The notes beneath the pieces are model-generated. The model was not told where the DNA came from. It did not search any database and was given only the letters and a program-made list of their open reading frames with translations. From Rhodoblastus sp. 17X3 (GTDB lineage Bacteria > Pseudomonadota > Alphaproteobacteria > Rhizobiales > Beijerinckiaceae), in the NCBI RefSeq assembly GCF_030056575.1, contig NZ_JASHHX010000030.1, positions 1 to 33,677 of the forward strand: a stretch of DNA of 33,677 nucleotides, in the 5' to 3' direction. Every line of letters starts with the position of its first letter. The first letter of the stretch is position 1. This document shows, piece by piece, positions 1 through 33,677 of this stretch. The position numbers and the translations under genes are program-made.

Positions 1-562
1 AGTGATCGATATACCGAATCGCATAAGAACACAATAAGAACGCCGACCCGAGCGCTGCGACTGTGTTCGTCGGTCGGCCGCGAAGCGGCTGTCCTGAAAT
101 TGAGGGGCGATCCCTGTTCCGCGCTCGCATAATCTCTGCTTATCCGATTTAATTCCCTGTTTTGCTTCGTAGGGAATTCGTATGTAACCCCTTGTTAAAA
201 ATCAATAATATGAAGCTAAAACAGTCGGCGCTCCCCTATTTTGCGACAAGTTCCCTGATATTTTCCCTGAAAGCAGGGATTTCGACACGCGGAGACCGGT
301 TCGACTGGCACTGTGTCGTCAGCCATTGTTCTAACTGGATTTTTCGCTGATTTTCCGCCTGAATGCGCCCGTTTTCATGTTGCGTTGTGCTGCAGCCGGT
401 TCCCTTGATTTCCAACGATTTCCAAAGAGGTGCAGCAACTCCACGCGACATGCGCGCGACATGAACCCGGGAAATGTTCTGTCTATGTCTCGCCATGGTT
501 GTCGGTTCGCTGCAAAATCCTCCCCTCAAAATAGAGTCGGCAGTGCAACAACCGATACAGCA
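1..562. other. Gene-poor left edge with TTCCCTG repeats and hairpins
   Basis: I see no convincing gene in these 562 bases; open frames here lack a ribosome site and coding character. The motif TTCCCTG occurs at 153-159, 251-257 and 263-269, with inverted counterparts at 171-178 and 273-279. The first copy forms an 8-bp stem (AATTCCCT at 151-158 with AGGGAATT at 171-178), and the third faces a nearby AGGGA. From memory, similar TTCCCTG-rich hairpin regions flank insertion sequences and integrases in Hyphomicrobiales, so this may be a mobile-element border; that is recollection, not a search result. Most of the stretch is more AT-rich than the genes that follow. Confidence 0.4.
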
Positions 563-838
563 ATGAAGCCCGAACGTCCCTACGATCCCATGACGATCGC
601 CAACGCCGTCGAGCTCGGGCTGACGGGAGTGATTCTGTATTGCCGGAAGTGCCCCCGCGAGGGCGCGATCGGCTTCGATGCACTGGCGTTGCCGCTGGAG
701 ACGGCTGTCCCGGATATTGCCCGCACTTGGCGCTTCGTCTGTTCGGGCTGCGGCGCCCAGTCAGTGGTCTCGCTGCCAGATTGGACCGCATACAAAGCAC
801 CCGGCGCCGGAGGGATGGCGCGATCGATCGCGATTTAG
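563..838 (+). CDS. Small zinc-ribbon-like hypothetical protein
   Basis: This 91-residue protein has two Cys pairs, CRKC near residue 28 and CSGC near residue 60, spaced as in a small zinc ribbon, so structural zinc binding is likely. There is no signal peptide or membrane segment, so it should be cytoplasmic. I chose the ATG at 563 because the conserved-looking part starts there, although the frame stays open to 377 with a much less protein-like N-terminus. It could be a DNA- or RNA-binding accessory protein of the sort found near mobile elements, but no family is recognised and no function is claimed. It stands alone, 75 bases before the next small gene on the same strand. Confidence 0.6.
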   Translation: MKPERPYDPMTIANAVELGLTGVILYCRKCPREGAIGFDALALPLETAVPDIARTWRFVCSGCGAQSVVSLPDWTAYKAPGAGGMARSIAI

Positions 839-913
839 GATATGGGCGGAGGCGATGCGTTAAGATGAGCTTCGCGACTCAGGCCCGGCGCCAATGCCTT
901 GGAGCGGAAGTAA

Positions 914-1063
914 ATGGATATCCACATCCCTATCACCCACCCTCAACCACTTGCCGCGATTGTCGCAGGCGTAGCAATTCTCGTCTTCCCATCGCGCCTT
1001 AATTACATTCTGGCCGCGTATCTCGTCCTCACCGGAATTTTTGGGCTGGGTTTGTTTCGCTGA
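914..1063 (+). CDS. DUF3096-family small membrane protein
   Basis: This 49-residue protein matches the DUF3096 pattern: a short polar start, QPL, a hydrophobic helix (AAIVAGVAILVF), the conserved P-S-R-L-N-Y turn, a second hydrophobic helix (ILAAYLVLTGIFGLG) and a short tail. Two helices in a hairpin make it an inner-membrane protein. The family is widespread in proteobacteria with unknown function. GGAG at 901-904 lies nine bases before the ATG. It is easily missed because of its length. The stop at 1061-1063 is followed after about 40 bases by a hairpin that serves the opposite-strand gene. Confidence 0.75.
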   Translation: MDIHIPITHPQPLAAIVAGVAILVFPSRLNYILAAYLVLTGIFGLGLFR

Positions 1064-1102
1064 TCGGGGCGGGGTGCGCGCCGGGCGTGGGGTGCGCAAA
1101 AA

Positions 1103-1133
1103 AACGCCCGCCAGTGCATCCGTGGCGGGCGTT
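1103..1133 (-). terminator. Rho-independent terminator for the minus-strand gene at 1167-1424
   Basis: A perfect 11-bp stem pairs AACGCCCGCCA (1103-1113) with TGGCGGGCGTT (1123-1133) around a 9-base loop. Seven As on the plus strand at 1098-1104 become a U run directly after the hairpin on minus-strand RNA. The hairpin begins 34 bases past the stop of the minus-strand gene. Confidence 0.85.
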
Positions 1134-1166
1134 CATCCGTCCGGTCGAAGCGTGGTTGCTTCAGCC

Positions 1167-1424
1167 CTACTCATTTTCGCCTTGATCGTTTTGTTCGCGC
1201 CACTCACGTTGTTGCTGCCACCGGTTGTGCATTTGCTGCAGGCGCCAGCAAGCCTCATCGTCGCCGTTCTCGCAAGCGTACCGCAATTGCTGCCTAAAAC
1301 CTCCCCCCGACGTGAGCCAATAATCTTGGGCATGAGCAGAGGAGGCTAGGCCGATGATGGTAAGCGTGGCAACGATCCAAATTTTTCCGGTCATGGTGTT
1401 CTTTCGAAATTGCGGGCTTGTCAT
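1167..1424 (-). CDS. Small exported hypothetical protein
   Basis: The product is about 85 residues with an N-terminal signal peptide (hydrophobic IWIVATLTIIGLAS, then AHA-Q as the likely cleavage site) and a mature part of about 55 residues. That part contains CENGDDEACWRL, a Cys pair that could form a disulfide, and a Gln/Arg/Glu-rich helical C-terminus (QQMHNRWQQQREWREQ). I chose the ATG at 1424 because GGAG lies just upstream; the ATG at 1394 gives a more typical signal peptide but a weaker ribosome site. The family of short 'CENGD..ACWRL' periplasmic proteins is known in Hyphomicrobiales, but I cannot assign a function. A strong terminator follows. Confidence 0.6.
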   Translation of the reverse strand: MTSPQFRKNTMTGKIWIVATLTIIGLASSAHAQDYWLTSGGGFRQQLRYACENGDDEACWRLQQMHNRWQQQREWREQNDQGENE

Positions 1425-1483
1425 CTTGCTCCGCAAAATGACGGTACCTCGTTCGCTTGGATAAAGATGGGCGGAATATGGCG

Positions 1484-1609
1484 CTACTTTGTTCGCGCGC
1501 GACTTTGTCGGGCCGACCCACCGTTCTGCGCCTCGATGGCGTCCTCGATCAGCGTCCGCATGGCCGGCGTGAATTCGAGGATATGGGTTGGAGCGTCAGG
1601 CCGACGCAT
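1484..1609 (-). CDS. Possible 41-residue protein overlapping the gene upstream
   Basis: The ATG at 1609 lies inside the last codons of the preceding minus-strand gene, giving a 14-base overlap (ATGCGTCGGCCTGA) typical of translational coupling. The product has a helical stretch (PTHILEFTPAMRTLIEDAIEAQ) followed by a basic Ser/Arg tail. It shows no known motif. The helix has good coding character, but the overlap and length leave open that it is the frameshifted tail of the upstream gene rather than a separate protein. Confidence 0.4.
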   Translation of the reverse strand: MRRPDAPTHILEFTPAMRTLIEDAIEAQNGGSARQSRARTK

Positions 1610-1943
1610 CGGCATCGTCCTTATGCGCGATCGCCTCGGCGCTCAGGCGATGCGGGTTGTATTTCTCGCTCATAAAATATTCGCCGCAACCGTCGTCGGG
1701 GGAGGCATCAGTTATCGAGACGATGAAATCCCGGATCGAGTAGCACATACGTTTGATGGCGGTTTCCGCCTTGTCGCATTCGCTCTTGCGCTCAGATTCT
1801 TCCGGAACCCAGGAACTGAGGAGATCGGCCGCATCTTTGATGAGACACAAATGGAACATTGCCCCGGTGGCGCTGGTCGCGGGGAAGGCCGATGCGGCTA
1901 TTTCAATTTCGTCGAGTTTTTCGGTCAGCACGCGCATTTGCAC
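1596..1943 (-). CDS. Hypothetical helical protein, probably cut at its 5' end
   Basis: The frame encodes a helical cytoplasmic protein with coding-like composition (EKLDEIEIAASAF; CLIKDAADLLSSW; ESERKSECDKAETAIKRM) and a C-terminal segment with DDGCGEYFMSEKYNPH. No family is recognised. The annotated start is a GTG at 1943, but the same frame stays open and protein-like for another 33 codons to 2042, through an ADVVIKAHAHADTLKIA segment with no start codon. A stop sits at 2043-2045. This suggests the real N-terminus has been lost and the gene is truncated. Exactly where it breaks off, a plus-strand remnant begins, so 2030-2045 is a likely recombination junction. Confidence 0.5.
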   Translation of the reverse strand: MQMRVLTEKLDEIEIAASAFPATSATGAMFHLCLIKDAADLLSSWVPEESERKSECDKAETAIKRMCYSIRDFIVSITDASPDDGCGEYFMSEKYNPHRLSAEAIAHKDDADASA

Positions 1944-2028
1944 GTCAAGAAGCTGCTTTTCCTTGTTCCCGGCGATCTTGAGCGTATCGGCGTGGGCATG
2001 CGCCTTGATGACGACGTCGGCGTCCTGA

Positions 2029-2220
2029 GCCAGTTGCGCGACTCATGGCACGCCCGGCGAAGTTGTTGCCATCGAAGATGGCTTGGTCGTGTGGGCGGGG
2101 CCGGTGGAGGAAATTGCCGAGGCGTGGCCATTCGACGCCATTTTCTGCCACGATGAGGACGAGAAATGGCTCATTGGCCAGTTGCGCGGCGCGGGAGACG
2201 CGAAGGCGTCCGATCAATGA
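2029..2220 (+). pseudogene. Plus-strand gene remnant without a start
   Basis: A frame open from a stop at 2026-2028 to TGA at 2218-2220 reads like a real protein C-terminus: GTPGEVVAIEDGLVVWAGP, then EEIAEAWPFDAIFCHDEDEKWL and IGQLRGAG. It has no ATG, only in-frame TTG and GTG codons, and no ribosome site near its left end. I do not recognise the family. It abuts the truncated minus-strand gene head to head, as expected if a deletion or insertion removed the 5' ends of two genes. Confidence 0.4.
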
Positions 2221-2331
2221 CAATCCCGCTTATGGTTTGAGCCGCCGTCAATTGCACCCCCGGTCGAGCCGAGATAACGTGAACAAAAAATCAGCGTCGC
2301 CTGGGTTCGGCGACGCCGGGAGGACGACGCC

Positions 2332-2697
2332 ATGTCTCAAACGCTCTATGCCCGCCTTGGCGGCTATGACGCCATTAGCGCAGTATGCGATGACCTTTTG
2401 CCGCGCTTGATGGCAGACTCGCAACTCGGACGCTTTTGGAAGAACCGGGGAGCGGATGGCGTGCGGCGCGAGAAACAGCTGCTGGTTGATTTTCTCTGCG
2501 CTTCAGCCGGCGGCCCCCGTTACTATGTCGGTCGCGAAATGAAGCTCAGCCACGAGGGCATGGGCATCGACGACAGTGACTGGCAAATATTCCTAAGCTG
2601 CCTGCACGCCACGCTGGACAAATTCCAAGTTCCCGACCCGGAACGCTCCCAGGTGTTGGCCTTCGTTGAAAGCACAAAGGCCGACATCGTCGAGTAA
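2332..2697 (+). CDS. Group-I-like truncated hemoglobin
   Basis: This 121-residue protein has the 2-over-2 truncated globin signature: YARLGGYDAI at the start, DSQLGRFW, then GGPRYYVGREM and SHEGMGI with His74 as the proximal heme ligand. Members bind O2 or NO and act in NO detoxification or oxygen handling in the cytoplasm. The segment CDDLLPRLMAD aligns with the usual VDDFYxRVLAD, placing Leu23 where most group-I members have the distal B10 Tyr. A non-standard distal pocket is therefore likely; I believe a subgroup with this feature exists. GGGAGG lies upstream of the ATG with suitable spacing. It is monocistronic, with no obvious partner gene nearby. Confidence 0.85.
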   Translation: MSQTLYARLGGYDAISAVCDDLLPRLMADSQLGRFWKNRGADGVRREKQLLVDFLCASAGGPRYYVGREMKLSHEGMGIDDSDWQIFLSCLHATLDKFQVPDPERSQVLAFVESTKADIVE

Positions 2698-2748
2698 GTT
2701 GGCCGGCCAAAACTGGGCGCGCCGCGAAGGCCATGCTTCCGGACGCGA

Positions 2749-3078
2749 TCACCAGTCGCAGCGACGCACAACACGGTACCCCTCGATATCGCCGTCTTCA
2801 TCGTAAATTGGCTGACGAACCCGGTGGCACGAGCTGTAATAGACCGCTGGCGGCGGTGCATATTCCTCGGAATAGGCGGGCTCTACCGGATATGCAGGCT
2901 CTTGATAACGCGGCTGCGAAAGCACTCCGCCGATGATCGCGCCAGCCGCCAACCCGCCGATAGCTCCTGCAACAACCGCCCCAGTGTCATTCGCGCGCGC
3001 CGGCGCCACGGCCACAAACAAACTGAGCCCAATAGACGCGGCCGCCAAGCTCGCTACGAGAGAAGAACGCGTTACCAT
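2749..3078 (-). CDS. Exported glycine-zipper hypothetical protein
   Basis: This is a 109-residue protein with a signal peptide (SLVASLAAASIGLSLFVAVAPARA-N). A glycine-zipper helix follows (AVVAGAIGGLAAGAIIGGVL), which may insert into or pack against a membrane, then a Pro/Tyr-rich linker (PAYPVEPAYSEEYAPPP) and a C-terminal segment with two Cys (SSCHRVRQ and RVVRRCDW). Proteins of this layout are common in Hyphomicrobiales cell envelopes with no assigned function. GGAGG lies 6 bases before the ATG. It converges with the hemoglobin gene; a perfect palindrome TTGGCCGGCCAA at 2699-2710 lies in the gap and might help end transcription. Confidence 0.7.
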   Translation of the reverse strand: MVTRSSLVASLAAASIGLSLFVAVAPARANDTGAVVAGAIGGLAAGAIIGGVLSQPRYQEPAYPVEPAYSEEYAPPPAVYYSSCHRVRQPIYDEDGDIEGYRVVRRCDW

Positions 3079-3117
3079 CTCAACCTCCGTCCCGGTTTAG
3101 CAATGTTCCTCCATTCA

Positions 3118-3369
3118 TTATGAAGCGGCGATTAACGAAACGTTGGCTTCTGGCGTGAGGCTATCGACCTTGACGGCGCGGCGGGCGTCGTCGCGATCAA
3201 GGCCAAGATCACGCGCGGCTTTGCTGATGCCCTTCTCGGCTGGCTGCTTCCCGCCCAAAGGTTGCGCAACCTTCTCAGCGAGCCGCGCCCATTCCGCGAT
3301 CTGTTCATCGCGCTCCAGCACGGTCAGTTCGGCGCGTGCATGGCTGCTGGGGCGCCGCTTTGATCCTTG
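3118..3369 (-). pseudogene. ParB-like partition protein fragment
   Basis: The frame is open from a stop at 3370-3372 and reads HARAELTVLERDEQIAEW, then a Gly/Lys-rich linker, then KAARDLGLDRDDARRAVKVD and SLTPEA. This matches the middle of ParB/RepB-type proteins of plasmids and phages: the end of the ParB N-domain followed by the start of the HTH domain. The N-terminal part of the ParB domain and everything after SLTPEA are missing, and the last codons look unrelated. It is best read as a relic of a plasmid or integrated element, agreeing with other broken genes in this block. Confidence 0.65.
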
Positions 3370-3423
3370 TCAATGCCGCAGCGAGACCCGGGTCCATACT
3401 GAAAGATATATTGGGGAGCGCGG

Positions 3424-3834
3424 ATGATGCGCGCGTTAAGTTCAGCTATCGCGGCACTGTTGTTTGCTGCGCCACCGGCGATGTCCCAAAGTAAATGGCT
3501 TGAAAGCGGGCGCCTCGAACGATGGGAGGTAAGCGAGCTCTGCGGACGGACGGGTGACGTCCGATCATTGGCTCGCGCGCAGATGACTACGACTGGCCCC
3601 GAACGCTGGCGGCAGTTGTCGCGGCAGCAACTCACCGTCGAAGCCTTTGTCTTGGGTACGCCTCCCATGGATCCCGGGCGGTGCTACATAGTGGCGCGAG
3701 CTGGGCTTGGCGAGGACACCGAACGTCGCCTCTTTGAGGTCCGCGACTTCATTGTCAACGCTGAAAGTACGAGCGTCTTCGTGGTCGGCCGCAACTTTGC
3801 GCTGCCGCTAAAAAGTGGCGAGCCGACGCGTTGA
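3424..3834 (+). CDS. Exported hypothetical protein
   Basis: This is a 136-residue protein with a clear signal peptide (RALSSAIAALLFAAPPAMSQ) and a mature domain of about 115 residues. It has one Cys near residue 40 (VSELCGRTGD), another in RCYIVAR, and a C-terminal beta-like segment (TSVFVVGRNFALPLK). GGGGAG lies just before two successive ATGs (3424 and 3427); either may be used. No family is recognised. It is likely periplasmic. It begins 54 bases from the ParB relic on the other strand. Confidence 0.6.
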   Translation: MMRALSSAIAALLFAAPPAMSQSKWLESGRLERWEVSELCGRTGDVRSLARAQMTTTGPERWRQLSRQQLTVEAFVLGTPPMDPGRCYIVARAGLGEDTERRLFEVRDFIVNAESTSVFVVGRNFALPLKSGEPTR

Positions 3835-3960
3835 TCTGCGGCTAGGCCTTCCTCAAAGCCGCGTGGTCAGCCCCTCATTTCGGCGCGGCCTGCAACAGGC
3901 TGGCGATATCATTCCCCATATGCTGGAAACGGCCGCCCGTACCTCCGGGGCGGATGTTCT

Positions 3961-4128
3961 CTTAACGACATCGCCCAATCAAACGAGCCCGTAATTGGCC
4001 TGCATCGCATATCCGTTGCGAACGCCTCGCAACATCTGCGGCTGATGCGGAACGTCGGCTTGCTCGCCTCCCGGGGGGACGGCAAGCAGGTCGAAGAACA
4101 GCCCGGAATGGTCGCTTTGCGCCTTTGA
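3961..4128 (+). pseudogene. ArsR-type helix-turn-helix fragment
   Basis: The plus-strand frame reads LNDIAQSNEPVIGLHRIS and continues ANASQHLRLMRNVGLLASRG, then DGKQV and a TGA at 4126-4128. This is the recognition-helix region of ArsR/SmtB regulators, where ANVSQHL..LR.AGLV..RR.GK is typical. There is no start codon in frame, the N-terminal helices are absent, and the C-terminal dimerisation helix is replaced by an unrelated short tail. It is a decayed regulator, perhaps of the ArsR family that controls metal or sulfur genes (SoxR is one). A long open frame on the opposite strand here is its shadow. Confidence 0.5.
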
Positions 4129-4288
4129 CAGGACGTTGACGACCGAGGTTCCTTCGTCGCCATTAGGTCGAGGATGTCAATCGCAAGCTCGGAGTCGGGC
4201 GGCATTCGGTCGCATAGCCAAACGAGCCAGACCTGATGGCAATTTGGGCCGCCCCGTGTTAGACGAGACGGGAAGACGGAGTTTGAGA

Positions 4289-4762
4289 TTGACGCGTCGA
4301 TACGTGTCGTTCGCTTTATGGCGCGCAGCCGCTTTGATCGCGGTTGTGATGACGCTCGGTTCTGCGCCCGCCTTCGCCCATGCCGCCGATAATTGCCGCG
4401 ACCAGGTCGCATCCCGCAACGCAGGGCTTGTCTCGATCGGCGCGAGCTATCTGAAATTCGCCCCCGTTTCCGCAGAGAGTTTGAAGGGGCCGCAGGATCG
4501 GATTTATGCGCCGATCGCGCATTCGACAAATGCCGGTTCCGGAATGCGGACGGCAGTCGCGCTCGGTTCGGCCTCCCAGGACAGGACAAACGTCGCCTGT
4601 TCTAAATGCAGCGCGGGTTGCTGCGCGCCCGCTTGCCTTATCGTTCAAGCAGCGGTCCTTCCCGAGGTGCGTTTTGCCAGTACTGTGGCGCTGCCTCAAT
4701 TCGCCGCGGTCGCTGGCCTGAATCCGGCATCTCTGCTCGAGCCTCCGAACTCCTTCGCCTGA
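4289..4762 (+). CDS. Exported Cys-rich small protein near the copper island
   Basis: The protein is about 157 residues. It has an N-terminal signal peptide (ALWRAAALIAVVMTLGSAPAFAHA), a 70-residue middle part, then CSKCSAGCCAPACL, a dense Cys cluster suitable for metal binding, and a hydrophobic C-terminal third. The start is uncertain: TTG at 4289 has GGAG (4278-4281) seven bases upstream, while TTG 4283 and GTG 4304 are alternatives; no ATG fits. Layout and Cys/His content resemble the small proteins at 7840 and 10247, which sit inside the copper genes, so a periplasmic metal-binding role is plausible but inferred. It precedes cueR by a gap of 233 bases in which I see no gene. Confidence 0.5.
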   Translation: MTRRYVSFALWRAAALIAVVMTLGSAPAFAHAADNCRDQVASRNAGLVSIGASYLKFAPVSAESLKGPQDRIYAPIAHSTNAGSGMRTAVALGSASQDRTNVACSKCSAGCCAPACLIVQAAVLPEVRFASTVALPQFAAVAGLNPASLLEPPNSFA

Positions 4763-4995
4763 ACGCAAGCCGTTGGCGCCCTTTCGCTCAGGGGAAGTGG
4801 CGCCGTCCGCCGTTCCGGCCGAAGGTTTTTGTCATGTCTTCCGGATTTGTTGCTCTTTTTGCGGCGTCGCAGCGCGCGCTTCGCGGCGCGTTATGGTCCG
4901 CCGCGCCCCAACGCGGGCCGCGTCAAGATCCCGCCAGACAGGTCACAGAATACGCTTGGAGATCTTGCGCGCGGACAGCGACCAATTGGCCCGTC

Positions 4996-5403
4996 TCAAG
5001 TCAGCGTCCGGTGACAGGCGTCGCCGAGATCGGCGAGGATCGGGCAGTCGGGGGTGGCGTCTCCCGGGCAAGCGTCGATCAATCGGCGAAGCGTAGCGAT
5101 CATCGCCAGCATTTCAGCGACGCGGTTCTCGAGATCCTCGACATGAACGGTGGCGATGCGCCGGACCTCGCTGCTCGGGCGGGTTTCATCGCGCCAAAGT
5201 GCAAGAAGGCCGCCGATCTCCTCGATGGAGAAGCCAAGCTTCCGCGCCCGGCGGATGAACCTGAGGTCGTGAACGTCGCGCTCGCCATAGTCCCGATAAA
5301 GGTTCTCCCGGCGCGCCGCCGGCCGCACAAGGCCGATCGCCTCGTAGTGGCGGATCATTTTGGCCGATACGCCAGTCTGTTTCGCGGCGAGGCCGATATT
5401 CAT
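4996..5403 (-). CDS. cueR: MerR-family copper-sensing activator CueR
   Basis: The product is 135 residues, the same length as Escherichia coli CueR. The N-terminal winged helix (MNIGLAAKQTGVSAKMIRHY, then GLVRP and NLYRDYGERDV) binds DNA, the middle helix dimerises, and CPGDATPDCPI places Cys112 and Cys120 as the paired Cu(I) ligands. CueR senses cytoplasmic Cu(I) and activates copA by distorting a promoter with an overlong spacer. I chose the ATG at 5403 because AAGGAG lies 8 bases upstream; the longer frame to 5427 would overlap the operator. It is divergent from copA with the shared operator between them. Confidence 0.92.
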   Translation of the reverse strand: MNIGLAAKQTGVSAKMIRHYEAIGLVRPAARRENLYRDYGERDVHDLRFIRRARKLGFSIEEIGGLLALWRDETRPSSEVRRIATVHVEDLENRVAEMLAMIATLRRLIDACPGDATPDCPILADLGDACHRTLT

Positions 5404-5415
5404 CGATTCAGCTCC

Positions 5416-5446
5416 TTGACCTTCCAATGATGGGAAGGTGTACGCC
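5416..5446 (+). promoter_or_regulatory. CueR operator and copA promoter
   Basis: A perfect 7-7-7 inverted repeat pairs ACCTTCC (5419-5425) with GGAAGGT (5433-5439). The -35 element TTGACC at 5416-5421 overlaps its left arm, and a -10 region lies around 5441-5446 after a 19-bp spacer. This is the classic architecture of MerR-type copper promoters such as E. coli copA. The copA ATG at 5477 follows about 30 bases later. The operator also lies immediately upstream of cueR, so it may set cueR expression too. Confidence 0.88.
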
Positions 5447-5476
5447 TTTAATCAGGTTACGGGAAGGAATTTTGTC

Positions 5477-7843
5477 ATGGGTGAAACAACGCCGCACAAA
5501 CACAATCATGCCGGCCACGCTCACCATTCGGTCGACGCGGGGGCTGGGACCCAGGCGACGAAGGACCCTGTTTGCGGGATGACTGTCGATCCCCAAAAGG
5601 CGTTGAGCGCCGCCCACGACGGCAAGACCTATTTCTTCTGCTCGGAAAAATGCCGCGGCAAATTCACCGCGGATCCCGCGCATTACGTGCAGCCGCCAGC
5701 GAAAAAGGAGCCGGCTCCGCCGGTTCCGGAAGGAACGATCTACACCTGCCCGATGCATCCCGAAATTCGTCAGCTCGGCCCCGGGAATTGCCCGATCTGC
5801 GGCATGACGCTGGAGCCGGTGCTGGTTTCCGCCGAAACCGGGCCGAGCGCCGAACTCAAAGACATGACGCGCCGGTTCTGGGTCGGCCTTGTCATTGCTC
5901 TGCCTGTGCTCGCGCTTGAAATGGGCGGGCATCTGACGGGACTGACGATGGCCTTGGGCCATGCAGCGTCGAACTGGACTCAATTGATCCTGGCGACGCC
6001 GGTCGTTCTTTGGGCTGGCTGGCCTTTTTTCGTTCGCGCCGCCCAATCGCTGGTGACGCGAAAGCTGAACATGTTCACCCTGATCGCGATGGGCACAGGC
6101 ATCGCCTGGGTCTATAGCGTCGTCGCGACGGTCGCGCCGCAAATGTTCCCGCCGGAGTTCCGGGACGCTGAAGGCGCGGTGGCGGTCTATTTCGAGGCGG
6201 CGGCGGTCATCACCGTGCTGGTTCTGCTTGGGCAGGTGCTCGAATTGCGGGCGCGCGAGACGACCAGCGGCGCGATACGCGCGCTCCTCGACCTCGCTCC
6301 GAAAACCGCGCGCCGCATTGGAGCCGACGGCGCCGAAGAGGAGGTTGGGCTGGACGCCGTGCAGGTCGGCGATCGCTTGCGTGTGCGCCCCGGCGAAAAA
6401 GTGCCCGTCGACTCGATTGTGCTCGAAGGGCGCAGCGCCGTCGATGAATCCATGGTGACCGGCGAATCCATGCCGGTCACGAAGGAAATCGGCGCTCACG
6501 TGATCGGCGGCACGATCAATCAGAGCGGTGGCCTCGTCGTGCAAGCGGAAAAGGTCGGGCGCGACACCATGCTGTCGCAGATCGTCCAGCTCGTCGCCGA
6601 AGCGCAGCGCAGCCGCGCGCCGATCCAGCGGCTTGCCGACCAGGTCTCCGGCTGGTTCGTCCCGGCGGTCATCGCCGTGGCCGTTCTGGCCTTCGCCGCC
6701 TGGTCGATTTTTGGGCCTGAGCCGCGCTTTTCCTACGGTCTGATCGCCGCCGTCGCCGTTCTCATCATCGCCTGCCCCTGCGCGCTTGGGCTCGCCACGC
6801 CGATGTCGATCATGGTGGGCGTCGGCCGCGGCGCCCAGGCCGGCGTACTGATCAAGAACGCCGAAGCGCTGGAACATATGGAAAAGGTCGATACGCTCGT
6901 GGTCGACAAGACCGGGACCTTGACCGAAGGCAAGCCGGCGGTCACAGCCATCGTCACGGCCGAGGGTTCGGCCGAGGCCGACGTGCTGCGGCTGGCGGCG
7001 AGCGTGGAGCGGGCGAGCGAGCATCCGCTGGCGCGCGCCATTGTCGCGGCCGCCGAGGCGCGCGGATTGGCGCTTTCTTCGGTCGAAGACTTCGATTCTC
7101 CGACCGGGCGGGGAGCCCTCGGAACGGTCGAGGGCCGCCATATCCTGCTGGGCAATGCTCGGTTTCTTGGAGAGCGGGGGATTTCGACCGAAAGCCTGGC
7201 CAAGGAGGCGGACAAACTTCGTGCGGACGGCGCCACGGCGATCTTCATCGCGATCGACGCCAGGGCGGCCGGAATTTTCGCCATCGCGGATCCGGTCAAG
7301 GCCACGACCCCTGCGGCTTTGGCGGCTCTGAAAGCGGCTGGGGTCAAAGTGGTGATGCTGACCGGCGACAATTGGACGACGGCGGAAGCCGTCGCGCGCC
7401 GGATCGGCATTGACGACGTCGAAGCCGAGGTTTTGCCGGACCAGAAAAGTGCGGTCGTCCAGCGTTACAAGGCGGCGGGACGGGTTGTGGCCATGGCGGG
7501 CGATGGCGTGAACGACGCGCCCGCCCTCGCGGCGGCCGATGTCGGCATCGCCATGGGGACGGGGACGGATGTCGCGATGGAAAGCGCCGGCGTCACTCTG
7601 CTCAAGGGCGACCTGACCGGGATCGTCCGCGCCCGGCTCCTGTCGAAGGCGACCATGGGCAATATCAGGCAGAACCTGTTCTTCGCCTTTGTCTATAACG
7701 CCCTCGGCGTGCCGGTTGCGGCCGGCGTCCTCTATCCGTTGTTCGGGATTTTGCTGTCGCCGATTATCGCGGCGGCGGCCATGGCCTTGTCCTCCGTCAG
7801 CGTGATCACCAATGCGGCGCGGTTGCGCAGGGTGCGGCTATGA
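5477..7843 (+). CDS. copA: Copper-exporting P1B-type ATPase with YHS and heavy-metal-binding N-domains
   Basis: This 788-residue inner-membrane pump drives Cu(I) from cytoplasm to periplasm using ATP. A His-rich start ([11 protein letters not shown]) is followed by a YHS-type domain (DPVCGMTVD and FFCSEKC, residues about 30-75) and a Cys-containing heavy-metal-binding module (TCPMHPEI and CPICGM, about 90-115). The catalytic core follows: the CPC metal site near residue 433, the phosphorylated Asp477 in DKTGTLT, His516-Pro in SEHPLA, and GDGVNDAP near 675. The classical MXCXXC ferredoxin-like domains are absent. I start at ATG 5477, with GGAAGGA upstream, because the more upstream ATG lies within the promoter. 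The stop overlaps the next ATG (ATGA). Confidence 0.93.
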
Positions 7844-8271
7844 AACTCCTGCCGGAAATATCTGAGGCCGGACGCGGCGACGGCGACAAGCGTCACGCGT
7901 CCATCAGAGACGGCTCCAAGCGGTCCGGAAACTTGGGGGTCTTGCGGATTGTCCGGCGAATGCTCCTGGCTTTCGCGGTCATGGGACTTTTCTTTGCGCC
8001 AACCGCTGGCCAGGCACACCGCGCCATGAATGATGGCGCGGTTGCCGCCATGACAGATCAAGCGCCTTGCTGTCCGCACCATCAGCCGGACGATTGCGGC
8101 AAATGCGCGCTTGCGTCGCTGTGCGGTTCGCATTGCCTGAATCTTCTGGCGGCGACGCTGGCGGCGCCCGCCGCCGGGACGTCGACGGTTGTCCTCGTGA
8201 TTGAGCCCCAATCGCAATCTGCGGTCGCCGGCATGAAGCACGCTCCGCCACGAAGGCCGCCCCGCGCTTGA
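7840..8271 (+). CDS. Small exported or membrane-anchored Cys/His-rich protein coupled to copA
   Basis: The product is 143 residues with a 40-residue polar start, a hydrophobic segment ([23 protein letters not shown]) that may anchor or be cleaved, then a metal-ligand-rich part: [25 protein letters not shown] (written here with six Cys and three His), and an Ala-rich second hydrophobic stretch. It resembles the small DUF2946-like copper-cluster proteins. Its ATG overlaps the copA stop by four bases, so translation is coupled to the pump and a periplasmic copper-binding role is likely. A later internal start at the hydrophobic segment is also possible. Confidence 0.65.
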
Positions 8272-8343
8272 AGCGATCGGTCGGCCCCGGGCCAGGCGGG
8301 TCTCGCGCCTTCAAAAGCGAGGCTTTCCGGGTTGGGTTTGTTG

Positions 8344-8366
8344 AGTTGCGCCAGACAAGCGCAACT
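8344..8366 (+). terminator. Hairpin after the copA unit, possible terminator
   Basis: AGTTGCGC (8344-8351) and GCGCAACT (8359-8366) pair perfectly around a 7-base loop. It lies 72 bases after the last gene of the copA unit. No U run follows, so termination is uncertain; it could instead be a protein site. Confidence 0.35.
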
Positions 8367-8399
8367 ACGCCATATCGCATGTAAAGCTAGCAATAGATG

Positions 8400-8425
8400 G
8401 CACTATACATAAATATGTATAGTGC
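8400..8425. repeat. 11-bp perfect inverted repeat, candidate operator
   Basis: GCACTATACAT (8400-8410) and ATGTATAGTGC (8415-8425) form a perfect palindrome with a 4-base AAAT centre, in a notably AT-rich stretch. Symmetry and AT content favour a dimeric repressor site rather than a terminator. The regulator is unknown. Confidence 0.5.
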
Positions 8426-8464
8426 AGCGTATTAACTATGCTTTTAATTGTCAGAAGTATGCAC

Positions 8465-8492
8465 AATATCATTGATTCACATCAATGATATT
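8465..8492 (+). promoter_or_regulatory. FNR/FixK-type box within an 11-bp perfect inverted repeat
   Basis: AATATCATTGA (8465-8475) and TCAATGATATT (8482-8492) are perfect inverted arms. Their core, TTGAT-TCAC-ATCAA at 8472-8485, matches the Crp/Fnr-family consensus TTGAT-N4-ATCAA used by FNR, FixK and related oxygen or nitric-oxide regulators in alphaproteobacteria. A weak -10-like TACGCT lies at 8503-8508, placing the box near -36 to -42 of the CusF-like gene at 8558, the usual class-II activator position. Regulation by oxygen or NO is inferred. Confidence 0.6.
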
Positions 8493-8520
8493 ATATTGCA
8501 TCTACGCTAGAAGAGGATAT

Positions 8521-8542
8521 ATATTGCCTCGGTCGGCAATAT
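8521..8542 (+). repeat. Leader hairpin in front of the ribosome site at 8558
   Basis: ATATTGCC (8521-8528) and GGCAATAT (8535-8542) pair perfectly around a 6-base loop, ending 3 bases before the ribosome site GAGGAGG. Such a stem in the leader could affect mRNA stability or translation, or be a second protein site. It is the fourth perfect inverted repeat in this gap. Confidence 0.45.
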
Positions 8543-8557
8543 CTTGAGGAGGTCAAA

Positions 8558-8938
8558 ATGTTCGAGACAAAATCGCGGATTGCGCTCGCGCTCGCGCTCG
8601 CTCTGGCGTTGGCGGCGGCGAACGCCGCGCCCGCCATGGCGATGAACATGGGCGGCCCACAATTTCTGCAAATGATGGAGAAGATTCGCACTGACAAAGG
8701 CGCGCCAGGCACGCCGCTCTGGGTTCAAGTGACGGTGAAAAAGGTCAACCTCCGTGCGAAAGAGCTGACCGTCAGGCACGCCGCCGTTCCACAAGCTCAC
8801 ATGCCGGTGATGACGATGACGTTCCCCGTCGCGGACCCCACTCACCTCCCGATGCTTCATAAAGGCGATCCGGTCGAAATCGAGGTCGCCAATGACAATG
8901 GCGTCGTGAAGGTCCTAGATTTCCGCATGCAGCACTAA
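8558..8938 (+). CDS. CusF-like periplasmic copper-binding protein with Trp replaced by Met
   Basis: This 126-residue exported protein has a signal peptide containing a Leu-Ala run encoded by three GCGCTC repeats (8582-8599), with likely cleavage after AMA. The mature part has the OB-fold features of CusF: WVQVTVKKVNL, KELTVRH and HMPVMTMTFPV, ending KVLDFRMQH. Spacing matches CusF ligands: His74, then Met82 where CusF has Trp, Met85 and Met87. The His/Met/Met set is kept but the capping Trp is replaced by Met, so Cu(I) or Ag(I) may be held differently. GAGGAGG precedes the ATG. It heads a likely operon running to 10004 behind an FNR-type site. Confidence 0.78.
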   Translation: MFETKSRIALALALALALAAANAAPAMAMNMGGPQFLQMMEKIRTDKGAPGTPLWVQVTVKKVNLRAKELTVRHAAVPQAHMPVMTMTFPVADPTHLPMLHKGDPVEIEVANDNGVVKVLDFRMQH

Positions 8939-9048
8939 GCGGCCATGCATCGAACATTCGCCGCCGCAGCCTTCCTTGATCAATGACGAAGCGCGGCGGC
9001 GAAAATGAACAAGTGGTCGATGGAGCCAACATCTCAGAGGAGCGACCG

Positions 9049-9342
9049 ATGACCCACCAACATGACCATGGCGGCGTGCCTGAAGCACGGCCGTTTCTCA
9101 AAACGCCAGCCGGCTGGGTTTTCTGCGGATTTCTGGCGATCGGGGCGTTCTACCTCATCACCGAACATACCGCGCATCTGTTCGGCGTCCTGCCTTTCCT
9201 CCTGCTGCTCGCCTGTCCGCTGATGCATGTTTTCATGCACGGCCATCACGGCGGCCATGGCGGGCATGGCGGCGGCCGGGACGCCGATCGCGGTCCGGGC
9301 GGCGCCTCCGGCAATTATTCGTCGAAGGAGGATCAGCCATGA
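9049..9342 (+). CDS. DUF2933-family His-rich membrane protein
   Basis: This is a 97-residue protein with a His-rich start (THQHDHGG), a conserved TPAGWVFCGFLAIGAFYLITEH helix, a second helix (LPFLLLLACPLMHVFMHG) and a C-terminal cluster HHGGHGGHGG. The layout matches DUF2933 proteins, which accompany copper and mercury resistance genes. The His runs may bind metal on one face of the inner membrane; the function is not proven. I start at ATG 9049 because GAGGAG lies 8 bases upstream. The stop overlaps the methyltransferase start by four bases (ATGA). Confidence 0.75.
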   Translation: MTHQHDHGGVPEARPFLKTPAGWVFCGFLAIGAFYLITEHTAHLFGVLPFLLLLACPLMHVFMHGHHGGHGGHGGGRDADRGPGGASGNYSSKEDQP

Positions 9343-10004
9343 CGCCTGACGCCCCGGCCTATGGCCTTTGGTCGCTGGTCATCATCAACACCCTCTTTTT
9401 CATCATCTTCGCAACCAGCTTCAGCGTCGGCGGCTGGAAAAAGAACTGGCGCGAACTGGGGATGTTTTCGGCCTTCGTGCTGGCTCTGTTCACAGAAATG
9501 TACGGCTTTCCGCTTACGATCTATTTCCTGTCGGGATGGCTCGCCGCGCGTTACCCCGGTCTGGACCTGATGTCGCACGATGCCGGTCACCTGTGGTCGA
9601 CGCTGTTCGGCCTCAAGGGCAACCCCCATTTCGGCGTCCTGCACATTCTGAGCACGTTGCTGATTGGCGCCGGTTTTGTGCTGCTCGGCTATTCGTGGCG
9701 TCCGCTCTACGAGGCGCAGAAGGCGGGCAAGGTGGCGACGACGGGCCCTTACGCCAGCATTCGCCATCCGCAATATGTGGCGTTCGTCGCTGTGATGTTC
9801 GGCTTCCTCTTGCAGTGGCCGACCATCCCCACGCTGCTGATGTTCCCGGTGATGGCCTATGTCTACGCGCGTCTCGCGCGTCTGGAAGAACGGGCCTCGA
9901 TCGAACAATTCGGCGACGCCTATCGCGCCTATATGGCGGCGGTTCAAGCCTTCATCCCGAAGTTCGGCGGGGAGGGTTCGACGGGAGCCAAAAACTGGAA
10001 ATAG
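9339..10004 (+). CDS. Membrane methyltransferase of the ICMT/phospholipid type
   Basis: This 221-residue integral membrane protein has about five hydrophobic segments. Near the C-terminus is the family signature TTGPYASIRHPQYV followed by a hydrophobic helix and EERASIEQFGDAYRAYM, which in the isoprenylcysteine carboxyl methyltransferase and bacterial phospholipid methyltransferase superfamily forms the S-adenosylmethionine pocket (GPY.. RHP and EE..). The substrate is not evident. Relatives are often placed in copper and heavy-metal clusters next to DUF2933 genes, as here with a four-base overlap, so modification of a membrane lipid or protein in metal tolerance is possible but inferred. Confidence 0.75.
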   Translation: MTPDAPAYGLWSLVIINTLFFIIFATSFSVGGWKKNWRELGMFSAFVLALFTEMYGFPLTIYFLSGWLAARYPGLDLMSHDAGHLWSTLFGLKGNPHFGVLHILSTLLIGAGFVLLGYSWRPLYEAQKAGKVATTGPYASIRHPQYVAFVAVMFGFLLQWPTIPTLLMFPVMAYVYARLARLEERASIEQFGDAYRAYMAAVQAFIPKFGGEGSTGAKNWK

Positions 10005-10246
10005 CCAGACGCTGAAGATGCGAGAACCAGCCTATGTTGAAATAGGCCGACCACAATTGGAAACGGTGGCGTGCAGGCGCCGGCAGGATGGCGTTACGCG
10101 GGGCCCGTTCGCTTCGTTCGGGCATGCGGAACTTCGTTAGTTGCCACATTTACCGCATTTTAGCCCATTTGCGTGATAAGGGTTTTCTGGACTTCGCCTC
10201 GTAATCTGCGACAATAGTCATGAAATGAGGGTGCGCTGACAAAGCT

Positions 10247-10582
10247 ATGAACTGGCTCCGCTTCATATTCTCTGTCTTTGCGCTGTGCGGCCTGCTCGTC
10301 GCCGGCGGGGGCGGAGCCATGGCGGCGAAGGCGCATCATCATTGTTGCCCCACCATGGCGGCCGAAATGGCGCAGGACCACCATCACGGCCAGGCCGACG
10401 GCCGCGGCGCTGCTCCCAAATGCTGCGTGTTCGGCCTTTGCGCGGTCCCCGCCGCTCTTGCCGAGAGCCAAGGCTATGTTTCGGCGCCGCGCCCGGTTGT
10501 GCGCGTTTCATTTCTCCCGTTCGATCTGGCTGGCCCCTTGAGCCGGACGACCTCTCCCGATCTCCGGCCGCCCATCGCCTGA
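10247..10582 (+). CDS. Small exported His/Cys-rich protein upstream of cusBA
   Basis: This is a 111-residue protein with a signal peptide (RFIFSVFALCGLLVAGGGGAMA). Its ligand-rich mature part contains KAHHHCCPTM, DHHHGQ and PKCCVFGLC, and a proline-rich tail with FLPFDLAGPL follows. This is the typical layout of small DUF2946-like proteins preceding CusB/CusA-type efflux genes. The Cys/His clusters suggest periplasmic copper or silver binding; the role is inferred from content and position. The 242-base gap before it holds no gene I can support. cusB starts 94 bases downstream. Confidence 0.65.
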   Translation: MNWLRFIFSVFALCGLLVAGGGGAMAAKAHHHCCPTMAAEMAQDHHHGQADGRGAAPKCCVFGLCAVPAALAESQGYVSAPRPVVRVSFLPFDLAGPLSRTTSPDLRPPIA

Positions 10583-10676
10583 CGTCCTGAAACGGGGCCG
10601 TCTTGCGTCCTGAGGGGCGAAGACCGTCCGCGCGACGTCATGCGAAGGCCGCCTTGCGGCCGGGAGATCGATTTCC

Positions 10677-12209
10677 ATGTTGCCTTTTGCTCGTTTCACG
10701 GGCGCCTTTGCGCTCGTCGCCGCCTGCGCCCTTTGGGCGTTGGCCATGCCTACGCTCGCGTCCTGGTCAGGCCCTGCCATGGCGCAGGCTCAGGACGACG
10801 CGATCCTGTTCTACCGCGACGCCATGGGGGGCGCGGCGTTGTCCAGCGCCCCGAAAAAGGATGGCATGGGCATGGACTTCCTGCCGGTTCGGCGCTCAGC
10901 GGTCCTGCCCCTGCTGGCGAAGCTTCCGGCGACGCCCTCATCCTCCACGGACGAGCCCCTGTTCTGGCGCGATCCGATGGGTGGCGCGGAAATTTCGCTT
11001 AAGCCCAAAAAGGATTCCATGGGCATGGATTTCCTGCCCGTGCGCGCCACGGATATCGCCGGGCTGCTGCCGCCGATCGGGACGAAGTCGGACGCCTCGC
11101 CGGCGCCGAAGTCCGTCGAGGCTGCGAAGAAACGCATCCTTTATTACCGCAATCCGATGGGCCTCGCCGATGTCTCGCCGGTTCCGAAAAAGGACGGCAT
11201 GGGCATGGATTATTTGCCCGTCTACGAGGGCGAGGAAACCGATTCCGCGATCGTCAAATTGCCGCCCGGAAAAATCCAGCGCACCGGCGTGCGGTCGGAA
11301 GCCGTTCAGGCGAAGGCCATCGGCGACCAGATCCGGGCGCCCGGAACGATCCAGCTCGACGAGCGCCGCGTGACCATCGTCTCGACGCGCTCCACCGCCT
11401 ATATCGAGAAAGTCGCGGACGTCACGACCGGCGAGGCCGTGAAGAAGGGGCAGGTCCTGTTTCGGTTCTTCTCGCCGGAAATCGCGGCCGCTGCAGCGCA
11501 ATATTACGCCAATCCCGGTTATGAGGGCGCGCGCACCCGGCTCGACGTCCTCAATGTTCCGCCCGATTTCATCGCGGAAATCGATCGCTCGCGGAAAGTG
11601 CCGTTGAGCGTCGAATGGCGGGCGCCGCGCGACGGGATCGTCATGGAGCGCCAGGCGACCGACGGCATGAAGGCCGACGCCGGCCAATCCCTGTTCAAGA
11701 TCGCCGATCTCACCGCCGTCTGGGCCCTGGTCGACGTCGCCGAGCGCGATTACCCGCGCATCCAGCCCGGGCAGGCGGTCTCGGTCCATGTTCGCGGCCT
11801 GCCGGAGCGAATTTTCTCGGGCCGCGTCAGCCTGATCTATCCCCAGATCAATAGAGAAACCCGCACGGCCCGCGTGCGCGTCGAGCTGCAAAACCCGGAC
11901 CTCGTCCTGCGGCCCGACATGTATGTCGAGGCGGAGATCGCGACCGGCGACGGCGGCAAGGTCCTGACCGTTCCCGACAGCGCGGTGATCGATTCCGGCA
12001 CGCGCAAGATCATCATCCTCGACCTCGGCGAGGGCCGTTTCGAGCCGCGCGAGGTGCAGGTCGGCCGGCGCGGCGAGGGCGCCGTCGAAATCCGATCCGG
12101 CGTCGCCGAGGGCGACAAGGTCGTGACCTCGGCCAATTTCCTGATCGACGCCGAAAGCAATCTCAAGGCGGCCCTCAAGGGCCTGTCGCAGGCGGAGGAT
12201 GCGAAATGA
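10677..12209 (+). CDS. cusB: Cation efflux RND periplasmic adaptor CusB with three metal-binding modules
   Basis: This 510-residue membrane-fusion protein links an RND pump to an outer-membrane channel and hands over Cu(I) or Ag(I). After a signal or anchor segment come three tandem heavy-metal-binding modules at about residues 43-71, 94-122 and 153-183, each with YR(D/N)xMG, PKKD, MGMD and LPV. The usual adaptor parts follow: beta-barrel and lipoyl segments (RVTIVSTRSTAYIEK, GEAVKKGQVLF, ATDGMKADAGQSLFKIADL) and a helical hairpin. Most CusB relatives carry one such module. GGGAG precedes the ATG at 10677. The stop overlaps the cusA start by four bases. Confidence 0.9.
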   Translation: MLPFARFTGAFALVAACALWALAMPTLASWSGPAMAQAQDDAILFYRDAMGGAALSSAPKKDGMGMDFLPVRRSAVLPLLAKLPATPSSSTDEPLFWRDPMGGAEISLKPKKDSMGMDFLPVRATDIAGLLPPIGTKSDASPAPKSVEAAKKRILYYRNPMGLADVSPVPKKDGMGMDYLPVYEGEETDSAIVKLPPGKIQRTGVRSEAVQAKAIGDQIRAPGTIQLDERRVTIVSTRSTAYIEKVADVTTGEAVKKGQVLFRFFSPEIAAAAAQYYANPGYEGARTRLDVLNVPPDFIAEIDRSRKVPLSVEWRAPRDGIVMERQATDGMKADAGQSLFKIADLTAVWALVDVAERDYPRIQPGQAVSVHVRGLPERIFSGRVSLIYPQINRETRTARVRVELQNPDLVLRPDMYVEAEIATGDGGKVLTVPDSAVIDSGTRKIIILDLGEGRFEPREVQVGRRGEGAVEIRSGVAEGDKVVTSANFLIDAESNLKAALKGLSQAEDAK

Positions 12210-15200
12210 TCGGCCGCATCATCGCCTGGTCGGCGCGCAACCTCGTCCTGGTCTTCGTCGCCGTCGCCTTCATTGTCGCGGCGGGCGTCTACGCTCTGCG
12301 CACGCTGCCGCTCGACGCGCTGCCCGACCTCTCCGACGTCCAGGTCATCGTCTATACGGATTTTCCCGGCCAGGCGCCGCAGGTCGTCGAGGACCAGGTC
12401 ACCTATCCTCTGGCCAGCGCCATGCTGACGGTTCCGCGCTCGAAAGTGGTGCGCGGCTTTTCCTTCTTCGGGGTGTCCTTCGTCTATGTCATTTTCGAGG
12501 ACGGGACCGACCTCTACTGGGCGCGCTCCCGCGTGCTGGAATATCTCAGCGCCGCCGGCAGCCGCCTGCCGGCCGGCGTGACGCCGGTGCTGGGGCCGGA
12601 CGCCACCGGCGTCGGCTGGGTCTATCAATATGCCGTCGTCGCCAAGGAGCTGACGCTCGCCGAATTGCGGTCGGTGCAGGACTGGACGATCCGCTACGGT
12701 CTCGCCAAGGCGGAAGGGGTGGCGGAAGTCGCCAGCGTCGGCGGCTTCGTCAAGCAATATAATGTGGTGGTCGACCCCAACCGGCTGAAGGCTCTCGGCA
12801 TACCGCTGTCGAAGGTGCGCGAGGCGATCCGCGCCAGCAATACGGATGTCGGCGGCCGAACGGTCGAACTGTCGGAATTTGAATATATCGTGCGTGGCCG
12901 CGGCTATTTGCGCGGCGTTCCCGATCTCGAAACCATTGTGCTGAAGTCCGATAATGGCACGCCCTTGCTGCTGAAAGATGTGGCGCGGGTCGAGATCGGC
13001 CCCGACGAGCGGCGCGGAATCACCGAACTCAACGGCGACGGCGAGGTCGCCAGCGGCATCGCCTTGCAGCGCTTCGGCGCCAACGCCCTGACGGTGATCG
13101 ACAATGTCAAGGCCGCCTTCGCCGCGCTCGCGCCAAGCCTTCCCAAGGGCGTCGAGATCGTGCCGGTCTATGACCGCTCGCAACTCATTCTCGCGGCGAT
13201 CGACACGCTGAAACATACTTTGTTCGAGGAAAGCCTGATCGTCGCTTTGGTCTGCGTGATCTTCCTGCTTCACGTGCGCAGCGCCCTGGTCGCCATCCTC
13301 ATGTTGCCGGTCGGCGTGCTGATGGCCTTCGCGGCGATGAAGGCGCTCGGCCTCGGCGCCAATATCATGAGTCTCGGCGGCATAGCCATCGCCATCGGCG
13401 CCATGGTCGATGCGGCGATCGTGATGATCGAAAACGCCCACAAACATCTGGAGCGCGCCGCGCCCGAAAAGCCGAGGCTGGAGATTCTCATCGAGGCGGC
13501 GACAGAGGTCGGCCCGGCCCTGTTTTTCAGCCTGCTGGTGATCACCGTCTCCTTCCTGCCGATCTTCACGCTGGAATCGCAGGAAGGGCGGCTGTTCGGC
13601 CCGCTCGCTTACACCAAAACCTTTTCGATGGCGGCGGCGGCGCTGCTGTCGGTGACTTTGGTTCCCGCGCTGATGGTCATTTTCGTGCGCGGCAAGATCG
13701 TCGCCGAGAGCCGGAATCCGATCAATCGCTTCCTGATCTGGCTTTATCGCCCGATCATCCGGCTGGTGCTGAAGGCGCGCGTCCTGACCATCCTGCTGGC
13801 GCTGGCTATTCTGGCGGTGACCATCTGGCCGGCGCGCCAGATCGGCAGCGAATTCATGCCGACGCTGAATGAGGGCACGCTGCTCTATATGCCGACAACG
13901 CTGCCGGGGCTCTCCGTCACCAAGGCCGCCGAACTGCTGCAGCGGCAGGACCAGATCATCAAAAATTTTCCGGAGGTTGAATCCGTTTACGGCAAGGCGG
14001 GGCGCGTCTCCAGCGCGACGGATCCGGCGCCGACCGAAATGTTCGAAACCGTCATCCAGCTCAAGCCCAAGGCGCAATGGCGTCCCGGCCTGACGATGGA
14101 CAAGCTGATCGCCGACATGGACGCGGCGCTGCAATTCCCCGGCGTTTCCAACGCCTGGACCATGCCGATCAAGGGCCGTCTCGACATGCTCTCGACCGGC
14201 ATACGCACGCCCATCGGCGTCAAGATCTTCGGGCCCGATCTCAGCCAGATCGAGGCGCTCGCCCGGCAGGTTGAAACCGTCCTGAAAAAGGTTCCCGGCA
14301 CGTCGAGCGCCTATGCGGAGCGGATCATCGGCGGCTATTACCTCGAAATTGTTCCCGACCGCTCGGCATTGGCCCGTTACGGACTGACCATCGGCGACGT
14401 CCAGGAAGTGATCGCGACGGCGCTGGGCGGCGAAACCGTGACGACGACCGTCGAGGGACGCGAACGCTACGGCGTGAATATCCGCTATCCGCGCGATTTC
14501 CGTTCCGATCCGCAGTCGATCGCCAATGATGTGCAGGTTCCCCTGCCGTCCGGCGGGACCGCGCCGCTGGGCGAAGTCGCCAAGGTGGCGCTGGTTCGAG
14601 GGCCGACCTCGATCCGCACCGAGAACGGGCAGCTCGCGGCCTATGTCTATGTCGACGTCCGCGACCGCGACATCGGCTCCTATGTCGCCGAGGCGCGGCA
14701 GGCGGTGGCCAATTCCATCGCTTTTCCGCAGGGCTATTACGTCGCGTGGAGCGGCCAGTTTGAATATATGGAGCGCGCCGCGGCGCGGATGAAGATCGTC
14801 GTCCCGATCACGCTGCTTATCATCTTCCTGCTGCTTTATCTCAATTTCCGGCGCGTCGCCGAGACGCTGATCGTCATGGCCTCGCTGCCCTTCGCGCTGG
14901 TCGGCGGCGTCTGGCTGATGTGGCGGCTCGATTTCAACATGTCGGTCGCGGTCGCTGTCGGCTTCATCGCGCTCGCCGGCGTCGCCGCCGAGACCGGCGT
15001 GGTGATGCTGATCTATCTCGACCACGCCAGGCGCGAGGTCGCAGCGGCGCGCGCGGCGGCGGGCAGGCTTTTCACGCGCGGCGATTTGCATGAGGCGATC
15101 ATGATCGGCGCGGTCGAGCGCGTGCGGCCGAAAATGATGACGGTCGCCGCCATCATGGCCGGCCTGCTGCCGATCCTGTGGAGCACGGGCGCCGGCTCCG

Positions 15201-15388
15201 AAGTCATGCAGCGTATCGCCGTGCCGATGATCGGCGGCATGGTCTCATCCACCCTTCTGACGCTGATTGTCATTCCCGCGATTTACGACCTCGTCAAAGG
15301 TTTCTCGCTGCCGCGAGAGGCTCATTTGCTCGGAAAGGATGCGGATGCGCCGAAATCCGCGGATCAGGATTTTCAAGCGGCTGAATGA
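12206..15388 (+). CDS. cusA: Heavy-metal efflux RND pump CusA
   Basis: This 1060-residue inner-membrane proton antiporter of the HME-RND family has twelve expected membrane helices and two large periplasmic loops. Family hallmarks include DFPGQAPQVVEDQVTYPL near the start and VGAMVDAAIVMIEN-type sequence in helix 4 (GAMVDAAIVMIENAHK). The three methionines that bind Cu(I) in E. coli CusA have counterparts in LLYMPTTLPG, PTEMFET and LDMLSTGIRTP, so the substrate is monovalent copper or silver. It extrudes periplasmic or cytoplasmic Cu(I) with CusB. No cusC-type outer-membrane channel gene is in the window. A frame of over 1000 codons on the opposite strand is a shadow of this gene. Confidence 0.94.
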   Translation: MIGRIIAWSARNLVLVFVAVAFIVAAGVYALRTLPLDALPDLSDVQVIVYTDFPGQAPQVVEDQVTYPLASAMLTVPRSKVVRGFSFFGVSFVYVIFEDGTDLYWARSRVLEYLSAAGSRLPAGVTPVLGPDATGVGWVYQYAVVAKELTLAELRSVQDWTIRYGLAKAEGVAEVASVGGFVKQYNVVVDPNRLKALGIPLSKVREAIRASNTDVGGRTVELSEFEYIVRGRGYLRGVPDLETIVLKSDNGTPLLLKDVARVEIGPDERRGITELNGDGEVASGIALQRFGANALTVIDNVKAAFAALAPSLPKGVEIVPVYDRSQLILAAIDTLKHTLFEESLIVALVCVIFLLHVRSALVAILMLPVGVLMAFAAMKALGLGANIMSLGGIAIAIGAMVDAAIVMIENAHKHLERAAPEKPRLEILIEAATEVGPALFFSLLVITVSFLPIFTLESQEGRLFGPLAYTKTFSMAAAALLSVTLVPALMVIFVRGKIVAESRNPINRFLIWLYRPIIRLVLKARVLTILLALAILAVTIWPARQIGSEFMPTLNEGTLLYMPTTLPGLSVTKAAELLQRQDQIIKNFPEVESVYGKAGRVSSATDPAPTEMFETVIQLKPKAQWRPGLTMDKLIADMDAALQFPGVSNAWTMPIKGRLDMLSTGIRTPIGVKIFGPDLSQIEALARQVETVLKKVPGTSSAYAERIIGGYYLEIVPDRSALARYGLTIGDVQEVIATALGGETVTTTVEGRERYGVNIRYPRDFRSDPQSIANDVQVPLPSGGTAPLGEVAKVALVRGPTSIRTENGQLAAYVYVDVRDRDIGSYVAEARQAVANSIAFPQGYYVAWSGQFEYMERAAARMKIVVPITLLIIFLLLYLNFRRVAETLIVMASLPFALVGGVWLMWRLDFNMSVAVAVGFIALAGVAAETGVVMLIYLDHARREVAAARAAAGRLFTRGDLHEAIMIGAVERVRPKMMTVAAIMAGLLPILWSTGAGSEVMQRIAVPMIGGMVSSTLLTLIVIPAIYDLVKGFSLPREAHLLGKDADAPKSADQDFQAAE

Positions 15389-15409
15389 ACATGGATGGAG
15401 GAAGCCATT

Positions 15410-15769
15410 ATGAGCGGTCCGGCAGCAGCGATCCGGTCAATCGTCATCCGGGTCCTTGTCGCCTCGCTGGTCGGAATCGGCGGGCTTCCGCTCGCCGCTG
15501 GCTCGGCCGCAGCGCGACATTCGCCGCAGCCCTGGCGGCTGAAGCCGCAGGGCGAGGGAACTGTGAACCGGATCGATGTCGCCAAGCGAACCATCAACGT
15601 GACGCATGACCGGATCGACCTTTTGGACTGGCCCGCACGGACGGAGAGTTTCGGCGTCGCGAAGGGAGTCGAACTCCGACAGCTCCATCGGGGAGCAAGG
15701 ATCATTTTTTCTCTGGCGCGCGGAAAGGAGGGCGGGTTCGTCATTCAGGAGATCAAGCCGGACGATTGA
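15410..15769 (+). CDS. CusF paralog lacking both Met ligands
   Basis: This is a 119-residue exported protein with a signal peptide (IRSIVIRVLVASLVGIGGLPLAAG) and a CusF-type OB fold: GEGTVNRIDVAKRTINVTH, then LLDWPARTESF, and GARIIFSLARGKEGGFVI. The CusF positions His66 and Trp74 are kept, but the two Met ligands are Arg77 and Glu79, so it should not bind Cu(I) as CusF does. It may bind another metal or partner, or be drifting. I start at ATG 15410, with GGAGGA upstream, 21 bases after cusA. The canonical paralog follows 60 bases later, suggesting tandem duplication and divergence. Confidence 0.75.
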   Translation: MSGPAAAIRSIVIRVLVASLVGIGGLPLAAGSAAARHSPQPWRLKPQGEGTVNRIDVAKRTINVTHDRIDLLDWPARTESFGVAKGVELRQLHRGARIIFSLARGKEGGFVIQEIKPDD

Positions 15770-15829
15770 ACGGAGCCGCAACGGCGGGCGCCCTCGCGTG
15801 ACTGATGCGTGTTTTGACGGAGACGGACA

Positions 15830-16183
15830 GTGAAATTGAACTGGATTTGCAAACTCGCCCCCGCCCTCATCGCCGGCGGCAGCGCCGCATTCGGAGCCTT
15901 GCCGTCGGCCGGCGCGGCCCCTGACGCGGCTCGCCTGGCGTTTGCGCAGGCAGAAAAGCCGACCGGCGAGGGAACGCTCAACACGATCGACGCCGCCGCG
16001 CGCAGGCTGAATATCACGCATGGTCCGGTGGCTGCCCTGAACTGGCCGGGGATGACCATGGATTTTGCCGTTGGTCCCACCGTCGATCTCACGTCGCTCA
16101 AGGCGGGATCGAAAATCAGATTCACCCTGAGCCGCGGCGCCGACGGCATGTTTGTCATCGACCGGATCGAGCCGGCTGACTGA
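15830..16183 (+). CDS. cusF: Canonical CusF periplasmic copper chaperone
   Basis: This 117-residue exported protein starts at GTG (15830, preceded by a GGAG-type site). The signal region runs to about residue 40. The mature OB fold carries His64, Trp72, Met75 and Met77 in NITHG and NWPGMTMDF, exactly the spacing of E. coli CusF (His36, Trp44, Met47, Met49). CusF binds Cu(I) or Ag(I) in the periplasm and delivers it to CusB and CusA. Its place after cusBA fits. GEGTLNTID and RGADGMFVIDRIEPAD mirror the preceding degenerate paralog. Confidence 0.87.
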   Translation: MKLNWICKLAPALIAGGSAAFGALPSAGAAPDAARLAFAQAEKPTGEGTLNTIDAAARRLNITHGPVAALNWPGMTMDFAVGPTVDLTSLKAGSKIRFTLSRGADGMFVIDRIEPAD

Positions 16184-16215
16184 GCGGGCGTTAGAACGGA
16201 GGAATGGAGGAGCCG

Positions 16216-16338
16216 ATGATGGGATTCGACGGAACAATGGGCGGCGGAGCGATGTGGGGCATGGGGTTGTTCTGGCTCCTGATCCTCGTCCTCGTCATTC
16301 TGGGGATCGCCGCGCTCATCAAATACCTGCGGGGGTAG
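16216..16338 (+). CDS. 40-residue single-helix membrane protein
   Basis: This short gene reads MMGFDGTMGGGAMWGMG followed by a hydrophobic helix (LFWLLILVLVILGIAALI) and KYLRG. GGAGG at 16207-16211 lies at proper distance from ATGs at 16216 and 16219; an in-frame ATG at 16204 is less well placed. The Met/Gly-rich start and one helix are typical of tiny membrane proteins found in copper efflux clusters. It could be a pump accessory; its function is unknown. It lies 32 bases after cusF and 62 bases before copC. Confidence 0.65.
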   Translation: MMGFDGTMGGGAMWGMGLFWLLILVLVILGIAALIKYLRG

Positions 16339-16400
16339 GAACGCCGCCACGCGACTTCCGCCCCAAATCTGGCTGGCATGTTTGAAAACGTGAGGATGAA

Positions 16401-16775
16401 ATGAAATTCAAGGGCGCTGTTTTTGCACTCGGAGCGGTTGTGTGTTCCGCATTGGCGGCGGGAGAAGCTTCTGCCCACGCTCATCTCAAAAGCGCGATCC
16501 CCGCGCCCGACGCCATCCTTTCGGCGCCGCCGCAGGAGGTGCGGATCGAGTTCGGCGAAGCCGTCGAACCGAGGATGTCGGGCATAGAGCTTGTCGGCGC
16601 CAACGGACCAGTCGCCGGCGTAAGCAAGGCCTATGTCGATCCGGCCGCGCCGGAGACCCTCGTCGTCAAGCTTTCCCAGCCGCTGCCGGCCGGAGCTTAT
16701 GAAGCCCGTTGGCGTTGCGTCGGCAAGGACAGCCACGTGATGCGCGGCAGCTATCATTTTGAAGTGCGCCCATGA
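16401..16775 (+). CDS. copC: Periplasmic copper-binding protein CopC
   Basis: This is a 124-residue protein with a signal peptide ending ASA, so the mature protein starts HAHLKSAIPAPDA. His1 is the first ligand of the Cu(II) site of CopC/PcoC/YobA proteins, completed by Asp and His in GKDSHVMRGSYHFEV near the C-terminus. The rest is the CopC beta-sandwich (LSAPPQEVRIEFGEAVEP; LPAGAYEARWRCV). The Met-rich Cu(I) loop is weak, with few Met, so this is the single Cu(II)-site type. It passes copper to CopD, whose gene overlaps by four bases. Confidence 0.88.
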   Translation: MKFKGAVFALGAVVCSALAAGEASAHAHLKSAIPAPDAILSAPPQEVRIEFGEAVEPRMSGIELVGANGPVAGVSKAYVDPAAPETLVVKLSQPLPAGAYEARWRCVGKDSHVMRGSYHFEVRP

Positions 16776-17695
16776 GCGACGAGATATTCCCGATCGTCGT
16801 CACAGCGCGATGGGCGCAGTTCATCGCGCTGTTCATGCTGTTCGGGCAATTCCTGTATCCGTTCTATACCGTGGGCGGCGTTAGGCCCCCGCGCAGTGAG
16901 CGATTGGCTTCCTCGACCCGGAAGACCGTCGCAACTGCCGGATGGGTTCAGGCGCTGTCGATTCTCGCATGGGTCATGGCGTCGGTCGCGAACATGGGCG
17001 ACGGGTGGGGAAGCCTGGTCGATCCCGAATTCTTGAAGGCGTTCTTCTTTGAAACGGGCTTTGGCCATTTATGGCTGGCGCGTTTGCTGATGACCGCCAT
17101 GCTGCTGGGCCTGGTCGTCGGAATGAGAAAGCGTCTCGCCGCCGCTGATGCGTCCACTGCCGTCGCGCTCTTTCTTGTCGGCGCGCTGCTTGCCAGTCAG
17201 GCGGGTGTTGGCCATCCAGCGGCGTTCCCGGAGGGGGAAAGGCCGTTGGTCATCATCGGCTATGGATTGCATATCCTTGGCGCCGCCGCCTGGATCGGGG
17301 GATTCTGGCCCCTCCGGGCTCTGCTGGCCGAGATGACGATCGACAACCGCATCCGTCCCTATCTGCAGTTCGTTTTGCGGCGTTACGCCATCATGGCGAG
17401 CATCGCCGTCGTCCTCGTGCTGCTCGGCGCGGCGATCAACATCAGACCGCAGGTCGGGCTGATCGACCCCGGCTCCATTTCGGCCTGGGGCTGGGCCGTT
17501 GGGCTTAAATTCATTCTGTTCGGCGCATTGATCGCGATCGCTTATCGCAATCGCTTCGTTTTGACGCCCTTGCTTGTCACCCGGCCCGCCGACGCCTCCA
17601 AAAATCTGCTCCGCAACATCGTGATGGATCAGGGTCTGGCGTTGGCGGTCCTGGCGGTGGCCTCGGTCATGGGAATTGTTTCGCCGTCAGGATAG
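16772..17695 (+). CDS. copD: Copper resistance membrane protein CopD
   Basis: This 307-residue integral membrane protein has eight or so hydrophobic segments. It matches the CopD family through ARWAQFIALFMLFGQ, VGHPAAFPEG, ILGAAAWIGGFWPL (the conserved H..G..AWIG..) and a late helix pattern with LKFILFGALIAIAYRNR. CopC/CopD pairs move copper across the inner membrane; import is the usual view, for example to supply cuproenzymes. The start overlaps the copC stop (ATGA). The gap of 135 bases to the next gene contains no ORF of note. Confidence 0.87.
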   Translation: MSDEIFPIVVTARWAQFIALFMLFGQFLYPFYTVGGVRPPRSERLASSTRKTVATAGWVQALSILAWVMASVANMGDGWGSLVDPEFLKAFFFETGFGHLWLARLLMTAMLLGLVVGMRKRLAAADASTAVALFLVGALLASQAGVGHPAAFPEGERPLVIIGYGLHILGAAAWIGGFWPLRALLAEMTIDNRIRPYLQFVLRRYAIMASIAVVLVLLGAAINIRPQVGLIDPGSISAWGWAVGLKFILFGALIAIAYRNRFVLTPLLVTRPADASKNLLRNIVMDQGLALAVLAVASVMGIVSPSG

Positions 17696-17830
17696 GCGGC
17701 CGGAAAGGAGAGGGGAGGCAGGCAGCATTGCAAAAATAAGGCTCCGCGCGACGATCTCGACGAGGCGTCGCGCCAGATCGAAACATTCGGACGCAATTCG
17801 ATGTTCAGGGCAAAACGAAGGAGAAAGACG

Positions 17831-18220
17831 ATGAAACGACTGCAAGTCATTGGCGCGGCTTCGGCGCTGTTGCTCTTGGCCGCTCCGGCTTTCGCTGAAA
17901 TGGATGCCGCCAAGCCCGAAAAGGGAATGGGTTGCCCGATGTCGGACACGGCGGACATGCAGAAGAACATGTCGACGATGATATCCGAGATGGGCGCGAT
18001 GATGAAGGACGCCAGCGATCCGGCCATGAAGGAGCGCATGCAAAAGATGCAGGATCAGATGGCCGCCATGATGAGCATGATGCAGAAAATGGGTGGCGGG
18101 ATGATGGGCGGGGGAATGAAGGGCGGGGGGATGATGAAGGGCGGGCAAGGCTCTGGCGAAATGAAGGCTCCCGCCGCGCCGAGCCCCGATGACCACAAGT
18201 CGCACCACCCGACTGAGTGA
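17831..18220 (+). CDS. Exported Met-rich putative copper-binding protein
   Basis: This is a 129-residue protein with a signal peptide (LQVIGAASALLLLAAPAFA) and a mature chain dominated by Met motifs. These include MGCPMSD, MQKNMSTMISEMGAMMKD, ERMQKMQDQMAAMMSMMQKM and repeats of GGGMM and GGGMK. The tail is Pro/His-rich (HKSHHPTE). Dense MxxM and MM patterns with a single Cys fit low-affinity Cu(I) or Ag(I) buffering in the periplasm. I start at ATG 17831, with AAGGAG upstream. It closes the plus-strand copper block and converges with the sox module. Confidence 0.75.
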   Translation: MKRLQVIGAASALLLLAAPAFAEMDAAKPEKGMGCPMSDTADMQKNMSTMISEMGAMMKDASDPAMKERMQKMQDQMAAMMSMMQKMGGGMMGGGMKGGGMMKGGQGSGEMKAPAAPSPDDHKSHHPTE

Positions 18221-18559
18221 TTTCAGGACAAGGTTTCGCTGACGGCGGCCCTCGATCGAGCCTGGATGGCGTCTGGCGCGACGGTTTTGGCGTGCTCGGC
18301 GTCGATGGCCCGGTCGGCCCACGGTCGTGTCCCGGGACGTGTTGTAGCTGGGAGGATAGCGTAGCCGTTCGCGAAGCGCGCGTTCCAAAGGCGCCGTAGC
18401 GAGCGAACGGCGCAAGATCGAGCGGCGCCTGTCCAAAATCTGCTCTGATCGCCGACAACGGCGCCCGCGCTTTTGTCGATGAAGCCTTCGGCGAGCTCTT
18501 GAAAGCCGAAGGACATCTGGACGACGAATTTCTCGAGATCGGCGCGATGACGGCGGAAT
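18221..18559. other. Convergence gap between copper and sox modules, no assignable gene
   Basis: These 339 bases separate the two convergent blocks. Coding-like fragments appear in conflicting frames: a plus-strand stretch reading ALIADNGARAFVDEAFGELL and EGHLDDEFLEIGAMTAEF without a start, and a minus-strand frame from 18603 that begins inside the metallo-hydrolase gene. None has a ribosome site or a family I recognise. Decayed genes at a module junction are the likeliest reading. I see no clear bidirectional terminator. Confidence 0.3.
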
Positions 18560-19579
18560 TCAGAACTGCGCCTGTTCGGCTTCGAGATAGGCGATACTGA
18601 CATATCGGCCGATATTGTGGTCCCAGCCGCGCGTCTCTGCGGCCCTCGACGCGAGCCGAGGATCCTTGAGCGCGATGGCCAGCGCCCTTTCCAGCTCGAC
18701 GCCTTGTTTCACGGCTTCGACGCAAGACTCATAAATCCCTTCGAACAATTCGCGTTGCCAGCGGAGCACGCCCGGTCCCGCGCGGCCATGGGCCGGCGCC
18801 CAGATTGTCGTCCTGCTGTTCTTCTCCAGCGCATCGAGCGCGGCGAGCGTGCCCCGAAACGAGCCGTCATCGATGATAGCGATGCGCCGGTCCATCATGA
18901 CGTCGCCGCCGCACATCACGCCATCCTCTTCCACTTCCACCGCCAGATCATAGGGCGTGTGCGCGACGCCATAATGGTGCAGGCGCAGGGTCGCGTCGCC
19001 GAGATCGACGACGAAACCGTGATCGACATCGTGATTGGGCGGCGCGATCTTCGTGCCGAGCGTCGCCCGCTCGGTCCATTTGACCATCGAGTCGCGCCAA
19101 TAGACGCCGACCGCCCCCTCGATCGCGCTGCGCGTCCCCGCATGGGCGTAGAGGGGCAGGTCCTTGCCGAAGGCGTCGACAAAGGCCTGATTTCCCAGCC
19201 AATGATCGCCATGGAAATGGGTATTGATCAGGCCGGCCATCGGCGCATCGCTCGCCGCCCTGAGCTGGCGGATCGCCATTTCGGCGATTTGCGTCGAGGA
19301 TCCGCTATCGATGGCGACGACGCCGTCGCGTCCGATGACAAAGGTGAGGTTCGACATGAACCCGCCATTGTCGGGGGCGGGAATATTCCCCGGCGCCTCG
19401 ATCATGAACACGTGAGGGCTGATCCTGGTCAGCGGCCGATCCGCGACTGGCGGGCCCTTGACTTGACTTTCGGCGTCCGGGGCGGTCTCGGCCCAGGCGT
19501 CCCAGCCGCAGCCGCACAGCAGCGGCGAAGAAACAGCAGCGCAGGCGAACAGGCCCCGTCTTGTGATGCTCCCGCTCAT
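18560..19579 (-). CDS. SoxH-like metallo-beta-lactamase-fold hydrolase with Tat signal
   Basis: This 339-residue protein begins with a Tat-like signal (SITRRGLFACAAVSS) and a possible lipobox (LLCGC). The metallo-beta-lactamase fold shows NTHFHGDHWLGN (metal-binding His/Asp cluster), HTPYDLAV, GGDVMMDRR and PAHGRAGPG. It is similar to SoxH of Paracoccus-type sox clusters and to quinoprotein-associated zinc hydrolases. The substrate is unknown; a glutathione or sulfane-sulfur derivative is plausible from context. I start at ATG 19579, with AGAGG upstream, 17 bases after the cytochrome gene. It is the last gene of the minus-strand sox module. Confidence 0.78.
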   Translation of the reverse strand: MSGSITRRGLFACAAVSSPLLCGCGWDAWAETAPDAESQVKGPPVADRPLTRISPHVFMIEAPGNIPAPDNGGFMSNLTFVIGRDGVVAIDSGSSTQIAEMAIRQLRAASDAPMAGLINTHFHGDHWLGNQAFVDAFGKDLPLYAHAGTRSAIEGAVGVYWRDSMVKWTERATLGTKIAPPNHDVDHGFVVDLGDATLRLHHYGVAHTPYDLAVEVEEDGVMCGGDVMMDRRIAIIDDGSFRGTLAALDALEKNSRTTIWAPAHGRAGPGVLRWQRELFEGIYESCVEAVKQGVELERALAIALKDPRLASRAAETRGWDHNIGRYVSIAYLEAEQAQF

Positions 19580-19596
19580 TGAGGCCTCTGGCGGCG

Positions 19597-19911
19597 TTAT
19601 TTGAACTTGTAATAATCTTGATTGAGCGCCGCGACCATGGCGTCGATTTCGTCGGGAGCGACCGGAGCGCTGAGGCTCGACACGCATCTTTCGACCTGTT
19701 TGTGCAGGCCGGGCAAATCCTTCACCTTGGGATTGGGGCGCGTATAGAGATTGAGCGCGACACCGTCCGGGGCATGCTTTTGATGGCAGGCGCCGTTACA
19801 ATCATTTTCCGCGAGCAGTCGGCGGCCGAGGGCCACGGTTTCGCCTTCGCCGGCCCAGGCGGAGCCGCTCGTCGCGATCAGGGTCAGAATGAGCGCTTTA
19901 TGGAACCACAT
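19597..19911 (-). CDS. Small c-type cytochrome with a CXXXCH heme motif
   Basis: This is a 104-residue exported protein with signal peptide HKALILTLIATSGSAWA. It has one heme-binding candidate, DCNGACHQKHAPDG, in which Cys38 and Cys42 are separated by three residues before His43 instead of the usual two. Similar small cytochromes from sulfur oxidisers read LNLYTRPNPKVK, LPGLHKQVERC and DEIDAMVAALNQDYYKFK around a normal CXXCH (my recollection). A second Cys (RCVSSL) is kept. Its start overlaps the end of the transporter gene by 14 bases, so it is co-translated. Heme attachment needs checking; a frame-neutral insertion could have occurred. Confidence 0.72.
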   Translation of the reverse strand: MWFHKALILTLIATSGSAWAGEGETVALGRRLLAENDCNGACHQKHAPDGVALNLYTRPNPKVKDLPGLHKQVERCVSSLSAPVAPDEIDAMVAALNQDYYKFK

Positions 19912-20968
19912 GGCCGAACCCCCAGAATTTTTTCTGATCGAGCAACCTGTCGGTGAGCACGGCGCCGATCCACATGGACCACAGGACGATCCAGGCCGTA
20001 ACCGCGAATATAGAGGCGCCGGAGACGCCCGCGCCGACGGCGCAGCCGCCCGCCAGCACGCCGCCGAAGCCCATCAGGCACCCGCCGGCAATATAGCGCC
20101 GCATGCTCGCCCCGTCACGGAAACCTTCGAGCTTCAGATCGCCGCCCGCCGCCGCCGCGAGGAACGACCCGAGGAAGACTCCGGGAATCAAGGCGAGATC
20201 GAAGGAAAGGCCCGTTCCCGGCGGCGACAGAACATACATCAGCACGTCCGCTGAAGGCGAGGTGAAGCTGAGGGAATGGACCGGCGCCATTTCGAACGAG
20301 CTGGTCGACATGGCGTAATTGAAGGCCCACGCGGCGGCGACCATCAGTCCGACGCCGGCGCTGGTCAGCCAGGTCGCCACGCGCAATTTGCAACGCAGGG
20401 CGATGACGATTCCGAGCGCCAGCCAGCAGGCGCCGAACAGTAGCGCGCCGCCATGGCCAATATGGAGCATGGCGATCATGTCGCGCGACGAACTGTCGAT
20501 GGTCCACCAATCATTAATCGCGGAGCGCACCCGCGACAGCGCTCCGTCGCGGGACATCTGCGCCACCACGGCGAAGACCATGCCGGACAGGAGGGCGCGC
20601 AGATTGCCGGTGGCCGAGAGCACCAGCATGCGGCTGCCGCAAGCGCGGGTCAGCGTCATGCCGCAGCCGAACATCAGCCCGCCAATGATCGAGCCAGACA
20701 GGCTGCCGCGATTATTGAGCTGACGTACGGCGCCGGTGTCGAACAGGCCGAGCAGAATCAGGGCCTGGGTGATGATAAGGGCGGTGGCGAAAGCGAAAAG
20801 CCAGGTCGCCAACCTTCCGCCGGCTTCGCCATGGGCGATTTCCAAAGTCGCCGCGCGCAGGCAGAAGCGCGATCTCTGCGCCAGCACGCCGAACAGCACG
20901 CCGATGAGGGCGCCGCCCAGCGCCAGCGCATTGCGGTCGCCGACGAGATCGATAAGCTGGTCCAGCAT
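19898..20968 (-). CDS. YeeE/YedE (TsuA) family thiosulfate/sulfur transporter
   Basis: This 356-residue protein has about nine membrane helices in two pseudo-repeats. The family Cys residues that handle thiosulfate in TsuA are present: QRSRFCLRAA near the start, FGCGMTLTRACGSR in the middle and GGVLAGGCAVGAG near the end. It probably moves thiosulfate or another reduced sulfur compound through the inner membrane. Its ATG shares one base with the stop of the DsrE-family gene (TGATG), showing tight coupling to the sox operon. Gene symbols tsuA or yeeE would both be defensible. Confidence 0.85.
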   Translation of the reverse strand: MLDQLIDLVGDRNALALGGALIGVLFGVLAQRSRFCLRAATLEIAHGEAGGRLATWLFAFATALIITQALILLGLFDTGAVRQLNNRGSLSGSIIGGLMFGCGMTLTRACGSRMLVLSATGNLRALLSGMVFAVVAQMSRDGALSRVRSAINDWWTIDSSSRDMIAMLHIGHGGALLFGACWLALGIVIALRCKLRVATWLTSAGVGLMVAAAWAFNYAMSTSSFEMAPVHSLSFTSPSADVLMYVLSPPGTGLSFDLALIPGVFLGSFLAAAAGGDLKLEGFRDGASMRRYIAGGCLMGFGGVLAGGCAVGAGVSGASIFAVTAWIVLWSMWIGAVLTDRLLDQKKFWGFGHVVP

Positions 20969-21423
20969 CAGGGCTTGATATAGGCGTAATGGTCGCGACT
21001 TTGAAGCTGGGTGACGCGCACCACGCCCGAGGGAACGTAATCCGCCTCCATCACGAACCTGTCCCTGGTCAGATTGCGGCGCTTCATGGTGATCTCGCAG
21101 ACTTCGAAGGTCACGCCCTGCGCCTTCAGGCCCGAAATCAGCGGCCCATATTCGACATTGCTCTTCGGGTCGCGCGCCCCGTCGAACAGAAAATCGACGC
21201 CGTCGCCATGGCTAACGACGACAATCTTGGTGTTCGGCGCGACCTCCATCTGGTTGCGCATATTGCGCAGGGCCTTGAGCGCCTGCTCTGCGGCATCGTC
21301 GATATGATAGACCACCTTGTCCTGCGCGGATTGGTCCTGCGCCATGGCGGGCGCCGCATTTTCCTGCGCGAGAACGGGCGCCGCGCAGAACAGCATCGTC
21401 AGAAAAGCCAGAATCCTGCGCAT
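20968..21423 (-). CDS. Exported DsrE-family sulfur-related protein
   Basis: This is a 151-residue protein with a signal peptide (RRILAFLTMLFCAAPVLA). The mature domain has the DsrE/DsrF fold: KVVYHIDD, ALKALRNMRNQMEV, TKIVVVSHGDGVDFLFDG, LKAQGVTFEVCEITMKRR. The Cys in FEVCEITM occupies the position used by DsrE-like sulfurtransferases. DsrE-family proteins carry or transfer persulfide sulfur; a periplasmic one next to soxB likely accepts sulfane sulfur from the Sox cycle. I start at ATG 21423, with GGAGG just upstream. It lies 27 bases after soxB. Confidence 0.82.
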   Translation of the reverse strand: MRRILAFLTMLFCAAPVLAQENAAPAMAQDQSAQDKVVYHIDDAAEQALKALRNMRNQMEVAPNTKIVVVSHGDGVDFLFDGARDPKSNVEYGPLISGLKAQGVTFEVCEITMKRRNLTRDRFVMEADYVPSGVVRVTQLQSRDHYAYIKP

Positions 21424-21450
21424 GTGAACCTCCATGCAAGCGGGGGACGG

Positions 21451-23172
21451 TCAGCTGGCAATGCCGGTATTGCCTTCGACATTCTTCAATTTCGGAAGAT
21501 TGAGCGTGGGCGCCGCAATGGTCTTTTTCGAGCGCAGATGCCGCGCCACCAGATCCCAGATCGGTTCGCCGCCGGCGTCCCGCGCCGCTTCGGAAACAGG
21601 CGCCCAGCCGGCGACCTTATAGGTCTTTTCGGCGTCGATCGGCTTGGCGTCGAGCGTCATGTCGCCGATGCGATTTCCCATCGTGGCGGTCGGATCGCAG
21701 GAATAGCTCATGCCGCCAACGCGCACCATGTCGCCGCCCTGCTGATAATATGGATCCGCGTTGAACAGATTGTCGCAGACATCTTCGAGAATCTGCTTGA
21801 TCTGCGACCCTTTCATCGGCGTCAACGTGACATGGGGATAGGTGATCGCCGTCTGATCGAGCACGTTCTCCATGGTGATCGGCTCGCCCGGCATGATCGT
21901 GGTCCCCCAACGGAAGCCAGGCGAAAAAGCTATTTCGGCGTCTTTTTCCGCGATCAAGGCGTCAAGGATCAGCTGGTCGAAACTGCCGTTGAAATTGCCG
22001 CGCCGGTAAAGCAGGCCCTCGCTCACCGCCAGCTTCTCGCCGAGCTTGCTCTCAAAGGGCGCGCGGGTCCGGGCGATCAGCGCCGCCATTTCCGCATCCG
22101 CCGGCAAGAGATTGGAGAAGACCGGCAGCAGCCGGTAGCGGAAATCGGCGACATGGCCGTCCTTGACGTCGAAATCGAGCACGCCGACGAACTTGCCGTT
22201 GGAGCCCGCGTTGGTCACCAGGGTCTTGCCGCCGCCGTTCTCGACGATGCTCGGCGACGGAATCCCGTCATGAGTGTGGCCGCCGAGAATGGCGTCAATT
22301 CCGCGCACGCGCGAGGCCATTTTCAGATCGACGTCCATGCCGTTATGCGACAGCACGACCACGACCCGCGCGCCTTCGCCGCGGGCCGCGTCAACCGTCT
22401 TCTGCATGTTGTCTTCCTGGATGCCGAAGGTCCAGTCGGCGACCATGTAACGCGGATTGGCGATGGGCGTGTAGGGAAAGGCCTGGCCGATCACCGCCAC
22501 CTTGACGCCATTGACCGCGCGCATGACATAGGGCTTGAACACCAGATCGCCGAAATCGGTAGTCTTGATGTTCTGCGCGACAATATCAACATGGCCGGCG
22601 AAATCCTTGTCGGCGATTTCCTTCACGCGCTCCTGGCCGTAGGTGCATTCCCAGTGCAGCGTCATGACGTCAACGCCGAGCAACTTGGCGGCGTCGACCA
22701 TGTCCTGCCCCTGCGTCCACATCGCGGCGCCCGACCCCTGCCAGGTGTCGCCCCCATCGAGCAGCAGCGCGCCGGGACGGGTGGCGCGCAGGCGCTTCAC
22801 CAGGCTGGCCAGGTGAGCGAAGCCGCCGACCCTGCCATAGAGCGCGGCGTAACGCTCGAAATCGAGAAATGTGAAGGCGTGGGCGAGGCGGGTCGCCGGC
22901 GGGACGCCGAAATGCTTCAAAAAGGCCTCACCGACGAGATGCGGCGGCCGGTTCGCCATGGCGCCGACGCCGATATTGACATTGGGCTCGCGGAAATAGA
23001 TCGGCCGCAATTGCGCGTGGCAATCGGTGATATGCAGCAGCGACACATTGCCGAAAGCAGGCGCGTCGTAAAGCGCCTCGGCGGCCTGTTCCGCCCGGGC
23101 CGGATCGAGGGGCAGCGCCAGACCCGCCGCGCTTGCGGCGGAGAGAAGATGCAAAAATTCGCGGCGATTCAT
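21451..23172 (-). CDS. soxB: Thiosulfohydrolase SoxB
   Basis: This 573-residue periplasmic enzyme hydrolyses the terminal sulfone of SoxY-bound thiosulfate to release sulfate. The start NRREFLHLLSAASAAG is Tat-like. Di-manganese motifs of the calcineurin-like phosphoesterase domain are visible: SLLHITDCHAQL (Asp50, His52), LLDGGDTWQGSG, VLSHNGMDVD and ILGGHTHDGI. The 5'-nucleotidase C-terminal domain follows. Length and motifs are standard for SoxB. The reading frame is intact, and the upstream 30 bases carry a short ribosome site. Between it and soxZ lies a soxX-like remnant. Confidence 0.94.
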   Translation of the reverse strand: MNRREFLHLLSAASAAGLALPLDPARAEQAAEALYDAPAFGNVSLLHITDCHAQLRPIYFREPNVNIGVGAMANRPPHLVGEAFLKHFGVPPATRLAHAFTFLDFERYAALYGRVGGFAHLASLVKRLRATRPGALLLDGGDTWQGSGAAMWTQGQDMVDAAKLLGVDVMTLHWECTYGQERVKEIADKDFAGHVDIVAQNIKTTDFGDLVFKPYVMRAVNGVKVAVIGQAFPYTPIANPRYMVADWTFGIQEDNMQKTVDAARGEGARVVVVLSHNGMDVDLKMASRVRGIDAILGGHTHDGIPSPSIVENGGGKTLVTNAGSNGKFVGVLDFDVKDGHVADFRYRLLPVFSNLLPADAEMAALIARTRAPFESKLGEKLAVSEGLLYRRGNFNGSFDQLILDALIAEKDAEIAFSPGFRWGTTIMPGEPITMENVLDQTAITYPHVTLTPMKGSQIKQILEDVCDNLFNADPYYQQGGDMVRVGGMSYSCDPTATMGNRIGDMTLDAKPIDAEKTYKVAGWAPVSEAARDAGGEPIWDLVARHLRSKKTIAAPTLNLPKLKNVEGNTGIAS

Positions 23173-23202
23173 GGCGCTTTCCGTTTCGTGGTTGGCAGGC
23201 GA

Positions 23203-23346
23203 TTACGGGTCGAACAGCAGGGCTGTCAGATCGCGGATCCGACCCTCGGCGAGGATGCCCATGCGCACGCTGCGCGGCATCTTGGAGAAGGCGCTGGACG
23301 CATCGGAATCGTAAATCTTGCCCAAGCGTAGCGCGCGTTTTCGGCG
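23203..23346 (-). pseudogene. SoxX-like cytochrome 3' remnant
   Basis: Between soxZ and soxB a minus-strand frame is open from a stop at 23347-23349 and reads GKIYDSDASSAF, SKMPRSVRMGILAEG and RIRDLTALLFDP. This matches the C-terminus of SoxX-type cytochromes, where a Met in MPRFG acts as heme ligand and LTE.QI.D..A.L.DP follows. There is no start and no CXXCH in frame, and the preceding stretch reads protein-like in a different frame (ADAVGAAPTFLRRNDAEN), suggesting a frameshift and a deletion. It is probably the decayed original soxX, replaced by the fusion at 26215. Confidence 0.5.
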
Positions 23347-23399
23347 TCATTTCTTCTCAAGAACGTCGGCGCCGCTCCGACCGCGTCCGCAATCCGGTC

Positions 23400-23711
23400 T
23401 CAGCTTACAGGCGCTTCGTCCGAGCGGGAGTCGCCCGAACTGTCCTTCCATGAGATGGAGACCTTGTCGCCCGGTTGGCCGCCCTTGATCTTGAAACCCA
23501 GGTACGGGTTCTTCGCCACCGCCTGTCCCCATTGCGCCTGCATCACCACCTTGTCATTGAGCTTGGCGGTGACCTCGGTGATGAACAGGGCGGGAATGAG
23601 CTCGCCGGCAGGATCCTTGCGCAACCCTGTCTCCATCACATGGTTCATCAGCACTTTTACTTCGGTCACGCCGTCCTTGCTGGCGGCGCGGATTTTCATC
23701 GGATTGCCCAT
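23400..23711 (-). CDS. soxZ: Sulfur carrier partner SoxZ
   Basis: This 103-residue protein forms the SoxYZ heterodimer that carries sulfur intermediates through the thiosulfate oxidation cycle. Family features are KIRAAS, TEVKVLMNHVMETGLRKD, PALFITEVTAKLNDKVV and the C-terminal GGQPGDKVSISWKD. There is no signal peptide, as expected, since SoxZ is exported together with SoxY by Tat. GAGGAG lies 10 bases before the ATG. It follows soxY after 132 bases, an unusually wide gap for this pair, in which I see no gene. Confidence 0.94.
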   Translation of the reverse strand: MGNPMKIRAASKDGVTEVKVLMNHVMETGLRKDPAGELIPALFITEVTAKLNDKVVMQAQWGQAVAKNPYLGFKIKGGQPGDKVSISWKDSSGDSRSDEAPVS

Positions 23712-23843
23712 AAGATTTCTCCTCTCATTTCTAATTCGAGCGAATGGGACGCGACGGAGCGTTCGACATCCGCGCTGGCGCTATGGCGTCTCGCCCTGGC
23801 TTTCGCCAACCGCTCGACGACCGCCGCCAGGGTTGCCGTGACA

Positions 23844-24314
23844 TCAGCCGCCGCAGCCGCCGAGCGTCACCTTGATTTCCTTGGTCGCCGTGTAAAATTT
23901 CCCATCGGCCTTCACCAGCGCGATCACATTGGACGTCTGAGCCATTTTCAGGCGCGTGCTGACCTCCGGAAGCATATCCGGTCCGAGGTCGAACTGGGCG
24001 GTGAGCATGGTCGGGTTCTTTTCCACGAGGAATGAGATCTGGGTGGTGTTAGGAATCTTGCTGATCGCCTCGACCGGCACCACCGCGCCGTTTTCGGCAA
24101 TATCCGAGGCAATGAGCTGTACCTCGGCGCTGGCGGTTGGCGCCTCGACGCCCATGGTCTTGTAAACGTCGGCTATGGTCTTGGCGTCGAAGGCCGCCTT
24201 GTTCCAGGCCGCATAGGCCATGCGCGGCAGGAAGGTCGCGGCGGAGACGGCAAGGCCGAGCAGGCCGGTCTGGCGCAGAAATCCGCGACGGCTGGCTGGG
24301 TGTTCGAGATTCAT
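23844..24314 (-). CDS. soxY: Sulfur carrier protein SoxY
   Basis: The product has 156 residues with a Tat signal (ASRRGFLRQTGLLGLAVSAATFLPRMAYA). The C-terminus ends LGGCGG, with Cys154 as the swinging-arm residue that carries thiosulfate and its products. The middle beta-sandwich has ENGAVVPVEAISKIPNTTQIS and MLPEVSTRLKMAQTSNV. I start at ATG 24314, with AAGGAG upstream; the longer frame lacks signal features. A duplicated 226-bp element lies 127 bases upstream, so soxY likely heads its own transcription unit with soxZ and soxB. Confidence 0.94.
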   Translation of the reverse strand: MNLEHPASRRGFLRQTGLLGLAVSAATFLPRMAYAAWNKAAFDAKTIADVYKTMGVEAPTASAEVQLIASDIAENGAVVPVEAISKIPNTTQISFLVEKNPTMLTAQFDLGPDMLPEVSTRLKMAQTSNVIALVKADGKFYTATKEIKVTLGGCGG

Positions 24315-24440
24315 GATTTTCTCCTTGGAGCGATGGTCAAAGCGGAATGCGCGCGGCGGCGGTCGGGAGCCGGTTGCGCGTTGCGAAAAGGATGAGGTCG
24401 GGATTGGCGCGCGAAGGCGCAAAGGCGCCAGGGCGCAAAG

Positions 24441-24666
24441 CGGCTATGGTCATCATTCCTCCCTTGGGCGCGTCGTCTTTCCGACCGCGCAAACCGGAGT
24501 GGCGTCGTCCGGGGAGTCGCTCTCCCTCTGCAATGAACGTTTCCCCGATTCACGCCGGGCGTTTTTCATGCCCGGACGCTGTTCCTTGTTGTGCAAATCT
24601 TGGCGGCGGCGAGGTCGCGCGCCTATCCGGGACGGCGCCGGGGGCGTATGGGTGTTTTCGCCCAGG
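24441..24666 (-). repeat. 226-bp duplicated non-coding element, copy A, upstream of soxY
   Basis: Bases 24441-24666 align without gaps to 28084-28309 in the same orientation, with 186 of 226 identical by hand (about 82%). Mismatches fall 11, 14 and 15 at the three codon positions, so it is not coding. Conserved hairpins: GGGGAG with TCTCCC-type arms near 24511-24526, and CCGGGC (24555-24560) with GCCCGG (24570-24575), where changes between the copies keep pairing. It fills the 531-base soxK-soxY gap; the remainder of that gap holds no gene. Its role as a leader, promoter or small RNA is unknown. Confidence 0.8.
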
Positions 24667-24845
24667 ACACGCCTCGGTCTATCCGGTCAACAAGGAAGAC
24701 GGGTTCATCTGAACCTATTATCCCCGAATCCGGCCACGGTTTCCATCGAGACGCGCCAGCGCGAGAGCGGCTGCGTCGTCTCCGTCGGCGCCAAAATCCC
24801 AACGAGCGATCCCGCCGGGACCATTGTCGAGATCGTCGGCGAGGC

Positions 24846-25148
24846 TCAACGGAAGACCGCGTTTCGCCAGGACGCTTTCTGCTCGTTGGCTTGCTCGACC
24901 GAAAGTTTGGCCTGCGCCAGCGCCTCATTGGCGGCTGCTATCGCTTCGTCCCATTTCCCGTCGGCGAGCGCCTTCCTGGCTTGGGTCAAAGCGGTCTCGG
25001 TCGTGGTCCAGGCCGCCTTGGCGGCGACCGCCGCTGATTCAGCCGCCTGCGCGGCGGCTATCGCCGCTTCGGCTTCCGCCTGTGTGGCAGCAAGAGCGGG
25101 CAGGCTCAGAATCGCGAGCCCGGCCGCAAAAAAGATTGCACGTATCAT
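24846..25148 (-). CDS. soxK: SoxXA-binding protein SoxK
   Basis: This is a 100-residue protein with a signal peptide (MIRAIFFAAGLAILSLPALA) and a mature part of Ala/Glu-rich helices (EAEAAIAAAQAAESAAVAAK; ALADGKWDEAIAAANEALAQAK). This matches SoxK (SAXB), a helical protein that binds SoxAX and stimulates thiosulfate oxidation, usually encoded next to soxA. Composition is low complexity, so the call rests on size, signal peptide and position as well as the pattern. Its ATG overlaps the soxA stop by four bases. Confidence 0.75.
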   Translation of the reverse strand: MIRAIFFAAGLAILSLPALAATQAEAEAAIAAAQAAESAAVAAKAAWTTTETALTQARKALADGKWDEAIAAANEALAQAKLSVEQANEQKASWRNAVFR

Positions 25149-26017
25149 GGACGAGTCCCCGGACCGACGATGGGAATGCCGTTGCTCATGTAAGAAAGGA
25201 AGTATTCGACATTACGATAATCCTCGTCGTCTGGCTTCAGCGGCACTGCGCGGGTCTGCGACGAGCAGGTCGAGATACGACGAATCGAGGTGCCCATACT
25301 GCCCCAGTCGGAGCGGTAAATCGGCATCGCCGCCAGAATGCCCAGCGCCGGGGCCAGAATGTCGCCGCGCATACGTTCGCCTGCCGGCGACATATGGCAC
25401 GACGCGCAGGAGACGCCGAGCTGGCCTTTCCGCGAATAGAAGAATTCCTTGCCGCGCTCATAGGCGGCCAGCGCGCGCGGATCGTCCGGAATGGCGATCG
25501 CGAACGGCTTGCCGCGCGAGGACTCGGACATCACGGCAGCCAGCGACGCCATCACGCCAGTCATTGGATCGAGCGGCTTTTCGCCATTCTCCACGCGGCA
25601 GCGATTGATCGCGCCTTCCAGCGTCTCGACCTGACCCGTTTCGGCGATGAAGCGCGGATAGGTTTGCCGGACGCCCTCGCCCTTGTTGTCAAAACAATCG
25701 GCGTAGTGCTTGCCGTTGGCGAATGGCTTCTCCCACTCGGCATGCCCTTCGTCGAGCGCCAATTCGTAGGGAGGAAATTCCATGATTTCCTTCCACTGCT
25801 TGCGCATTTCCGCATTGACCGCATAAGGGCCATTGCCGAAATCGTCCTTCGCCACATTGGGGAATTTGGCGAAGAAGAAAGCCTGTAAAGCCCTGCGATC
25901 CGCTTCAGGGTCAATCTTCTCGTCGGCGGCCTTCGCCGGCGCCGCCGCCAGAAGCAGCAGAGCGCAAGCAACATTCCGGGCGAGTGCAAATCGGTCACGC
26001 AGGCTGGACTTGATCAT
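25145..26017 (-). CDS. soxA: Sulfur oxidation cytochrome SoxA
   Basis: This 290-residue periplasmic protein pairs with SoxX to attach thiosulfate oxidatively to SoxY. After a signal peptide (ending APAKA) come the two family domains. The N-terminal one has lost its heme: Cys108 (ADCFDN) and Cys140 (NRCRVE) are positioned for a disulfide. The C-terminal one has CASCH (Cys204, Cys207, His208), and Cys251 in ISTCSSQTRAVPL corresponds to the catalytic Cys that carries a persulfide and ligates heme. It is therefore the single-heme type. I start at ATG 26017, sharing ATGA with the upstream small ORF. Confidence 0.92.
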   Translation of the reverse strand: MIKSSLRDRFALARNVACALLLLAAAPAKAADEKIDPEADRRALQAFFFAKFPNVAKDDFGNGPYAVNAEMRKQWKEIMEFPPYELALDEGHAEWEKPFANGKHYADCFDNKGEGVRQTYPRFIAETGQVETLEGAINRCRVENGEKPLDPMTGVMASLAAVMSESSRGKPFAIAIPDDPRALAAYERGKEFFYSRKGQLGVSCASCHMSPAGERMRGDILAPALGILAAMPIYRSDWGSMGTSIRRISTCSSQTRAVPLKPDDEDYRNVEYFLSYMSNGIPIVGPGTRP

Positions 26018-26172
26018 GCGAGTTTCACCGTCACAGTGTCGGTCTTGCCGAGGTTGCCGGTCCATGCCGCTTCCGGCTGGCCGGGAAGATTGTTGGCGAA
26101 CACATGCCAGCTCGAACAAGGCGCGCCAGGCGCCGCCTGAAGCTGCGGCGCGGTCCGACGGGTCGCCTTCAT
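26014..26172 (-). CDS. Possible 52-residue ORF coupled to soxA
   Basis: Between the cytochrome fusion and soxA lies a frame with ATG at 26172 and a stop overlapping the soxA start by four bases. It reads like a protein C-terminus (SWHVFANNLPGQPEAAW; TGNLGKTDTVTVKLA), beta-rich and with good coding character. The same frame runs back through the fusion's own stop codon with no change of frame. No ribosome site precedes the ATG. It may be a small protein, a decayed gene's end, or a former extension of the fusion now cut off by a stop. No family is recognised. Confidence 0.4.
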   Translation of the reverse strand: MKATRRTAPQLQAAPGAPCSSWHVFANNLPGQPEAAWTGNLGKTDTVTVKLA

Positions 26173-26214
26173 CGCGGCGGTATCGCGTATTTGCGTTGCG
26201 ACAGGCCATATCGA

Positions 26215-27861
26215 TCATAGCGTGTAGAGGAAGTCGATGATCTTCTCGATCTCGGCCGGGGTCAGAACATGATTGCGGCCCAAGGACGGCATTGGCGCAA
26301 TCGGATTGCGTATCGACTCGTCGGTCAGAATCTCGACCAGATCGGCGCGATTGGGGAAGCGACGCTTCATGTCGACCAATTCCCGACCGACGCTGCTTGG
26401 CGCGTCGCCGCCCTTGAGCGTGTGGCAGGCGAGGCAGTTGCCCTTGACGCGATCCAGCGCCAGCGCCTGCCCGGCCTTGACGTCATCCGCATGCGACGCC
26501 GGCGGATTTTCCGGAACATAATCGAGCGGCTTGCCGGCGATCACGCCGCGCATGGCGGCGACGTCGCTCGCCGAGACCGGCGACGCCTTGTTGCCCCAGC
26601 TGTTGCGGATGAAGCTGAGAATGTCGGCCACGGCGCCGTCGTCCAGCTTGGCCAGTTCAGGCATGGACGGATGCGTCTTGTCCGCCGGGGTTTTGGCCAT
26701 CGCGCCGCCGGCGAGCGTGATCTGGATCAGCGAGCTCGGATTGACCGTCGTCACGACGGCATTGCCCGCCAGAGCGGGGAACAACCGCGGCGCGCCCTGC
26801 CCGTTCATGCGATGGCAGGGGGCGCATCGCGCGACATAGCCGAGCGCCCCCGGGCTATGATCCGCGCCGTCATACAGCTTCGCAGTGGTGATGTCCTCCG
26901 CCTTTGTCGCGGATGCGGCGTGGCCGGGCCGGGCCGCGCGGCCTGCGAGATAGGCGGCGATCGCCGATGCGTCAGCGTCGCTCAGGTGTTGCGCGCTGTG
27001 CTGAACGACTTCGGCCATGCTGCCGAACGCCGCCGTACGGGCGTTGCGGCCGGTCTTGAGGAAATCGGCGATCTCCTGCTGGGACCAGCTCGCCAGCCCG
27101 ACATCCTCGTGACGCAGGCTCTTGGCGAACCATCCCTCAAGTTCCGAGCCGGAGAGGAACTCGCCATCCGGCCCATCCTTGAGGGCCTTTTCCTGGAAGG
27201 CCGCGCCGCGCGGCGTGTGGCAGGCGCCGCAATGCCCCGCGCCCTCGACGAGATAGGCGCCCCGCGCGATTTCGGGCGTTGCGCCCTCCGGCGGGGTAAA
27301 ACTGCGCTGACCGCCGAACAGCATCTGCCACCAGGCAAGCGGCCAACGCATATTGGTCGGCCAGGGAATCGTCGAGTCATGGTTCTGCTGCGCGACCGGC
27401 TGAACCCCAGAGACGAAATAGGCGTAGAGCGCCTGCACATCCTCGTCTGTCAGCACGGAGTAGGAAACATAGGGCATCGCCGGATAGAGCGGGGAGCCAT
27501 CCTTGCGGACGCCATGACGGACCGCCCGTTCGAAATCGGCAAAGTCGTATCCGCCGATGCCGGCGCCCTTGTCCGGAGTGATGTTCGTCGAATAGATCGC
27601 GCCGATCGGCGTCTGCATCGCCAGACCGCCCGCGAACGGCTTGCCTCCCGGGGCGGTATGACACGCCACGCAATCCGACGCTTGCGCGATATGCCGCCCC
27701 TTTTCGATCAGGACCGGATCGGCGGAATCCACATGAACATTTTGCCGAGGCGCGAACCAGATCGGCGCCACGTAGCTGCCGCCAACGGCAACCACCAGCC
27801 CAATCGCCGCAACGGAGGCGCCGAGCTTCAGAAATTTTATGACCGACACTCCAACCCCCAT
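26215..27861 (-). CDS. Triheme dehydrogenase-type cytochrome c fused to SoxX
   Basis: This 548-residue exported tetraheme protein starts with an N-terminal anchor or signal (GASVAAIGLVVAVGGSYVAP). Residues about 50-425 resemble the triheme cytochrome subunit of membrane alcohol or gluconate dehydrogenases, with CVACH (64-68), CGACH (211-215) and CAPCH (346-350), TPIGAIYSTNITPDKG and PPEGATPEIARGAYLV. Residues about 455-548 are a SoxX domain: KGNCLACHTLKGG (Cys476, Cys479, His480), LVDMKRRFPNRADL and PMPSLGRNHVLTPAEI with Met524 as likely ligand. No other intact soxX is in the window, so this likely serves as SoxX for SoxA encoded just downstream. The start could also be GTG at 27849. Confidence 0.85.
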   Translation of the reverse strand: MGVGVSVIKFLKLGASVAAIGLVVAVGGSYVAPIWFAPRQNVHVDSADPVLIEKGRHIAQASDCVACHTAPGGKPFAGGLAMQTPIGAIYSTNITPDKGAGIGGYDFADFERAVRHGVRKDGSPLYPAMPYVSYSVLTDEDVQALYAYFVSGVQPVAQQNHDSTIPWPTNMRWPLAWWQMLFGGQRSFTPPEGATPEIARGAYLVEGAGHCGACHTPRGAAFQEKALKDGPDGEFLSGSELEGWFAKSLRHEDVGLASWSQQEIADFLKTGRNARTAAFGSMAEVVQHSAQHLSDADASAIAAYLAGRAARPGHAASATKAEDITTAKLYDGADHSPGALGYVARCAPCHRMNGQGAPRLFPALAGNAVVTTVNPSSLIQITLAGGAMAKTPADKTHPSMPELAKLDDGAVADILSFIRNSWGNKASPVSASDVAAMRGVIAGKPLDYVPENPPASHADDVKAGQALALDRVKGNCLACHTLKGGDAPSSVGRELVDMKRRFPNRADLVEILTDESIRNPIAPMPSLGRNHVLTPAEIEKIIDFLYTL

Positions 27862-28083
27862 GAGGCTCTGCCCGCGACGAGTATGATTTTCGGGACCCTG
27901 GCCAAGCGAGCGCGCCAAAGCGGCGATACTTGAAATCCCGGCCGAGGTTGCCGCATTAAGCCGGTCATTCTTCGCGGCCAGCGCGCGCGACGAAGCTGGC
28001 GGGGGCTGCGCAGGCGCCCGCGCTGACGGGGTCGGAACCAGGATCTCGGGCGCACAAAGACGCGAAGGCGCTCAAGCGCGGCT

Positions 28084-28309
28084 CGGCTATCGTCATCATT
28101 CCTCCCTTGAACACGTCGTCTTTTCGACCACGCGAACCGAAGTCATGGCGTCCGGGGAGTTGCTCTCCCTCTGCGATGGACGCGTCCTCGATCCGCGTCG
28201 GGCGCTTTTCCCGCCCGGACGCTGTTCCTCGTTTCGCAAATCTTGGCCGTGGCCAGGCCGCATGCCTATCCGGGATGGCGCCGGGGGCGCCTGGGGGTTT
28301 TCATCCAGA
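28084..28309 (-). repeat. 226-bp duplicated non-coding element, copy B, upstream of the cytochrome fusion
   Basis: This is the second copy of the element at 24441-24666, in the same orientation. It lies 223 bases upstream of the fusion's start, and its far end covers the last nine bases of the response-regulator gene. The stem GTCGGGCG (28196-28203) with CGCCCGGAC keeps pairing, including a C-to-U change compatible with a G-U pair and a U-to-C change that turns G-U into G-C. Bases 27862-28083 contain no gene I can support. Confidence 0.8.
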
Positions 28310-28924
28310 CGCCGATCCGTCGGCCTCCGTCGCCCAGGCAATCAATTGCGCCACCGAGGCCACGCCGGCCTTGGTCATGATATTGTGGCGGTGATTTTCC
28401 ACCGTCTTGACCGAAATATCCAGCGCCGACGCAATAACCTTGCTGGTCTTGCCGAGAATCACCAGACGCAGCACATCCCGCTCGCGTTCGGTCAGACCGC
28501 TCAGCCGCCGTTCGAGGCTGGCGCGGCTGGCGCGACGGCGCAACTCTTCGGCGCTGGCGGCGAGCGCCTCGCCGATGCGGTCGAGCAACAGCTGATCGTC
28601 GAAGGGCTTTTCCAGAAAATCAACGGCGCCCAGCTGAATCGCGCGCACCGCCTTGGGGATGTCTCCATGCCCGGAGACGAACACGATCCGCGCCGGGGAT
28701 CGGCGCTCCGCGAGATCGCGCTGCAACTCCAGGCCGCTCAAGCCCGGCAAACGCACATCGAGCACCAGGCAGGACGGTCGGCTGTCGTCGAGCGCGCGCA
28801 ATAATTCCTGCGCCGAGGCGCACAGGCGATGGCTGTAGCCGACCGAGCCGACGAGAAAGGCCATGGCGTCTCGAACAGCCGGATCGTCGTCCACAATATA
28901 GATGATCGGCGAGGCCTCAGACAT
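28301..28924 (-). CDS. FixJ/TtrR-type response regulator
   Basis: This is a 207-residue two-domain regulator. The receiver domain has IIYIVDDDPAVRDA, phospho-acceptor Asp56 in CLVLDVRLPG, VFVSGHGDIP and DFLEKPFDD. The LuxR-type HTH has LTERERDVLRLVILGKTSKVIA and KTVENHRHNIMTKAGV. Regulators with this layout (FixJ, TtrR, ThsR) respond to a membrane kinase and activate promoters. Its start overlaps the kinase gene by eight bases. It likely controls the sox genes immediately downstream; this is inferred from position and from the kinase's sensor type. Confidence 0.88.
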   Translation of the reverse strand: MSEASPIIYIVDDDPAVRDAMAFLVGSVGYSHRLCASAQELLRALDDSRPSCLVLDVRLPGLSGLELQRDLAERRSPARIVFVSGHGDIPKAVRAIQLGAVDFLEKPFDDQLLLDRIGEALAASAEELRRRASRASLERRLSGLTERERDVLRLVILGKTSKVIASALDISVKTVENHRHNIMTKAGVASVAQLIAWATEADGSASG

Positions 28925-30725
28925 GGGCGATCCCTGGGGCGATCTCTGGGGCGTTTTCTTGCGCGTTTTCTTGCGCGCTCTTTGGGGCGATCGGCAGATA
29001 GAACCGGAAAGTGGTTCCGCGCTGTGTGTTTTCGTCGACGCTGAGACGCCCGCCATGGGCCTCGACGATCGAGCGGCTGAGCGAGAGGCCCAGGCCGAGT
29101 CCTCCTGGCTTGGTTGTGTAAAAGGCCTCGAACAGTCGTTCTCGCGCCCCCGGCGCGAGGCCGGGGCCATTGTCGCTGACGGTGGCGACGATTGCAGCGC
29201 CTTCCCGCGCCACGACGAACCGGATGCTCTTCTCCGGTTGGCCGTCGACGGCCTCAAGCGCATTCTGCAGCAGGTTCAGCGTCACTTCCTCGATCTGGAG
29301 GCGATCGGCGACCACGGGCGGCAGCGACTCTGGCACCTCGGCGTCCACCCGCAGCTCATGGGCCGCCGCGGAAGGCTCGAACAGGGCCAGGGCGTCCCGG
29401 AAGACCGCGGCGGGTTCGAGCGGCTCCTGCCGAGCCGGATTCTTGCGCACAAATTCCCGCATGCGCCGGACGATGTCGCCGGCCCGTTCTGCTTGAATGG
29501 CGATGCGGCCGATCGCCTCGCGGACGCCGTCGACATCCTCGCCGCGCGCCAGCCGGCGCTCGCAGCCGCGCGCATAGCTGAGAATGGCGGCAAGCGGCTG
29601 ATTGATCTCGTGAGCAAGCGAACTCGCCATTTCGCCCATCAGAGACAGGCGCATGGCGTGCTCCATCTGCACGTCCTTCAGACGGGCGAGTTCATGCGCC
29701 TCTTCCAGCTCGCGGGTTCGCTTCCTGATGATATAGGCGACCCGAATCACGTGAGCGATCCACCAAAGCGCCGCCATTCCGATCAGGGCCGCGCCGTAGC
29801 GGTAGGGCCACAAAAGGTCGGCCATGCCCAGCCGGGTGAAAGGGGCGTAAGGTCCTGCCTTGATCGTGCGGTAAAGATCCTGGACTGACTGATAATCGTC
29901 GGGCTCGGTCCAGATCCTGTCGCCGGGTCCGGGCTGCATGGCATGCAGCGCCGCGGCGACGGCCTCGGCCAAGGGGGCGGGAGTCTGCGCGACCGCGACG
30001 AAGGCCCAGCCGGGATAAAGCCGGGTCGAAACCTGACAGATCGGCAGGTCGGTCGGCTTTCGCCCGAGCACCCTGAACTCGTCCGGCCCGGCCTTGCCTT
30101 CGGCGACCAGCTTCTCCAGCAGGCAGGCGCGGATGATCCCGGCGTCTGCGCGGCCCGCGCGGAGAACGTCCAGCACGCCGCTCGCCGGATAGCCGACGAA
30201 GACCGGAAAGGCGTCCTTGTTCGGGTCGATCCCCCGTTCCAGCAATTCCCGCGTCGCCGCGCGATAGCCGAAGGCGTCAGGCGCGACGGCCGCCAGCTTG
30301 CGGGCGCGCAGATCGGTCAGATGCTGCAAGTCGCTCCGCCGATTGAGCGCGATAATGGCCGCGCCGACAGATTCGCTCGACGGAAAGCCGTCGAGGTCCT
30401 GTTCGGTCGCGAGCGCCGAAGCGGAATAATCGATCTTCAATTCGAGATAATGGCCGGGATTGGTGATCAGAAAATCGAGGCTATGCGCGGCCACGGCCGA
30501 GGTCAGGAAGGCCAGGCTGCCCGCGACCATGGTGAAGTGGTAGCCCGGCAGCGTCGCGTTCAGATAGGCCAGGGTCGGTTCCCATGCGCTCTCCGCCTCT
30601 TCCGCGCCGAGATAGGCGAGAACGCCGACACGAATTTCGGTCTGTTGCGCCGCATGACCGGAAGGCGCGGGCCAGAAGGCCAGAGCCGCCAAAATCGTCA
30701 GAATTGCGCGCGCCCATTTCAGCAT
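28917..30725 (-). CDS. TtrS/ThsS-like sensor histidine kinase with PhnD-type periplasmic sensor
   Basis: The product has about 602 residues. A signal peptide (RAILTILAALAFWPAPSGHA) precedes a PhnD-like substrate-binding sensor (IRVGVLAYLGAEEAESAWEP; VFVGYPASGVLDVLRAGRADAG), one membrane helix near 312-332 and a HisKA domain with His372 in SSLAHEINQPLAAIL. The ATPase domain has LLQNALEAV, SDNGPGL and GLGLGLSLSRSIVEAHGG. This architecture is that of TtrS and ThsS, which sense tetrathionate and thiosulfate. I start at ATG 30725 for the signal peptide; ATG 30800 would add 25 unlikely residues. The last residues come from a 12-bp tandem duplication. Confidence 0.85.
   Translation of the reverse strand: MLKWARAILTILAALAFWPAPSGHAAQQTEIRVGVLAYLGAEEAESAWEPTLAYLNATLPGYHFTMVAGSLAFLTSAVAAHSLDFLITNPGHYLELKIDYSASALATEQDLDGFPSSESVGAAIIALNRRSDLQHLTDLRARKLAAVAPDAFGYRAATRELLERGIDPNKDAFPVFVGYPASGVLDVLRAGRADAGIIRACLLEKLVAEGKAGPDEFRVLGRKPTDLPICQVSTRLYPGWAFVAVAQTPAPLAEAVAAALHAMQPGPGDRIWTEPDDYQSVQDLYRTIKAGPYAPFTRLGMADLLWPYRYGAALIGMAALWWIAHVIRVAYIIRKRTRELEEAHELARLKDVQMEHAMRLSLMGEMASSLAHEINQPLAAILSYARGCERRLARGEDVDGVREAIGRIAIQAERAGDIVRRMREFVRKNPARQEPLEPAAVFRDALALFEPSAAAHELRVDAEVPESLPPVVADRLQIEEVTLNLLQNALEAVDGQPEKSIRFVVAREGAAIVATVSDNGPGLAPGARERLFEAFYTTKPGGLGLGLSLSRSIVEAHGGRLSVDENTQRGTTFRFYLPIAPKSAQENAQENAPEIAPGIAHV
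28951..28974. repeat. 12-bp perfect tandem repeat in the kinase C-terminus
   Basis: GCGTTTTCTTGC occurs twice back to back (28951-28962 and 28963-28974). It encodes the repeated Gln-Glu-Asn-Ala near the kinase end. Flanking TGGGGCGATC at 28935 and 28983 and an imperfect 12-mer repeat at 28927-28950 suggest local slippage extended the C-terminal tail beyond the ATPase domain. Confidence 0.7.
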
Positions 30726-30806
30726 TCCGGCGCGAAAGTCGGAGGCGGAAAATACGCCCGCTAATCTGTCCAGTTGGCAATATCGTCGTGGTCGCATCAT
30801 CGCGCT

Positions 30807-31502
30807 TCAATCGGGCAATGGGCAGCGCAGGCCGCCGCAGCGCCGCGTCGCCTCGATGAAGGATTCCATCGGCGCCGCGCCCGGCCATCCGACGAAAGCG
30901 AACTCACCCAGAACGAATGAGGGCGTCTGCGGAAGCAACAGCGCCCGCGCCCGCTCGCTCTGGGCCGCGAGGATCGCCGCGATCTCCTCGCGCGCCGCTT
31001 CTTCCGCCACCGCCGCCGCCCTCAGCCCTTGCGCGGCGGCGACGGCAAGCGCTTTTTCCGTCCCCGTCGGCCCCGGCGTCTCAAACAATCCGACATGGAG
31101 CCGATAGGCGGCGGCGTCGCCATGCAGGCGCGCCGCCGCCAGCACGACCCGCGCCGCGTCGGCGGATCGCGGCGAAAGCACGGGATGTTGCACGAGCGCC
31201 GACCTGACGCCGGCGTCAGGCGTCAGCAGCACGTCAAGTTCCTGCGCGGCGACCCGGCAATAGCCGCAGCCGTAATCGAAAAATTCGTAGAGGATCGGCC
31301 CGGCATCCCGCGGACCCGCCAAAATCACGCCGGGCAGATCGGAAAGCGACCGGCCGGCCGCGATGCGGAAATTACGGATCGGCGTTCCGTCGGCGGTGGA
31401 GATGTCGAAAGCCCGCTCAAACTTCGCCTCGCCTGGTTTCGACGACGAAAGGATGGCCGCCATTGCGGCGAAAAGGGACCTGCGGTTCAGAAGAAGAGGC
31501 AT
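30807..31502 (-). CDS. DsbA-family thiol-disulfide protein
   Basis: This is a 231-residue exported protein. After a Tat- or Sec-like start (NRRSLFAAMAAILSS) the thioredoxin-like DsbA domain has ILYEFFDYGCGYCRVAAQEL with active-site Cys79 and Cys82, a helical insertion and TPSFVLGEFAFVGWPGA, where the cis-Pro follows Thr. Sox clusters commonly include periplasmic thiol proteins (SoxW, SoxS) that keep the SoxY carrier Cys reduced. This one is of DsbA type rather than thioredoxin type, so its redox direction is not certain. I start at ATG 31502, with GAAGGTGG upstream. It lies upstream of the kinase on the same strand. Confidence 0.78.
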   Translation of the reverse strand: MPLLLNRRSLFAAMAAILSSSKPGEAKFERAFDISTADGTPIRNFRIAAGRSLSDLPGVILAGPRDAGPILYEFFDYGCGYCRVAAQELDVLLTPDAGVRSALVQHPVLSPRSADAARVVLAAARLHGDAAAYRLHVGLFETPGPTGTEKALAVAAAQGLRAAAVAEEAAREEIAAILAAQSERARALLLPQTPSFVLGEFAFVGWPGAAPMESFIEATRRCGGLRCPLPD

Positions 31503-31783
31503 TTCAACCACCTTCGATCCATTCCATGGCGCGCTCACCCGGATCGAATCCGACGATGAGGCCCCGGCATCAGCTGGGACTCGGCGCGGCATGCGTCGAA
31601 ATCGCGCTCGGAAAATCCTCGAAGTCGGCTTCTGGCAAGGGGAACCAGGCAAAGCCGCCAGGGACTAACCCGGATGCCGCGGACGCCAGCCGTTTTGTTT
31701 CGCCGGTTTTGCTGGAGCCCAAGGCCTGTCTATGACCATGGGCCGCCGCGATCCGGCTCGGGCGCCTGGTTCGGGCGCATCCT
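31503..31783. other. Gap between rhodanese and DsbA-like genes
   Basis: This gap of about 320 bases (to 31820) between the rhodanese stop and the DsbA-like start contains no gene with a ribosome site or protein-like composition. A promoter for the DsbA-kinase-regulator unit must lie here or within it, but no clear -35/-10 pair stands out. Confidence 0.35.
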
Positions 31784-31809
31784 GGACCGTCCATGGGCGT
31801 GGACGGTCC
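31784..31809 (-). terminator. Hairpin after the rhodanese gene
   Basis: A perfect 10-bp stem pairs GGACCGTCCA (31784-31793) with TGGACGGTCC (31800-31809) around TGGGCG. It lies 11 bases past the stop of the minus-strand rhodanese gene. No U run follows, so termination may be partial or factor-dependent. Confidence 0.55.
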
Positions 31810-31820
31810 GACGGGTCGCG

Positions 31821-32402
31821 TCAGCGAATATAGGCCTGGCTCTCGGTCATTTTATAGGCCCAGGGGAGATCGGCGTTTTTCCAGCCGTTGACGTCGCGGC
31901 GCCCGTCTTTTCCCATGTCGCCTTCGAAGCCGTCGACCACGGAATAGACCTTGGCGTAGCCGGCCTCCTGAAGCAGATTGGCGGCGCGGGAGGAGCGATC
32001 GCCGGAGCGGCAGATCAGGACGACGGGATCGGTCTTGGTCAAATGCTGGCGATCGGCCAAGGCAGTGACGGCGCTCACGAAATCCGAATTGGGCGACATG
32101 GCGTATCGATTGTTTTTCTTGTCCCAGCTCGCGGGATCGTCGATTTCCATATAGGGGATGTTCATGTCGGTCACGGAAGGGGTTCCCAGGAACAAGAATT
32201 CGCCCTTCGTCCGAATGTCGATAAACAGGACTTTCGCGCCGCCCTCGGACTTCATCTTGTAAGCTTCGGGGGCGGAGAGATAAAGGCCCAGCTTGGTCTG
32301 CTTGACCTCGGGAAGTTTGCTGGTGTCGACAGGCTGGTAGGTTCCGGCGAAGGCCGGCGCCAGGAACAAGGCCATCAACAGACCAAGGATCAATTTTTTC
32401 AC
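31821..32402 (-). CDS. Exported rhodanese-domain sulfurtransferase
   Basis: This is a 193-residue protein starting at GTG 32402, preceded by GGGAGGAG, with signal peptide KKLILGLLMALFLAPAFAG. The rhodanese domain has VLFIDIRTKGEF, the active-site loop VVLICRSGDRSSRAANLL with catalytic Cys, and KVYSVVDGFEGD. Rhodaneses move sulfane sulfur from thiosulfate or persulfides to thiophilic acceptors; a periplasmic one at the head of a sox module fits sulfur handling in the same compartment. It stands divergent from the DUF302 gene, with a 524-base gap that includes a possible transposase relic. Confidence 0.85.
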   Translation of the reverse strand: MKKLILGLLMALFLAPAFAGTYQPVDTSKLPEVKQTKLGLYLSAPEAYKMKSEGGAKVLFIDIRTKGEFLFLGTPSVTDMNIPYMEIDDPASWDKKNNRYAMSPNSDFVSAVTALADRQHLTKTDPVVLICRSGDRSSRAANLLQEAGYAKVYSVVDGFEGDMGKDGRRDVNGWKNADLPWAYKMTESQAYIR

Positions 32403-32430
32403 GGCTTTCTCCTCCCTTTTTTCAGGCGTT

Positions 32431-32631
32431 TTACGCCCTTTGTTTCTCGTCGCCAACCAGGCGTTGATCGCCCCTACCAGCGACAAGGCAGTCTCGCGTC
32501 ACACCCGTCCAAGGCCGTTTCACGCCGCACCGTGTGAGGTAGCCGCCAATTCTGGTCATTGCCGCCAGCGCAAGCCGGCATTCGTCCGGGCGGGCGATAT
32601 GCGGAGACGCTCGTGAAATCATAGCCGACAT
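32431..32631 (-). pseudogene. Possible transposase C-terminal relic
   Basis: The minus-strand frame reads ECRLALAAMTRIGGYLTR, followed by KRPWTGVTRDCLV. The ALA.MTR.GGYL.R....P.. pattern recalls the C-terminus of IS4-type transposases (ARLGGYLARKxDPPPG). The Trp-Arg-Gly segment expected next is degraded, and no upstream catalytic domain is visible. It is a weak call. Confidence 0.25.
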
Positions 32632-32926
32632 GTAAATAATATTGCAATATCACGATTTATAAATGTAATTTTTTGAAACGACGACGCCTGCCTGATCGCC
32701 CGTGTGATCTCAACGAAGGCGCGGAGCCGGGCGGGACGACCTCCCGCCCGGCCGATCTGGAGCAAGAACGGCGCGCCTTCAATCTCTGTCGAAAGGCGGG
32801 CGCGAAATCGTGCTTGTCTTGCCCTGTCGAGGATGAGAACGCGGCGCTAACGGGGCGGCCCGCGCTATGCAAAATTCTTGGACGCCGAAACCTCAAGAAA
32901 TCCCTTGAATGAGGGGAGGATGAAAA
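32632..32926 (+). promoter_or_regulatory. AT-rich promoter region of the DUF302 gene
   Basis: Bases 32630-32675 are far richer in A and T than their surroundings and contain two perfect palindromes: ATATTGCAATAT at 32639-32650 and ATTTATAAAT at 32655-32664. They resemble protein-binding sites or a promoter. The following 250 bases up to the DUF302 start hold no gene I can support. Confidence 0.4.
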
Positions 32927-33505
32927 ATGCAGTTCATCAAGAATGTCCTTGCGCTCATAGGCTTGATCGCGATTGTCGCGATCCTGGCGCTTTTCATCAA
33001 GGCGCAATCGGTCCTGGCGGGCTTCGATCCCGGAGCGCGCGAGACTTATTCGAACATTGCGAAAGTCTTGCTGGAAACCGGCAATCCCGCGGAAGCGACG
33101 GTGTGGCGAGCGAAGGTCAAGGATGGCCTGACCTTCGATGACGTCGATCAGGCGATCAGATCGATCGCGACGACAATGAACATAAAGGATGTCGGTGCGT
33201 TGCCGCTTGGCGACCAGGTCAGCGCGATGCAAGGAGCGCCCTGGAGAAAGCTGAAAATCTATTTGTATTGCAACCCGCTCACCGCGGCGCACATGATCGA
33301 CTATTCCGACGCATTCGCGGCCTATCTCCCCTGTCGCATTGCGCTTCTTCAGGACAAGACAGGGAAATTGTGGATCTATACGATCAATATGGACTTGCTG
33401 ATATATGGCGGAAAGCCGCTGCCTCCGGAACTTAAGGAGGAGACCTTGAAAGTGAAGAAAATCATGCAAACCGTCCTCAGTGACGGAGCAAAGGGAGATT
33501 TCTGA
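32927..33505 (+). CDS. Membrane-anchored DUF302 protein
   Basis: This is a 192-residue protein with one N-terminal membrane helix (FIKNVLALIGLIAIVAILALFIK). The DUF302 domain shows LKIYLYCNPLTAAHMID, AAYLPCRIALLQDKTGKLWIYTIN and MDLLIYGGKPLPPELK. DUF302 proteins are common near sulfur-oxidation genes; some bind heme or metal, but the function here is not established. GGGAGG precedes the ATG. It is divergent from the sox-linked rhodanese and ends 172 bases before the window's right edge. Confidence 0.8.
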   Translation: MQFIKNVLALIGLIAIVAILALFIKAQSVLAGFDPGARETYSNIAKVLLETGNPAEATVWRAKVKDGLTFDDVDQAIRSIATTMNIKDVGALPLGDQVSAMQGAPWRKLKIYLYCNPLTAAHMIDYSDAFAAYLPCRIALLQDKTGKLWIYTINMDLLIYGGKPLPPELKEETLKVKKIMQTVLSDGAKGDF

Positions 33506-33595
33506 GCGGAACTTTGCCAATGGATCGGTTCGGAATTCCGTGATCCAGGCCCGCAAAAACCGCAAGGTCCAACGCCACGCCGGTTCTCGTCAACG

Positions 33596-33612
33596 AGATC
33601 CTTTCAGGATCT
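33596..33612. terminator. Short hairpin downstream of the DUF302 gene
   Basis: AGATCCT (33596-33602) and AGGATCT (33606-33612) pair perfectly around TTC. No U run follows. The remaining bases to 33677 contain no gene I can support. Confidence 0.3.
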
Positions 33613-33677
33613 GAGCCTCAGTGCGTCTTCGCCGTCGTTCCAGCCGCCCATTCGCGCCGATGCTGACGAAAACACCG

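Follow-up and report, generated by a model that had tools for sequence, protein, structure and literature searches.

In SoxXA enzymes, electrons pass from the SoxA heme to SoxX and from there to an external acceptor. To our knowledge, which acceptor SoxXA uses inside the cell is not settled. We analyzed a 33,677-nucleotide stretch of the genome of Rhodoblastus sp. 17X3 (the window), for which a sequence-only reading had proposed that SoxX is fused to a triheme cytochrome c, and that the resulting covalent four-heme relay could wire SoxXA to the respiratory chain or to a periplasmic dehydrogenase, linking thiosulfate and alcohol oxidation. The locus raises the question whether the two parts are genuinely one protein and, if so, where its electrons go. 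The gene and its parts are as follows:

26215..27861, minus strand: fused triheme cytochrome c–SoxX gene (translation and domain matches)
27754..27858, minus strand: hydrophobic N-terminal helix, residues 2–36 (hydropathy 1.99 at residues 8–26; helix at 2–36 in the predicted model)
26542..27738, minus strand: triheme cytochrome c module, residues 42–440 (CXXCH at 64, 211 and 346; matches to solved structures)
26446..26511, minus strand: junction, residues 451–472, site of a loss of ~107 nt relative to sister species (DNA alignment)
26218..26445, minus strand: SoxX domain, residues 473–548 (CXXCH 476–480, Met524; TIGR04485, 75.9 bits)

As proposed, the translation is one intact frame, open end to end for 548 codons plus the stop, and neither a stop codon nor a frameshift separates the two halves in this sequence. 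CXXCH motifs begin at residues 64, 211, 346 and 476. The first three have the spacing known from dehydrogenase triheme cytochrome subunits, and comparison with solved structures bore out this assignment: the best solved relative is the alcohol dehydrogenase triheme subunit 8gy2_B (residues 42–440, E 2.2e-111), followed by 8hdd_B (residues 44–439, E 3.1e-99) and 7w2j_C (residues 46–439, E 6.6e-72). Conserved Met129, Met282 and Met400 are candidate heme ligands of this module. The C-terminus does match SoxX, and completely so, spanning positions 2–78 of the 78 in profile TIGR04485 (75.9 bits, cut-off 61; 64.4 bits in the search of the genome's frames). Its heme motif reads CLACH (476–480) and is followed by Met524 in the APMP of PIAPMPSLG, a methionine that we take to be the sixth heme ligand. 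This SoxX, encoded beside soxA, lacks a separate signal peptide and forms a domain of a 548-residue protein, not a small protein by itself; the N-terminal helix likely serves as an uncleaved signal anchor that would place the hemes in the periplasm. The predicted model of the fused protein is weak (AlphaFold2, 22 rows, mean pLDDT 65.6, SoxX part mostly below 60), and the packing of SoxX on the triheme is not visible in it. Foldseek searches with the model matched the triheme part only, whose predicted fold is that of the triheme subunits of alcohol, glucose and fructose dehydrogenases.

The gene lies in a sox cluster:

25145..26017, minus strand: soxA (TIGR04484, 201.8 bits, cut-off 110; single CXXCH)
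24846..25148, minus strand: SAXB-like (SoxAX-binding protein) gene (NF052674, 42.4 bits, below the cut-off of 95)
23844..24314, minus strand: soxY (TIGR04488, 161.1 bits, cut-off 125)
23400..23711, minus strand: soxZ (TIGR04490, 127.9 bits, cut-off 76)
21451..23172, minus strand: soxB (TIGR04486, 871.1 bits, cut-off 550)
20968..21435, minus strand: DsrE-family protein (PF02635, 49 bits, cut-off 22.7)
19898..20968, minus strand: YeeE/TsuA-like transporter (PF04143, 172.7 bits; TsuA models below cut-off)
28301..28900, minus strand: FixJ/TtrR-like response regulator (below equivalog cut-offs)
28917..30800, minus strand: TtrS-like histidine kinase with a PhnD-type sensor domain (PF12974, 113.5 bits; NF040750, 323.7 bits, cut-off 750)

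The gene next downstream of the fusion is indeed soxA. Its frame opens at 26218, and we set the start at 26017 by a signal-peptide-like stretch. The product aligns with the SoxA 1h31_A (E 7.4e-28), including the C-terminal cysteine of both proteins, presumably the catalytic one. The YeeE/TsuA-like transporter may be SoxT-like, judging from its context, and a DsbA-like gene lies further upstream, beyond the TtrS-like kinase. In the genome, which is 99.86% complete, the best soxC match scores 21.5 bits against a cut-off of 420, and the system is a truncated Sox system with soxXABYZ present and soxC absent. Among the genome's listed SoxX matches, the fused gene alone exceeds the cut-off. No TsdA, a thiosulfate dehydrogenase related to SoxA, came up in the genome, where PF21342 matched this SoxA alone. 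Reaction-centre L and M proteins had no match in the genome either, and we reject a photosynthetic reaction centre as acceptor on this ground.

The origin of the fusion is visible in two sister species of the same genus (G002 and G007), in which the triheme gene and soxX are separate and adjacent. Their trihemes are 83% and 81% and their SoxX proteins 86% and 85% identical to the window's, and the order after soxX (soxA, SAXB, soxY, soxZ, soxB, YeeE-like gene) is common to all three. Between the same two anchors, DNA alignment finds 28 nt in the window versus 135 nt in both sister species; the ~107 nt absent from the window comprise the triheme stop codon, the spacer, and the start codon and signal peptide of SoxX. 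A single-base sequencing error therefore cannot account for the fusion. That the two genes were joined by an assembly or sequencing artefact of another kind is very improbable: the draft genome consists of 68 contigs and the fusion was met once, but the loss takes out the stop, the spacer and the signal peptide yet leaves one open frame, the gene sits well inside a 33.7-kb contig, and the halves differ from those of the sister species at 13–19% of residues with the frame undamaged. From sequence comparison, the joining of SoxX and triheme looks like a genuine fusion through deletion, known from one genome. Against G002 and G007, respectively, the window's triheme half has a pairwise dN/dS of 0.20 and 0.25 and its SoxX half one of 0.19 and 0.23, values that mostly span the time before the fusion and are thus no proof of selection on the fused form. 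A similar sox cluster, with SoxB 85% and 84% identical to the window's, is found in two further species of the genus (G001 and G009). Their SoxA proteins (loci L061 and L062) are just 25% and 26% identical, and no triheme match occurs within the 19 kb read, so that the window's type of SoxXA looks like a replacement within the genus.

How rare the fusion is was assessed in sets of 298 family, 397 order, 385 class and 398 phylum genomes, which overlap and each count the window's own genome. The top three to four candidates per genome were scored, and matches were counted up to E 1e-60 in the family set and 1e-115 in the other three, limits strict enough that fusions to more distant trihemes could be missed. 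The fused protein found some match in 84 of 298, 2 of 397, 1 of 385 and 18 of 398 genomes, respectively; a match over residues 1–548 came from the window's genome only. Plasmids yielded 711 matching records, six of them with one place covering at least 80% of the protein; among the best 30 of the 711, five attain this coverage, with matches that stop at residue 451 or 506, and none covers SoxX too. A SoxX match above the cut-off was present in 39 of 100 relatives, the window's genome included, and a scan for heme motifs at 30 soxX loci from 30 of these 39, with up to 1.5 kb on each side, gave no three-motif frame; G002 and G007 are not in this set. At locus L027, an opposite-strand frame of 194 residues near the SoxX gene has four CXXCH matches, which may be chance. 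Neither a SoxX–triheme fusion nor a TsdA–triheme pair was found in open-access titles and abstract openings, a scope outside which most subscription papers lie. Linkage of SoxX and triheme is known from four genomes, and their fusion from one.

For the ancestry of the triheme, genome contigs were searched for relatives, giving at least 587 confirmed, of which 80 loci were kept. A GMC gene lies directly upstream at 56 of these and a diheme TsdA-like gene directly downstream at 22; of the remaining two, L081 is a triheme–TsdA fusion (738-codon frame, five motifs) and L075 has soxX-soxA-SAXB on the opposite strand. The TsdA-like partners at L063 and L064 find thiosulfate dehydrogenase as their best match among solved structures (E 1.8e-47 and 6.5e-52). 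Further triheme–TsdA fusions were met in Ideonella, on C. metallidurans pMOL30, and in G006, G010, G026 and G143. The five-motif proteins of the Ideonella plasmid (L032, 5950–7965) and of pMOL30 (L033, 5773–8025) carry the annotation "c-type cytochrome" only. Genes for a PhnD-type sensor kinase and a response regulator lie at 28301–30800 of the window, beside the SoxX fusion, and at 8069–10500 of L032, beside the Ideonella fusion; perhaps this pair is a shared sensor of thiosulfate or tetrathionate.

A midpoint-rooted tree was built from a chosen set of 71 trihemes (the window and 70 loci), 36 linked to TsdA, 25 to GMC, 4 to SoxX and 6 to neither; 42 of the 56 GMC loci of the contig search, the GMC loci L070 and L071, and the duplicates L036–L038, L040, L041 and L063 were left out. 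The four SoxX-linked trihemes form one clade (100/100), nested in a clade of 34 rows (100/100) that otherwise consists of 30 TsdA-linked rows. Six more TsdA rows, each of them a fusion, group elsewhere (100/99), so that pairing with TsdA may have arisen twice. A triheme–tsdA pair labelled Bacillus subtilis SK6B4 (L076) nests among proteobacterial ones, and its label is doubtful.

These results bear on the second destination that the sequence-only reading had offered, a triheme half that also serves an alcohol or sugar dehydrogenase and so merges thiosulfate and alcohol oxidation. The module resembles the triheme subunits of alcohol, glucose and fructose dehydrogenases in both fold and sequence, a GMC gene adjoins the triheme at 56 of the 80 kept loci, and the genome holds four GMC matches and no second match to the whole fused protein. 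But all four lie on other contigs, a Pfam scan of 30 window proteins brought up no GMC or PQQ dehydrogenase, and the triheme falls inside the TsdA-linked clade, in which there is not one GMC-linked row, the GMC-linked trihemes standing elsewhere in the tree. On gene context and tree position we reject this partnership, which we consider exceedingly improbable.

The Acetobacteraceae MAG that carries L075 (family as recorded) provides a view of the pairing outside the genus. Its triheme, SoxX, SoxA and SAXB are 79%, 84%, 81% and 71% identical to the window's, with the triheme gene divergent from soxX-soxA-SAXB; the gene order of triheme and soxXA is not fixed. The best SoxB of this genome is 58% identical to the window's (56% by blastp) and lies on another contig, accompanied by soxY (44%) and soxZ (37%). 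We read 18.5 kb around this soxB and 13 kb around the triheme, and neither soxX nor soxA has a match in the former. Identities of 71–84% for the cassette versus 58% for SoxB, on separate contigs, fit horizontal transfer of the triheme and soxXA-SAXB as a functional unit, and this unit seems to travel together, with the caveat that a MAG may hold misassigned contigs. Since unfused SoxX-linked trihemes occur in two sister species and in this MAG, the pairing is older than the fusion.

It is unlikely that the fusion is incidental, that is, a neutral or near-neutral deletion whose product is split once exported or has two domains that act independently, with SoxX still passing electrons to a soluble cytochrome c. 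Such an origin would agree with the occurrence in a single genome among those searched, with the unfused state of the two nearest sister species, and with the short end branch of the window's triheme in the tree (0.087), by which the fusion is young at most. Against it, triheme and soxX are neighbours, unfused, in three other genomes, and the parallel triheme–TsdA fusions indicate that joining such a module to a SoxA-family cytochrome has recurred.

We consider it probable that the fused protein gives SoxXA a membrane-anchored four-heme outlet for electrons, with triheme and SoxX in one chain. In the proposed path, SoxA and the SAXB-like protein would oxidatively join thiosulfate to SoxYZ, electrons would move from the heme of SoxA to that of SoxX, and from there, within one polypeptide, through the three N-terminal hemes to the membrane and its respiratory chain. 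In this lineage the triheme, whose wider relatives lie beside TsdA, was already a neighbour of SoxXA before the deletion joined it to SoxX; with the joining, one anchor would export both parts and a soluble carrier step would become dispensable. Architecture, gene linkage, tree position and the loss of stop and signal peptide are seen directly in the sequences, and from them we infer that the protein binds four hemes, forms a complex with SoxA and carries electrons outwards. Of the relay envisaged at the outset, the fusion stands as real by sequence and a covalent route from SoxXA to the respiratory chain is the best inference, whereas the dehydrogenase branch is unsupported.

Two published findings guide this assignment. 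A review describes subunit II of membrane alcohol dehydrogenase, with its three heme c sites, as able to reduce UQ to UQH2 (PMC9171043), and a fusion of TsdA to a diheme electron acceptor is on record (PMC6879331). From these we propose, as the best reading by analogy, that at the membrane SoxXA has in the triheme a dedicated electron acceptor, here made covalent. The triheme module is ~40 C-terminal residues shorter than alcohol dehydrogenase subunit II (8gy2_B has 478 residues and is matched to 436), and the title of 9jqa_C names a truncation of heme 1c and the C-terminal hydrophobic stretch; together these suggest that the membrane or quinone site of the dehydrogenase type may be missing. 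Ubiquinone has a potential of about +0.1 V. The thiosulfate/tetrathionate couple is given as +198 mV in PMC9562282, so that a TsdA-type reaction would have to push electrons uphill to reduce quinone. Fructose dehydrogenase, which is grouped with the UQ-linked enzymes (PMC9171043), has its three hemes at 143, 259 and 545 mV (PMC6472588). By analogy with the dehydrogenase triheme subunits the final acceptor would be ubiquinone; given the potential and the missing stretch, a cytochrome c or an oxidase is about as likely. That the protein forms part of a SoxXA-quinone oxidoreductase, in which a TsdA-lineage triheme passes thiosulfate electrons directly to the quinone pool and soluble cytochrome c is bypassed, is a possibility that we put forward tentatively; if it holds, the conduit from enzyme to membrane is one molecule.

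Electrons might also run inwards: quinol would then drive the triheme and SoxX, and SoxXA would work as a reductase, for instance of tetrathionate or of sulfur bound to SoxY, comparable to TsdA in some bacteria. TsdA enzymes are described as bidirectional (PMC6879331), and sensor pairs lie next to the fusions, TtrS/TtrR-like upstream of this gene and PhnD-type beside the Ideonella one. The TtrS and TtrR equivalog cut-offs are not reached, however, and the surroundings of the gene, a sox cluster that includes soxB, soxYZ and a YeeE-like transporter, are those of thiosulfate oxidation. We regard the reductive direction as quite improbable and retain the outward path.

Comparison with known systems places the membrane outlet more precisely. 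As in SoxXA of the SAXB/SoxK type (1h31), SoxX exceeds its cut-off, the C-terminal cysteine of SoxA is aligned, and a SAXB-like gene is adjacent, whereas the window's SoxX lacks its own signal peptide and is attached at the C-terminus of an anchored triheme cytochrome. A second relative in design is TsdBA of Marichromatium purpuratum, of which 5lo9 is presumably the solved fusion. It likewise couples a thiosulfate-oxidising cytochrome covalently with its electron acceptor (PMC6879331, PMC5146829), but that acceptor is diheme and shares a chain with the catalytic domain, whereas here it is triheme and SoxA is separate, PF21342 being found in SoxA and not in the fused protein. The dehydrogenase cytochrome subunits (8gy2_B, 8hdd_B, 7w2j_C) share the three heme motifs in matching order; unlike them, the window's triheme has an N-terminal helix anchor, a SoxX domain in place of the C-terminal tail, no recognised dehydrogenase partner gene, and a position among TsdA-linked trihemes. 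The five-motif triheme–TsdA proteins (Ideonella, pMOL30, G006, L081) also join a related triheme to a SoxA-family cytochrome, but their partner is TsdA, not SoxX, and six of the seven such fusions in the tree sit in another clade. The window thus holds a Sox system in which SoxXA carries its probable acceptor covalently, in parallel to TsdBA in the case of TsdA; the acceptor itself differs and is of the membrane type.

The fusion thus probably wires sulfur oxidation straight to the respiratory membrane. The cassette names a candidate acceptor for SoxXA, which in one genome accompanies soxXA even where soxYZB lie elsewhere, and the fused protein is a naturally tethered version for timing electron transfer. 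That one triheme family occurs with TsdA in many bacteria, with SoxXA in a few, and as a fusion partner of each points to a general membrane outlet of thiosulfate cytochromes. It also serves as a warning that such triheme genes are not always subunits of sugar or alcohol dehydrogenases.

Two other parts of the window deserve mention. Genes on the plus strand at 5438–17692 are for copper/heavy-metal handling and encode a P-type ATPase with YHS and heavy-metal-binding domains, a CusB-like protein, an AcrB-family pump, CusF, CopC and CopD. At 19597–19911 on the minus strand, a small protein without a Pfam match has a signal-peptide-like start and CX3CH (CNGACH) instead of CXXCH; CNGxCH is kept in all five species compared (the window, G001, G002, G007 and G009) and is possibly an unusual heme c site.
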